Of a DNA stretch of 64,000 nucleotides, positions 1 to 64,000 are shown in pieces. Below the pieces are notes generated by a model. That model did no database searches and was not told the DNA's origin. It saw only the letters and a program-made list of their open reading frames with translations. Source of the DNA: Isoetes taiwanensis (lineage: Eukaryota; Streptophyta; Lycopodiopsida; Isoetales; Isoetaceae); NCBI GenBank assembly GCA_021234155.1, contig JAJEKV010000147.1:683910-747909 (forward strand). The letters are read 5' to 3'. Made by a program: the position numbers and the translations under genes. The first letter of the stretch is position 1, and the number at the start of each line of letters is the position of its first letter.

Positions 1-319
1 TGCTTCCTCAAGGAGATCTCAGACCACCACATTATGGCACCTGCATCTTTGCTCTTGTTGCTTATTCAATGCTCCCTCAATATCCTCTATTCGATGGGTT
101 GACACATTAGTGGATCTGGTTGGGTGGGTAGCTACCTAGGAGGCTGCTATTTTCTTGAGCTAGGACATGGTTGACCTTGCTTTTGTATGCTAGTGGTTGC
201 CTATCGTGTTGGACGCATAGTACATACCCAAGATAGGTCAACACGACAGCACCTGCAACGTCTACACTTCCTTCTACATTTGAAGTTGGGAGCTTAGCTT
301 TTGGTGCTTCAGTGTTTGC
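1..319. other. No gene recognised
   Basis: No reading frame, repeat or RNA that I can support. The stretch precedes an unassigned minus-strand reading frame and could belong to the same unit. Confidence 0.4.
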
Positions 320-676
320 TTATGTAATTCCCCCGCACAGTGATATAATTTCTGCATATGCCTTGGCATATCGCCCCCCACCTTGCGAGGTGAGTATCCT
401 TTTCAACTTCTCACATATCATGGTCTCGATAGGAGGAACCTTCTTCCATCCTCCAAAGTCTAAAGGTCGTCCAGTGTCTCGAACAAAATTTGCCTTCAAG
501 GTGTTGATTCTGTCATCTGCAGAGATTTTTGGATATTGATGAGCCATAATAATCTCTGTGCGGAGTTGTGCTATGTCTCCCTCCCCTCCCAATTTCCTGC
601 TCAAAGTGTCCTCATCGTGTACCATGGTATATAGTCTCTTTTTATGTTGTCGCCAAATCTGCCCAGAGCTCGGCAA
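320..676 (-). CDS. Unidentified short reading frame, possibly a fragment
   Basis: A 118-codon frame that I do not recognise. Its second half (from MAHQYPKISADDR onward) is hydrophilic, rich in K, R, D and E, and looks protein-like rather than random. It contains RDTGRPLDFGGWKKVPP and ends shortly after a GGGRYAKAYAEI stretch. No signal peptide or membrane segment is visible. The same strand carries another protein-like but broken frame at 1592-2070. A LINE fragment on the plus strand lies between them, so the two could be halves of one unit split by the LINE insertion. Function is unknown; it may be an accessory ORF of a transposon. The start codon is a guess. Confidence 0.3.
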   Translation of the reverse strand: MPSSGQIWRQHKKRLYTMVHDEDTLSRKLGGEGDIAQLRTEIIMAHQYPKISADDRINTLKANFVRDTGRPLDFGGWKKVPPIETMICEKLKRILTSQGGGRYAKAYAEIISLCGGIT

Positions 677-797
677 TATCGATCTAGTCTAATAGTATTC
701 AGGCTGTGCAAGCTGAAAGCGATCATCAAGATGTGTAACCCAGAGATGCGATGTTTCTCCGTGTCTATCTACTTGGTTAAGGGAATGCGAGCAGTGA

Positions 798-1427
798 AGA
801 TACATCATAAGAAATAATGCAGGTGGGAAGTCAGAGAAGTTAGCGAGCATCGCAATCAACGAATCAGCAAAGTCGCACATCACCACAAGCAGTGGATGGT
901 TTAGGGATGTAGCAACATGGACCAGAGAAATGGGGATGAATCTGAGCGAATTGATCGATGAAGGCCAATGGAATGAGGAGTGGGCAAGTAAAGCTACGCG
1001 GGCATGGCTGCAAAAGCACACAGGACCTAAAACACTCTGGCTCATGACAGTATTCAATCCAGAGCGGATGATAGGGCAACAGATGTACCAAGATAACATG
1101 CTTGGAAAAAGGAGAAGAGATATCTTAGCAAAGTTCAGGATGGGGTGCCATGATCTGAGAATTGAAAAGGATAGATGGAGAAAAATAGACAAACAAGACA
1201 GACTATGCAGAATCTGTGACAGAATGGAAGTAGAGGACGAAAACCACATGCTTAATGAGTGTCCAACATACACAGACATCAGGGAAAAGTACAGGAGAGT
1301 AAGATGGGGACAACAAGTACATGCCATCATGGCAAGGACAGAAACAATGAGAGATCTGGCAGATGCAATACGAGAGATGCTAAACAGACACCGGGAAGCA
1401 CACGAACAAAAAGGGCTTACAATATGA
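798..1427 (+). pseudogene. LINE ORF2 C-terminal fragment
   Basis: The last about 210 codons of a non-LTR retrotransposon ORF2, without the reverse transcriptase core. The frame is open from 798 and ends at a stop after EQKGLTI. It holds the C-terminal cysteine/histidine knuckle: RLCRICDRMEVEDENHML followed by ECPTYTDIREKY, which gives C-x2-C-x(n)-H-x(n)-C. The same block, IETGRW...RICKVC...EDEYHTFIHC, ends the longer minus-strand LINE near 15.75 kb, and a third version lies at 5.5 kb, so this is one related LINE family. The fragment is 5'-truncated, as is usual for target-primed reverse transcription. It appears to interrupt an older minus-strand reading frame. Confidence 0.75.
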
Positions 1428-1591
1428 GTTGCCCAAGAGGCAAATCATAGATGCCCACTAAATGTACAGCTTAAAGCTGTTTGATATAGACGCACACCTG
1501 CACGGCCTAGACGCCGGAACAAAGTAGGGTGCTGGCATTAATAGAAAAAAGTGAGCCTTCAGAAAAGGCTACAATAAAACAGCGTGATGAG

Positions 1592-2070
1592 CTAGTAACC
1601 CCCATCAGGGAGCTCGCCCATGCTACACAAGTCCAGGGGCCTCAGGGCACAAGGGACAATAATGTATTCTATTCTATTATATTCTATTTGTGCAGCAAGA
1701 CGTGCCAACTTAGCTGTAAGGTCTTCAACATTGCTTGCATTTGTCCAAGGAAAGTAGAAGATCTGCAATTCTTTGTGAGCGGCTTGCTGCGACATCAATT
1801 AGTAGCCATAGACATGCCTTGCCAAGGTGTTGCATATGCCTTTGCTCTTGCCGCTCTTCTCAATGTAGGCCTATCAATCTTGCTGGTGTGGTGCATTTTG
1901 TGCAGTGGAATGGAGTCTATGACATCCTCTACCAAAAGTTTGCCTGCAATATAAATGTACCCTGAGGTGACTGTGATTCTATGCGCATGTCCATGGGGGT
2001 TGGGGAGGAAATTTGGGATGGTATGTTTATCTTGGGGGTGGTAAGACTGAATGTATTCAAGGAAATTCAT
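1592..2070 (-). pseudogene. Unidentified broken reading frame
   Basis: Two adjoining minus-strand frames, 2070-1795 and 1798-1592, read as one degraded protein interrupted by stops near 1795. The upstream part holds HGHAHRITVTSGYIYIAGK and PTLRRAARAKAYATPWQG. The downstream part holds ELQIFYFPWTNASNVEDL. I do not recognise a family. It may be continuous with the frame at 320-676, the two being separated by the LINE fragment at 798-1427. No function is proposed. Confidence 0.25.
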
Positions 2071-2122
2071 GATCTAACAATAGAAAAAAGCGAATGATAT
2101 AGACGGGTTTACTACAGAAATA

Positions 2123-2560
2123 TTGTGGGCTGGTGGCAACGAATTGGTAACAAGAGTTACAAACATGTTTAATCAAGCATTGAGAGGTGGTCTCCCAAAG
2201 GATCGGACAACTAGCCATGTCCACTCGATCCATAACGTTGGAGACAAGCTTGAATCAAGTATTTATTACACTATCATGGTAAGTCCAATTCAAGCTAAGC
2301 TCTTTGGTCTCATATTATATGGAAAATTAGCGTCACGGGGAGAAGAAAATGGGCAAAGAGCATGTGGGTAGGATGGTTTTAGGCCAGATCAATCCACTTT
2401 GGATCATATTTTGACTATTAAAGCATCGATGGAGGAAGCTAAAGCACATGGGAACCCATTGTATTGTTGCTTTGTGGATTTTGCTAGGGCGTTTGATACA
2501 GTACCTCGACAGAACTTACTTGATAAGTGAACCGAAATTGGAGTTCCAAGTGATTGGCAA
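2123..2560 (+). pseudogene. LINE reverse transcriptase fragment
   Basis: Part of a non-LTR reverse transcriptase. Across two stops it reads GDKLESSIYYTIMV, then QAKLFGLILYGKL, then DGFRPDQSTLDHIL, then CCFVDFARAFDTVPRQNLL. This is the usual order of the Y-R-x-I block, the GFR-x3-ST-D block and the F-x-D-F-x-K/R-A-F-D catalytic motif A. The better-preserved LINE at 16.4-17.6 kb has the same order (YRTILIG, QAGFRKDHNTLDHAL, FIDFAKAFDTVPR). Motif C (YADD) is absent. Stop codons after RACG and after LLDK make it non-functional. It may belong to the same LINE family as 798-1427 but lies 3' of that C-terminal piece, so it is a separate insertion or a rearranged piece. Confidence 0.75.
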
Positions 2561-3138
2561 TTCACACCCTATTATACCAGCATGTTAAGAGAGAGTACAA
2601 CTTTCTATAGCTAGGCTTCAATTAAAAGAACAAAAAGAAGAAAAACATACAGGCCTAGTCTCTACTTGCATCTAATGAGATTTTTGTTGTGCAATATGAG
2701 ATGCGCAGAGCCCATTCCTATTGCTTTTATGGAATTGCCTTCATATGCTTCAAGCAGGGAATATGTGCATGCACATATGAATATCTGTGAACTTGACGTG
2801 TGACCTCTTTCGCTCCTCACTCTTGTTAGTTATGCATGTCTCAACGGGATGCCACTGTATTCGGGAGCATGTCCAGTTGTAGGCCAAGGAGATATTTTAA
2901 CCTTGTGAGGTCTCTAAGATATTTTACCTCTTGGATCATGTTATCAAAACAATGAAGCCATGATTTTATTAAATATGTCAGCTAGTCCTCCCACTGTGAT
3001 GGTATTGCTTATAAGCATGCCGACCCTGTTCATTCTATTGTTGATCTATTGTCTCAGGCAAATAATGATTTCTTTTGAAATAAGTTTTATAACACCTTTC
3101 TGTCTTTGGACATCTAATATCTAATGTTGCTTGTGCAG
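2561..3138. other. Non-coding, nothing recognised
   Basis: AT-rich sequence with no supported reading frame or repeat. A possible splice acceptor ends it. Confidence 0.35.
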
Positions 3139-3288
3139 GCAAAACATGGACTAGATAGAAATGAGACTAACATGGACGCAATAGAAGATGAATTGAAGAG
3201 GCAATTAAGTAAACTTCCTCGATGAGACATTGCTACAAAGGCCTTAGGCCACTGCTATGCTGTTATTATGGAAGACGATCAGTTTTAG
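3139..3288 (+). other. Exon-like stretch with an in-frame stop
   Basis: A good acceptor (TTGTGCAG) is followed by a protein-like reading of about 45 residues: KHGLDRNETNMDAIEDELKR, a TGA a few codons later, then DIATKALGHCYAVIMEDDQ. The acidic/basic alternation looks like a conserved exon of a decayed gene, but I cannot name the family. The rest of 3289-3904 shows nothing. Confidence 0.3.
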
Positions 3289-3904
3289 CAGGTGCATCTG
3301 AATGCTAGATCTAATCCATTGCCTAACTCAAGAATGTTGTTTTAATTCCTTATACTGGTGTGCAGGCATGCATGTTCTCTAATCTTTATGTTCCATACAT
3401 CTCATTGTGAATGTTGACAACTCAGAGATTGTTACAACATATCTATAATGCAGGTACCCTTTCTCTTGATATATTCAATTCGCATTCTTAAGGTAAGCTT
3501 TATGGTGACTTGGTTTCCTGTAACCAAACAATGGGTAAAGGTGTAAAGGTCAGCATGTAAGCAATAAGACACCATGGCTCTTCGCCCTTCACCTATGATA
3601 ATCAAGTAGATTAACCAAATATGAACATATTTGCCCTACCATGTTGGCAGAGAGTGCACCAAATATCAATCTTATAAGTGCAATGCCGCTTATCCCAGCA
3701 TTTTAGCAATATGTAAGTTAGCATATGCAGTCTATTTCTAATTTCAATCCGCACTATGGACTGGATTTTCTACTGTATGACAAGGAACTCACTATTATAA
3801 TTAGCTAACTATTTGAAGAATGGACATTTTTATGAAAGCATTATGCCTAAATTACTCAACATATGCATTGCATTTCGTTATTTTTAGCTTATATTGTAAT
3901 ATGC

Positions 3905-4494
3905 TTAGGAATAAATATAATCTAGTACAAATGTTTAAAATGATTACTTACTAGTTCAAACTTAGATATCCACAAGCAACAACTTAAACTAAGCTTCAAC
4001 AACCATTTTAATAATTATCTTCAACCTTATAAACACTGTAGCAGAAATTCACTATTCAAATGGAACTGAGGATATCACTGTAGCGGACTCGGCTTTTACC
4101 ACACAGACAATTCAGCACATCCAAACCAGCCAAAACATAAATATTCTGAGATTCAACACTCTCTTGATCAATGATACAATGAATTGATATGTACAGACTA
4201 AAAATACTTGTCTTCCGCCGATGATGGAGAACCGAGCTAGAAATCCTTGTTTCATGTTTTCTTCTAATTTGACTGTCAAAATCTTACTATAGTTACATTA
4301 TTACATTTAGCCATTGAAAACAATTTTCAATGGTTCTTCTACTTCACATGATATAGGTTTAAATTAAACCTATATGGCTGAGACGATTTTGGGTCATCTT
4401 CATATCAATTTTAGGCCATTTCCAACTTGTAACTTCATGTGAACTTGCTTCTAGACAATCCTAATATTATCGTGACCCCTTATAATGAAAACAT
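3905..4494. repeat. Dispersed repeat R1, diverged copy
   Basis: From TTAGGAATAAATATAATCTA to about CCCCTTATAATGA this block is a diverged copy of 19076-19654 and 25389-25979. It contains the near-palindrome ATAGGTTTAAATTAAACCTA at about 4357, kept in all three copies. It has no coding potential. It abuts the copia remnant on its right, while its other copies abut the LINE 5' truncation point, so R1 is probably the body of an unclassified non-autonomous element or an old LTR/UTR. Confidence 0.7.
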
Positions 4495-4509
4495 CGCGAA
4501 ACCTCTCCC

Positions 4510-5497
4510 CCTATGCTTAATGAAGATAACATGTTTTGTATGAGCACTGTTGTTTTGGCAGCTTCCTTCATAAGAAATTTGGTAGCTCTGTTTGCTTAAG
4601 CATCACCCTAACTACATTTAGGATTGATCAATTTTTCCTTTCTGCTATACCATTTTGTTGAGGTGTGTGCCTACAAGTCACTTGTCTTTTAATTCCTCTT
4701 TCAATACAGTATTTTCTAAATCTTCTTGATGCATACTCTCCTCACCTATCAGATCTCACACACCAAATTCTTTTTCCAGTGCTACATTCCATCTCATTTG
4801 CAAACATTTTAAAGGCCTCAAAAGCTAAGTCTTTATTTGCAAGCAATACAATTTTGTCTTTCTGCTATAATCATCTATGAACGTAATAAAATATTTCTCA
4901 TATGTTATTCTAGTGATGTTCAAAGGTCCACAAAGGTCTGTGTGTACTAACTCTCAAGTTTTTTTTTACTCTTTTTGAAGTTTTGTCTTTCTGCTATAAT
5001 CATCTATGAACGTAATAAAATATTTCTCATATGTTATTCTAGTGATGTTCAAAGGTCCACAAAGATTTGTGTGTACTAACTCTCAAGTTTTTTTTACTCT
5101 TTTTGAAGTTTTCTTGAATGGCAGTCTGCTACTTTTTCACAACATGCATCCATTACAAATGTTTTCTGTTGTTTCCTTTTCAGAAGAATTATTTGAGACT
5201 CTTTGCAATCATCATTTCCATATTTTTGAAGTTGGTATGACATAATTTTTCATGCCATATTTTAATGTTAACTTCTGTCATAGTGTTTATGCTTCCAAGA
5301 CAGTCTGCACTTAATCCAAAAGTGCCAATCCTTTTACTCGAACATTTGAATTTATGTTCATAAAAGATCTAACAATGTTGTTGCTCAAAAACCATTTATC
5401 TACAAGCTGATGTATGGAAATCAAATTTCTCACTAGACTAGCTACACAAAATACATTTTTTAGATCTACTGCTTTGCCTCCATTCGCACAGGGGCAC
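4510..5497 (-). pseudogene. copia-2 integrase remnant
   Basis: Minus-strand readings in several frames give the copia pre-integrase block NVFCVASLVRNLISIHQLVD, the first catalytic Asp block LVHTDLCGPLNIT followed by FITFIDDYSRK, and the Glu block HTPQQNGIAERKN near 4610. Together these are the D-D-E integrase core that joins element cDNA to the genome. The region is full of stops and frameshifts. A 128-bp direct duplication within it (4852-4980 / 4981-5108) repeats the LVHTDLCGPL coding block. Non-functional. Confidence 0.7.
4852..5108. repeat. Tandem duplication, two units of about 128 bp
   Basis: Units 4852-4980 and 4981-5108 both begin TTTTGTCTTTCTGCTATAAT and end CTTTTTGAAG. They differ by about one substitution (AAAGGT versus AAAGAT) and a T-run length change. 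The duplication lies inside the dead copia-2 integrase and is clearly more recent than that element. Confidence 0.85.
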
Positions 5498-5996
5498 ATC
5501 ATCTTCGAATTGAGACAGGCAGATAGATTGGTGAGCCACGTCAGGACAGGCTTTGTCAATGCTGCCAAATGGGAGTCATTGAGGATGAATCTCATACCCT
5601 TCAAAGTTGCCCAGCATATGATCAAATCCGGACGCGTTATGCTGAGTTGGTCAGGCCTGGCCAGCCGCTACATGTGACATTGAGCACGACATCCGTACGG
5701 GTGCTAGGATCATACCTTCAGGAGGTCATGGACATGCGAGATCAGCTATGTCCTCGGGCACAAGCTTGACATGTATATACACATTTATTTCATGATGATG
5801 CATACTTGTACAGTTTGACAACATTCTTATTACTGCCACGTTTTTTCCCTCGAAAACCCTTCGGGGCGAGGGTTTTTTTAACCCGGACAGTAATAAGTTT
5901 GCTGCGCTTCTTCTGGGTCCCATAGGCCGATTGGTCTCAGTGGACGATAAAAAACTATTCTTATTCTTATTCTTATTCTTATTCTTATTCTTATTC
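5498..5996 (+). mobile_element. LINE 3' end fragment with microsatellite tail
   Basis: A 5'-truncated LINE insertion in copia-2. Mixed frames give HHLRIETGRQIGEP, LCQCCQMGVIEDESHTL and CPAYDQIRTRYAELV, the same C-terminal knuckle as at 1.2 and 15.75 kb, ending at a stop near 5769. The 3' UTR has a hairpin (stem AAAACCCT at 5853-5860 with AGGGTTTT at 5869-5876), then the box CATAGGCCGATTGGTCTC at 5931, then a (TATTCT)n tail of about 7 units up to 5996. Confidence 0.75.
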
Positions 5997-5997
5997 T

Positions 5998-6185
5998 AAA
6001 TCAAACAGCTCCAAGACACCAACATCTTCTATTCTCTGTATATTTCCATTTCTTACTTGTATGTGACCATGACCATTTCCTATGCACTCCTTCAAGAAGC
6101 TTGCATTGTATGCTATCGATCTCTTAGCTCCACTATCTAGTATAAACAAATAATCATTCAATAAGTGATCATTCTTAGAAGCCAT
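5998..6185 (-). pseudogene. copia-2 protease remnant
   Basis: A 64-codon frame with FILDSGAKRSIAYNASF, matching the copia aspartic protease active site (D-S-G-A with a following H/S-x-x segment), then GHIQVRNGNIQRIEDVGVLEL, the usual sequel. The protease processes the retrotransposon polyprotein. The frame is cut by the LINE insertion just after ELFDLE. Confidence 0.7.
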
Positions 6186-6202
6186 TCAAAAGGATGAAGT
6201 GA

Positions 6203-7187
6203 ATGTTCTCATCATCATTCACTTCATCTTCAGAAGGTATTTCTTCAGCTATATTAGCACTGAAGGTTCTTTCCCTTTCTCTTCCTCTTGAAACTTCAGA
6301 TCTCCCTCTAAAGTCCTTGCCTCGACCTCTACCCTCCCCTTTTGGTGTAGGACAAACTGGCGCAAAGTGTCCATACCCTTCACAAGTAAAGCATTTCTGT
6401 TCTTTTTCTTCTTTGTTTAAATTTAGACAATATGTGCATACAATAAAACCAAGGTTCTATTTTACCTATTTCTTTAATCTTCAAGCTTCTCTTTCCTTTA
6501 GCAAAATAGATTTTTGCTCCATCTCATCATCTGCAATTACACCTTGTTGCTCAATCTTAGTCAACATTTTTTCTGCATCAGCTCTTGCCTTTGCAAGGTT
6601 TCTAATGAAAATAGACAGCTGCCCTATTTCTGATACAGCTCTGGCTATTTGAAGAATTTGTTGATCTTGGGAAAGGTATACTCATGCACCTTCAAGATCT
6701 GCCATTGCATTGTCAAACATCTGGAAAAAAAAATCAAAAACTCTTGATCCAGAACATCTATGTGAAAAATTTTTTGCTTCATAATTCTGAAGCATATACT
6801 TCCACGTTTGCCTTGAGCTCTTGCCCCTAATCCTTATCACAATACTGTCTCCAATTTTGCTCATAATAATACTCTGAGCTTCTTTTATTTTATCTTGCTC
6901 AGACTTCATTTCACCACTAACAGTTCTACTGGTAGTTATAAGTTGTTCCATTGTTCTACCTTCCTAGAACCACCATTTTTGGAATAGCTACCATGCTCTG
7001 CAACTTTAATGGTATCTTCATTCTTTATAAGATACCACAAGCCTTCAACCTCCATCACATGTTTTATTTTCCATAGGCCGATTGGTCTCCATGGACGATA
7101 AAAATTATTCTTTCTTTCTTTCTTTCCAAACCTGAAACCCAGGTCCACCTTTGAATACTCCAATGGCTCCCAAGAGCCCTGCTCCAA
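6203..7187 (-). pseudogene. copia-2 gag remnant
   Basis: Minus-strand pieces read as a copia gag. The N-terminal part contains LWKIKHVMEVEGLWYLI and KNEDT. The central part contains QDKIKEAQSIIMSKIGDSI, RQTWKYMLQNYEAKN and further helices. Near 6370 is an RNA-binding knuckle remnant followed by a G/R-rich tail. Gag forms the particle that packages element RNA. Stops and frameshifts make it dead. It overlaps a short box at 7071-7128 that it shares with the LINE 3' end. Confidence 0.65.
7071..7128 (+). repeat. LINE 3' terminal box, isolated copy
   Basis: CCATAGGCCGATTGGTCTCC followed by TGGACGATAAAAATTATTC and a short (TTTC)n run. It repeats the box and tail start seen at 5930-5965 but lacks the LINE coding end and hairpin. 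Probably a severely 5'-truncated LINE insertion. Confidence 0.6.
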
Positions 7188-7215
7188 ATCTGCTACACAT
7201 GGCTCACATACAATT

Positions 7216-7221
7216 GTAGTA

Positions 7222-7264
<43 letters not shown>
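7216..7264. repeat. (TAA)n microsatellite
   Basis: About 16 uninterrupted TAA units directly after a TAGTAG run. Simple repeat beside copia-2. Confidence 0.95.
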
Positions 7265-7267
<3 letters not shown>

Positions 7268-9059
7268 GAATTTGTCGCGGTAGCAGTTGCCGCCGCTAGT
7301 TGTTATTTTTTAGTGAGTGCTTATGTGTATATTAATGATTAAAGTACCTCATTGTCATTCAGTTGTTGATGCTAGATGTTTGATAAGGGAGATTTGCTCC
7401 GACACAAATGTTTGTAACACGTTTTTCTAGAGATGGTATTTTTGCGAAATTAGTAGAAGAATAATTGGACATTTGAAGTGATAATGTTATATGAAATTCA
7501 AGATGACTTTAGCCTAGCTATTTTTGTTGAATTAGGCTTGGAGAATTCATGTTTTGCTTGTGGATTCAAGTAAGGCTTGAAGGGGATTAGTATTTTGTTC
7601 ATTATCACAAGTAAATAGCAAATTAATGTATTTATACATATGCTTGAAAAGAATCGTAACAAAAAAAGAAAGAGCAACATCCTTGCAAAGTTGAGCATGT
7701 AGAATAGCTAATCGAGCTCAAATTTCTCTTATTTAGTAGATTTTGGATGCTTCTAAGCTTTTAATTCTTATTGCAAGCCACAATAATCAAGAAGAATCGC
7801 TCATGCAAGTATTGCAATGTTAGAAAATGGAAATAAATAAAGGACATTAAAAAAAAGCTCAATTGCTTCAGCAGAGCATCCGAGGTAAAACGAGCTGAAA
7901 AAAACAAAGATAATGTTAAGTATAGACAGGACGTCTTCGATTCTGGATCGGATGGATCATAGCCATTCAAAGAATATAGTAGATATGCCAATATCCGCAT
8001 GTCGTAGAAGTAATTGTCAACTACGAAGAATAAGGAAAATGCAAACGTACTAATATATTTTTGCACCATCATTGCTTTTCAACATTTCAAAAAGGAGGAA
8101 TTTCCTTACAGATTCGAGGTCAGGCCAAAGCTGAGCATCCCAAGAATGTTCTTAATTCTTATTAGTTATTTAGGTTCATGATTCGCTGATGTAAGCTTGC
8201 TTCAAGAAGCTAAGCTAGATTCAGACAACTCTTTCAAAGGTATATATGCTAGAAATGTACAAGATTTTTTCTGATTTAAAAGGGAGAGAATTATGCAGCC
8301 TCTGATTTGAACCAAGAAAATTAGAGCAAATAAATCTGGTAACAGAAGGATTTGATTGGCACTTTGGATGCCCAACCCTCATAACAACTCAAATAGAAAT
8401 GTTTTTTAAAGCATCATAAGCCAATAGAAGTATACAGATGCTACAAAAGTATTGCAATGCTCATGTTGCCAACCACGGTATGATATTTAGTTCCAGCTCA
8501 CTAAGATGTAAATGAGGCTTCAGCAGCAACTTCAACCGGTATACCAGCAAGAGCTTGAAAATTTTGCTTCGCTTTGCTTTGCTAAAGTATACCACCCTTT
8601 ATGCGCAGCATTTACACAAACTTATGAATTCTGTTCAGTCCTTTTTCGTTAAATACTATAGCCTATGGCCCATACATTAAAGCTGCAAATACAAAAACAC
8701 ATAGCCTAAGAACTACTCTAGAACAGTGCATGAAAATCTCTGCAGCCTAGACAAAGCATAAACAACAACTACAATGATTTGTTCCAAAACAAAACAAAAC
8801 CCAAAACAAAAAAATAACTCAAACCTGAACATTTTTGTTCCACTCATTTGTAGGTTGTCTTGATCCTTTATATTGTGTCTCCTGTTAAAAAAAATTGCTT
8901 TCCATATTTTGAAGCATAGTAGCAGCAACCAGACATTGCTATCCATATCCGGCAGAAATAAAAATGCTATGCCTATCCATCTCCAGATCTTAAACTTTCC
9001 TTTACTCTGACTAAAATCAATACCATTGCTATCCAAATCCAGCAAAAATAGAAGTTGTA
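7265..9059. other. Non-coding, nothing recognised
   Basis: AT-rich, no supported gene, LTR or tandem repeat. Short frames on the minus strand (7498-7698, 7761-8072, 8713-9045) are hydrophobic and low in complexity. I read them as chance frames, perhaps intronic or downstream sequence of the IDD pseudogene. Confidence 0.4.
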
Positions 9060-9563
9060 CCGCCTGCTTTTAACCCAAGGCCAGTCAGATCACTTAGTGC
9101 TCTTGAAGGCTCATGTTGGACACATGGAAGCTCCAGACAAACAAACGTAAACTCTCTTTGCTCGTCCATGGCAAATTGTGGCCACATCTATGCGTGTGCA
9201 GCTGTACGTTCTGTTCTCTCTCAAATCCTTTATTGCAAATTTCACAGGGACCATGAGTGTCTCTGGAAAGTGTGCACTTCCATGTCAGAATTTGCAGACA
9301 AATAATGCCAGCACTGAGCAACAGAAACAATAACAACAAAATGGATTGGAGTAAATTTGTAGATAAGGTTTGAAACTTTTACTTGGCGTTCCAAGAAGAT
9401 TTCTCTTCCGCTTGGTAGGATTAGCGCTGGGACTGGCTTTGTCAGATGCTGTTGTTAAATTAGATAGAGGCATACTGGCAGAATCCCCATCAAACTTGAA
9501 AGACCCGCTGCTGCTGAAATCGGTTTCAGAACTATCGTTTCCTCCTGCTGCTTGACTGTGCAA
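9060..9563 (-). pseudogene. IDD-type C2H2 zinc-finger gene remnant
   Basis: INDETERMINATE-DOMAIN proteins are plant transcription factors with a nuclear-localisation and zinc-finger block. Minus-strand pieces match that block in order: KRKRNLLGTPS at the end of the first piece (family: KRKRNLPGNP/GTP), a donor-like GTAAAAG at 9382, then CEICNKGFEREQNVQLH and CGHNLPW (family: CEICNKGFQRDQNLQLH and RRGHNLPW), TSKESLRLFV (family: TSKE-x-RKRVYV), and in another frame SRALSDLTGLG (family: SRALGDLTG). The second finger is damaged: the C-P-E-P-x-C segment reads W-S-F-H-V-S. An extra TH is inserted before the RCGHN, and the frame breaks after NMSLQEH. Upstream is a Ser-rich leader (GGNDSSETDFSSSGS). 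No functional finger array remains. The copia-1 element starts about 270 bp away. Confidence 0.75.
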
Positions 9564-9830
9564 TATCTTACCAGAGGCGACCTCCTAATTTGTAGCTGGG
9601 TCCGATTCTAATATCTTAGGCAGGGTTCCAGGCTCTACTCTCCAAGCTCTACAGGAACTAATGGAAATGGAAATAAGAAAATATTCAGCAGGGGTTTATG
9701 GAAATGCATTATTAGCAAGCTATGCTTACCTTGAGCAGATCCGGCGAGCTGATCGTGGCCTCCTAATCCACTATTAAAAGGGAGCTTGAATCATAGAGGA
9801 TGAAGCTCTGGCCGGTAAGGAAATTTCCCT

Positions 9831-9835
9831 AGCCC
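9831..9835. repeat. Target-site duplication of copia-1, left
   Basis: AGCCC immediately outside the left LTR, repeated at 14561-14565 outside the right LTR. Five base pairs is the normal copia target-site duplication. Confidence 0.9.
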
Positions 9836-10016
9836 TGTTAGAAATATGAGACACACACAACTTTTCCCACAAGACAAGACAAAATTTTATTCATATGAGA
9901 TACATATTTATACATCAATATGAGCCACTATTGGACTAGTGCCACAATAGGCAAGAGTGCTATATGTGACATACGTGCCATACATGGCAAAAGGTAAAGG
10001 TGCACGTCTCCTATAG
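9836..10016 (-). repeat. copia-1 3' LTR
   Basis: TGTTAGAAATATGAGACACA to CGTCTCCTATAG on the plus strand. Read in element sense it starts CTATAGG and ends CTAACA, so the 5' dinucleotide is not the usual TG, in either LTR. The upstream purine stretch (minus strand, TTGCAGGGAGGGTGTTTGG at about 10045-10027) is the likely polypurine region. Confidence 0.9.
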
Positions 10017-10187
10017 AAAGGAGATTCCAAACACCCTCCCTGCAACTTTAGCCTTTTGAACAAAATAATTGTATCTCATATTTAAAGATGCCTCCAACCA
10101 TCCCTCCCTGCATCTTTAATCTAGTGCTTGGATCAAAAAAACCTTTTGTGGGTTAAAAGGAAAAAACCCAAGCACTTTCAGAACAAC

Positions 10188-13100
10188 TCAAGTAACAACA
10201 AAAGATTCAACAATTCCAAGAGCTGCTTTGCACATCTCTTGCTTCTGAAGTCCTAATGCTTTGGTGAATATGTCAGCAACCATTGCTGACGTTGGACAAT
10301 ATTTAAGCATAATAGTCTTCTTTCGTACTTCCAATTTCATATAATGATAATGTAGCTCAATATGTTTAGATTTAGAATGAAAAACCTCATCCTTTGTTAA
10401 TGCAATTGTACTTTGATTATCACACATGAGTAGAGTAGGCCCCACCTGAGTCTGATGAAAACAATCCATCAACCGTCGTAACCAAACCAATTCTCTACTA
10501 GCAATTGATGCATCAACATACTCTGCTTCCGTAGTGGAAACAGAAACACATCGTTGCTTTTTGGTCATCCAAGAAACTAAGGATTTCCCAACAAAAAAGC
10601 AACTCCCACTAGTAGAACGAAAAGTGTCAGGACAACCACCCCAATCAGCATCTGTATAGCCTAACAAAGTCAATACATCAACATCATTCTGCTTTGTGTA
10701 CAATAAACCACAAGTAGAAGTGCCTTTCAAGTATCTCAAAACCCTTTTAGCAGCAATCCAATGAACCTGTCCAAGATTAGTCATGAATTGACCAAGAGTA
10801 TTAGCAGCATAACTAATATCAGGGCGAGTAGCATTGGCCAAATACATCAACGCACCAACCAAACTAGCATAAGGACATTTTTTCATTTGCAATCTTTTTT
10901 CATCAGTGCAAGGACTTTGTTTTTGAGAAAGTTTGGAGTATCTGGAACTAACAACAAGAGGAGTACTTTGTGATTTTGCTTCAAGGAGGCCAAACTTTTT
11001 AATGAGTGCAGAGATGTATGTGGATTGAGAAAGATGTAACAAACCCTTTGATCTGTCACGTTGCACTTGAATACCCAAACATGAGTGAATTTCACCCAAG
11101 TCAACCGTCTCAAAGGCTGCAGATAAGAGAGCTTTCACTTTATGTAAGTATGGTAAATCATTGCAAACAAAGATCGTATCATCAACATATAGAGCAATGA
11201 AAACATAAGAGGACCCTTCTTGCTTGAAGTAAATGTTCAAATCAGCCACACTAGGAAGGAATCCAGCAGAAAGCAAGAAGGTGTTAATCTTTATGAACCA
11301 TGCTCGGGAAGCTTGCTTCAAACCATAAAGAGCTTTACGCAATCTACACACCAAGTGTTCTTGTCCAGACACAACAAATCCAGCAGGTTGTACCATGTAA
11401 ATCTCTTCACTCAAATCACCATTCAAGAAGGCTGTCTTTACATCCATTTGATGTATATGAAGATCATGCTGCACTGCAAAGGCTAACAACACTCGCAAAC
11501 TTGTAAGACGTACAACTGGAGAAAAGGTTTCCTCATAATCTACACCTTCAACTTGTGAGAAACCTTTGACAATAAGGCGAGCTTTGAATTTATCAAAAGA
11601 ACCATCAGCTTTAACCTTGGTCTTAAAAATCCACTTACATTGAATGGGCTTTCGTGCTGCAGGTAATTCCACAAGTTCCCATGTACCTTTATTGATCAAG
11701 GACTCATATTCAGCCTCCATAGCCATTTTCCATGATTCTGCTTGATCTGAACTGAGAGCATCAGCAACAGAAATTGGATCAGCAGTCATAGCCAAAGCAG
11801 AATAATAATCTAAGATCCGTTGCGTCGGCTTCCAAGCTCGACGTGCAACAATAGCATCATCATGAGGAACCTCATGAATAACTTCATCATCATGAGCACC
11901 CTCATGAATAACTTCATCAAGACCATCATGATCTTCCTCATCATAATCACCATCATTAGCAAAATCATAAGCAAGTTCAGGAACATCAAGAGCTTCAGCA
12001 GGATCAAAAATTGGATTATGTGCATCAAGGATAGCAGGAGCAATGAGAGGAGTATTAGGCAGCATAGGAACATCAGTAAAAGGATCATCATCTGAAAAAG
12101 GGAATTCAACAAGTATTTCACTTTCATATTGACTATTAGGTTTGAAGCGTAACATAGAAAGCTCATCAAAAGTAGCATCACGGCTAATGATAACGTTTCG
12201 AGCAACAGGATCCCAAAAACGATATGCTTTAGCATTAGAAGCATATCCAAGGAAAATAGCTTTCGTAGCAACAGGATCAATCTTTTTTCTTTTTTCAGTT
12301 GGAATATGAACATAAGCAGTACAACCAAAAACACGCAAATTAGCAACATTGGGTTTACGACCAAACCAGGCTTCAAACGGAGTTTTGCCTTTCAAAGCAG
12401 AAGTAATCAAGCGATTTTGCACATACACAGCAGTGGCAACAGCTTCTGCCCAAAAACACTTATCCAAACCAGAATGAATAAGCATACAACGCACAGCATT
12501 TATGATTGTGCGATTCTTCCTTTCAGCAACACCATTTTGTTGGGGAGAATAAGGCGCGGTATATTCATGAAAAATACCTGATTCTGCACAAACTTTGTCA
12601 AAAGCCAAAGATTTAAACTCACCACCATTATCAGTGCGCAATCTTTGAATCATGGTTCCAGTTTGAACCTCAACCAATTTCTTAAAGGTACAAAAGATGG
12701 ATAGGACATCAGATTTTTTGGAAAGAAAGTACACAAAGGTATAGCGAGTATAATCATCAATGAAAAGAAGAAAGTATAGGGCTTTACCAATGGAAACACA
12801 AAATGGGCCACAAAGATCAGAATGTACAAGTTCTAAGAAATGCGAGGTAGGATGTCCATCTCCAGAGAATGGATGGCGATGCTGCTTACCAAGAGCACAA
12901 GCCTCACAAACACCCAATACACCATGGGTTGACAAATTGAGACCATCCACAAGTTCATCACAGCTCATGTCCAAAAGAGCTTGAAAGTTAGCATGACCAA
13001 AGCGTCGATGCCACAAAGTACTGATATCATCACCACGAGATATCACAACATTAGCAAACTCATCATTCAGTTGAAGAGCATAAAGATTGCCTTGGCGAAA

Positions 13101-13295
13101 AGCAGTGGCAAAAACAAGACCATCTTTCACAAAACGGCAAACACGGTTATCAAACTGAACAAGGAAGCCAATATCAGTAAGACGAACAAGAGAAAGGAGA
13201 TTGTGGGAAAGGTCCGGCACATGTAGAACCCCATGCAAAAGCCGCACACCAGAAGATGTGCCAATTTGAAGAGTACCAATGCCTTTTGACGACAA
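10188..13295 (-). CDS. copia-1 integrase, reverse transcriptase, RNase H
   Basis: A 1035-codon frame. The integrase zinc finger is LWHRRFGHANF with CEACALGKQHRHPF. The catalytic Asp blocks are LELVHSDLCGPF and RLRTDNGGEF, and the Glu block is NGVAERKNRTI. Reverse transcriptase begins at CKWIFKTKVKADGS, has HQMDVKTAFLNGDL (motif A) and ALYVDDTIF (motif C, YVDD). RNase H has TDADWGGCPDTRRST-like GYTDADWGGCPDTF, SVSTTEAEYVD and VADIFTKALG. The length is right for a copia pol lacking gag and protease. The first Met is not the true start; the homologous frame enters from gag through the break near 13300. An acidic stretch with repeated HDDEVIHEV lies between integrase and RT. All catalytic residues I can check are present. 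Confidence 0.93.
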   Translation of the reverse strand: MSSKGIGTLQIGTSSGVRLLHGVLHVPDLSHNLLSLVRLTDIGFLVQFDNRVCRFVKDGLVFATAFRQGNLYALQLNDEFANVVISRGDDISTLWHRRFGHANFQALLDMSCDELVDGLNLSTHGVLGVCEACALGKQHRHPFSGDGHPTSHFLELVHSDLCGPFCVSIGKALYFLLFIDDYTRYTFVYFLSKKSDVLSIFCTFKKLVEVQTGTMIQRLRTDNGGEFKSLAFDKVCAESGIFHEYTAPYSPQQNGVAERKNRTIINAVRCMLIHSGLDKCFWAEAVATAVYVQNRLITSALKGKTPFEAWFGRKPNVANLRVFGCTAYVHIPTEKRKKIDPVATKAIFLGYASNAKAYRFWDPVARNVIISRDATFDELSMLRFKPNSQYESEILVEFPFSDDDPFTDVPMLPNTPLIAPAILDAHNPIFDPAEALDVPELAYDFANDGDYDEEDHDGLDEVIHEGAHDDEVIHEVPHDDAIVARRAWKPTQRILDYYSALAMTADPISVADALSSDQAESWKMAMEAEYESLINKGTWELVELPAARKPIQCKWIFKTKVKADGSFDKFKARLIVKGFSQVEGVDYEETFSPVVRLTSLRVLLAFAVQHDLHIHQMDVKTAFLNGDLSEEIYMVQPAGFVVSGQEHLVCRLRKALYGLKQASRAWFIKINTFLLSAGFLPSVADLNIYFKQEGSSYVFIALYVDDTIFVCNDLPYLHKVKALLSAAFETVDLGEIHSCLGIQVQRDRSKGLLHLSQSTYISALIKKFGLLEAKSQSTPLVVSSRYSKLSQKQSPCTDEKRLQMKKCPYASLVGALMYLANATRPDISYAANTLGQFMTNLGQVHWIAAKRVLRYLKGTSTCGLLYTKQNDVDVLTLLGYTDADWGGCPDTFRSTSGSCFFVGKSLVSWMTKKQRCVSVSTTEAEYVDASIASRELVWLRRLMDCFHQTQVGPTLLMCDNQSTIALTKDEVFHSKSKHIELHYHYMKLEVRKKTIMLKYCPTSAMVADIFTKALGLQKQEMCKAALGIVESFVVT

Positions 13296-14380
13296 AAGGG
13301 TCTATTGTCACCAAGATAGACAAATTTCTTAGCAAGAAGAGGACGATATTGAGTCAACCAATGCTTGTGATGAGTCATGTGTTGAGTGGCAGCAGAATCT
13401 ACAAGCATAGAATCATTAGCTTTAACCATTTCAAGCGTATCATGGACACAATGTCCCTCATCTCGCATGCCAAGAAGAAGTTTATGCTCAGTAGCAAAAT
13501 TTTTATAATAACATTCTTCTTCAGGATGGCCAGACTTTTTACAATATTCGCAAACAATAGAGCGATTTCTTTTGGGAGGAGGACCACGACCATAGCCACG
13601 GCCACGGCCGCGTCCACGTCCACGACCAGAACGACCAACATGCTCATCAACATAATTATCCTGATCATCATCACGAGATTGTTTAGAACAAACCACAAGA
13701 GCTGTTTCTGTCTGATCTTTGGAATATTTTTGAAGTTTGGTAGCTTCATCTTTCAATGAAATATGAACACGATCTAGAGTGAGGTTGGCTTTATTGAGCA
13801 AAACGGTACGAACAACCTTGAATTCTTCTGGCCAAGTTTCTAGAAGTGCAACAATTTGTTGTTGAGGTGGCATGACCTCACCAGCAATAGACAAGCCATC
13901 TATAAGAGTTTTAAACTTATCAAAGTGAAGGTCAAAAGATTCTGTGAGGCTATAACGAAGATTTGCAATATCATTGCGAAGACTATAAATCTCATAGACA
14001 GTCTTTTGCTCATATACTTTGTCAAGGTAACTCCAAACCTCAGCAGAGGTTTTGAGATCCCTAACATCCATCAGAATGGATTCTTTGAGTGCATAAAGTA
14101 TCAAAGAACGTGCCGCTTTATCTTTTTCTTCCCAATCAGCTAAAAGCTTGACCCAAGTATCGTATTCAGCTCCACTGGTAGCAAGAGCACCACCACTAGT
14201 CAATGGTTGTTTAGGAACACGGATTTTACCCGTGACGTAATCAAAAAGTTTGTCACTCTCCAACACCAACTCCATCTTCAGCTTCCAAACAGGGAAGCCA
14301 GATCCAGAAAAGACATAAAGTGTCTTTGTCCCGGAGAGCCCGCGAAAAGTTACAACAGAAGAGCTTGGCTCTGATACCAT
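13127..14380 (-). CDS. copia-1 gag and protease
   Basis: Gag begins at an ATG whose A is the last LTR base and whose TG belongs to the primer-binding site, giving MVSEPSSSVVTFRGLSG. The frame is also open into the LTR (12 more codons from 14416). Gag helices include PVWKLKMELVLE and SAEVWSYLDKVYEQKTVYE. An R/G repeat (GRSGRGRGRGRGRGYGRG) precedes the CCHC knuckle CEYCKKSGHPEEEC. The protease active site is MLVDSAATQHMTHH (D-S-A, a copia variant of D-S-G/A). Homology ends at VYLGDNR near 13305. Downstream residues to 13127 are out of frame, the true continuation (SSKGIGTLQIG) being in the pol frame. A one-base change in the CCCTTTTG run explains the break. It could also be a programmed frameshift, but the run is not a classic slippery site. 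Confidence 0.9.
   Translation of the reverse strand: MVSEPSSSVVTFRGLSGTKTLYVFSGSGFPVWKLKMELVLESDKLFDYVTGKIRVPKQPLTSGGALATSGAEYDTWVKLLADWEEKDKAARSLILYALKESILMDVRDLKTSAEVWSYLDKVYEQKTVYEIYSLRNDIANLRYSLTESFDLHFDKFKTLIDGLSIAGEVMPPQQQIVALLETWPEEFKVVRTVLLNKANLTLDRVHISLKDEATKLQKYSKDQTETALVVCSKQSRDDDQDNYVDEHVGRSGRGRGRGRGRGYGRGPPPKRNRSIVCEYCKKSGHPEEECYYKNFATEHKLLLGMRDEGHCVHDTLEMVKANDSMLVDSAATQHMTHHKHWLTQYRPLLAKKFVYLGDNRPFCRQKALVLFKLAHLLVCGFCMGFYMCRTFPTISFLLFVLLILASLFSLITVFAVL
14366..14379 (-). other. copia-1 primer-binding site
   Basis: TGGTATCAGAGCCA directly after the 5' LTR on the minus strand, complementary to the 3' end of initiator Met-tRNA, the standard plant copia primer. Confidence 0.92.
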
Positions 14381-14560
14381 GTTAGAAATATGAGACACAC
14401 ACAACTTTTCCCACAAGACAAGACAAAATTTTATTCATATGAGATACATATTTATACATCAATATGAGCCACTATTGGACTAGTGCCACAATAGGCAAGA
14501 GTGCTATATGTGACATACGTGCCATACATAGCAAAAGGTAAAGGTGCACGTCTCCTATAG
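14380..14560 (-). repeat. copia-1 5' LTR
   Basis: Identical in length (181 bp) to the 3' LTR and one base different. Its last base supplies the A of the gag ATG. The element therefore has essentially no leader between LTR and gag. Confidence 0.92.
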
Positions 14561-14565
14561 AGCCC

Positions 14566-15382
14566 TAAACTCAACCATATTAAAACTCAATCGTAGAATG
14601 ATCAAATCTCATAGTATTCAGGGAGATATCTGAGATTAACTATAAAGGAAATACACTTACCTACTGCTTACTTATGATACAAGGACCCTGCAAAGAAATC
14701 ATGCCAGAATGACAGAAGCAAAACCGAAAGTACACAGATCTACGTTTCGGGACCAAAACATACATACATATAGATTGCTTCATCCAAGGCTTCTTGGCAA
14801 CAATCTGATTCCGACACGAACCCAAAGGAGGCGTTTTCAGAGCACAAAAAACAAATGGCCACAGCATAGTCCGTCTCTTTTAAAAACCTTCTAGGAGCTA
14901 GTTTCTGCAACCGGCTTCCATGAATCCTTCTGCTCATACCTTTCAGAACCAGCTTGAAGAAAATAATAGAACAACCAACCACTCAATTATACCTGTGCAG
15001 GATTGAAAATTTTCATCTTGTTGTGCCATGTATGTAATTGTTGAAACCTTCCTCTACCATATCCAAATCGAGAGAATAAATAAAATTTGAACAACCACGA
15101 TCAACATCTGAATAAGCAAGCAAAAATCTCAGCCTGATGACCGGAAGAGTAGCCGTGCTATGGCGAGGTATTGCCGCCATGGTGCTTTCTGTCTGTCACC
15201 AACTCTCTTCGTAAAGGAAATGGTATTTGCATACGATTCTGGCGCGGATCCATATTTATGTTGGCGATTGAAGACCCGAGAACAATCTAGTAGCTTCTGT
15301 TGCAAGCACCATTGAAATATTTAAAAAAAATGGCTAATTATCGAACATTCTAGAATCTACCCTATTATAATTATATGTTAGA

Positions 15383-15384
<2 letters not shown>
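14566..15384. other. No gene recognised
   Basis: Flank of copia-1. A 62-codon minus-strand frame from 15180 (MAAIPRHSTATLPVIRLR...) ends near 14990 at a GTATAA that could equally be a splice donor. I cannot tie it to the IDD remnant or to any family. Confidence 0.3.
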
Positions 15385-15385
<1 letters not shown>

Positions 15386-15466
<81 letters not shown>

Positions 15467-15468
15467 AA
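15386..15468. repeat. (GAT)n microsatellite, LINE tail
   Basis: About 26 GAT units. On the minus strand this is TTATTATCATCATC..., lying just beyond the 3' UTR of the LINE that runs 19.08 to 15.48 kb, so it is the element's 3' tail. Confidence 0.9.
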
Positions 15469-15519
15469 TAAGTGTCTAGCTCACGTAGGGCCTCGAGAGA
15501 CCATGGAGCCTGAAAACTT

Positions 15520-17660
15520 TTACAACTTCAACAATAAAGAACGATGTGCATCCACCGTTCTCATGTATAAACTCAAACGCATAGGTGATAGTGCTAATAG
15601 TGAATGAAAATCAGCCACTTGAATGTTGAAATGTTCCCTGATATGGTGATATGTCGTGCAATGTATAAACGTATGGTACTCATCCTCAATTTGACTTTCT
15701 TCGCATACCTTGCAAATACGATCCTCGACAGGGATTTTAGACCACCGACCAGTCTCAATTGCAAGTCTATGTGAGCCTGTTCTGTACCTGGCAATAATCT
15801 GTTTATATCCTCGCGGGATGTCTGCATTCAGATAGGCTTGGCTCCCATATTCAAATTGTCGGTTCACATTGGCCCTGTAATACATCATCTTTTTTCCTGG
15901 AACTTCCCATAAGTGTTCTACTGCAAGTTTCTCCAGCAATTCTCGCGCGTCCGACTTATTACTCGGCCAATTGGCATCAGTCACACCCCATCTGATTGCC
16001 CATTCCCGGACGTCTTTCATCCATCCTGACGTTTCTGAGCTCAACATGGCCTGATAGGATATCCGATTTGTTGGCTGCCCCTGTACCCTGTTGACAAAAT
16101 TGATTGCCTGAAAGAGTGCTTCCAATTCCATTGGAAAAAGGCCAGCCTCGGCCAACATGATTGCATATGGGATCTGAGGCTTTATACCTAATTCCTCGCG
16201 GAGAAAGGTTTTCTGAATGGATTCAACCTGCTGCCATAACTTAGAAGATATGCCTGGACCCCATATGGGCGCACCATACAGCAGGACGGTCTGGACCAAA
16301 GTTTTAAAGAGTACCTTTTTGAGTCCCCAATCTGTAAGAGAGGCTCTGCTGCATTTTGATCCTGTGACCCTGCGTTTGATGCATTCTTTCCAATTGTATT
16401 TGGATGGAAAATCAATCCCCAAGTATTTAAAACACTCAACTGTCTCTAATTCCATCCCATTGTATTTGAAAATCGGCCTGTCTCCATGCAAAAAGACTCC
16501 AGGCATTGCAAATGCTTTTGCAAGATGTGCTCTTTATTTGCCACTAACACCACATCATCTGCGTATAAGAGTGATTGCACAATGTATGTACCTATTCTCG
16601 ATCCAGTCAAAGACCGCTCCTTCAGCCAGTCTTCAAGCTCATCTATAAAGATGCCAAACAGCGTAGGAGACAGCGGGCATCCCTGGCGCACTCCAATGGT
16701 GCTTTTTACAACTGTGTTAACTGTACATGACAGCTTAATCAGCACTTTTGCGTATAATTGGGAGATTGCCTCTCTGATTTCCATTGGAACATCAAGCTGA
16801 GCCATCCTTTCACCCAGTTTTCCTCTCGGAACTGTATCGAATGCTTTTGCAAAATCGATAAAGGCAATGTAAAGTGCAGTATTGGGAGATTTGGCTTTCT
16901 CTACAAGCACCCGCAGTGTAAGCGCATGGTCCAGTGTGTTATGATCTTTTCTGAAACCTGCCTGGTATACAGAGCGTTTTCCTTCCTCTTCTGCCCAAGT
17001 GCTTAATCTGCTTTCCAACAAACTGCCCAGGATCTTTGCAAAAGTGCTGCCAATTAAGATAGTTCTATAATTGGTAGCCACTTTCTTGTCTCCAGATTTG
17101 TAAATTGGATGGACACGGTTTATCCTCCAATTGTCTGGCATCCCTTGCCTGATACACATGTTCAATATTCTTGTGAGGATGGAAATCATTCTCTGTCCGC
17201 CCCATTTGAAAAGTTCCACACAGATGCCATCAGAATCATGTGCTTTGTTGTTTGCCATATTGACCAGGATATCTTTAACCTCATCCTCTAAAAATAGATC
17301 CATGTTTGAGGCCAAGATTGGCATGCTATCAGCACCTTTTTTCTCATAAATATCTTTAACTAAATTTAATAGGCCATCTATATCCAAAATCGACTGTTCT
17401 GATTTACCTTTTAGGATGTTCCAAAATGACCTGGGCGCTTTCTTGAAGTGTTCAGCTAAAGCCAATTGTCTCTGCTGGCAAAACAAGCGTTTCTTATTTC
17501 TCAGCAACTTCCTGTACCATGCAGGTTTGCGAATGCAGTTTTGTGGCAAACTCTTTCTTGCTATCTCGCACTCGGAATCCCACCATGGTTTTCCTACTCG
17601 CATTACATGGTTTTCCTTGTAGGTGCCTTTTGGAGACTGCAAAGGTTTCTGTCCCCGCAT
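15520..17660 (-). pseudogene. LINE-A ORF2: reverse transcriptase and C-terminal domain
   Basis: Two overlapping frames (17660-16446 and 16506-15520) form the C-terminal two thirds of ORF2, which copies LINE RNA at the nicked target. Reverse transcriptase motifs in order: NYRTILIGSTFAKIL, YQAGFRKDHNTLDHAL, ALYIAFIDFAKAFDTVPR (motif A Asp), GVRQGCPLSPTLFGIFIDE, LLYADDVVLVA (motif C, YADD). The second frame carries the thumb (VECFKYLGIDFPSKYNW) and a long linker. It ends with RICKVCEESQIEDEYHTF followed by IHCTTYHHIREHF, a C-x2-C...H...C knuckle. The frame changes near 16.47 kb at TGRFSNTMGWN, so the copy is broken once here and again between RT and endonuclease (17.66-17.78 kb). The segment from 16916 upward is duplicated at 23.2 kb. 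Confidence 0.88.
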
Positions 17661-17777
17661 CTAGCAACAAGTTCGCAAATTTGTGCGCATCTTCAGCCAC
17701 CAATCCTGACCATGTGCTGTGTGCTAGCAACCCTTCAATTTTCTTCTTATATGAACCACACATTTTGTAATTGATTT

Positions 17778-18621
17778 TCAGTCTAGGAGTGATGTGGTTC
17801 GCTGCCAATCAGCTTTTGTGTCAATCTTAAACACCAAGTGCAGTGGAGTGTGATCAGATTCCACAAGTTTCTCTCCTACAAAACAATCCTGTAGAAAGTC
17901 TACAATTCGTGCCATGATGTAATCTATTGTGCTTGCATCTGCATAATTTATGCATGTGAAATGCCCTGATCTTGGAAATAATCTTATCCCATTGATGATT
18001 TTCAACTGACATACAGTACCGAGTTCCAACAAAGACTCTCCCATGCTATTTGTATTTGTATCCTCAGATGTTCTGCTGAAAAACATATCTTCCACTTCGT
18101 CCAAATGCAGATTTGATATATCTTCATATGTTTGACATTGCTTTTGGCCAGTACGAGCATCGAAGTCTCCCAATACAAATACTTCACCCTTGGATTGATA
18201 TCTTATGATATCTGAGCATAGCATACTGAAAGGGTCATCCCTGCATAAATTCTGTTTGTCATAGATCTTTGCGTTGCTTGGTGCAAAATAACATATTGCA
18301 AAATAAAGATCTCGCCCCTTAGTTTTGACCTGTAACCAAATATATTGGTTATTGTCATCCTGCTGCACAATTTGGCATTCTTGTGCCAATTGAGATTTGC
18401 TGAAAACAGCAATCCCACCAAAACCACGTCCTGCCCCCTGGCAATTTGTCATTCCAGATATGCCCAACTAGAACAAACCCTGCCATGTCTGGAGGTAATT
18501 GGCAAAATTGGTGTGCCCATGTCTCCGTGAAGAAGACCAAGTCCTGCTCCTGCCATACATCAGATGTAGCATTCACCTTTGCTTGGTTTAAACCATGTGC
18601 ATTCCATAGGCTTATTCTCAA
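17778..18621 (-). pseudogene. LINE-A ORF2: AP-type endonuclease
   Basis: N-terminal endonuclease domain of ORF2, which nicks the target strand. From 18621: MRISLWNAHGLNQAKVNA (N motif), LVFFTETW (catalytic Glu), then after a frame change GRGFGGIAVFSK, FAICYFAPSNAK, VFVLGDFDARTG (G-D-F-N/D motif), TIDYIMARI and LVESDHTPLHLVF (S-D-H motif). The order and spacing fit an exonuclease III-like fold. One frame change near 18.45 kb (GHIWNDKLPGG to QGAGRGFGG) and a stop before the RT make it non-functional. An almost identical copy lies at 24091-24975. Confidence 0.85.
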
Positions 18622-18758
18622 GACCCTGCTTTCCTATTGCCTCTTCCTGTTTGTGACAATTGCTTTCCCTCCTCGGTCCAGATAAGCAACAAAACCTAAT
18701 GCCCTTGCCTCCTTAACTCTGGTCCATTCTTTCTTCCTGTTTTCCAACTGAGTTGGAG

Positions 18759-19061
18759 TTAGATCCACATCAAGCCAGATCTTTTCCCTTTCAAAGTGTT
18801 TCTGTTTTGGAGGATTCTGTCTCTTGCTTCCTTGTTTTCCAATTTAACCAAGATTGGACGAGTATAAGATCCTGGCTTACCCAATCTCCTTGCAGATATG
18901 ACCTTTGGTTCATGCAGATACATGGTATTTGCAAAGAATTTATCTACGATGGCCATGATGTCTTCCTCTTCAATTTCTGGAATACCAGAGATCTTAAGGT
19001 TATTAGCCCTAGCCTCTTGGTCAGCTTGTTCTGCCGAGATGTATTGGTGGTGCAGTTTCAT
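18759..19061 (-). pseudogene. LINE-A ORF1 C-terminal part
   Basis: A 100-codon frame with NNLKISGIPEIEEEDIMAIV, VISARRLGKPGSYTRPILV and KLENKEARDRILQNRNTLK. This resembles the RNA-binding domain of LINE ORF1 proteins (a short beta strand, acidic helix, RLG strand, RPILV strand, helix ending in R-x-x-IL). ORF1 coats LINE RNA and acts as chaperone. The coiled coil expected upstream is cut off at about 19070 by 5' truncation. A copy with base changes lies near 25.05-25.37 kb. Confidence 0.65.
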
Positions 19062-19075
19062 TTGTTTAGGAAAAA

Positions 19076-19654
19076 TATAATCTAGGACAAATGCTCAAAA
19101 TGATTACTTACTAGTTCAAATTTAGATTTCCACAAGCAACAACTTAAACTAAGCTTCAATAACCATTTTAATAAGTATCTTTAACCTTATAAATGATGTA
19201 GCAGAAATTCATTGTTCAAATGGGATTGAGCATATCAGTGTAGCAGACTTGACTTTTACAACACATACAATTCAGCACATCCAAACTGGCCAAAACATAA
19301 GAAATCTTCTGAGATTCAATACTGTTAATCATTGATACAATGAATCGATATGTACAGATTATAAATGTTTGTCTTCCGGCAGTGATGGAGAACCAAGCTA
19401 GAGATCCTCATTTCATGTTTTCTTCTAATTTGACCGTCAAAATATTACTGTAATTACATTATTTACATTTAACCATTGGAAACCATTTTCAATGATTCTC
19501 TCACTTCACATGATATAGGTTTAAATTAAACCTATACGTCTGCAACAATTTTAGGTCATCTTCATATCAATGTTAGGTCATCTCCAACTTGTAACTTCTT
19601 GTGATCTTGCTTCTAGACAATCCTAAGTTTATCGTGACCCCTTATAATGATAAC
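19076..19654. repeat. Dispersed repeat R1, copy in duplication A
   Basis: Starts TTAGGAAAAATATAATCTAG and ends about CCCCTTATAATGATAACAT. It is the closer relative of 25389-25979 (the duplicate) and a diverged relative of 3905-4494. It includes the same near-palindrome ATAGGTTTAAATTAAACCTA near 19515. Non-coding. Confidence 0.85.
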
Positions 19655-20634
19655 ATATGTAGCCACTTTCTCATTTATATTGGACACCAAATTGCTCTGC
19701 CCAAGAACAAATGTAATTAGCTAGCCAAGTGTCATGACCATGTAGATCGCCTTCACGTTTCAGCTAGCTCATATGAGGTTACTACCATTACACATGAGTA
19801 GAACGCAACATTTTCATCAACAATCTAATGATGCATAACAAATCTAGAAAATCTATATATTATCAAGGCATTCAACTTAACTTAGAAGTTACCTATGTTC
19901 ATTTCGTATTCTATCCTGGGCATACATGCCATTAGAGATTAAAGAACGACCGATTTGGCATTTTGGAATTTAGAAGCATTAAGCAAACTTTGTACATGCC
20001 CTCATTTTCAGCCCATTTAGCTTTTATGGCTTTTATATTTCACGAAATGGATTGACTACATATCCCTCAGCTCAAAATTATTTATCACAAAGTAATAGCC
20101 AAGGAATACTAAAGGAGCAGTTTAACCGAGCTTGATCAAGTAGGCAGATCTATCTTTTAGTGATAATCAATATACAAATTAACATGAATAGAGGCGCGTC
20201 AACCATAAAAATTGGATCTTTTGTTGTTAAATGATTTTTTACCATAGCCAGGCTTCTAGAATTTATTATAAGCGGGATTTCCAGCTTTTTGAGCTTTCCT
20301 ATTCTTCCTCAGATTCTGTTGTTACACGCCCTTTGGCATCTCGGACCCCTTGAAATGAATGATCAAATAGAGCCACATTTCGTAGGCCATTTATTTATGC
20401 AAAGGGATCTGCAAGCTGAAGTTTTCCACCAAAACTATGGAGATCCACTATTATCTATTAGCAGCACATAGTTGGTAGGTCAACTTCAAATGCTAAATCC
20501 ATAGATATGAAATGCACCTTCTTCTTTGACCATAGCCAACCCAAAATAAATTTTGGTATTCTGTAGGATCATTTTTGGCAAAATAGGTATACGCCTGCCA
20601 AATGCATATTTGATTTACCAAATGCATGTTAACA
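19655..20634. other. Non-coding, nothing recognised
   Basis: AT-rich. A 60-codon frame at 20289-20471 is identical in the duplicate at 26613-26795 but has no recognisable motif and is probably chance. Confidence 0.4.
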
Positions 20635-21091
20635 TGTAACGTTCCTAACCGACATGCCCTTAACCAACTGGGCAAAACCGTCTAGACGTTTATGAGTAGT
20701 CGCTTCTACCCATTTATGCCGGTGTCTCGGGAACGACCCACAGGCACATTCAAGGTTCGAATGCTCGAGCGGTCTACCATGGGCCCGTTACAGTCTCTCC
20801 CACTAGAACTATGCTCGTCCTCGAGCATCCAAGGCTATACCATGTCTATGTCATACCATATCACAATGATTACCAAGTCTTTGCAAATTACCCATGCATA
20901 TAGGCACCAATGGAGACTCGAACTCAAGACCTGTTGATACCAACTATAACGTTCCTAACCGACATGCCCTTAGCCAACTGGGCAAAACCGTCTAGACGTT
21001 TATGAGTAGTCGCTTCTACCCATTTATGCCGGTGTCTCGGGAACGCCCCACAGGCACATTCAAGGTTCGAATACTCGATGGGCCCGTTACA
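20635..21091 (-). mobile_element. TRIM retrotransposon, copy A
   Basis: A 457-bp terminal-repeat retrotransposon in miniature. Direct repeats 20635-20792 (158 bp) and 20945-21091 (147 bp) both run from T(G/A)TAACGTTCCTAACC to GGGCCCGTTACA and have inverted ends TGTAACG/CGTTACA. They differ mainly by an 11-bp indel. Next to the right repeat, on the minus strand, is TGGTATCAACAGG, like an initiator-Met primer site. Next to the left repeat is the purine run CTAGTGGGAGAGAC. A 5-bp TSD (TAACA) flanks it at 20630-20634 and 21092-21096. The short interior (about 150 bp) is non-coding, so it depends on another element's proteins. Confidence 0.9.
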
Positions 21092-21560
21092 TAACATCAT
21101 TTTCTAATAAAGACTTTGCTTTATCATTGCCATATCTCAAATATTTCAAGCTTTTTCATGCAATGGCCCTACAAAAATATCGTGTACATATTATTTTTTA
21201 AGCCCATATTTCAACAAATATTTTTACACCCTTGCAAAAGCTTTCCACAAGACAATAATATAATTTTCTCTATAGCTTCGTAATTTTCTAACTTGCTTTT
21301 CACATATGTCCAGGTATCTTAATAATTCCAATGTTGAGCTGGTGTTCTCCTCTGTGAATATAGATGCAATTGCCCTACGTCTCTTTTACAAATCGATGTC
21401 ATGAAAATGAAATTATTATTTGACATGGCTAATAAGAAGGATGAATATGCTTATAATTAGGCTAACTTAAGACATCTTGGAAAAGTACTTCGCATTTTGT
21501 TTCATGTGATATTGGCCATTAAGGTTAGATTGACTCTCAAGGAGAATAGTTTGGCTATCT
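21092..21560. other. Non-coding, nothing recognised
   Basis: AT-rich filler between the TRIM and the LTR fragment. No supported feature. Confidence 0.4.
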
Positions 21561-21784
21561 TGTGACGCTCCCCGAGCCTATATGATGCTCCCATCATATA
21601 AATACGAGAAATTCCCCACCCATGGCAACTCACTCACCACGGAGAGGCCCTCCGTCTGACTCGGACCACTTGTGATGGGCAAATGTCCACATGAAGGGCA
21701 TGGAGGTGTCATTCATCCCACGCCTTCTATGGAAAATCCTATATAGTGGAAGCATACATACATGTTAGCAGCTAGCAACAATAT
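21561..21784. repeat. Chromovirus-type LTR fragment, with intact hAT target site
   Basis: TGTGACGCTCCCCGAGCC onward is similar to the start of the gypsy-2 LTR at 53345: shared blocks include CCCATGGCAAC, GGCCCTCCGTCT, GTCATTC..CCCACGCCTTC and GGAAGCAT. Similarity fades near 21780. It is a truncated relative, not a full LTR. TCCCCGAG at 21569-21576 is the undisrupted target of the hAT MITE in copy B. Confidence 0.75.
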
Positions 21785-21935
21785 GTAGCATAATAACAGG
21801 GGGTTTTCTTTGTGTTTTTGTACGCTTTTCACTAAGGTTTTCCTATGATTTCGTGATGTATTCAAATGGATGTACTAATGCGTACATCTAGAGTGCACCA
21901 TTTCTGAGCCATTGATTTTAGCCCTTTTTTTTTTC

Positions 21936-22095
21936 AATGGTCAACAACCAATGGCTCAAAACAAAAGCCCTTGCATAATGGTCAACAACCAATGGCTGAC
22001 AACAAAAGCCCTTTTTTTGTGCGTGTGGTGCATAATGGTCAACAACCAATGGCTCACAAGAAAAGCCCTCTTTTTGTGTGTGTGGTGCATAATGG
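21936..22095. repeat. Minisatellite, about 2.5-3 units
   Basis: Units of about 55-60 bp built on ATGGTCAACAACCAATGGCT, an AAAAGCCCT..TTTTTGTG stretch and TGTGTGGTGCATAATGG. The related arrays at 28808-28970 and 51528-51750 have different unit numbers. Confidence 0.85.
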
Positions 22096-22335
22096 GCACA
22101 TGAAGGGCTTGAAGGCGCATGTAGTGCAGTTTCCCCGCCGGCAACACATTTCTTATCATAACTTTTGATCCAGAGCTCTGTTTCAGATGATTTTTATTGC
22201 GTTGGAAAGCTCTCTCCGAGATCTTTTTGATAGTGTATGATATGGATATGTTTGGTTAAGTTATCTATGCTAAAACAGCAATTTTTCGGCCGGGTCTGGT
22301 AGGTTTTCACATCCTACTAGCTGATTAATACAGGA

Positions 22336-22536
22336 TTGCGCTATTGGATATTGTTTTATGGCTCATTCCGAATGAAGATTGCAAACAATTACCATGCATT
22401 TTTAGATTTTGAGGCAGTTATTAAGCAAATTCCAAGGCTTCTAGATCCTTTTGCTAACAAGCAGAAAAGTTCCCCACTTTGGTTTCTCACCACAAGAATC
22501 CATGGAGGCCAAACGCTGCTGTTAAATTCCAGTTGA
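22336..22536 (+). other. 66-codon frame conserved in three repeat copies
   Basis: MRYWILFYGSFRMKIANNYH to LLLNSS. The same frame is open at 29205-29405 and 51987-52187 with about ten amino-acid changes and no stop or frameshift. No family is recognised. Survival of an open frame of this size in three copies is mild evidence at best. Confidence 0.25.
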
Positions 22537-22789
22537 AAAATGTTTGTGTATGGGTGTTGCAAACTTTATGACTTTCAGAATAATGGGATCAATCTGCTCT
22601 ATCTTTATGGTAACTTTTACTTATGTTCTATTTGTTTTATTGTGATGCAATTCAAAAGCTACAGTACATGTGATGAAAGCCTCAAATGAATTCTAGTTTT
22701 TTTCTGGTTTGAATTCTAAAATTTTTGTCACACCGGGAGGGAGGGGGTGACGTCCCTAAGGCCCCGAAGGGGCCAAATTTTTTTTTTTG

Positions 22790-22935
22790 CAACACAAACC
22801 ATTAACATCCAACATATAAAAATTAAATCCCCCAACATATAACGACCAACACATAACAACCATTGACATCAACAACCAACACATAACTACCATTGACATT
22901 AATTAACACAACCATTGGGTCCAACACATTCAAAT
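22790..22935. repeat. A/C-rich degenerate tandem repeat
   Basis: Repeated CAACACATAACAACCATTGACAT-like words of about 20-28 bp. Also present at 29665-29810 and 52440-52585 in the sister segments. Confidence 0.65.
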
Positions 22936-22941
22936 TAAAAT

Positions 22942-23232
22942 CCCCCTTAAACCCCCTTTGGTTTGGGTGCATATTCACACGGGGGGTGACGTAGGGCAGC
23001 GAGAGCCCTCATAATTGTATTTTGCACGTACGAAATCAACACCATATAGTATTCCGCTTGAAATCTTATAGTATTTTGCGAATCTTGTTATACAGTATAG
23101 CAAATTTTGTACTTGAATACCCCACAAACGAGGAACTTTACGTACGATGTAGATTAAGGAATAAGGGGTGAATATGCCTATCTAACAGCTCTCGTTGCCC
23201 GGAGTCAACCCCCGTGTGAATATGCACCCAAA
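22942..23232. mobile_element. Inverted-repeat element, truncated by the duplication junction
   Basis: Starts with CCCCCTTAAACCCCCTTTGG. The complementary end is cut at CACCCAA by the start of copy B. The full version is at 29817-30131. Confidence 0.75.
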
Positions 23233-25388
23233 GTGTAAGCGCATGGTCCAGTGTGTTATGATCTTTTCTGAAACCTGCCTGGTATACAGAGCGTTTTCCT
23301 TCCTCTTCTGCCCAAGTGCTTAATTTGCTTTCCAACAAACTGCCCAGGATCTTTGCAAAAGTGCTGCCAATTAAGATAGTTCTATAATTGGTAGCCACTT
23401 TCTTGTCTCCAGATTTGTAAATTGGATGGACACGGTTTATCCTCCAATTGTCTGGCATCCCTTGCCTGATACACATGTTCAATATTCTTGTGAGGATGGA
23501 AATCATTCTCTGTCCGCCCCATTTGAAAAGTTCCACACAGATGCCATCAGAATCATGTGCTTTGTTGTTTGCCATATTGACCAGGATATCTTTAACCTCA
23601 TCCTCTAAAAATAGATCCATGTTTGAGGCCAAGATTGGCATGCTATCAGCACCTTTTTTCTCATAAATATCTTTAACTAAATTTAATAGGCCATCTATAT
23701 CCAAAATCGATCGCTCTCGATTTACCTTTTAGGATGTTCCAAAATGACACGGGCTTTCTTGAAGTGTTCAGCTAAAGCCAATTGTCTCATTGGCAAAACA
23801 AGTTTCTTATTTCTCAAAGAACTTCCGTACCATGCAGGTTTGCGAATGCATTTTTGTGGCAAACTCTTTCTTGCTATCTCTTTTCGGAATCCCACCATGG
23901 TTTTCCTACTGTGATTACATGGTTTTCCTTGTAGGTGCCTTTTGAGACCGCAAAGGTTTCGCCCCGCAGATCTAGCAACAAGTTCGCAAATTTATGCGCA
24001 TCTTCACCACCAATCCCCGACCATGTGCCGTGTGTGCTAGCAACCCTTCAATTTTCTTCTTATATGAACCACACATTTTGTAATTGATTTTCAGTCTAGG
24101 AGTGATGTGGTTCGCTGCCAATCAGCTTTTGTGTCAATCTTAAACACCAAGTGCAGTGGAGTGTGATCAGATTCCACAAGTTTCTCTCCTACAAAACAAT
24201 CCTGTAGAAAGTCTACAATTCGTGCCATGATGTAATCTATTGTGCTTGCATCTGCATAATTTATGCATGTGAAATGCCCTGATCTTGGAAATAATCTTAT
24301 CCCATTGATGATTTTCAACTGACATACAGTACCGAGTTCCAACAAAGACTCTCCCATGCTATTTGTATTTGTATCCTCAGATGTTCTGCTGAAAAACATA
24401 TCTTCCACTTCGTCCAAATGCAGATTTGATATATCTTCATATGTTTGACATTGCTTTTGGCCAGTACGAGCATCGAAGTCTCCCAATACAAATACTTCAC
24501 CCTTGGATTGATATCTTATGATATCTCGAGCATAGCATCTTGAAAGGGTCATCCCCGCATAAATTTCATTTTGTCATAGATCTTTGCGTTGCTTGGTGCA
24601 AAATAACATATTGCAAAATAAAGATCTCGCCCCTTAGTTTTGACCTGTAACCAAATATATTGGTTATTGTCATCCTATTTGCACAATTTGGCATTCTTGT
24701 GCCAATTGAGATTTGCTGAAAACAAGCAATCCCACCAAAACCACGCCCCCCCCTCGGCAATTTGTCATTCGGATATGCCCAACTAGAACAAACCCTGCCA
24801 TGTCTGGAGGTAATTGGCAAAATTGGTGTGCCCATGTCTCCGTGAAGAAGACCAAGTCCTGCTCCTGCCATACATCAGATGTAGCATTCACCTTTGCTTG
24901 GTTTAAACCATGTGCATTCCATAGGCTTATTCTCAAGACCCCGCTTTTCCTATTGCCTCTTCCCTTTTGTGACAATTGCTTTTTCCCTCCTCGGTCCGGA
25001 TAAGCAACAAAACCTAATGCCCTTGCCTCCTTAACTCGGGTCCATTCTTTCTTCTGTTTTCCAACCGAGTTGGAGTTAGATCCACATCAAGCCAGATCTT
25101 TTCCCTTTCAAAGTGTTTTTGCTTTTGGAGGATTCTCGTCTCTTGCTTCCTTGTTTTCCAATTTAACCAAGATTGGACGAGTATAAGATCCCTCGGCTTA
25201 CCCAATCTCCTTGCAGATATGACCTTTGGTTCATGCGGATACATGGTATTTGCAAAGAATTTATCTCGATGGCCATGATGTCTTCCTCTTCAATTTACGG
25301 AATACCGAGGAGATCTTAAGGTTATTAGCCCTAGCCTCTTGGTCAAACTTTGTTTCTCACGAGATGTATTGGTGGTGCAGTTTCATTT
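23233..25388 (-). pseudogene. LINE-A duplicate: RT part, endonuclease, ORF1 end
   Basis: Repeat of 16916-19075. The RT frame 23704-23138 (DIDGLLNLVKDIYEKKGADS to QAGFRKDHNTLDHALTL) stops at the duplication junction, so motifs A to C are missing. The endonuclease is at 24975-24091 with VFVLGDFDARTG, STIDYIMARIV and VESDHTPLHLVF preserved. The ORF1 end near 25.05-25.37 kb is broken into several frames. Compared with copy A it has many more frameshifts, nearly all at CTG/CAG positions, so part of the damage may be a sequencing artefact. Confidence 0.85.
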
Positions 25389-25979
25389 GTTTAGGAAAAA
25401 TATAATCTAGGACAAATGCTCAAAATGATTACTTACTAGTTCAAATTTAGATTTCCACAAGCAACAACTTAAACTAAGCTTCAATAACCATTTTAATAAG
25501 TATCTTTAACCTTATAAATGATGTAGCAGAAATTCATTGTTCAAATGGGATTGAGCATATCAGTGTAGCAGACTTGACTTTTACAACACATACAATTCAG
25601 CACATCCAAACTGGCCAAAACATAAGAAATCTTCTGAGATTCAATACTGTTAATCATTGATACAATGAATCGATATGTACAGATTATAAATGTTTGTCTT
25701 CCGGCAGTGATGGAGAACCAAGCTAGAGATCCTCATTTCATGTTTTCTTCTAATTTGACCGTCAAAATATTACTGTAATTACATTATTTACATTTAACCA
25801 TTGGAAACCATTTTCAATGATTCTCTCACTTCACATGATATAGGTTTAAATTAAACCTATCGCCCTAAACAATTTTAGGTCATCTTCATATCAATGTTAG
25901 GTCATCTCCAACTTGTAACTTCTTGTGATCTTGCTTCTAGACAATCCTAAGTTTATCGTGACCCCTTATAATGATAACA
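25389..25979. repeat. Dispersed repeat R1, copy in duplication B
   Basis: Nearly identical to 19076-19654. One altered patch follows the near-palindrome (ACGTCTGCAAC in A, CGCCCTAAAC in B). Confidence 0.85.
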
Positions 25980-26953
25980 TATGTAGCCACTTTCTCATTT
26001 ATATTGGACACCAAATTGCTCTGCCCAAGAACAAATGTAATTAGCTAGCCAAGTGTCATGACCATGTAGATCGCCTTCACGTTTCAGCTAGCTCATATGA
26101 GGTTACTACCATTACACATGAGTAGAACGCAACATTTTCATCAACAATCTAATGATGCATAACAAATCTAGAAAATCTATATATTATCAAGGCATTCAAC
26201 TTAACTTAGAAGTTACCTATGTTCATTTCGTATTCTATCCTGGGCATACATGCCATTAGAGATTAAAGAACGACCGATTTGGCATTTTGGAATTTAGAAG
26301 CATTAAGCAAACTTTGTACATGCCCTCATTTTCAGCCCATTTAGCTTTTATGGCTTTTATATTTCACGAAATGGATTGACTACATATCCCTCAGCTCAAA
26401 ATTATTTATCACAAAGTAATAGCCAAGGAATACTAAAGGAGCAGTTTAACCGAGCTTGATCAAGTAGGCAGATCTATCTTTTAGTGATAATCAATATACA
26501 AATTAACATGAATAGAGGCGCGTCAACCATAAAAATTGGATCTTTTGTTGTTAAATGATTTTTTACCATAGCCAGGCTTCTAGAATTTATTATAAGCGGG
26601 ATTTCCAGCTTTTTGAGCTTTCCTATTCTTCCTCAGATTCTGTTGTTACACGCCCTTTGGCATCTCGGACCCCTTGAAATGAATGATCAAATAGAGCCAC
26701 ATTTCGTAGGCCATTTATTTATGCAAAGGGATCTGCAAGCTGAAGTTTTCCACCAAAACTATGGAGATCCACTATTATCTATTAGCAGCACATAGTTGGT
26801 AGGTCAACTTCAAATGCTAAATCCATAGATATGAAATGCACCTTCTTCTTTGACCATAGCCAACCCAAAATAAATTTTGGTATTCTGTAGGATCATTTTT
26901 GGCAAAATAGGTATACGCCTGCCAAATGCATATTTGATTTACCAAATGCATGT
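25980..26953. other. Non-coding, duplicate of 19655-20629
   Basis: Essentially identical to copy A. No gene recognised. Confidence 0.5.
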
Positions 26954-26958
26954 TAACA

Positions 26959-27414
26959 TGTAACGTTCCTAACCGACATGCCCTTAACCAATCGGGCAAA
27001 ACCGTCTAGGCGTTTATGAGTAGTCGCTTCTACCCATTTATGCGGTGTCTCGGGAGCGACCCACGAGGCACATTCAAGGTTCGAATGCTCGGCGGTCTAC
27101 CATGGGCCCGTTCTGATCTCTCCCACTAGAACTATGCTCGTCCTCGAGCATCCAAGGCTATACCATGTCTATGTCATACCATATCACAATGATTACCAAG
27201 TCTTTGCAAATTACCCATGCATATAGGCACCAATGGAGACTCGAACTCAAGACCTGTTGATACCAACTATAACGTTCCTAACCGACATGCCCTTAGCCAA
27301 CTGGGCAAAACCGTCTAGACGTTTATGAGTAGTCGCTTCTACCCATTTATGCCGGTGTCTCGGGGGGCCTACGAGGGCACATTCAAGGTTCGAATACTCG
27401 ATGGGCCCGTTACA
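26959..27414 (-). mobile_element. TRIM retrotransposon, copy B
   Basis: Duplicate of 20635-21091 with the same TAACA target duplication (26954-26958, 27415-27419), so it was present before the segment duplicated. It differs from copy A at CTG/CAG words such as CAACTGGGC to CAATCGGGC and CCACAGGCAC to CCACGAGGCAC. Confidence 0.88.
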
Positions 27415-27883
27415 TAACATCATTTTCTAATAAAGACTTTGCTTTATCATTGCCATATCTCAAATATTTCAAGCTTTTTCATGCAATGGCCCTACAAAAA
27501 TATCGTGTACATATTATTTTTTAAGCCCATATTTCAACAAATATTTTTACACCCTTGCAAAAGCTTTCCACAAGACAATAATATAATTTTCTCTATAGCT
27601 TCGTAATTTTCTAACTTGCTTTTCACATATGTCCAGGTATCTTAATAATTCCAATGTTGAGCTGGTGTTCTCCTCTGTGAATATAGATGCAATTGCCCTA
27701 CGTCTCTTTTACAAATCGATGTCATGAAAATGAAATTATTATTTGACATGGCTAATAAGAAGGATGAATATGCTTATAATTAGGCTAACTTAAGACATCT
27801 TGGAAAAGTACTTCGCATTTTGTTTCATGTGATATTGGCCATTAAGGTTAGATTGACTCTCAAGGAGAATAGTTTGGCTATCT

Positions 27884-28658
27884 TGTGACGCTCCCCGAGC
27901 AGGGTTGCCCTTAAGGCCATATCTGCATAGGCGTGATTTAGAAGGTGAGGCGAATCATAAGCTTTCTATATTAATTTTGTAGGCGATTACTTTTTGCGAC
28001 TTGAACTGTTTCATAGAAACTCTGGCGAACCTTGCCAACGTTAATGTAGTAAGTGGAATAAATAAATTAGATGTCAATTCACATACTACTTAGAGGATTA
28101 AGGAAGCCTATTATATTTAGCAAAATTTGAGTAATTGTTGATTTTTTGAGTATTCTACTATGGTCCACTAGAGCTAGCAAACAATTACTTGATCTACAAT
28201 GTTGTTAAGGGATAATCTATGATCCTAAACACTTAGATCCATGGAACTGGAGGCGAAACTCTAGATCTGAGCTTAAGAATGCATGGCTAATTTAAGAAAG
28301 GCCGACGGACGAAATGGTAAAACTTTGGCGAAAGAATATAATTTATTTTCAATAGTAACCTATTGAGCTTTAGTATCTCATTTTCGAAAATATTCAAAAT
28401 ATAGCCATTTGGCTATAAATAGCCCCTTAAGGGCAACCCTGTCCCCGAGCCTATATGATGCTCCCATCATATAAATACGAGAAATTCCCCACCCATGGCA
28501 ACTCACTCACCACGGAGAGGCCCTCCGTCTGACTCGGACCACTTGTGATGGGCAAATGTCCACATGAAGGGCATGGAGGTGTCATTCATCCCACGCCTTC
28601 TATGGAAAATCCTATATAGTGGAAGCATACATACATGTTAGCAGCTAGCAACAATATG
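27884..28658. repeat. LTR fragment split by hAT MITE
   Basis: Copy B counterpart of 21561-21784: TGTGACGCTCCCCGAG at 27884-27899, then the MITE, then TCCCCGAGCCTATATGATGC from 28442 on. Confidence 0.85.
27900..28441. mobile_element. Non-autonomous hAT-type MITE
   Basis: 542 bp with perfect 17-bp terminal inverted repeats CAGGGTTGCCCTTAAGG / CCTTAAGGGCAACCCTG and an 8-bp target duplication TCCCCGAG (27892-27899, 28442-28449). CAGGG-type ends with an 8-bp duplication are the hallmark of the hAT superfamily. No transposase frame is present. The paralogous site at 21569-21576 has a single TCCCCGAG and no insertion, which fixes both ends to the base. Confidence 0.95.
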
Positions 28659-28807
28659 TAGCATAATAACAGGGGGTTTTCTTTGTGTTTTTGTACGCTT
28701 TTCACTAAGGTTTTCCTATGATTTCGTGATGTATTCAAATGGATGTACTAATGCGTACATCTAGAGTGCACCATTTCGAGCCATTGATTTTGCTTTTTTT
28801 TTTTTTT

Positions 28808-28970
28808 CAATGGTCAACAACCAATGGCTCAAAACAAAAGCCCCTTGCATAATGGTCAACAACCAATGGTCGACAACAAAAGCCCTTTTTGTGCGTGTGG
28901 TGCATAATGGTCAACAACCAATGGCTCACAAGAAAAGCCCTCTTTTTGTGTGTGTGGTGCATAATGGGCA
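28808..28970. repeat. Minisatellite, copy B
   Basis: Duplicate of the 21936-22095 array, with CTGAC altered to TCGAC and poly-T length changes. Confidence 0.8.
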
Positions 28971-29204
28971 CATGAAGGGCTTGAAGGCGCATGTAGTGCG
29001 GTTTCCCGCCGGCAACACATTTCTTATCATAACTTTTGATCCGAGCTCGTTTGATGATGATTTTTATTTGCGTTGGAAAGCTCTCTCCGAGATCTTTTTG
29101 ATAGTGTATGATATGGATATGTTTGGTTAAGCTATCTATGCTAAAACAGCAATTTTTCGGCCGGGTCTGGTAGGTTTTCACATCCTACCGGTGATTATCT
29201 GAGA

Positions 29205-29405
29205 TTGCGCTATTGGATATTGTTTTATGGCTCATTCAGAATGAAGATTGCAAACAATTACCATGCATTTTTAGATTTTGAGGCAGTTATTAAGCAAATT
29301 CCAAGGCTTCTAGATCCTTTTGCTAACAAGCGTAAAAGTTCCCCACTTTGGTTTCTCACCACAAGAATCCATGGAGGCCAAACTGCTTTGTTAAATTCCG
29401 GTTGA
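29205..29405 (+). other. 66-codon frame, second copy
   Basis: Counterpart of 22336-22536, still open, with Q to R and TLLLNSS to TALLNSG changes. Function unknown, probably chance. Confidence 0.25.
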
Positions 29406-29816
29406 AAAATGTTTGTGTATGGGTGTTGCAAACTTTATGACTTTCGAGAATAATGGGATCAATCTGCTCTATCTTTATGGTAACTTTTACTTATGTTCTA
29501 TTTGTTTTATTGTGATGCAATTCAAAAGCTACAAGATACATGTGATGAAAGCCTCAAATGAATTCTAGTTTTTTCTCGGTTTGAATTCTAAATTTTTTTT
29601 GTCACACGGGAGGGAGGGGTGGCGTTCCTAAGGCCCCAAGAAGGGGCCAAATTTTTTTTTTTTTGCAACACAAACCATTAACATCCAACATATAAAAATT
29701 AAATCCCCAACATATAACGACCAACACATAACAACCATTGACATCAACAACCAACACATAACTACCATTGACATTAATTAACACAACCATTGGGTCCAAC
29801 ACATTCAAAATAAAAA

Positions 29817-30131
29817 TCCCCTTAAACCCCCTTTGGTTTGGGTGCATATTCACACGAAGGGGGTGACGTAGGGCAGCCGAGAGCCCTCATAATTGTATTT
29901 TGCACGCGTTTAAATCAACACCATATAGTATTCCGCTTGAAATCTTATAGTATTTTGCGAATCTTGTTATACAGTATAGCAAATTTTGTACTTGAATACC
30001 CCACAAACGAGGAACTTTACGTACGGTGTAGATTAAGGAATAAGGGGTGAATATGCCTATCTAACAGCTCTCGTTGCCCGGAGTCAACCCCCGTGTGAAT
30101 ATGCACCCAAACCAAAGGGGGTTTAAGGGGG
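29817..30131. mobile_element. Inverted-repeat (MITE-like) element, complete
   Basis: About 315 bp. The ends are long inverted repeats: left CCCCTTAAACCCCCTTTGGT then TTGGGTGCATATTCACAC, right the reverse complement ending GGGGGTTTAAGGGGG. Similarity continues inward through GGGGGT(T)GAC..GGGCA.CGAGAGC, about 65-70 bp per arm. The spacer is AT-rich and non-coding. No clear target duplication. Superfamily unknown. Confidence 0.75.
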
Positions 30132-30941
30132 TAGAAGTTGTGGGCCAATGAGCTGTTACTAGCTGGTAACAGCACTTTAATGGACGGCTGAGATTAGATC
30201 TCAGCCTGTAAACCAGAGAACCAGGGCGTTAAGGAAATAGGAAGCTTAGCAGATCTATGCCGGCAGAGATTTGGCGTTGGAGTTCAGTGGATCTGCCTAA
30301 TAATGCCAATCTTAAACCAGCACGAAGGAGAAACTCGTCCTGGTCTGCTGCCGCGGCCGGATCTGAAAAAGCTTCCATGCTACAACAAGAAGGTCCCCTG
30401 AGCCAGAAACACTGGCAGGGAGACAACGAGAAATTTCATGGCGGCGGATTTCAAAACAAAATTCAAGCACAGTTGATTGACGACGGGGAGAAATTAAGGA
30501 TTTTTTTTTGGCGGACGGAAAAAATGAAACTGCTTTATATATGTTTAGATTATATATGTTTAGATAGGGTCCACATCTTTTGTTGTAAAGATTGAGAATA
30601 TAAGTTCAGGAATATACCACGAAAAGTGCACTAAGGAAAAGTGTCCTAATGCTTGAGTGAAGTCTGCCCCTGTCCACTAGCAGATATTTGGGCATAACTT
30701 GCAAATGCAAGATCTATTTCTCCAGCAAGAGTATCCATTGGAAAGCTTAGACAAAGCTTTAAAATTAAGTCTAGGTACACATCTTTCAAATTTCTATTAA
30801 ATTCCTATTGTACGTGTCAAATATGGCAAAATACATTTGCTGTTCTAATTCTACAGCAGAGTACAAACAGGGAGATAGCACATCACCATATAAAGTTTTT
30901 CACGACTAATCTGATCCAGACAGGGACTGTGACTTGTTTGT
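30132..30941. other. No gene recognised
   Basis: A G+C-richer patch at 30240-30480 holds a 112-codon plus frame (30257-30595) and a 65-codon minus frame (30426-30229, with MEAFSDPAAAADQDEFLLRA). Either could be a 5' exon; neither matches a family I know. The remainder is AT-rich. Confidence 0.3.
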
Positions 30942-33532
30942 CTATTGTGCTTGAATCTTCTCCAAATTAGAAGCTTGGGCAAAGTGACTTGAGCTCTCTT
31001 GGTTGTGAAGATGGTTATAACCCTCAATGTTACCATTCAATCTTAAGGCAGGACAAGAGGAAAACAACTTTGGTCTTGCTGGCATAGGTTGAGATTGTTC
31101 TAATAAATTTGTTGGAATTACCACTGTAGATGAATAAGATGGAGTACTGCCCAATAATTCTTGTACAACATGAGCACTCTCTCCGTTTTGCACCTGTAGT
31201 GAATAATATCATATTTTCGAGCAGCGTTGCATGTGGCAAACATCCTAATAATTATTCTCCTGATAGGAAGAAAGGAAATGGATCCAAGACAAAACGCTTG
31301 TTCCAGCCTATCCAAACACAACAGAAATACACAGAAATACCATAGAACAATACAATCACCATGAGAGAACTAAATTGAAATGCGCTCTCAATTGAAACCA
31401 CCGCGTGGCAGAAATGAAAGAAAAACACATTCTTTGTCTACAATCAGAAGTCAAGCAACTAGCTGCACAATAAACTCCAAAAAACCTTGATCTCATTCAT
31501 GCTACACCATTTTCGATGGCAAAATCCCTCAATGGCTTGCCGGATGCAATTCTCGCTTGAAAAATGAAATATGCTGTGATCATAGAAGTCGAAGCAGCAA
31601 TATCATGTTCTTGAATCCTAATAAACAAAGAATGCTTCTCCACATTTAGAATACATAGTCACAAGTGAAACTCCTACAACAGCACAATTCTATCATTTGT
31701 ACATGTGATATGCGCATGAATATACTTTCCCTTACCAGGAAAATTTTAAGACCACAACATGCATCCAATACTGCAATAAAGGTAACCTTATTCGGCTCTG
31801 TTTTTTCCTCTTGTGCATCAGTTCAAAGCATTGAGGTATTCTTAGAAGAATTCTCTTCAGCATAAACTGCAATCATAGAAGTCCACATAATAACAACTTA
31901 TTCCTCATTCTTATCAAACAATTCCCTAGCATATTCTAGCTGCCCCTGTACTATATATACAGAAACTATAAGATTCCATGAAAATACGTCCCTTCTATCA
32001 ATAGTCTCAAAGGCCAACCAAGCACAACATGGTATTCTACACTTATTAGCCTCGGCCTAATTTGCAAACGTTTTCTTTTCTTTTCTTTTCTTTGCCTCGT
32101 AGTAGGAGCCATGGCATGTCTGTGAATGAAACTCCATGAGCAACAAAAGCAACCTCTTATATTATGTTCTGTTTCTGCGGTGTCAATAAAGAGTTATAAG
32201 AATAAGTAGCTACAGAAACATTCCACTATAGGCCATGCATTCCATCTATAACCAATGGTCTGCTTAGTTCCTAGGAAAGAATTATAGGAAATGGATTCCA
32301 AAACACATGCATACAGCCTGGAATATATAGCGAAAATTCAAAAATTCAGTTGCATTAATCGCTGTCATGGAAATCGTAAAGGGCCAGACAATGCGTTAAA
32401 AGTTTCTGAAAAAATGCATGGCAAAATCATCATTGTGCTTCAATCAGTTTTAAATACATTACTACCAGTAGCTCCAAATGCCTCAGTTCAAAAGCAATTT
32501 CTTGCCACAATTTATTTGGATGGTTACAGACTTATGTAACATGAGAGTCCGATAATCTATAATGCCAAACTCTAGTAAAAGAGTCTAAGGACTTTCACAT
32601 GAACTAAAGAAACTAACCCCTTAATCTCTATACTGTATACTCTGTCAGGAACACCATTATAAGGAAGCAATCCCTTACCCATTCACATTACAGCAGTGCA
32701 CTAAGTCATTGATGTCCTTTTATAGCATCAAGGCATTTCTGTACCTGGATCAGTGAGAAAAACACATGAGCACTAAATGACTTGCTATACTGGTGAGCAT
32801 CACATACGTGGAGAACCATTCTTGTGTAGCTCCTTCTGATGTGCTAGATTCAGTTGCACTACCATTATGTTTGCCAGCTCATAATGGATTGATGGATATG
32901 TGTGCATCTAATTTTGTTGATGTTCCAATCACCTGCAAATAGATTACATTAATTGTAACAGTGTCTCAATGGGCCACAGGTGTTCAACATAGTACCATGA
33001 ATGAAAAAGAAGCTTACCACAGGTGTGTTTTCCAATTGTAGCTGTGAATGACACAAGCCTATAAAAATGTCTCAACTTCCACATATCACAAACTAAGCAT
33101 AGCTCTGATATTCCTACTTAATGGCGAAATGGATACTGTATATATTTGATCCCACTGTTCTCTGTACATTCTGCCCAAAGTGATCACGAGCTGTATACTC
33201 CATCTTTTATCATAATCACGATGCATAATAAAGCGAACTATGCTAGTCCACTAAAACTTATCCCCTACAAAGCACCCGACTAAGAGAGACATGTATGGAA
33301 CAATGCCATGTTGCCGTGCCACAAAATCTTCAGTGAAAATGGCTTCCATAAACGCAGACATAAACTCATCAACGATCTGCAGCAGAGCATACTAGAAGAT
33401 ATAGTGCCTGAATCTCAGTATAAACTACTTTAGTCATGAAAGATATGGAAAGGAGAAAATACCGTCTGAGAGTCCGAGATGCTGCCCAAAATTGTTGATA
33501 TTTTAGAAGCAATTGTTCCAAATCCGACACGT
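30942..33532 (-). pseudogene. Unidentified multi-exon gene or pseudogene
   Basis: Exon-like blocks with good splice signals on the minus strand. 33532-33463 reads RVGFGTIASKISTILGSISD and is followed by donor GTATTT. 33376 to about 33251 starts after CTGCTGCAG and reads IVDEFMSAFMEAIF then TEDFVARQHGIVPYMSL, in phase with the previous block. 33041-33018 is a 24-bp exon (LQLENTPV) bounded by TTCACAG and GTAAGC. 32932-32818 reads VIGTSTKLDAHISINPL, a TGA, then AGKHNGSATESSTSEGATQE, donor GTATGT. The last is 31193-30942 after CACTACAG (VQNGESAHVVQELLGSTPS to LEKIQAQ, stop). The blocks are protein-like and phase-consistent in two places, so a real gene existed. The in-frame TGA suggests decay. 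I cannot name the family. Exons between and upstream are missing from my reading. Confidence 0.5.
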
Positions 33533-34440
33533 CTTGCAAACGTAATATTAAAGAATACATCAAACTTTTATATCACAAGTTCTTACATAATATGTTCGCA
33601 ACCTGCGTCAAGAACAAAAATGTTAAGTACAACATTTACACCATTTTGCCTTCAAAAGTCACAACAAAGTACCTTGACTACCTTAATTTCTGACAAAGCT
33701 CCGCCATACCTGCATATTGGAATTGCTGGAAGTTGAAACCTATCAAATGGCATTGCAACTCATCCCTTCATCCTCAGACAGGGAAAAAGATGCCTCAAAA
33801 TATGGCTGCTCCTGTCATGACAAGTTTCGGCAGCCCAGCAAAACTATGGCTCTTCAAAATACAACTGACCCACTTGTTTGTTAACAAATTAAGAACTCAG
33901 GCATGATTCAACCAAGGAAACACATGCATGATCAAGCTATGGCGAGCAGAGCCTAGCATATTGCTATCAAAACTAAAACTTTCTGCCTGTCAAGGAGGCT
34001 GTTATACAAAGCCAGCCTTCATTATATGATGCCCTCCACTGGGTCCAATAATCAGATGATCCCAGCAAGCTTGATGCCGTTTACAAAAGGAATGGAAGCA
34101 TGGCATGGCCGTTGAACCAAAAACCCTGAGGTCGTGAGGACATAGGATAGGAAGATCGTGATGGAGGTAGCCTATGGGAACTAAGGCGAACAAAAGACTA
34201 AAAAAAATTCTGGTTGCTTTTGCCTTGGTCTGTGAAAGATCAGGTAAAATGTAAAATGGCTGAATGAATTCCGGAGCAAGAGCCAGCCAAAATGCCTTTC
34301 ACAGCTCCATCTATGCCTCTTCAAAATCCGTCTGCCAACTTATTATGCCAACTAAAAAACTCCGATTCAACAACTAAAATCCTAACCTTCATCGATATAT
34401 ATTCCTGTAGATGAAAGCTACTCTACCCAAAAGCAAGAGT
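33533..34440. other. Possible further exons, unassigned
   Basis: Probably upstream sequence of the minus-strand gene at 30.9-33.5 kb: acceptor-like CTTGACGCAG near 33605 and a short GGALSEIK reading near 33695. A 64-codon minus frame at 34193-34002 is unrecognised. Nothing firm. Confidence 0.3.
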
Positions 34441-36391
34441 TTGTCTACCCCTTGTCGGGTTTTGTTGCCCCCAAAAGGGCAACATGCTAGTTATGTTCTA
34501 TGCCTTTAAGTCAGGTTAAGTTACTTCTGAAGACTAGGTCAAAAGATTAGAAGAGCTTGGTGGTCAACATTGGTATGGAGGTCAAAAGATGCTAACTTTC
34601 TAGATCAACAAGTACTCAAGCCAAAAGTTCACAAGAGGTACTCTATTTGGAATCAAATGCTTAGTTACAGAATATGCTCTAGAAGAATCTGGGTTATGAA
34701 GTTTGGAAGACATAGTTTGAAGATTGGAAGTTTAGAGTTTGGAAGACCCCTTGTTGTATGGTTTCTAATTTTTCCTTTTGCCTCACTCCACTACCCTCAT
34801 TTTTGCACGTGTGGCTCAATATCGTTTTCATACCCCCAGTTTATTCCTCTACCCTGCTTGCCTTGCCACCCTACTCAAACCCTTTTGCCATCACTTTGTC
34901 TACTCAAAACACCTATTCAGGCCTTTGTTTCAAAAAAAAAAATATTCTTCCCTTTTCTTTATCATTTCCTTGCCCCCCCTTTATTTCTTTTGCCTCATCA
35001 TATTCCTAGTGGTATATTCTAAACCTAGCCAAAAGATGCCCAAAAGATTCCCTATTCCTTGCATGTGTGGGAAATTCCCCCTATGGTTGAAGGATTTTTT
35101 ATTTCCTTTAAGTATGCCTTGAGAAAATACCTTTAAAATGGTCAAATACAGCATATACATGGCATATTCTCGAAAAAAATACGAAACCGTATCGCGAAGA
35201 TTGGGCGAAAATACGGCCGAAGAACCCTAGAACTAAAACTCCGGCTCGAATCATGCTTTCCCGCGCTCCATTCTCTCTGAGACCACCCTATTTTTAGATT
35301 CCGGAACTTAAGCAACAGATCAAGCCTAAATTTATTACCTAAAACTACTGGAACCGAAATTTGAAACTATAAACAGGGGGAACACAATCTCGACATTTTC
35401 GAAGGCCCAGAAGTATTCAGATCATACATTGATCATTGCTGAGCAAGATCTGGACGATCCTTGAAGTTCTTGAGCTCTCCTCAACTGGATCTGCAAGATT
35501 TAGTTGACATTACTTTCAGAAATTACTTTATGACTTTTGATGATTATTTTCTTGTACTTGAGACTATGAAGCATCCTTATCTGTTGTTATCTTGATATAT
35601 TTACCTTCATATCAATCCAAATTGACTGTCAAGTTGTTGAATTCATCTCTGATATTTTCCTTAGCAATTATTGCCACAAAAAATTCTACAGAAAAATCCC
35701 TGGGTGTTTCTAGCACCTTTGGCCTATCTTCCACCTATTCTTGGGTGCTGTGAGAACCAAAGGAGTTGGAATCATTCAAAAATACCAAGTATAGCTCAAA
35801 TTCAAAAAAATTGCTCTCGGGTTTGAACAGTTTTGACTGTATTTTGCCAAATCTAGTCACAAAAATACTTCTACACATCCAAATGAAAGTTTGACTACTT
35901 GCCTCCCTTCCTTAGCACCATTGCAACCTATCTGCTTTGGAAATTCTCGAAAAGATGATTGGCAACTCCAAATCTCAATTTCTGATCACTGGTTTCTACA
36001 TTTGACCTCTATTGACCAAAATTTGACCTCACTTTGAGCTCGAATAACTCACAGATAAAATCTCTGACTTGGTCAGAGGCTTTGCTGTTGGTTAACCACA
36101 ACTTTTTTGACCAAGTCTACAGCGTCTGACTTAAAAAATCGATCTGCATCTCAACACCACAATTGTTTTGGCAAAGGTGTCATTTTCTGGAAATGGGAAA
36201 GGTATAGAACTCAAACTTTTTGAACTTATCTCTGGAATTTCCTTGCATAGACTGATCACCTTAAGTGATCTGGAGGTCCTAACCCCAATTTGAGTGAAAA
36301 CTCGAATTGGTTTCTTGTGGTTGACCTTTAAGCCAGGTTTAGGGTCAACATTTTGGAGGTCCTACCGAGATATTCCTGGATCTCAGAACTC
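34441..36391 (+). other. Probable 5' LTR and leader of gypsy-1
   Basis: The sequence before the gypsy-1 gag. A plausible LTR start is TGTTGCCCCCAAAAGGGCAA at about 34463, an inverted TGTTGCCC/GGGCAACA pair. The LTR end and primer-binding site were not found, and no 3' LTR is available in the window for comparison because gypsy-2 cuts the element. Frames at 34570-35122 are low-complexity and not supported as genes. Confidence 0.4.
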
Positions 36392-36715
36392 ATGGCTCCA
36401 AAACAAAAATTTCCAGCAGAACAAGAACAATTGGAAGATGTTGATGTCCCAGATCATTGCAGAGAAAGGCCACTGCCTTCAAGTTTCTCAGCTAGCTTAC
36501 TTCAAAACATGCCATACCAATTTGAGTTGAATGTCCCTGTTCCTTTGCCTACCTTTGATTCTAGCATGAGTGCTAACAACTTTTTGAGAATATTTGAAGA
36601 TTACTACAGGGATTATGGTTTCAAGAAAGGATGCAAGCTTTCAGAATTTGAAAAATGTTTCAAAGATGAGAGTGAAGCTGGTGCTTGGTTAACTTATAAG
36701 CATGATTTCATTAAT
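36392..36715 (+). pseudogene. gypsy-1 gag, 5' part
   Basis: Starts at MAPKQKFPAEQEQLEDVD. Proline-rich PVPLPTFDSS is followed by helices NFLRIFEDYYRDYGFKKG and CKLSEFEKCFKDESEAGAW, the typical retrotransposon gag layout (the conserved ..A..W.. helix start). The reading stops at HDFIN where the 10.3-kb insertion begins. The continuation (EKLMGTTSWDELVKKFLDRF) is found at 47078, one base out of phase. Gag is the capsid protein of the retroelement. Confidence 0.75.
36710..36715. repeat. Candidate target-site duplication, left
   Basis: ATTAAT, repeated at 47056-47061. Both copies sit exactly where the gag reading breaks off and resumes. The sequence is short and AT-rich, so chance is possible. 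Confidence 0.5.
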
Positions 36716-36934
36716 TGGATAAAATAACGCAATTTTGAGAATTTTGAGCACACCTTATTTGCTCAAGCACGAATACTTTCACCTAGTACTCGACCCCAAC
36801 AAATATGAGGTAATTAACATACACATATACATACAAATTTTGTGTTATACTTGTACGTGTACATGACACTCGTATAAGCTCAATAATGGCCCTACATCGT
36901 ACACCAATAATTCACTTCAATAATTTTACTTCAC

Positions 36935-36941
36935 TATAAAA
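36935..36941 (+). promoter_or_regulatory. TATA box of small gene 1
   Basis: TATAAAA in the context TTACTTCACTATAAAAACGG, 43 bp before the ATG at 36978. The second tandem gene has the same box (CCTCACTATAAAAGC) 42 bp before its ATG. Confidence 0.7.
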
Positions 36942-36977
36942 ACGGCTTCACGAGGGGGTAGAGGCCATTCATCTTCC

Positions 36978-37273
36978 ATGGCTTCCTCGATGCCTCGTCC
37001 AGAGCACATCCGCTCTTTCAAGTGTTACTTGAGCTACAACGATCCGGGCGACGCGCTAGAAATAGCGTTAAGCTTGATCCATGGCTCTTATCTAAAGCTG
37101 ATGGACCTGCTAGTGCTTGCGGTGAAGCTCACTCAGCGTTAAAGTCCATATTTATCGGCTTCCCGATCGGGGAGATCTATGAGCTGAATGGCATCACGAG
37201 CTTTGATGTTGATGACGAAAGTGAATCTTGCACCGCTAATAATGTAATAATGACATGGGTACCTAATAATTAA
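36978..37273 (+). pseudogene. Small tandem gene 1, frame-broken
   Basis: The ATG frame gives a 54-residue product (MASSMPRPEHIRSFKCYLSY...) to a TAA at 37142. The better continuation is in the next frame (37022-37273: KLDPWLLSKADG, then FIGFPIGEIYELNGITSFDV). Matching blocks in gene 2 (LLLDPYREEKLWG; YEISGITTTDPEGE) support this second frame and a single frameshift between. Aligned N-termini share H-I-x3-K-C-x2-S-x2-D. The family is unknown. No signal peptide. The promoter with TATA is conserved between the two copies. Confidence 0.45.
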
Positions 37274-37560
37274 GTAAGGATGTAATAGCATTACGATTAA
37301 GGATGTAATATCACATTACCTTAAGCGAGTATATTGTAACGATGTGCTATCCCACCTCCACTTATTACGCAAAGCCGTCATTGAATTCAATCATAGCTAA
37401 ATTAGATCAAGCAAACATGTTTTGAAACATACGCATATTAGTACGCATACATATATCCATACGAAAGATGTATTATACTTGTATTTATACAACGGTCTTA
37501 TACACGAGCAATAATGGCTCAAGTCTACCCCAATAATTCACCTCAATAATTCTACCTCAC

Positions 37561-37567
37561 TATAAAA
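37561..37567 (+). promoter_or_regulatory. TATA box of small gene 2
   Basis: TATAAAA, 42 bp before the ATG at 37603, with an upstream CAATAATTCACCTCAATAAT block shared with gene 1. Confidence 0.7.
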
Positions 37568-37602
37568 GCATCTCACCCGGGGCTAAAGTTCATTCCTCTC
37601 AC

Positions 37603-37860
37603 ATGGATTATTTGCCTTCCTCAATTCACCACATCGAGGCGATCAAGTGTTTAATGAGCCACTCTGATCTTGTTGGTTGCCTAGACAGGCATCTTCTTCT
37701 TGATCCCTACCGCGAAGAAAAGCTTTGGGGGTGAGATTAGGTTCTCATGCGTCAATTAGTGTAATGATCCATCCGGATTTGGCTTCCCGGTTTAATGAGC
37801 TATGAGATATCGGGGATCACTACTACAGATCCCGAAGGTGAATGAATCAATTGTTTAGCA
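37603..37860 (+). pseudogene. Small tandem gene 2, frame-broken
   Basis: Diverged tandem duplicate of the 36.98-kb gene. From MDYLPSSIHHIEAIKCLMSH to a TGA at 37734 (43 residues). Then in other frames GFGFPV and SYEISGITTTDPEGE, which parallel gene 1. The promoter, ATG position and block order match gene 1, so the duplication includes the promoter. The unit is about 600 bp (roughly 36.80-37.40 and 37.42-37.98 kb). Function unknown. Confidence 0.4.
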
Positions 37861-38106
37861 TTGTATAGTGTAAGAGCTCTTGTGTTGAGATGGAAAACGC
37901 AGAGCGTAACAAATAATAACTAGTCTATTGTAACTTTCATGTTATGAATGATATAGTAATTATGTAAAAGAGCATTGCATACCTCAAGAGTTCTCATCAT
38001 CGCCCTTAGCTTCTTTAGCCACTAATTCTTGCAACCGAGCCCGAACACTTGGGGATCACCAGCGACAATGGCCTGGGTCTCACGGCCCAACCATAGTCTA
38101 TTGTTT

Positions 38107-41100
38107 TCAAAGGTTGGTAGCGTGGCGGGTCATTAGGATTGGGTCTCCAATTCTTGCTCCAACAATCCCTATCTTTGCATTGCATATGAGGTTCCCTTTC
38201 GCAACAGGTTCAAACCAAGAGACAAACACCTCTTCATAATGTGGGAGATTAGGGTCCTCATCGGGTCCCTGTTTCGCAAAAGCCATCCATGTCGGGGCGT
38301 TATCATGTGGTCCGATTAGCAAGAGCATTCCCTTCTTGACATCTTGGTAGGGGTCGAATATTTCAACCGGGTTCTTGGGTCTACCCGAGAAAGGCCCTAC
38401 GTAATGAGATGCTTCAATGTGCTCATCCACAAACACTCTTTCGGTTCTTCCAATGCACTTTGCCCGGTCTTTGGGCCAGAAATCTGAATGAGCGACTCTA
38501 CCGGGCTGCACGTCACCTAGCACTTTCAAAGAAGGTGGACCAGTAGTCAATAACTTCATTCATATATGTGTTGGACCATGACTTATCGCCAACTCTAGAA
38601 ATAGCTGCCCAAAGGCATCATGTACTTGGCAATAGAAGCTCTTAATGCACCTATATCTTTCAAGCTCCCATATGGTGCGGGACCTTAGGTGACCCCTCTC
38701 GAATCATAGGTAAACCTTGGGCATCCTCCTTCCACATTACGGTTCCCTTTTCAGGGAGCCACTCCCTATGCCCCGGCCTCATCTTGTAGAACATTAGTGG
38801 CCATCCATCCTTCATGCAAAACTTGAAGAGTAGAGGTTCAAGTGACCACATAAACGGTCCTTCTTATCGGGGATAAATCCTTTCAACTAATTCCTTCCAA
38901 TCAGAACCTCGTCACAAGGTAAGGTGAAGGAGCCTTTGAACTACACCGCTGAAGAGTTGCATAAGCTCTGGAATAGTCAATGCATCCGATCTTCTCATTA
39001 GAGTAGAGTAGTTTCCAAATAGGGCATCTATGTCATCGTGGGTGTGTCCAACCATCATGAATCCCAAATGCACTTGATCAAATACACCTAACCAAACCAA
39101 GTATGACAAGTAAGAGAAAAGATATCTATTCTTATTTCGACCGAGCAATTATCTAGCTGCAAGTAAAGCCTCCTAGGCAACTTGTTTGCTACCATGGGGC
39201 CTTTGATAGGAGGCATAAAATCATTTCTACCGCCATTCATCATTTTTGTCCTAAGGTTATCTGTGTTTAAAATTCTTTTGACCCTTATTTGCTTTTCGGG
39301 ACGTCAAGATCTCTCAAATGGCCCCAATTATCCTCGATTTATTCTCCGGTGTCTTCAAGGTATGATTCAAGGATCCCACATGAAAATTAGAATCATCGGG
39401 CCGGAGGTCCCGGAGAAGTGGCCCAAGGCACCTATACCATGGCCCGTGCATGAGAGCACTGTAACACCGACCTTCGGTCGTTCACCCCTCCATACGAGAC
39501 TTTGCTAGCTTCTCTAGGCGAGGGACCATGGTCTTATTCTGATCCATCTTATCATGTATAATGGTTAAAAGCGCTTTCGGGGAGATCTATGCGACAAAGC
39601 TCTCGAGGACCGATAAAGGCTCCCGCATGAAATCTGGGCGTCATATGTGATTTTCTCTCTATTGCAAGTACCCCTTCTTTCGTTTGGATCTCTCGGTCTT
39701 AGCAAGCTTTTCCTTTATGACAATACAGGTGTTACACTTGGAAAATGCTATCCTCTTAGCTATTGCTACCTCCGAATGATTCTCTTTCCAAGCGCATGTA
39801 AATGACCTAAGGAGAAATATGCTTGCTGTCATCATCGTAGAACGGAAATATCTACTTCTTGGTGTATATCCTTCTTAGTCAAGACCTAAGGTAGCCTCTT
39901 AACATTTTGTTCTGTTACCCTCGCTTCGTAATTTTCGGCGGTGTGGCATCGTCTCTGCGTTTTCATCTATGAACATGGATATAAAGCATTGCCACCAAAG
40001 TATGAGACCTTGGCTTCTTAGACCAAGTATTTCCGTGCTTTCGGCAATGCGGGTGGCCGTCATTGAAGAGCTTCTTCCACTTGTAAAAGTGGAAATGGGA
40101 ATGCCATAGGCTTTATGCCATGCTTTCACGCACACCGTTTGTTATTCAACATCGGTTTTGCGGACTACACCATTTTTCGAGCAAAGATCTAGCATGTTAT
40201 ATGCAAAAAGTTGTGCGCTCGAGGACTTCATGTTCCAAAGAAAAGGTTCTCATGCAAGCTATCTCTGGGATGTAAAATTTGCACAAAGATCGTTTCATGC
40301 AAAGACGTTGATGACTGAAGTCTAGAATAGCCTCAAAGACTAGTTTTTCTTTCACATTTAGTCCGTGGCCGGGCGGTTTCGGGTCTCCGATTGACCATGT
40401 CAGAAGGTCTCTTTTTGGTGATGCCAATTTCGGGTCTAATGGAGTAAGGTTCATTCTCCACATCCTTCTCCTTCACCGCGAAACCACAAGAGTAGAAACC
40501 TGGAATGTTATCAACGAGCACGAGGGCTATGGGCCATCTCACAAGGTCATGCGGTTGGGGCATTTCGCACAGTGCCCGGCAAACAAGATAGAGATCTTTT
40601 CGGGCATTGGAAAAATGTTCATGATAGTAGCGGCTATCGAGCCTTCCCCTAACTTCACGTCGGACCAAAGATGGTTTGGATCGGCAAAACGATAACACCA
40701 TAGGCATAAGCCATGTAGCAAGCATTCATGCATGAGTGTGCACGCGCCTTCTCAACTAACTCATCTCTAGAAAGCCCTTGCACATGATTCGTCTCATTAG
40801 TGGCTAACCCCTCATTCCCTCCTCGGCCCCGCGGTGTATCCTTTTTATCCGACTGGTGGGGTGCAAGCTTCCTCATGTCTATCTAGTGGAGCAACAATGT
40901 CCTTCTTGTACCACAACACAAAAGTCCCCACGGCTTCACCCATTTTTTTTCTATTTCCAATTCGGAATTGGTAGCGAATTGTCCATCCGAACATTCACAA
41001 TTGAAATGACAAACCATACCCTCCCGACGGTCGAATTGTGATGGCTTTTCTAAATTGTGGACTCTTCCTTTCGCCACCTTCTTCCCGGCCAGATACAAAT

Positions 41101-41188
41101 GAATTACATCAGCCATCCTCCAAACAAGAGGTCGTGAATAGCGCGGCCGCGATCCTAGTGAGCAGAAAGCACTGTGATCATAAACCAC
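38107..41188 (-). pseudogene. DUF7869-like gene, frame-broken
   Basis: A chain of minus-strand frames reads as one protein across frameshifts. Upstream (41188-40333): MADVIHLYLAGKKVAKGRVH, FNCECSDGQF, a DELVEKARAHSCMNACYMAY helix, ALCEMPQPHDLVRWPIAL. Middle (40463-39899): a Cys/His-containing segment, then VCVKAWHKAYGIPISTF, the helix-turn-helix-like block that usually precedes the core of this family. Core (39148-38912): LQLDN, then after a frame change NKNRYLFSYLSYLVWLGVFD and FMMVGHTHDDIDALFGNYS. The LQLDN...ENKNRY...GHTHDDID signature is that of DUF7869 proteins (recalled, not searched), large families in ferns, mosses and several animals and algae, often repeat-associated. Tail (38851-38107): LFKFCMKDGWPLMFYKM and EEVFVSWFEPVAKGNLI. 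Function unproven; acidic/His residues in GHTHDDID suggest a metal-dependent nuclease-like core. Confidence 0.65.
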
Positions 41189-41426
41189 TACAAAAAATAT
41201 GAACTGAAAAATAAGAAATGGTCACGACATTCGCCACCGCGATCTTATCGAGCATGGGTAAGAACGCGGTCGCGCTAGTTGCAAGCATTCACACTAGCTG
41301 TTTCAATAAGAACTCGTTCAAATCAAATTTCGAGGCTAGCTAGTGGGTTCAACTCTAAGTTATCGATATCTGGGAGTTCTTTGGTCAATAGCAAGTGTAG
41401 ATGGTTGAAGGTATCGCGACCGCGAT
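41141..41426. repeat. CGCGGCCGCG-type near-palindromes, left cluster
   Basis: GCGCGGCCGCGATCC at 41141, CACCGCGATCTT at 41234, AACGCGGTCGCGC at 41262, ATCGCGACCGCGAT at 41413. All lie at the 5' end of the DUF7869-like gene or upstream of it. They share the CGCGG[CT]CGCG core seen at 42.3-42.9, 44.56 and 46.68 kb. Confidence 0.75.
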
Positions 41427-42456
41427 CTCGTGGAGCACCAAAGTTAAACGATTGACTTACAGAATAAGGCATTACTCCTACCTCACAGAATACGGTGTTT
41501 AGTGTCATAAAAACAGTGTTTAGTTTCATCCACATAGAGAAAGAAAGTATATACTTGAAACACGTTTACATTGTATAATAAACACACCAGAGTGCACAGT
41601 TTTGCTTAGAACATCTATTTTTACATAGTTGCAACAAAGTATCAGGAGGTATCTTATCAATCCATGCAATACATAGTGAATGTTAGTGCGAGACTTCTGA
41701 GGTTGCGTTATAATTGAAATTGATTGCATTGCCGAGTCACGCAGCACCACTTCCGATGAGGGATATGCATCGAATAGGCCTTTTACCTCGGGAGAAACCC
41801 CGAATTGATGCGATGCGCAGAATTCGAGTGTGTAGTGGCGGATTGCAAGCGGATTATCGCCCGCGTCGGCGCCTTCAATGGATGTGGAATTCGCGAGCAA
41901 ATCCTTGCCCAAACTTGGCCCAAATTTTAGGGCTCCAGCGCCTCGAAGATCTTGCAAAACAATGAAATTTGAATTGGCTTTTCCCGCTTTCTCGAATTGG
42001 TTTGTTCTCGAATTCAAATTTTGCAGTCGCTGTCCGTCCGTAAACCGGATATTTTGGAGGCATTTATGGCTGGATAAAGTGTCAGGTCCGAAATTATGAC
42101 CCGAAATTGAACGCGGACGTCTAAGTGGATAAAGACCTTTCGTACGGGTTACTGGCCTTTCCGGACGGGTATATTCGCGACTAACCGCATTAATGCCGAG
42201 GGAATAAATACGGGCGGCCGGCCGGTAATTATTACTGCCGGCGCAGACTACGACGCCATTATGGCTGGCACGTTTTTTCACGCGCCATCATGAGGGGCGG
42301 GCATTTAATTTCCGCGGCCGCGTTCTATAAATTGAAACTCAAAACATTCAAAAACTAATTTCTACTCCGCGATTTCATTCAGCCTAAGCTTCGACCTCCG
42401 AGCGCCCCCGACCCACTCCAAAAAAACCCATATTTCGTACTGAACCACGCGATCCC
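41189..42456. promoter_or_regulatory. Candidate bidirectional promoter region
   Basis: Lies between the minus-strand DUF7869-like gene and the plus-strand spliced gene. G+C-rich and CpG-rich around 42050-42320. Carries near-palindromes at about 41233-41277, 41413-41426 and 42311-42323. On the plus side TATAAAT is at 42326-42332, about 130 bp before the ATG at 42457. A long minus frame (42281-41526) runs through it but shows no protein-like composition, so I treat it as chance. Confidence 0.5.
42326..42332 (+). promoter_or_regulatory. TATA box of methyltransferase-like gene
   Basis: TATAAAT, immediately after a CCGCGGCCGCG palindrome (42311-42322). The spacing between palindrome and TATA suggests the palindrome could be a proximal promoter site. 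Confidence 0.5.
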
Positions 42457-42503
42457 ATGGCACCTAAGGACTCCGTCAGAGAAGGTATTTTCTAACATTT
42501 CAG

Positions 42504-42745
42504 CTCAGCAAGATCGCGGCCGCGATCTTGCCTACTAGAACTTCTATTGTTTTCATAAGTATAGATGCTCAGCAAGATCGCGGTCGCGGTCTTGCTTGAT
42601 AGGTTTTATAATTTCTAGATAGCGTTCTTCATAAGTGTAGCTGCTCATCAAGATCGCGGCCGCGGTCTTGCTTGATTGGTTTTATAATTTCAAGATAGCG
42701 GTCTTCATAAGTGTAGCTGCTCATCAAGATCGCGACGCTGTCCGG
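42504..42745. repeat. Intronic tandem repeat with palindromic core
   Basis: Three units plus a partial of about 64-76 bp, each beginning AGCAAGATCGCGG or ATCAAGATCGCGG and ending CATAAGT-TAG-TGCTC. Unit 1 holds a perfect 22-bp palindrome at 42509-42530 centred on GCGGCCGC; units 2 and 3 have one-base variants (CGGTCGCGG, CGGCCGCGG). All lie in intron 1 of the methyltransferase-like gene. Confidence 0.85.
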
Positions 42746-42849
42746 CTGAGCATAGATTTTCTTTATTTGCGATGTTCATCGATTACTAGTGTAGTAGGTC
42801 ATTAGTTTCGCGACAGTGATGTTTTCTTGCCGTGCTTAAGTCCTACACA

Positions 42850-42910
42850 AAGTCGCGGCCGCGATTGTGTGGAGTTCTATTTTAGCTGCTTGGCAGGATC
42901 GCGGTCGCAT
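42850..42910. repeat. Two further CGCGG[CT]CGC sites in intron 1
   Basis: AGTCGCGGCCGCGATTGTGT at 42851 and GGATCGCGGTCGCATTTC at 42897, both before the exon 2 acceptor at 42990. Confidence 0.7.
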
Positions 42911-44549
42911 TTCTCTACAGTAGTTTAAACCTCTTTATTGCACCACATTATGCAGCCTACCAGGCACTCACTACAGGCTTTTGTTTACAGCACTTGCTCT
43001 CTTCCGAGGACCAGATGTCGAGCCAGTCCGTATTATAACCCCTTCCAATGAAAGGAAATGGTGTATCGAGATTGCACAGGCTATACCGCACATTAAGGGT
43101 GATCGCAGAAAGGACCTGTGGCTGTTTCTACGGACTGAAAAAGCTGAGGACGTTGAACAAGTTGGCATAGTGGTGGCAATGTGGGAAGGCACGAAGAACA
43201 ATGTGCAAGATGCCATCATATGCAGCATTGAGGACCCACAAGCATTGCAGGTTTCGAGTACATTTTGAAATGGGCAATTATGACCCGTCTTTGATGACGG
43301 CAAACAAAATGAACAAGCCACCACGAGGGAAAAACGTCCCCGTCGCTAAGGGGTATGGCTGGTTGTTGCCATCCTATGAATCTCTCTCTTTGTCGTATAA
43401 AGGGAAAGAGACATATTGCTCGGGTTCTCGACATGCGAAATGGTTTGTCTACGACAAGAAGCCTCCCGAAGAAATGCCTTGAAAGCGGTTCGGGAAGAAG
43501 ATGCCCTCCGTGATGGACACCAATTGGCTAAGAGTCGTGGCCCAAGAAAAAGAGTGTGAAGCCTATTGCTACTTTGGGAGAGACCTCAAGACCAAAAGAA
43601 ATTGCTCAAGAACCACAATCCACGATAAACCCCTCCGGTATTGTTAACCCTACTCTTCCTATTGCTATGAAGGCCCCGGATAGCAATACATCCGTGGATT
43701 TATTCCAAAAATTCCCTCCTTTCAAAATTAGCCTTAAGAATCGACACCTCGTGAGGATAGCCCGCAGCCCAGCCAGTTCTCAAACCCCCTCGTTATGAAT
43801 GCCTCCTCTAAACTAGCATTGACATGGCCCCAAGCACCGCCATTCGGTCGAGTTGAAGTTCAATCAAGAGGAACGCAAGATGGCGAGCAAACCACTCGAA
43901 GCTTGAGCAGTTCAAAAGGTTCTACCCCTTAGGGGTTAATTGGTTTACAAAGATTTCTATTTTTGATTGTGAACTGCACCAGCAAACTTGACACACGAGA
44001 ACGCGGTCAAATGATCATGTTCAAACTACGGTTAAAAGCTTCAAGACATACCCGACAGAGGTCCTCACCCCCGCCGACGCCGTTCCGCTTTGACCCTATT
44101 ACCGGGTAACTAATTCTTTTTATCTTTTGGACACTCGTTATGTAGATTTGACTCGACGGTTGTCTATCTTTTCGGAGGAGGGTGACATGGAGCAATCCGT
44201 AAGATTTGAAGGGCAAGAAATTTTATATTATTTCGGCAACCCAAGATTTTGTCTTTGCACAACTCCTTTGTTCGATCGCCGGCGAAGTTCGAAAGCAAAG
44301 AACGAATTTGCCAAAGTATATGCTAGAAGAAGATCGAGGGTGCTGAACGGAAATCTTACGCACAAAGGAATATATAGAGTTGAGTATTCAATGCAATGAA
44401 GTAATTGCAAACACCGTGTACAGAGAGCCACTGATTGAAAAACTGCAACAACTTCGTCATCAGCACAAGGCTTATGGTTGCCCTCCACAAGGACCTATAG
44501 GGACAGCCAAAACTTCAGCTTGAAAGGTATTTATTTGTTTTCTACTCGC

Positions 44550-44571
44550 CAAGTTCGCGGCCGCGATCTTG
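44550..44571. repeat. CGCGGCCGCG site in a second intron
   Basis: AAGTTCGCGGCCGCGATCTT inside the short intron 44529-44596 of the methyltransferase-like gene. Confidence 0.75.
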
Positions 44572-46678
44572 ATGACCTTGAAATTGCTTCTGCAGGATTT
44601 CCATGAAATTGCAACGACCACCTTGAAAGTGCAGGAGCTTAAGGATGAAAAGCAATTCATTTTTATGGATGAGAAGGTTTTCAAGAAGTTAATGGAAGTT
44701 GCTAGTCTGTGGGTGAGTCGTAAACTCAGTGACGATCATGGTGAGTTTCCAGACAAGCCATTCAAAGACTTCTTTAACAAGACCTGGCTCCGGTTACTAC
44801 GAGGTATGTCGAATGCAGAGTTGTCACAGCTGCTCGATGAGATTATAGAAGGCAAGACCTATTTAAAGGTGCAGTCAGGTTATAGCGGGAGATTTGATTG
44901 CAGACAACGGGCAATTGACATCAGAACCCTCACTTTTATGAGGCGCGAAATTTTGTCTTATGCCTCAAATTCTTTGCAAAAGGATTTCGATAGTGGGAGG
45001 AATTGCTTCGGGCTTTTCCCTGATTTCACGAACGAGAGAATACCGATATATCGGATCGACATACATACGTAATGCGTGAAGGCTAACTATAACAAGGATC
45101 ATACACTAGGTAACCTACCGTAGCCTTTTGGAGCCAATCAGAATATTCTAAAGCCGTAAGAGGCTAGAAAAAGAAAGGAAAAGAAAAATATTGTCATAGC
45201 AAAGTGACAAAGGATGGCATCCCTACTTCCTCCCAAGTGTCGAGAATCGAATCGATATTTATTGACATCCGAGGGATAAACAAGGTATGGGATTGCAAGA
45301 AATACACAGATCTATTTACAAGGATAGCTACCATGACGGATGCCAAAGTTTATCACTTGGTCATTATCATGCGCTTTCGATGAATTTGCCCAATTGCTTG
45401 TTGTTCCGAAGCAAATTCAGCATGTGGCTACCTATCTTTAGGTTCCTATGAAGAAATGGGATGGGAGAGCAAAAAGAAGGGTGAAAGAACATCAGTACTT
45501 TATTAGTCATATGTGCATTAACGGAGTGATGTTCGTGTAGCACCCGCGGCAACCGAGTTGGAGCTTCACCTATATCCACACGGCAAGGCTCCTAAGTCAA
45601 CACCATTGCCTCCAATGCCGCTAACAGGTAATGAGGATGCCGACGAGAAGATAAAAAAGAAATATCAGACTCTTTTTACAGGCAAACCAAGATTCAAATG
45701 GGCGGCAATGGAAGGAGATCTTGTATTGAAATGCCAGCTGAAAACCTCCTATGCCTACCATATTGTTGAACAGCTGGTGCCGACTGATGGTTGTGTTCTG
45801 GATTTCTTTTCGGCTGGGACGGCTTCTCGTGTTGCTCTTATGCAAGGCAAAAAGAGCGTGGCTTTCGAAAGTTCAGGTAAAGTGTGCCGTTTCCTGAGGG
45901 CGTTCTTTGAAACGCTTGATAAGATGGCCAATCCAAGTGCCGATGGGTTTGAGGACGAGCCGAAAGCAGAGAATGTTGACCCTGATCCAGCTCAACCCGA
46001 CATCAGTATCACCCAAAACACAGATCTATCAAAGTTGGGTTCCATTTTGGAAAACCTCGATGCTAAGTCCTACGAAGAGAGAATGCAAGAAACAAAGCGC
46101 TTGCTTGAAGAGACGGAAAAAGGTATAGAAGCCCTGGAGCCCACTTTCCAAAAATTGCATGCACTTAATGAGAAGCTTGATGGGTACATGCCTTTTTTTG
46201 ACAGCTTAACATAAGTTTGAATACGTGGGCGTAGAACACATGGAAACAGACCCAAAGCACATGGAAGCAGACCAACAGCACATGGTCATTGACCAAGATG
46301 AGGTTCTTGGGTCACAGGAGCATCAGGTACACAGCAAGAAGCAGAAGCTCTATCATCCACCTCAGAATGCTACTGGCTTGAGCTCTTGCAAAAACGAACT
46401 TATAGGCGGGCAAAGTTAAAGGATGAAGAATGGGAGCCCGATTCACATCTGCGGCAGCGCAGATCGCAAACGCCATGGGTGTTCAGATTCCAGAGGTCAC
46501 AGGTTATACAGAGATGGACACAACACAAGCTATTGAATTGGGTAGAGAGCATGTCCATCGCATGGCCAATGAAATGGGTGTGATACCTGATCAAGTATCC
46601 TTCAATGAAAACTTTTGTTTCGAAAACTTTGGTTTTGTCTTTACCCATATCTTTTACCATATGTTAAATGCTAAAAAT

Positions 46679-46845
46679 AATCGCGACCGCGATCCTCTGT
46701 AGCAATTACATGGCTTTAAATACTGAATTTTGTGTGATATCCTTGCTCCTCGGTACCTTCTTTTAACACAATGCTCTCATATGGTTTTAATAAAAGGCAC
46801 ATTCTTTCGTCTCCTTTCAGCTGCGAAACATCGCGTTCGCGCTTC
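46679..46845. repeat. Right-end CGCG sites
   Basis: ATCGCGACCGCGATCC at 46680 and ATCGCGTTCGCGC at 46830, downstream of the methyltransferase-like gene near the right end of the insertion. Confidence 0.65.
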
Positions 46846-47055
46846 TTGCGAGAAGTTTTGACACTCCCTCCTACTACGTTATACTCGCGGTGAACCTTTG
46901 CATTAGCAGTAAAAACTATATTTCCGAATAAGACTGAAGCATTTGCAGAATTTGTGCAAAAAAACGCCAACTTTTACTCAATTGGTAGTAGTTTTTGCAC
47001 TATATGGCAACCCGCTAACCTATTTCATGCTAAACGAGAATTCCAAATTTCTCTA
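46703..47055. other. Right end of the 10.3-kb insertion
   Basis: Non-coding apart from a chance minus frame. Ends at TTCCAAATTTCTCTA before the right ATTAAT. Confidence 0.4.
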
Positions 47056-47061
47056 ATTAAT
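47056..47061. repeat. Candidate target-site duplication, right
   Basis: ATTAAT, partner of 36710-36715. Gypsy-1 gag resumes immediately after it. Confidence 0.5.
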
Positions 47062-48033
47062 GAATTCGTGCTTTTATGAGAAGTTAATGGGTACCACCTC
47101 ATGGGATGAACTCGTCAAGAAATTCCTGGACAGGTTTGGTAAGTTGGCTGCTCCCAAAGATTTGGTTAATGAATTGCAAAGTTTCTCTATACATGCAGGG
47201 AGAGTGTGAATCAGTACAAAGAAAGATTTAGCACATTCATGAGCAGGTGCCAAAGAGCACAGGTCACAATTCCCACACTTTTCTTAGTAACTGCTTTCAT
47301 CAATGGTCTGGAAAGAAGACCAGATATCCAAAGGAAATTGCTTAAGATCCAAGCTGCTAAGGGATTCGATTCCATATACAAAGTTTTTGCCAAAACTACT
47401 GATCTGACTCAGATGCTCTCTACCTTGCTTGATAAGCACCATATCTCCCACCATGGCCATGATCTTTTTTACCCTGATGCTACTGATGCACATTATGATC
47501 ATCACCCTTCCATCCCAGTTTATGCCATACAGAAAGAAAAGAAGAAATCTAAGGAGGAGGAAGCTAGTTCTCAAGTTGCAGAGGTTAAATCAGACCTATC
47601 TAAGGTTACTGAGGCTTTAGCAGAATTGACCAAACAACTAGTTGAGCTCAAAACTGCAAGAACAGGTAAAACTTACCCTGAATGTATCCATTGCAATAGG
47701 AATACTCATCCATCAGAAATTTGCTATTGGCAAGTGTGTTCTAAATGCAATAGGAAAGGCCACTTTGGAAAAGAATGTCCTGTTTGTTCTTTCTGCAAAG
47801 AAGTTGGTCATACTGATGTTAGATGTGCTGTTAAAGAATACTTTGCCAAGCAGGAACAAGAAAAGAGGTCAGAACCTAAGCCCTCTGTCAGATTTACTGA
47901 ACCAAGTACTTCAATAAGGTTTATCCAGGCTACAGAAGCTCCCAAAACTGAAGAAGTTATGGCAGTGCAAACTAGAAGAATGAATGAAGTCCATACAAAT
48001 GATAGCTCCATCTCCACAGCAAAAATTTGGTAA
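47062..48033 (+). pseudogene. gypsy-1 gag, 3' part
   Basis: Resumes gag after the insertion: GTTSWDELVKKFLDRFG at 47090, a one-base frame change at about 47195 (ESVNQYKERFSTFMSRC), AFINGLERRPDIQRKLLKIQ, and two zinc knuckles: CIHCNRNTHPSEICYW, then CSKCNRKGHFGKECPVC followed by CKEVGHTDVRC. A Lys/Glu helix (EVKSDLSKVTEALAELTKQL) lies between capsid and knuckles. These knuckles bind the element RNA. The frame ends at 48033 and overlaps the protease frame (47984). Confidence 0.85.
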
Positions 48034-48688
48034 GAAAGACCAAGACCTTGATGAAGTGGATATTTTGCTCAAAAATTCTAAGGTGAGTGTGGATCTTTTC
48101 ACACTGCTAAAGATTGCACCCAGCTACAGAAAAAGGGTGCTTCAGCAAACTAGTGGTGAACAATTAAATGCTTGTATAAACTTCACTGATGCCACTGATC
48201 TTATTTTAGCACAGAATGAAGAAGATCCTGGAGCATTTACATGTTCACCTGCTCTAGGAGGTTTTACCTTTTCCAATGTATTACTTGATGGGGGATCTCC
48301 CCTAAACATCATGCCATATCACATTATGAAGAAGTGTGGTTTCGAGGCTTCTATATTACTAAGATCTTTTTATAATGCTAAAATTACTCCTATTGGTGTG
48401 GTGACTAAAGTGCCTGTTAATACAGAAGGCATAACTGTAGCTGCTAACTTTATTGTGGTGGCTTTTGAAGATATAGGAGATGAATCTGATATCTATGACC
48501 TACTTTTAGGGAGGAGATGGCTAGCTACTGTGGATGCTAGGCCAGTCTGGTCTCAAGGGAGATGTACCATCTCCAATGGCTCCCAAACTGCTACTATTTA
48601 CAACCAAGAAGGCTCCTATGACTCCAAAGAAGAGGTAAACTTTATTAAAGAAATGCTAATTGAGGAGCCTTTGGGATCTTACAGGTAA
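47984..48688 (+). CDS. gypsy-1 aspartic protease
   Basis: A 234-codon frame. The active-site block is SNVLLDGGSPLNIMPYHIMK (D-G-G-S in place of the common D-S/T-G-A), followed by the second strand block DIYDLLLGRRWLATVDARPV (the hydrophobic-G-R/x-W pattern that closes the protease fold). It cleaves the gag-pol polyprotein. It overlaps the gag frame by about 50 bp in another frame and is followed within 30 bp by the extra RNase H frame. The D-G-G-S site is unusual; activity is uncertain. The frame itself is uninterrupted. Confidence 0.8.
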   Translation: MKSIQMIAPSPQQKFGKKDQDLDEVDILLKNSKVSVDLFTLLKIAPSYRKRVLQQTSGEQLNACINFTDATDLILAQNEEDPGAFTCSPALGGFTFSNVLLDGGSPLNIMPYHIMKKCGFEASILLRSFYNAKITPIGVVTKVPVNTEGITVAANFIVVAFEDIGDESDIYDLLLGRRWLATVDARPVWSQGRCTISNGSQTATIYNQEGSYDSKEEVNFIKEMLIEEPLGSYR

Positions 48689-48714
48689 AAAACACAAGAC
48701 CAAGAAAATATGAA

Positions 48715-49332
48715 ATGGTTCCCCTTTTGGAGTGTGCACTTTCCAGCAATCAAGGACCAACAGGTTTCTTATGGTTTGATGGAGGTATCTCTAAAAAACT
48801 AAATGTTGCATCATCTGCTGCTATTTTGAAAGATTCTTCTCACAAACTCTTAGCTAAAGTAGGAAGAATTTTTCCTCAAGTCACTTCTAATGTGGCAGAA
48901 TATAAAGCTTTGATTGCAGGTCTTCAAGAAGCCAAAGCTACGGATATTGCCAATATCCATATTTACGGTGATTCACAATTAATTTGCAGACAAGTTTCAG
49001 GAGATTACCAAACAAAAAATGCAGATATGGAGCTTTTGAAGAATCAGGCAATGGGGGTGCTCTCAAGCTTTGCTTCATGGAGGATCACTCATATCCCAAG
49101 AGAACAAAATTTTGAGGCTGATGTCTTGTGTAGGGAAACTCTCATGTCACATTTGACTGAGGGAGCTATTCCTGAAGATGACCTTGATGACAATGAAGTA
49201 AAAGCACTCTGTCCTATTTTGACCATTGATGCATCAGAAAAAAAGGATACTGAAGAGATTGTGATCACAAAAAATGGTACACCTAGAACTCTGTTTGTTG
49301 GAGATCTGATTGAATATCAAAATGTTTTTTGA
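48715..49332 (+). CDS. gypsy-1 additional (archaeal-type) RNase H
   Basis: A 205-codon frame with all RNase H acidic positions visible: LWFDGGISKKLNVASSAA (first Asp), SNVAEYKALIAGLQEA (Glu), IHIYGDSQLICRQVSGDY (Asp) and IPREQNFEADVLCRE (last Asp). This is the plant type-I arrangement, distinct from the gypsy RNase H fused to reverse transcriptase. In Tat-lineage elements such a domain usually lies after RT-RNase H (recalled); here it lies before RT, between protease and RT. It would remove the RNA strand during cDNA synthesis. The frame ends 23 bp inside the next one. Confidence 0.88.
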   Translation: MVPLLECALSSNQGPTGFLWFDGGISKKLNVASSAAILKDSSHKLLAKVGRIFPQVTSNVAEYKALIAGLQEAKATDIANIHIYGDSQLICRQVSGDYQTKNADMELLKNQAMGVLSSFASWRITHIPREQNFEADVLCRETLMSHLTEGAIPEDDLDDNEVKALCPILTIDASEKKDTEEIVITKNGTPRTLFVGDLIEYQNVF

Positions 49333-50068
49333 AGAAAGAAAAGATGTATTTGCTTGGGACTATTCAGAGCTATCAGGTATCAAAACTGAGGTATGCCAAT
49401 TTGAAATTAAAATCAAGGAAGGTTGTAAACCTGTCTTTCAAAAATTAAGGAGAATTAATGCTTCACTTATGGGGTTAATAAAAGATGAATTGAATGCGAT
49501 GTTAGATGCAGGTGTGATTATTGAAATCATTAATCCAGAATGGGTATCTTGCATTGTTCCTGTGGAGAAGAAAAGTGGTGCTTTAAGAATTTGCATTGAT
49601 TATCGAGATCTCAACAAAGCCACCATTAAGGATTGTTACCCTTTGCCTTTTCTAGAAGAGATCCTAAATGTTGTAGCAGGTAAGGAAGTGTATTCATTTT
49701 TGGATGGATTCTCAGGATTCAACCAGATCAGCATCAGAGAAGAAGACCAGCCAAAAACGTATTTTATCACTCCCTGGGGTACTTATGCTATGAAAAGAAT
49801 GCCTTTTTGTTTGATGAATGCTCCAGCTACCTTTCAAAGGGCAATGGATGTTATTTTCAAATCAATGTCTGCTGAAGAGTTCAGAGTGTATTTAGATGAC
49901 CTTTGCTTAGGCTCTCATCCATCTACTCATGTGGAGCTACTTGCAAAAATTTGTTCTTTGTGCAGGAGTTCAGGAGTTAATCTAAATCCAAAGAAATGCA
50001 TCTTTTTTGCATCAAAAGGACAACTCTTGGGGCATGAAGTATCCAGCCAAGGCATTCAAGTTGCTTAA
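49310..50068 (+). CDS. gypsy-1 reverse transcriptase
   Basis: A 252-codon frame. Motifs: GLIKDELNAMLDAGVIIEI, VPVEKKSGALRICIDYRDLN, FLEEILNVVAGKEVYSFLDG (motif A Asp), NQISIREEDQPKTYFITPWG, YAMKRMPFCLMNAPATFQRA and EFRVYLDDLCLGS (YLDD, motif C). It ends at a TAA after SSQGIQVA; homology continues at once in the same frame with an IEALKKLAPPKHLKQVKSFV connection. Only one nonsense codon therefore separates RT from the next block. The core is complete and catalytic residues are intact. Confidence 0.9.
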   Translation: MNIKMFFEERKDVFAWDYSELSGIKTEVCQFEIKIKEGCKPVFQKLRRINASLMGLIKDELNAMLDAGVIIEIINPEWVSCIVPVEKKSGALRICIDYRDLNKATIKDCYPLPFLEEILNVVAGKEVYSFLDGFSGFNQISIREEDQPKTYFITPWGTYAMKRMPFCLMNAPATFQRAMDVIFKSMSAEEFRVYLDDLCLGSHPSTHVELLAKICSLCRSSGVNLNPKKCIFFASKGQLLGHEVSSQGIQVA

Positions 50069-51369
50069 GACAAGATTGAAGCTCTCAAAAAATTAGCACC
50101 TCCCAAGCATCTAAAACAGGTCAAAAGTTTTGTTGGTATGACAAGTTTTCTCAGGATGTATATTCCTAATTTTGCTCATATTTTGAGCCCCAGAGTAGGT
50201 AAGTTCTCTAAATCTGAAAGTAAGCATATACCTATCGCATGGACTTCAGAGTGCCAAGAGGCTTTTGAGTTTCTCATCCTATCCATATGTGAAGCCACAC
50301 TTTTGAGAAAACCAGATTTGAATATGCCATTTGAAGTTTATATTACTGTTACTAAAAAAGCTATAGGGTTAGCCATTTTGCAGGATAAGCATACCATAGT
50401 GTTTGCAAGTAAACAATGGTCTGCTCTAGAGGAGAGATATACCAGAATAGAAAAAAGTGCTGCTGCCCTCATGTTTCTTATCAATAGGCAAGGGCACTTG
50501 CTTCTGAAGAGTCAAGTCCAAGTCTACATGAAGCAAAATCCAATGGGTCTACTGTTTGGTAAGGCAACCAGCAAGCCAAAAATCCAAAGATGGGCTTGTA
50601 AGTTGCAAAGTTATGATATTTCTGTAAAAGAATTACATTTGGTACGAAGTCCCAGCCTTTATTTGCCTTATATATTTTTTGACCATGAAGATGAGTTGGA
50701 TACTGCTGACATTTCACTTGCAGTAGCTCATGTAGAGGTAACTCCAGAAGATCAAGCTGATGGTGGGTGGCAACAACCCATTAGAGACTTCTTACAACAT
50801 GGAATCATCTCTTCAAGCTTCACTTCAAACCAAAAAAGGAGACTCAAGGATAAATGCAGGCAATTCAAGATGATAGACAATGTTTTGTGCAAAGTCAACC
50901 GAGATGGAGTCTTGTTGAGGTGTGTGAATGAAAGTGAGTCTGCTCTGATCATCAGGGAAATGCACAAAGGTATTTGTGGAGGGCATTTTGCTGGTGATAC
51001 TACAGCAAAAAAGATTCTCAGGTCTGTTGGCCTACTGTTTTTAAAGATTGTTATGATATTATAAAGACTTGTCATCAATGCCAAATCTTTAGCAAAAGAA
51101 TTTTACTTCCAGCTGCCCTTAATCCCATCATATCTCCAGGATCCTTTCAAATTTGGGGGTTAGATTATATTGGCCCCATTAATCCTTCTTCTGCAGGTCA
51201 ACATCAGCATATCATTGTGGCCACAGATTATTTTACTAAATGGGCAGAAGCTATACCCTTGAGGCAGGCTAATGCTGCCACAACTGCCAGATTTTTACAT
51301 GAGTATGTTTGTTCCAGGTTTGGTATTCCTTTTCAGTTGCATTCTGATAGGGGCACGCCTTTTGTTAAT
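50069..51369 (+). pseudogene. gypsy-1 RNase H (degenerate) and integrase N-terminal part
   Basis: 50138-51064 carries the RT connection and gypsy RNase H: IAWTSECQEAFEFLILSI, FEVYITVTKKAIGLAILQ, SALEERYTRIEKSAAALMF. The first catalytic Asp is replaced (YITVT), as in Tat elements where the extra RNase H has taken over. Then an acidic linker and the integrase zinc finger HKGICGGHFAGDTTAKKIL with, after a frame change near 51030, CYDIIKTCHQCQ. The catalytic core follows: QIWGLDYIGPI (Asp), FTKWAEAIPL, QLHSDRGTPFVNE (Asp). It stops where the 1.45-kb segment is inserted. Confidence 0.85.
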
Positions 51370-51527
51370 GAATATGTAGCATAATAACAGGGGGTTTTCT
51401 TTGTGTTTTTGTACGCTTTTCACTAAGGTTTTCCTATGATTTCGTGATGTATTCAAATGGATGTACTAATGCGTACATCTAGAGTGCACCATTTCTGAGC
51501 CATTGATTTTAGCCTTTTTTTTTTCAG

Positions 51528-51750
51528 TGGTCAACAACCAATGGCTCACAACAAAAGCCCCTTTTTTGTGCGTGTGGTGCATAATGGTCAACAACCAATG
51601 GCTCACAACAAAAGCCCTCTTTTTGTGTGTGTGGTGCATAATGGGCACATGAAGGGCTTGAAAACCAATGGCTCACAACAAAAGCCCTTTTTTTGTGCGT
51701 GTGGTGCATAATGGTCAAGAACCAATGGCTCACAACAAAAGCCCGGGCAC
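51528..51750. repeat. Minisatellite, third locus, about 4 units
   Basis: The same 55-60-bp unit as at 21936 and 28808, here with an internal rearrangement: one unit ends GGGCACATGAAGGGCTTGAA and restarts at AACCAATGGCTC. Confidence 0.85.
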
Positions 51751-51986
51751 ATGAAAGGCTTGAAGGGCGCATGTAGTGCAGTTTCCCCGCCGGCAACACA
51801 TTTCTTATCATAACTTTTGATCCAGAGCCTGTTTGAGATGATTTTTATTGCGTTGGAAAGCTCTCTCCGAGATCTTTTTGATAGTGTATGATATGGATAT
51901 GTTTGGTTAAGTTATCTATGCTAAAACAGCAATTTTTCGGCCGGGTTTGGTAGGCTTTCACATCCTACCAGCTGATTAATACAGGA

Positions 51987-52187
51987 TTGCGCTATTGGAT
52001 ATTGTTTTATGGCTCATTCCGAATGAAGCTTGCAAAAAATTACCATGCATTTTTAAATTTTGAGGCAGTTATTAAGCAAATTCCAAGGCTTCTAGATCTT
52101 TGTGCTAACAAGCACAAAAGTTTCCCACTTTGGTTTCTCACCACAAGAATCCATGGAGGCCAAAGGCTGCTGTTAAATTCCAGTTGA
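51987..52187 (+). other. 66-codon frame, third copy
   Basis: MRYWILFYGSFRMKLAKNYH to LLLNSS, open, about eight residues different from the 22336 copy. Confidence 0.25.
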
Positions 52188-52824
52188 AAAATGTTTGTGT
52201 ATGGGTGTTGCAAACTTTATGACTTTCAGAATAATGGGATCAATCTGCTCTATCTTTATGGTAACTTTTACTTATGTTTTATTTGTTTTATTGTGATGAA
52301 ATTCAAAAGCTACAGTACATGTGATGAAAGCCTCAAATGAATTCTAGTTTTTTTCTGGTTTGAATTCTAAAATTTTTGTCACACCGAGAGGGGAGGGGGT
52401 GACGTCCCTAAGGCCCCGACGGGGCCAAAAAAAATTTTTTGCAACACAAACCATTAACATCCAACATATAAAAATTAAATCCCCCAACACATAACAACCA
52501 ACACATAACAACCATTGACATTAACAACCAACACATAATTACCATTGACATTAATTAACACAACCATTGGGTCCAACACATTTAAATTAAAATCCCCCTT
52601 AAACCCCCTTTGGTTTGGGTGCATATTCACACGGGGGGTGGCGTAGGGCAGCGAGAGCCCTCATAATTGTATTGTGCATGTACGAAATCAACACCATATA
52701 GTATTCCGCTTGAAATCTTATAGTATTTTGCGAATCTTGTTATACAGTATAGCAAATTTTGTACTTGCATACCCCACAAACGAGGAACTTTACGTACGGT
52801 GTAGATTAAGGAATAAGGGGTGAA

Positions 52825-53344
52825 AGTCAAGCATACCAAAAGCTCCTCATATTATCCCCAAGGTAATGGACAAGCTGAAGCCACTAATAAAGTGCTGAAA
52901 AATATCTTGCAGAAAACAGTTGAGATCAACAAGAGAGATTGGCATGTCAAAATAGTGGATGCACTTTGGGCTTATAGAGTCACTATCAAAACAGCTACAA
53001 ATCATACACCCTTCAATTTGGTTTATGGCATAGAGGCAGTCTTACCAGTGGAACTTGAGTTGCCTTCCCTGAGGTTAGCTTATAAAACTATGTTTACCTT
53101 TTGAACATGCTTTGCAGGAAAGATTGGATGCCTTGCTGCACCTAGATGAATATAGGATGGAGGCTGAGAATACTAATTTGCTGAAAAAGGCCAAAGATTT
53201 GGCTGCATTCAAAGCTGCACATAGAATACAAGGCACTTTTAGAGAAGGAGAACTTGTCCTCAAGTGGAATAAGTCAAAAGAAGACTCAGCAGGTAAATTT
53301 GATAATATTTGGGAGGGACCTTTTGTGGTGCAGAAATCTGCAGG
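52825..53344 (+). pseudogene. gypsy-1 integrase C-terminal part
   Basis: Resumes with VKHTKSSSYYPQGNGQAEAT (catalytic Glu), then IVDALWAYRVTIKTATNHTP, FNLVYGIEAVLPVELELPS, and in a second frame RLDALLHLDEYRMEAENTN, FREGELVLKWNKSK and FDNIWEGPFVVQKSAG, the GPY/F-like C-terminal fold. It is cut at 53345 by the gypsy-2 LTR (TGTGACG). One frame change near 53100. Confidence 0.88.
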
Positions 53345-54991
53345 TGTGACGCTCCCGGAATATATACGAACCCTCGGCCGTATACATACGGGGACTTTCC
53401 CCTCCCATGGCAACCATCTCACCATGAGCAGGGCCCTCCGTCTATTTCGGGCCATCTATGAAATGATGCCCGAAAGAAGGACACGAAGGGGTCATTCGGC
53501 CCACGCCTTCAATGGGACCCCTACGTCGCGGAAGCATGAATACAAGGGTTAGCACACAGCACAAACACATATAAATAACCACCACGAAGGGCGGCGCATC
53601 CATCCAAATACCAACGGCATAGAATATGCATCTAAACCTAAGAAAACGCCCAAACCCCAGGTTCTACCCCGGCTCAGGCTCCAGTGTGGATCGACTGACG
53701 GCTGGGCCTCAAGAGATCAGCAGACCGAGTCTTGGCATGGCGTTGGCTGGCATAGAACATCGGCTAAGGTTGTCCACTCCATCCGCCCCTCCTGTGCACA
53801 CTTTGCAGATGGGTCAATTCACGCTATGGCTTCGCTATAGCCTTCCGGAGACGCAGGCTCAAGGTATCACCCTTTGAACCTACTCGTGTTCATGGCGCTG
53901 GTCCGATGAGGCAGGTCGGGGAAGCGTCCCCTTCCAGAATCACAGTGGTTCCATGGGTGAGCTAGAGAATACGTGCCGCATCAGCGACCCCCGCATCCGT
54001 ACCCGACTTACTCACCCTAAATCTACTCAAAGTGCATGGTGCCCCATACGGGTCACACCACTACACCCAGGGAGTGTCAGACCCATACCCGGCCCTCAAC
54101 GTGACCGGCTATCAGGCCTAGCTCACTGTAGGAGTCTCAGGAGCCTTGTATGTTCGTGCAAGACCCCACCCCCACTTCACCACTGTATTCCTTGTCTGGT
54201 GCTAAGCCAGACCATAGCATCTAGGACCCGGTGGGCTCTTGTGCACAGGCCGCAACTAATGGGACTCTACAGGGCGCTATCTAGGAGCATACTGCAATAC
54301 ATGGCTCAGAGGTCTCTACCCCCCGTAATTCCCCCCATTTCAGAGTAAGACTAGACAAAGAACTAACAATCCATCCTTTCAGAGCAAGAACCAAAATCGA
54401 ATATAAAGAAAACTTACTGTTACAACCAAGGGTTAGTTCCTATGATTGAAACACAAAGAGAACAGAGAAACGAACACAACCAAGGCCCAATAGGGGCGTT
54501 ATCTAGAATTCACGGCTATCCTCGCCACCTACCTGAGTTCTGGCTGGACTCGTTACCATGGGCCGGCTCCATCTCCTGAGAGTTGAGGGTTCAGGGTTCG
54601 ACTTGGTATGGTGGGCCTCGCTGGTATGATGGGCTCGCCTCCCGCTCCTTCTTTGGGCGAATTGAGGGAGTCAAAACAGGGATAGGGATCAGGTTGACAG
54701 CCTAATTTGGCAATCCCCATGCTCCCTAATCGATTGGGGCAGGTGGCGCCTCCCCAAAACAGTAATTAGCCTAACTAATCCTATTTAGTCCTTAATGTCC
54801 TAAGTTATAGGTTATTAACTTTAATGGTTAAATTAGCATAGCTAATTTAATCCTCTTTAAAGTAACCCCCTAGGTTACCATTGAGTTGACGTACCCCATG
54901 TTGGCGTACCTTTGGGGGGTGACGTGCGTGTATTTGTACGTGTCCCGTATAAATACGTGGCATAGACCGTATAAATATGTGGAACGTCACA
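53345..54991 (-). repeat. gypsy-2 3' LTR
   Basis: 1647 bp, on the plus strand TGTGACGCTCCC ... GGAACGTCACA, with inverted ends TGTGACG/CGTCACA and the canonical TG..CA. A purine tract precedes it in element sense. Its plus-strand start is related to the fragments at 21561 and 27884. Frames inside it (53626-53877, 53953-54348) are chance. Confidence 0.88.
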
Positions 54992-55004
54992 TTCTCCCCT
55001 CCTT
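54992..55004 (-). other. gypsy-2 polypurine tract
   Basis: AAGGAGGGGAGAA on the minus strand, directly before the LTR TGTGACG. It primes plus-strand DNA synthesis. Confidence 0.85.
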
Positions 55005-55559
55005 AAAAATAATGATGTCCTCAGCATTGGGGTCAGTTAGTGGGATACATATAGTTAAAGAATTCAATTAGAAAATAAAATTAAGAATATAACATTAATA
55101 CGTTGGAATTATAGCATTTCGGACAGTAATACATTGAAGTTGAAAATATCAAGGTTCAAGCACCAAAGTGCCTTATACGAAGTTATCATCAAAGAAAGTT
55201 TAGGACCAAAGTCCGATTTAAAACATTATGGACGACAAAAGTCACATATGTAGAGAAAGCCAATACGAGAAAGGTTGGGTTATCAGCAACCCTCTATACA
55301 TGGCAGGTGACGACCGCTCATCGGCGCACATGTCAATATACCCGTATATCAATAATATATAATTAGATTGTGGTTGAAGGGACCACCCCCTATAAATAAA
55401 AGAAAATCTATCTAGAAGGGAATCTATCATGTCTATGGCTGATATGATTCTCGGCAATTCAAGCCCTCAAGCTTACCGCCGGGAGCGGGGTTGATAGCAT
55501 CGTTGATGGTGCGGCCCCCGAGATTCCGCAAGATGAAATCCGGATAGTGCTTCTCAAGG

Positions 55560-57572
55560 TCTATCTTCATCACCCTGTAGCATCCTCAACGGTAAGTGCT
55601 TCCACTTGACCAAGTATTGCAACATTTGAGTCCTTCCGGTCGTTTTGTAAGCTCGATCAAGAAGAGCTTGAGGGGACTATTTCGAGCTGCTCTTTGATCA
55701 TTTCTAGGAGGGTTGGAGTATCCAAAACCTCCTCCGGATCAGGGGTGTGTTGTTTCGTAAGACCGACGCGGAAAGACCTTGTGGATCTTCAAGCCGGGCG
55801 GCAAGTCTAAGCGATATGCCCGCTTCCTCCCACGCGTTGATAATCTTGAACGCCCAGCCCATCCGGGTGCCAACTTCTTACAAGATTACCAATTTTAAGC
55901 TTGGCTTGTTTTACTTTGATCTTAAGCCAAACTGATTAAGCCCACTGGAAGACTCGTGGGGGGTTGGGTGCTTATCCGCTAGACTCTTTGACATTGCGTG
56001 CGCCAATAAGTAACCACTTAACCTCCTCCACCAAGGCCTGCATTTCTAAAAGGAGTTGTTGAGAGACCTCCACTTTAGAAACGGGGTTATGCCATGTGTC
56101 CGAGTAAGACATTGATAGCCATAATTTATCATGAAGGGAGACATCTTGGAAGACTCGCTTTTAATTGTTATAGGCTTAATTCTACCGGATAAATATAATC
56201 CGCCCATTGTGATTGTTTACTCCATACATAGCTTCAGAGCATATCTTCGATAATACGATTGACACGTTCAATCCGACCATCCGCTCGAGGATGGTAAGTC
56301 GTACTCATAGCAAGCTTGGTCGGATAGTGGCGAAGAAGTCCTTCGCAATGCACTTACAAACTTAGGATCCCTGTCTGATACAATTACTCTCGGCATCCCG
56401 TGCAACCTGAAAATTTCTTTTGCAAAAAGCAAGGCGGTGTCGAAGGCGGTGTCCGTGGTTCGACATGGCAAGAAATGAGCCATCTTTGACAATTTGTCGA
56501 CCACTACCATTAATGCATCATATCCACTTTGAGAGCGTGGAAGGCCGACAATGAAATCCATGGTTATTACTTCCCACTTGGCGTTGGGCACATCCAAAGG
56601 TTGCAACTCCCCTGGAACTCTTAATTGCTCAGCCTTGGTTTGTTGACACACCTGACACTGCTTGATGTACCGAGCAATATCCTTCTTCATCGAAGGCCAA
56701 AAATAGCTGGAGCAGATCTTAAAATAAGTCTTCATAAAACCCGCATGTCCCGCTATAGGGCTGTTGTGTGTGTCATGGAGAATTAGCTTGCGCACCCCTG
56801 AAGTCTCCGGAACACATAACTTATCCTTGTGATATAATAAGTTGCCCTCTTTCTTATATGAACGAAAAGCTTCACGTTCTTTATCTGTACGGGCTTCCTT
56901 ACTCAGACTCCCCCAAACATCATAAAATTCGGGATCTGTGGTCAAGGTCTGTTCTATCTGTTTCCCAAATTCGCTAGTGAGTGTGGAAATGGCGTTACAA
57001 TGGGTTCGGGTTATCAAAGGATGACGTGATAAAGCATCCGCAACCACATTGTGCTTCCCTGGCTTGTATACAATCTCGAAGTCGTATTCCTCTAGGAATT
57101 CCATCCATCTTCTCTGACGGAGATTGAGATTTGGCTGGGTGGATAGATAGCGGAGACTCTGATGATCCGTATCTAGCTGACCGAGAAGGTAGTGTCTCCA
57201 AATACGGAGAGCGCGGACAACTGCCAGCAACTCCTGATCATGGGTAGGGTATCGCTGCTCTGCGTCATTCATCTTCTTTGAATCGTAGGCAACAACTCTC
57301 CCCTCCTGCATTAACACTCCACCGGTAGCTATCTTACTAGCATCAGTGGCCACCGATTTATCCTTTTCAGGATCAGGCAAAGTGAGGACCGGTGCGGATG
57401 TTAAAGCATCCTTTAGTTTCTGAAAGCCGATTTGGACTTTTGCTTTCCAATGTTCCATCCAATCCTTCACTTTCTCATGCTTTGTGAGATTAGTAAGAGG
57501 TGCGGCAATGGTTGCAAAATCCTTAACAAATTTTCGATAATATCCTGCGAGTCCCAAGAAACCGAACTTCAC
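55560..57572 (-). pseudogene. gypsy-2 RNase H, integrase and chromodomain remnant
   Basis: 57572-56268 is one 434-codon frame. RT end: FGFLGLAGYYRKFVKDFATI. RNase H: VATDASKIATGGVLMQ (Asp), NDAEQRYPTHDQELLAVVRA (Glu), LDTDHQSLRYL (Asp) and KHNVVADALSRHP (Asp). Integrase finger: HDTHNSPIAGHAGFM with KQCQVCQQTKAEQL. Core: EVITMDFIVGLP (Asp) and VIVSDRDPKFVS (Asp). A frame change at about 56340 leads to KLAMSTTYHP and IERVNRIIEDML (Glu region). Below 56200 the integrase end is badly broken, but MLQYLVKWKHLPL near 55600 is the core of a chromodomain, which in chromoviruses targets integration to marked chromatin. Confidence 0.85.
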
Positions 57573-57599
57573 GGAAACATTAGTTGGAATGGGCCAATC

Positions 57600-58240
57600 C
57601 TTCTTGCTTCTATCTTGGCCGGATCAAGTAGCAATTCCCTCTCGCTGAAATAATATGTCCCAAATAGTCGAACCTTTGGGAGTGGCAAACTTGCATTTAG
57701 AGAACTTGGCTTAAGAGTCGATGACGCCTTAGCTTCTGCAAAGCCAATCGGAGGTGTTGTTCATGTTGCTGCAAGGTTTTACTATAGATGAGAATGTCGT
57801 CAAAGAAAATAACAACAAAGTCATCTAAGTATTGGCGAAAGATGTCATTCATCAACCGCATGAACGTTGCGGGGGCATTGGTCAATCCAAAAGGCATGAT
57901 TGTGAACTCATAATACCCATATCTCTGGTGCGTAAAAGCGGACTTATGAATGTCTTCCTCCTTTATCCTTATTTGATGGTACCCTGAGCGTAAATCAATC
58001 TTTGAAAAATATTTGGCTCCCTTGTAATCGGGTCCATGAGATCATCGCCCTAAGCGATTCTTGATGGTATGCTTATTGAGCTGCCTATAATCAATACACA
58101 TCTTTAAGGATCCATCTTTCTTCTTGACAAAAAGAATAGGAGCGCCAAATGGTGAAACACTAGGCCGAATAAAACCTAGGTTTAGTAACTCTTGAAGTTG
58201 TTTCTTAAGCTCGCCAACTCGGAGGACTCATTTGAAGACG
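57600..58240 (-). pseudogene. gypsy-2 reverse transcriptase
   Basis: Readable in several frames: [60 protein letters not shown] (motif A), then 57897-57697 with [20 protein letters not shown] and [18 protein letters not shown]. Motif C reads F-F-D-D rather than Y-V/A-D-D; the two Asp are kept. The break near 58035 sits at GGACCCGATTACAAGGG, where the family would read D-Q-L-Q-G (GGACCAGTTACAAGG), one of the corrupted CAG words. Non-functional as written. Confidence 0.82.
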
Positions 58241-58383
58241 GGCCTCTTTGGTAGGCTTAGTACCACGGTTCTAGAGCTATCTCACATTCTACCCCCTCGA
58301 AAGGAGGAAGCTTCGGATCTCATCTGGAAAAAGATCGCTAAATTCTCGAAGAAGGGTGACAATGTCTTGTGGCAAGGTGTCTA

Positions 58384-58900
58384 TTACTCGCTGCTGCCTA
58401 GTGTCAGACTCAATGGAGGCAAGTGTAATGAGGCAAAGGAGTTCATTCTCGCATTATAGCTTTTTCTAACCGCTTGATTGACATAAAATTTGGATAGTAG
58501 AGTGGAATGGATCACCTTTATTGTCACGCGTGCTCCATTAGCGGCGTTGAAGGTAACCTCTCGTTTTTCGCAGTCTATATTGGCCTTCGCAGATGCCAAA
58601 AACTCCATACCAACGATAAGATCATATTTGCCAATGTCCATTAACTCGGCACCCAAGGCAACTGGTGCACTGGCAACCGCATTTTAAGGTTAACGCGCGG
58701 CCATGAGTGTGTGTCGATCTTACCATCGGCTAGCGTGGATCGGGCTTAGGGTCGGGATCTCAATGTTTCAAGCTGCAATACGGGCCATTCTAGGAGAAGC
58801 AAAATTATGCGTACTACCAGTATCCATCAAAATTATGAAAGGCTTACTGTCTACTTGGCCTATTGTAGAAATAACAGAAGGCTGACTTTCAGCGTTGCCA
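58384..58900 (-). pseudogene. gypsy-2 protease
   Basis: FIILMDTGSTHNFASPRMAR near 58820 is the aspartic protease active site (D-T-G-S-T-H-N-F). After a break near 58700, MDIGKYDLIVGMEFLASAK and REVTFNAANGARVTI form the second half (the D-x-I-L-G-M-x-W-L block of the family). The two halves are out of frame with each other. Confidence 0.75.
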
Positions 58901-59029
58901 GTTTCAATAGTGGCAAGAATATGAGACGCACCGTGAATGTACTCGGGAGCTTCGTCATCGACAGTGCATTGGACTCGTGATCTTCACAATCAAGGTCGGC
59001 CATGGCGGTTAGGCGTCACGGGTAACATA

Positions 59030-60197
59030 GGGACAGTCGCATGAAGTGTCCAGCCTCATACACCAGAAGCATGCCTTATCTCGAGCCGCTGTTCTCGGCC
59101 TCTTTAGGAATGGATCTGAAGAGGTTCAACTTCCTACCGGCATTGTTCTCGCTTTATCCGGGCGTGCTAAAGGTGACTTTCTTCTCCTGGCGGCTGTAAG
59201 AGTTCTGCTGAGAGGGCCCCGGACTTGGCGAACGGGGTTTGTAAGGTGTGGACGGCCGTTGCTGCGAGTAAGGCGCAGGACGTGGATACTGGTTCCTTGG
59301 CGTGTCCTCCTCGAGGCTCAATGCTTTAGCCTCTGCCTCTGCAACTGATTTTGGGTCTATGGCCTTAACCATCCGTTTGATTGATGGTGCCAGTCCCTCA
59401 ATATAGCCTTCCACTGCCCTTTTCTCATTCATACCAGGTACATACAACCTCAGGCGCATAAACTCATCCGTGTAGGCTTGCACGGACATACTCTTCTGCT
59501 CCAACCTGTAAAAAGTCTGGATCTGTTGGCATTTGTGCGCACGGGGCACATAATGCGACTTGAAGGCCTTAGCGAACTTTTTGAACTTGCACCTGCTCCT
59601 GTCTAGGTGCTTAGCTCTGGCATAACCCTTCCACCAAATACGGGCAGCTCCGGTAAGGTTGGTGGTGGCAACCTTTCCGGTATCTTTCTCCGTCATTCCA
59701 TAGGATTTTCCAAACTCCTTCATCTCGTCCAACCAGGATTCTGCATTTAAGCCGCCTCTGGATTTCCCATCAAATTGAGCCAACTTCCTTGTTTTCCATA
59801 TACTAGTTATGGCTGTATCAACGGTTTTACGGTATTCCTTATCCTTACGCTTCGCATGGTCACTGACTGATAGCGATGACCCAGAAGACACCGAAGTGGT
59901 TGAGTGTGAGGAAGTGGCACTATCCTTAGAGGAACTTCGGTGACGCTTAGCATGAGGCCTCCTTGGTACAGGGCTAGCTCTAGGAGGAGATGGCTGTTGT
60001 GCAGGCGGACTCAATGGTCGCGGAGGTAACTCTGGTCCGTCCTCCTGGGTTTGTTGCGGTGGATTGGTATGCAATACATAGGCCTGTAATTCGCCAAGTT
60101 GCCTTTTCATTAGCATCAATTCCTGTTCCGGTGTCAGCCTACTGGCGTTGGAGGGTGTTTGCCAAGCGGCGTTTCGTGCACCGTCTATAGCGAGCAT
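59030..60197 (-). CDS. gypsy-2 gag
   Basis: The 347-codon frame 60197-59154 has a Ser/Pro-rich leader (PPRPLSPPAQQPSPPRASPV; a Ser run after HRSSSKDSA), then the capsid: KLAQFDGKSRGGLNAESWLD, LTGAARIWWKGYARAKHLD, FKKFAKAFKSHYVPRAHKCQ, MSVQAYTDEFMRLRLYVPGM and IKRMVKAIDPKSVAEAEAKA. This is the classic Retrotrans_gag order. A degraded Cys-rich knuckle lies near 59050. The start may not be the ATG at 60197: a TCGCTATAG acceptor-like site just inside allows entry from an upstream exon. Codons are intact across the capsid. Confidence 0.88.
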
Positions 60198-60435
60198 TCA
60201 TAAAAGTATAAGCAGATTTACAGTAATGTACAATTCCTGTAAGATGCACTTGCTGATAGTGACAAGAAAATATACAAACAGAAAGTAATATTTTGTTTCA
60301 TTCAAGTTGAGTACAACAACAAGTTGATTGGTACACGGTTTGATACAAAAGTAGGTATGATACAGTGGAGGTCTTAAAGTTTTACTTGCACACAGCATAA
60401 CAGCAACAAAGAAAACATAACTGAAGAGATCAAGC
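60198..60435. other. Spacer upstream of gypsy-2 gag
   Basis: AT-rich, non-coding. It could be an intron or untranslated leader. Confidence 0.35.
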
Positions 60436-60920
60436 CTAGGGGTTCGCGAAGGGGTATAGGATTGCGTAGCGGGTACTCTCCCGTACAGCTCTAACGAGTT
60501 TATAGCGTGCCCAGGCTTGGACAATCACTGGTTGGTATTCCCATGTTGGGCTGATAATGAGAAGATTGAAAAGCCTTCGCAGAGCATAGAAAAGTTGCCA
60601 AAGGTGGTCATTGGCGTCCTCGAAAGCCTCGTGCCTGCTCATATTCCAATAATCCAGTGTACACGGGGTCATCTTGGATCCTCGAAAGCTCGGCCCCTAA
60701 GGATGTTAACTATCTCCAGCCCTTTGTCAGGATCATAGGGTTCTCCTGATGGCGGTGGTTCGATCTCATAGCCTTCATCCCACTCTGGATATTCACCATA
60801 TCTCTGGCCATAGTCCTGGTCTGGTGGTCTGGGATCGTCCCTCCTAACCATGTCGGTAATCCTCTCCTCATATTCCCAAAGGGTCTCTTCTGCAAGACAG
60901 TTGGAATGAATAGAGAACAT
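60436..60920 (-). CDS. Two overlapping unidentified frames upstream of gypsy-2 gag
   Basis: Frame 1, about 60890-60669, begins after an acceptor-like TGTCTTGCAG and reads ETLWEYEERITDMVRRDDPR, then PPDQDYGQRYGEYPEWDEGY, acidic and Pro/Tyr-rich, ending FEDPR. Frame 2 (60672-60436) starts with an ATG that overlaps the stop of frame 1 (ATGA) and reads NDHLWQLFYALRRLFNLL, then YQPVIVQAWARYKLVRAVRE. The stop/start overlap could allow reinitiation, or a frameshift may have split one protein. Families not recognised. They lie between gypsy-2 gag and the longer frame at 61.1-62.1 kb, all on the same strand. Confidence 0.4.
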
Positions 60921-61111
60921 ACTATATTCTAAACTTTAACGCTTTGAAGAGGACGTCATAAAAAGAAACAATTCACTTATACTTATCAAGACAGTATTGT
61001 ATTTAATAAGTAAATAAGGTACACCATATTACAATATAGCTAAAACATTTGCCAATCCAAAATCTCATAATCATCCGCATATATATAAAAAAATTGCATA
61101 GCACAATTAGT

Positions 61112-62065
61112 CTAGGAGCTAGGTCCTCCCTCTTCATCCGTGGCCCTAGGAGGTGGTGGAGGCGGTCGGTGTCGCAGCAGAGTTACCCCAGGGTCTACTG
61201 TGGCAGCCGCAACAGATGCAACCTCCGGTGGATAGGCAACGGCCAATGGGGCTGCCGTGAGGAGCTTCATGCTCATCCAAGGCGCAATATCCTGACCCAA
61301 AGCCGTCAGGGCGAGATCCCGTCGTACGAGTACATAAGTAAACGTACGATAGGGAAGCTTCTTGTGGCCGGCCAGTGTAGAGAGAGCACGGAGGGTCCAC
61401 CATGAAGCTTCAGCCTCTGGCCCTAGATCTCGGGCTATGAAAAGGACTTGCCCGTGTCGGAAGGCTGACAAAAAGAAACGGGTGAGGTGATTACCCAGCA
61501 CCTTCCCTTGCGGGGTCTCGGATGTAGCCACTTCCTTATCCAAATCCATGGGGACTTCCTCCTCCCTAAGTTCCTGTTGCTCCTCCTTCTTATGTGCAGG
61601 ATTATGATACAAATCCTCTCCCTCATCATCTGAGTCGGAGGGAACCTCAACCATATTGATGTTTGGGACGTGAGGTCCCATAGCCGTGAAGGCGTCTGGT
61701 GAAGGCTGCGAAGCCGGCTCCTGCATCACAAAGTCCCGAAGACGTAATAGAGTCTCGGCCGGCTCTATGGTCTCTTGGCGGAACTGGAGCAGCTGCTGCA
61801 CCTCTGGAGGAAGCTCAGTAGAAGTGAAGTCAATAAAATCGTCCATGCAGTACTCCGCAAGCTCATAAAGTACGTGGTCCTTACGCTTGCGTCGAAATCC
61901 GGCCACCATGTGATACGTCCAGATAATATCATCCAAGAGAAGGTACTCTTGCCCTTGGTGATAGATAACTGGAAGGCCGTCTAATCCTGACAAGCCTATA
62001 ACTTGTTCACGCGCAAGCGGTGGCAACTCCTCCGCTAACTGTTTCCAACGGGCAAAGTCGCCCAT
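61112..62065 (-). CDS. Unidentified 317-residue protein
   Basis: The longest clean frame outside the retrotransposon cores. N-terminal half: WKQLAEELPPLAREQVIGL, LDDIIWTYHMVAGFRRKRKD, LYELAEYCMDDFIDFTST. The middle is strongly acidic (VPSDSDDEGEDL, EEQQELREEEVPMDLDKEV). C-terminal half: NHLTRFFLSAFRHGQVLFIA, EAEASWWTLRALSTLAGHKK, then a proline run (RPPPPPPRATDEEGG). No signal peptide or transmembrane segment. I do not recognise a family. Its position on the gypsy-2 strand, upstream of gag, suggests an accessory ORF of that element or of another element it inserted into. A host gene is also possible. G+C is higher than in the surrounding repeats. Confidence 0.55.
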   Translation of the reverse strand: MGDFARWKQLAEELPPLAREQVIGLSGLDGLPVIYHQGQEYLLLDDIIWTYHMVAGFRRKRKDHVLYELAEYCMDDFIDFTSTELPPEVQQLLQFRQETIEPAETLLRLRDFVMQEPASQPSPDAFTAMGPHVPNINMVEVPSDSDDEGEDLYHNPAHKKEEQQELREEEVPMDLDKEVATSETPQGKVLGNHLTRFFLSAFRHGQVLFIARDLGPEAEASWWTLRALSTLAGHKKLPYRTFTYVLVRRDLALTALGQDIAPWMSMKLLTAAPLAVAYPPEVASVAAATVDPGVTLLRHRPPPPPPRATDEEGGPSS

Positions 62066-62167
62066 ACCTATGTGCTCGTCTTCCCCTCCTCGGAAGACTC
62101 GGGCGGTTTGCCTTTTCTACAGCAAAGTTTCATCCTCAACGTATTGGTCCATGAGGATGGCTAGGGC

Positions 62168-62515
62168 TTAAAGTAACTTCCGTGATATTGCTGCCCCCGA
62201 TGTTGGACATTTGGCGGTGTTTACCCCATCTGAGCTTCCCTTCAGGACATCATAAGCATGGGTGTCCCCGCCTAACATCTGCCGGACTACCTCCCGCTCC
62301 AAATACAGCTGGGGAGGATCCCCAAGAGGAATACACAGAGGAAGCATTTCCTCCATGTAGAAGTCGAGGAATGGGCGAATCCGGATGCCGCCGTGATATT
62401 GGCGAGGAGGTCTAGGCGTTGGCATAGCAGGGGTCGCAAAGATGTCGAAAGGGACTTATAATCCCATTGCTCTCCATCATCGTGGTACCAAAGTGGCAAG
62501 GTCGGCGGCAGCCAT
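62168..62515 (-). pseudogene. Unidentified frame-broken gene, promoter-proximal
   Basis: The ATG at 62515 is in good plant context (GCGCTATGGCTGCC) and gives MAAADLATL, then breaks. Protein-like continuation in other frames: YHDDGEQWDYKSLSTSLRPL, then FLDFYMEEMLPLCIPLGDPP and LYLEREVVRQMLGGDTHAYD. It is followed on the same strand by the 61.1-62.1 kb frame and may be the first part of the same protein. The promoter-like sequence lies 70-90 bp upstream. Family unknown. Confidence 0.4.
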
Positions 62516-62574
62516 AGCGCTAGAAAAGGAGGAGAGAGGAAGTTTAAAGATTTGAAATAACTTTAAAAGTCCCC

Positions 62575-62606
62575 TTTTAAACCCTTTTATTGAGGCTGAC
62601 GTCAGC
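62575..62606 (-). promoter_or_regulatory. ACGT palindrome and TATA-like box
   Basis: GCTGACGTCAGC (62595-62606) is a perfect 12-bp palindrome with the TGACGTCA core bound by plant bZIP factors. AATAAAAGG and TTTAAAAG follow toward the ATG at 62515. A plausible promoter for the minus-strand frames. Confidence 0.55.
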
Positions 62607-62714
62607 ATTTTATTTTATATTTACATATAAAATAATTAAGCTTTTAATTCAAAATAAAAGTTTTTTATTAAATATTACAAGAAAATATTTACAATTGCGA
62701 GCCCCTTAAAGATG
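62607..62714. other. AT-rich spacer
   Basis: TTTTATTTTATATTTACATA-like sequence between the H3-like remnant and the promoter; nothing else seen. Confidence 0.4.
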
Positions 62715-63150
62715 CTAAGGATGCTCCCCGTATCCCGCGGCGAGGGCCAAATCCTTAGGCATTATGGTGACCCTCTTTGCGTGGATCGGCGCCAAAGATT
62801 GAAAGGTCACCAAAAGTGCTACCAAGTAGGCTTCAGCCAGCCTCTTGGGCCAAAATTGCAAAGGTCTGAAAGCGGAGATCGGTCTTGAAGCTGCTAGCGC
62901 CGATCTCACGCACCAACCTCTGGAAGGGTAGCTTCCTAATCAAGCTCACTCAGACCACGGAACTTGGCGGATTTCCCAGAAGGCGATCACCTGCATTCGG
63001 CCTGCACAGGAGGCTTCCTCTCGTGCCCGGGCTTTACAGTGACCCCCGTCGATGCTTCGGCACCGTTTTAGCCCCAACAACCCGGTCGGGGAGCTATCCA
63101 CCCATTTCGCCCTCGCGTCGGCACTGCGTCTTCTTCCCAAAAGCCCCGGC
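62715..63150 (-). pseudogene. Histone H3-like remnant
   Basis: Histone H3 is the core nucleosome protein. Minus-strand pieces follow the H3 fold in order: [10 protein letters not shown] (H3: REIRKYQKSTE), then one base shifted [34 protein letters not shown], shifted again [20 protein letters not shown] and KRVTIMPKDLALA, stop at 62715. The match is to canonical H3 ([27 protein letters not shown]), not to CENH3. The N-terminal tail upstream is barely recognisable at DNA level (GCTCCCCGACCGGG, AAGCCCGGGCAC). Two frame breaks. Several mismatches are where H3 genes have CTG/CAG, so damage may be overstated. Intronless over this span, consistent with a replication-type or retrocopied gene. Confidence 0.78.
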
Positions 63151-63191
63151 AAGTCCTTAGTTTCTCTTTGTATTGGATCCGGCCTTATGGG

Positions 63192-63952
63192 CTAGACCCT
63201 TCCTCCGGTGCTTTTATCAGATCGATGCGCCGGGGTTGGGCCCGACCCCACTCCAGATGCTCCGCCATCTTGCTGGTCCCGCTGGTCTTGCGGTCCCTCT
63301 CCTTCCTGTTCGAGCTTCTCCCGTTCCTCCTGGGCTCTCCTCAGATCTTCTTGGATCTGAGCAAAAAGTTGGGCTGCGACACGGCGATTAAGTTCGGCAT
63401 GGTACCGGTGGCCGCAGAGACCCATGTCTATCTGAATGGTTGTCGATAGTCTGTTTCGATATCGGGATTTCTCCCCATTCAAAACTGTTGGACCCCTCAT
63501 GCCAGTGGTATGGGGGAAGCTCGATGGCTCTGCCATCAATGACGGCAAAGCCGCCCCCGAGGTACTGTACTTTCCCCCGCCGCCGCGGTTCCGCCCCTCG
63601 ATCTCCGATGATCATCCTCTAGCCAAACCGACACACTGTCGGCCTACCTCCCCCCGATGTCTTCCTCCTCAAGATGGCCTTCCCCCGGGGAGGATAGAAT
63701 TTAATGAGCATCATGACCATGTCGTTGCTCAACAATAGTATAGGAGAGTCGGGCGAAGGTTCACCGGATCAAGAATGGCTCTGAGAAGTGATAGATAGGA
63801 TATGGAATCCTATCGTTGTTCTCAAACCTATTTACCAGCTCATCCAATAGTATATCAATAAGGGCCGGGTCGGTAGCCATGTGCTTGGCAATCATGGCGT
63901 AAATCTCCACGATGCTCAGAGTAGATGGGTCCCGGCGCTTTGTGATAGCCAT
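63192..63952 (-). pseudogene. Unidentified frame-broken protein
   Basis: Starts at ATG 63952 in good context (GAGTATGGCT): MAITKRRDPSTLSIVEIYAM, then KHMATDPALIDILLDELVNR and FENNDRIPYPIYHFSEPF. After breaks: VQYLGGGFAVIDGRAIELPP, WHEGSNSFEWGEIPISKQTI, then MGLCGHRYHAELNRRVAAQL and a charged helix QIQEDLRRAQEEREKLEQEG, ending in a Gly/Ser tail. The helical acidic/basic C-terminus suggests a coiled coil. No family recognised. Same strand as gypsy-2 and the 61-62.5 kb frames. Confidence 0.4.
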
Positions 63953-64000
63953 ACTCGGGCGTTAAGGTGTAGGAAGGCGGGTAGTGAGGCGCGGGTGGCT

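What the first reader, a model, noticed from the sequence alone, without database searches (positions are those of the whole stretch)
36716..47055. Candidate undescribed mobile element pairing a DUF7869-like protein with a DNA methyltransferase-like protein
A 10,340-bp block splits a gypsy gag exactly at a 6-bp direct repeat (ATTAAT at 36710 and 47056). Inside are divergent genes: minus strand with the LQLDN...NKNRY...FMMVGHTHDDID signature, plus strand with VLDFFSAGTASRVALMQGKK, a beta-class methyltransferase motif I. Repeat-borne methyltransferases could protect or mark the element's own DNA; a DUF7869-type protein could supply mobilisation. No known plant transposon superfamily is recognisable from the protein content.
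Basis: partly seen in the sequence, partly recalled or inferred. Interest (0 to 1): 0.88.

Follow-up and report, generated by a model that had tools for sequence, protein, structure and literature searches.

The report
Plant transposon with palindromes, methyltransferase-like partner
A decayed 10.4-kb jumping gene in what is probably a quillwort genome belongs to a large family that pairs a likely transposase with a ParB/DNA-methyltransferase-type protein and carries its own set of palindromic DNA sites, which suggests how such elements might recognise their own DNA.

Summary
The block is a real DNA transposon, but its ends and target duplication differ from the finding. It runs 36698-47073 (10,376 bp), with 26-bp terminal inverted repeats (22/26) and a 4-bp target duplication, TTAT; ATTAAT lies inside the inverted repeat. 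Two other copies, checked at both ends, have duplications ATTA and AGTT. The minus-strand gene is DUF7869 (PF25273). The plus-strand gene is its divergent partner: among the best 150 hits of each gene, 36 of 36 pairs within 20 kb are divergent. Related DUF7869 elements in the same genome carry an N6/N4 methyltransferase with a ParB-like stretch on that strand. In the window's subfamily both catalytic motifs are replaced (FIDIRG, VLDFFSAGTAS), yet stop-free copies show purifying selection (dN/dS 0.23). A similar ParB-methyltransferase gene is in print for a brown-algal Sola1 transposon (PMC12477816), so the kind is known. What I saw in no passage read: each of nine elements examined has a group-specific palindrome in 7-17 copies (12 control segments: at most 2). 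In the five with defined exons, 44 of 47 sites lie between the two genes or in the partner's intron. I read them as binding sites of the element's own protein. The genome is probably Isoetes taiwanensis.

The parts
36694..36697 (.). left 4-bp target-site duplication TTAT
   Evidence: equal to 47074-47077, in-frame gag join; two other copies have ATTA and AGTT
36698..47073 (.). whole transposon copy, 10,376 bp, genes broken by frameshifts
36698..36723 (+). left terminal inverted repeat AAGCATGATTTCATTAATTGGATAAA
   Evidence: 22/26 to right repeat; found near the predicted place in two other copies, 26/26 and 24/26
36818..37609 (+). two diverged tandem units (36818-36984, 37446-37609; 75%), each TATAAA-like box then a short ORF; possible small duplicated gene of unknown role
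   Evidence: coding status inferred; no Pfam match for the two ORFs
38110..40141 (-). DUF7869 gene remnants (likely transposase) in several frames: HDKMDQNKT, LQLDN, NKNRY, GHTHDDID, C-terminal part
   Evidence: PF25273
38915..39148 (-). DUF7869 core in one open frame
   Evidence: PF25273 81.2 bits, E 9.7e-23
40336..41221 (-). possible N-terminal part of the minus gene, several frames
   Evidence: ORFs only, no Pfam match; inferred
41140..42911 (.). main palindrome cluster between/at the start of the two genes: nine sites (41140, 41230, 41263, 41413, 42513, 42577, 42653, 42852, 42898); best is the perfect palindrome CAAGATCGCGGCCGCGATCTTG 42509-42530
   Evidence: 12 matches to ATCGCGRYCGCGAT (<=2 mismatches) in the window, all inside the element, 0.12 expected
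42458..42963 (+). possible first exon (ATG 42458) and phase-compatible intron 1 holding five of the palindromes
   Evidence: read from sequence; inferred
42964..43479 (+). partner gene, N-terminal pieces
   Evidence: ORFs; no Pfam match
44187..44396 (+). ParB-like remnant; better-preserved copies read YIISGNHSICAAQLL...LTDKEYIELSIQCNEV
   Evidence: hhalign of copies L025-L054 (not the window alone) to the ParB-like part of relatives E=0.044, reversed control 0.61
44526..44595 (+). likely intron (GT..AG) holding palindrome 44554-44567
   Evidence: intron inferred
44596..45069 (+). partner gene coding part, open
   Evidence: contiguous in the 672-aa frame of copy L034
45168..46211 (+). methyltransferase-like half: FIDIRGINKVWDC at the motif IV place, VLDFFSAGTASR at motif I
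   Evidence: (PF01555 E 0.045-0.14); dN/dS 0.23 in stop-free copies
46680..46843 (.). two more palindrome sites (46680-46693, 46830-46843), present with <=2 mismatches in most fetched copies
47048..47073 (-). right terminal inverted repeat
   Evidence: >=23/26 in 27 of 30 loci including the window
47074..47077 (.). right target-site duplication TTAT

Best explanation
This is a decayed copy of a cut-and-paste DNA transposon family with 26-bp inverted repeats and 4-bp target duplications, probably of the Sola type, in what is probably a quillwort genome. DUF7869 is the transposase (inferred). The divergent partner gene encodes a ParB-like DNA-binding part joined to an N6/N4 methyltransferase-type part. 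Across related families each group carries its own palindrome array, in the region between the two genes and in the partner gene's intron. I infer that the partner protein binds these palindromes of its own element, as ParB binds parS, and so controls the two divergent promoters and, in relatives with intact motifs, methylates the element. In the window's subfamily the methyltransferase half has lost its catalytic motifs but is kept by selection, so it would act by binding alone. Shown: ends, duplications, gene pairing, arrays, motif loss, selection. Inferred: DUF7869 as transposase, introns, binding, regulation.
For: Ends and 4-bp duplications. DUF7869 match; 150 of 150 scored hits over cut-off, out of 9,902 first-look candidates in the genome, 0 of 14 control genomes. 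Divergent pairing 36 of 36 within 20 kb, 27 of them at 6.3-7.15 kb, null mean 0.8 and maximum 5. Related elements: 4-bp duplications in 5 of 7 loci scanned; PF01555 E=5.4e-15 and 2.7e-16 on the opposite strand in E4 and E3; PDB relatives MboIIA, CcrMI, RsrI for E3. Palindrome arrays in 9 of 9 elements against at most 2 copies in 12 of 12 control segments; 44 of 47 sites of E2-E6 in the two gaps, 10.7 expected if uniform. dN/dS 0.23, 55 of 55 pairs below 1. Published parallel in Ectocarpus Sola1.
Against: No binding or activity was measured. ParB identity rests on a short motif and a published parallel; no PDB match for the ParB-like alignment, weak DUF6551 only (E 0.0086 and 0.03). Homology of the window subfamily's partner to the ParB-methyltransferase is weak by sequence: hhalign E 0.0066 and 0.044, with low probabilities of 5.7 and 1.2%, and no PF01555 match for the stop-free 672-aa and 671-aa frames. 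No partner gene was found in locus E1 and no methyltransferase exon in E8. The palindromes are only modestly more conserved than their flanks among copies. The DUF7869 model had pLDDT 36.8, so the transposase fold is not shown. Membership in Sola could not be tested. The palindromes could equally be bound by DUF7869 or a host factor. The relatives were chosen from the best hits, not at random.
Confidence: 0.6

Rival explanations
1. The palindromes are binding sites of the DUF7869 protein (or a fused DNA-binding part of it) used for transposition or self-repression, and the ParB-methyltransferase is a passenger with an unrelated role.
For: Many transposases bind internal or subterminal repeats (recalled). 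The arrays sit next to the presumed DUF7869 promoter as well.
Against: No site lies in the terminal gaps of E2-E6 (7.3 expected if uniform), where transposase sites are usually found (recalled); 20 of 47 sites sit between the ParB-like and methyltransferase exons. In the window, however, two of 12 sites lie 0.2-0.4 kb from the right end.
Confidence: 0.2
2. The palindromes are promoter or enhancer elements bound by host transcription factors, or intronic sequences with a splicing role.
For: They lie in the divergent region and in likely introns; in the window, by my reading, most share one orientation relative to the gene they lie in.
Against: Palindrome sequence changes between element groups while position stays; host sites would be expected to stay alike.
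Confidence: 0.2
3. The window subfamily's partner is not a methyltransferase relative at all; the likeness at motif I is chance.
For: No PF01555 match in stop-free copies; PF01555 only at E 0.045-0.14 for the window; canonical residues absent.
Against: Same place, strand and order in the element as the clear methyltransferase of relatives; weak but specific profile match (0.0066 against 0.98 for reversed sequences); ParB-like motif upstream in the same order.
Confidence: 0.2
4. One reading: element 36716-47055 with a 6-bp duplication ATTAAT.
For: ATTAAT does occur at both places.
Against: Gag out of frame at that join; the 12 bases outside the right ATTAAT are part of the inverted repeat found in 26 of 29 other copies; other copies have different 4-bp duplications.
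Confidence: 0.01

Closest known systems
Sola1-1_Ec32 of the brown alga Ectocarpus (PMC12477816; passages and part of the reference list read)
   Same: DNA transposon with a ParB-like plus N4/N6 DNA methyltransferase gene on the strand opposite the transposase; authors suggest such proteins bind and modify their own transposon and say similar proteins are known from green and red algae
   Different: 21.5 kb against 8-10.4 kb; the passages read mention no palindromic sites and no subfamily with lost catalytic motifs; whether its transposase is DUF7869 could not be tested
Sola2-Fanzor elements of social amoebae (PMC3627910; passages read)
   Same: inverted repeats of 12-21 bp, AT-rich 4-bp target duplications, accessory gene
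   Different: accessory protein is Fanzor1, not ParB-methyltransferase
Mariner elements of giant viruses with a methyltransferase (PMC3627910; passages read)
   Same: transposase plus DNA methyltransferase in one DNA transposon
   Different: different transposase family; also encode an endonuclease
Fungal DNA transposons with TET/JBP dioxygenase (PMC12730594; abstract and section 4.2 read)
   Same: DNA-modifying accessory gene thought to counter silencing
   Different: erases or alters marks rather than writing them; other superfamilies
DIRS elements with Dam-like adenine methyltransferases and LINE/DIRS/Gypsy elements with cytosine methyltransferases (PMC5890265; passages read)
   Same: mobile element with its own DNA methyltransferase
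   Different: retrotransposons
Bacterial ParB-parS (recalled)
   Same: ParB-like motif with palindromes of 14-22 bp in arrays
   Different: partition system of chromosomes and plasmids; no methyltransferase-fused transposon; binding here not shown

Membership tests
PF25273 (DUF7869) | profile match over curated cut-off | tested here: met
   81.2 bits single frame, 101.6 bits read-through, cut-off 26
TIR (DDE-type) DNA transposon | terminal inverted repeats plus constant-length target duplication | tested here: met
   window and two copies: 26-bp repeats, 4-bp TTAT/ATTA/AGTT
TIR (DDE-type) DNA transposon | RNase H-like DDE/D catalytic core in the transposase | tested here: inconclusive
   model pLDDT 36.8; predicted strand/helix order b-b-b-b-a-b-a-b-a with D in IDGMD, QLDN and QIDQ is suggestive only
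Sola superfamily | 4-bp target duplication | tested here: met
   rule for Sola2 read in PMC3627910
Sola superfamily | homology to Sola transposases | not testable with these tools
   no Sola transposase sequence or profile was available; Bao 2009 not held
ParB-methyltransferase accessory of algal transposons | N4/N6 methyltransferase on the strand opposite the transposase | tested here: met
   for relatives E3, E4: PF01555 2.7e-16, 5.4e-15; exon found by tblastn in 6 of 8 loci
ParB-methyltransferase accessory of algal transposons | same, in the window's own subfamily | tested here: inconclusive
   PF01555 below cut-off or absent; hhalign E 0.0066
active N6/N4 DNA methyltransferase | motif IV D-x-P-Y and motif I F-x-G-x-G (names recalled) | tested here: not met
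   window subfamily: FID[IV]RG in 28 of 30 loci, VLDFF[SL]AGTAS in 24 of 30, the rest not matched by my patterns; relatives: AD[IL]PY in 6 of 8 loci, VLDAFSGSGTT in 2 of 8
ParB-parS | ParB-like fold | tested here: inconclusive
   motif GG[NT]HS[YF]KA in 5 of 8 loci, region by tblastn in 7 of 8; no PDB match; DUF6551 E 0.0086
ParB-parS | palindromic sites bound by the partner protein | not testable with these tools
   sites found; binding needs experiment

The most novel reading that the evidence does not exclude
Eukaryotic transposons carry a ParB-parS-like self-recognition system: each family's ParB-type protein recognises only its own family's palindrome array, in the shared promoter region and in its own intron, and thereby controls, marks or shields its own copies. 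In some subfamilies the methyltransferase has decayed to a conserved non-catalytic part, which leaves DNA binding as the selected function.
Probability: 0.4. Interest if true: 0.85.

Novelty: new variant of a known kind. Interest (0 to 1): 0.62.

Why it matters
Why transposons carry DNA methyltransferases is open; the published suggestion is that ParB-methyltransferase proteins bind and modify their own element, and the passages I read name no sites. Here are candidate sites, different in sequence between groups but equal in place, which can be tested by a simple binding assay. A subfamily that keeps the protein while losing the catalytic motifs separates binding from methylation. The elements look very numerous in a land plant (9,902 first-look DUF7869 candidates, 150 scored), so they bear on genome annotation, where DUF7869 genes may be counted as host genes.

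Tried and rejected
The 6-bp ATTAAT duplication and the 36716-47055 borders: rejected. That the element is unique or the pairing accidental: rejected. Viral relatives: three scans of viral contigs and one phage search (DUF7869 piece only) gave none. AlphaFold of the window's methyltransferase-like ORF alone gave pLDDT 48.6 and of DUF7869 pLDDT 36.8; I ran no fold search on either, as matches would mean nothing. CpG decay as a sign of cytosine methylation: in 27 copies, transitions at consensus CpG are not raised in the noncoding tail (0.035/0.049 against 0.043/0.064 elsewhere) and about doubled in the ORF (0.064/0.060 against 0.030/0.031), so no strong sign either way. Excess GATC as a Dam-type target: 50 against 39.4 expected in the element, not pursued. 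NCBIfam gave nothing for the methyltransferase-like pieces. Conservation of the two 3' palindromes in copies is modest (mean minor fraction 0.053 and 0.032 against 0.075 for the noncoding tail), and other stretches near the right end are more conserved. Literature: DUF7869 in 0 papers; searches led to the papers cited; none of the passages I read describes the palindrome arrays, but Iyer 2011 and the 2025 Bostrychia paper, cited by PMC12477816, were not read. One scan of genome contigs was available and not used.
Full report
Ends and target. The reported borders rest on ATTAAT at 36710 and 47056. A repeat search showed an inverted repeat straddling both of these. Scanning all direct repeats of 3 bp or more between the two flanks, one pair of ends stands out: 36698 and 47073, with 22 of 26 bases of inverted repeat and a 4-bp repeat TTAT directly outside. 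The next best of 285 candidates has 15 of 26, and neither about 400,000 random nor 200,000 AT-matched pairs reached 21 of 26. Joining the flanks at TTAT keeps the gag in frame (EAGAWLTYEKLMGTTSWDELVKKF). At least 24 other short repeats also keep frame (the 25 rows shown of 141), one of them the 6-bp ATGAGA, so frame alone would not decide; the ATTAAT join is not among the in-frame ones. No gag relative was available to check the join.

Other copies. The window lies in a held genome of 1,658,258,908 bases in 1,110 contigs. PMC8566536 gives 1658.30 Mb, 204 scaffolds and 909 unplaced contigs for Isoetes taiwanensis (passages read); I take this as the probable host, since genome names are hidden. 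A search with the window's methyltransferase-like ORF scored 150 of 3,140 first-look candidates, the best other copy 97% identical, many with open frames, the longest 697 residues. In 30 loci fetched (the window copy and the 29 best others) the right inverted repeat was found 836-912 bases after the matched ORF in 27, and the 14-base flank printed after it differs in each; L046, L048 and L051 lack it. For two copies I predicted where the left end should lie and fetched 500 bases each: the repeat was there (26/26 and 24/26), and the 4-bp duplications match the right flanks, ATTA/ATTA and AGTT/AGTT.

The two genes. DUF7869 is over cut-off in the window. The genome gave 9,902 first-look DUF7869 candidates, of which 150 were scored, all over cut-off; 14 control genomes gave none. 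A search with the window's DUF7869 piece scored 150 of 7,215 candidates. Matching the two lists of 150 gave 36 pairs within 20 kb including the window; all 36 have DUF7869 upstream on the opposite strand, 27 at 6.3-7.15 kb and 9 at 8.7-19.1 kb; random shifts gave 0.8 pairs on average, at most 5. The other 114 in each list are unpaired, which says little as both lists are cut at 150.

Relatives. Eight other DUF7869 loci of 20 kb were fetched, chosen from the best hits with long open frames, so not a random sample; they fall into four pairs whose main aligned blocks are 92-97% alike: E1/E2, E3/E5, E4/E6, E7/E8. A scan for ends succeeded in 5 of 7 tried: AATG, TTAT, CTAC, AACT and, with some ambiguity, AATT, all 4 bp, with repeats beginning AACAA; E1 and E7 gave none, E8 was not tried. 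On the strand opposite DUF7869 most carry a gene with a ParB-like stretch (7 of 8 loci by tblastn; motif GG[NT]HS[YF]KA in 5 of 8) and a methyltransferase: AD[IL]PY in 6 of 8 loci, VLDAFSGSGTT in 2 of 8, the second methyltransferase exon by tblastn in 6 of 8, PF01555 E=5.4e-15 and 2.7e-16 in the two tested, E4 and E3, and for E3 PDB relatives MboIIA, CcrMI and RsrI. E1 showed no partner and E8 no methyltransferase exon. The name ParB-like rests on the motif (recalled) and on the Ectocarpus parallel; a profile of the region found no PDB relative.

The window's subfamily. At the place of motif IV it reads FID[IV]RG (28 of 30 loci; the other two did not match my pattern, which was written for this reading) and at motif I VLDFF[SL]AGTAS (24 of 30). 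This is not decay of one copy. Eleven copies picked for a full-length, stop-free, ungapped match give mean dN 0.049, mean dS 0.209, ratio 0.23, with 55 of 55 pairs below 1; the window copy against them is nearer neutral for its closest kin (0.031/0.056 with L028), as expected of a decaying copy. So the changed protein was kept by selection while the family spread. Its kinship to the relatives' ParB-methyltransferase is likely from place, strand and order, but weak by sequence (hhalign 0.0066 and 0.044, reversed controls 0.98 and 0.61; no PF01555 match for stop-free frames).

Palindromes. The window element holds 12 matches to ATCGCGRYCGCGAT (up to 2 mismatches), 0.12 expected, none elsewhere in the 64 kb. 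In 27 copies with a known right end, the window included, there are 65 matches inside (83 kb) and none in 15.9 kb outside. The five relatives counted do not have this sequence (0 each); they have their own. A de novo search found GTATTCCGGAATAC in E1, E2, E3, E5 (7, 7, 8, 13 copies), GTATGAATTCATAC in E4, E6 (10, 9), GTATAAATTTATAC in E7, E8 (15, 17) and ATCGCGGCCGCGAT in the window (7); 12 of 12 control segments had at most 2, Markov nulls at most 2; for E1, E7 and E8 the segment was set by homology, not by known ends. In E2-E6, 24 of 47 sites lie between the DUF7869 and ParB exons and 20 between the ParB and first methyltransferase exons, 10.7 expected together if uniform; none lies in the terminal gaps, 7.3 expected. 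In the window nine sites lie between and at the start of the two genes, one in a likely intron after the ParB-like stretch, two near the right end. Exons were called from open frames, without transcripts.

Reading. The pattern fits a protein of the element that recognises its own family's sites, most simply the ParB-like partner, with the arrays as operators or parS-like sites. For relatives with intact motifs it may also methylate the element, as proposed in PMC12477816 for a Sola1 element of Ectocarpus. For the window's subfamily binding alone would remain. The superfamily is probably Sola: 4-bp duplications and the Ectocarpus parallel fit, and PMC9033089 lists Sola1 in Physcomitrella (passage read), but no Sola transposase was available for comparison. 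The DUF7869 model was too poor to show the fold (pLDDT 36.8).

Verdict.

Noticed in passing
window 36818-36984 and 37446-37609: Diverged tandem units (75%) near the left end of the element, each with a TATAAA-like box and a short related ORF; possibly a small duplicated third gene.
   Followed up: partly
window 41529-42287 minus: A 253-aa stop-free frame in the region between the two genes, without Pfam match; coding or chance not settled.
   Followed up: partly
window 36698-47073 against flanks: CpG observed/expected is 0.89 in the element (1.28-1.34 in three noncoding parts, 0.93 in the left one) against 0.48 and 0.60 in the flanks, although the genes are full of frameshifts.
   Followed up: partly
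window 21569-23232, 28442-30111, 51371-52824: A repeated block, 96% and 89% alike between places; not identified.
   Followed up: no
window 10188-14434 minus: Copia-type retroelement with a 1,037-aa open frame, which suggests good sequence quality, so the frameshifts in the element are probably real.
   Followed up: no
window 15520-18467 and 23138-24573 minus: Two copies of a LINE-type reverse transcriptase element sharing nearly identical protein stretches.
   Followed up: no
L046, L048, L051: Copies of the partner gene without the right inverted repeat in the fetched flank; truncated or interrupted copies not examined.
   Followed up: no
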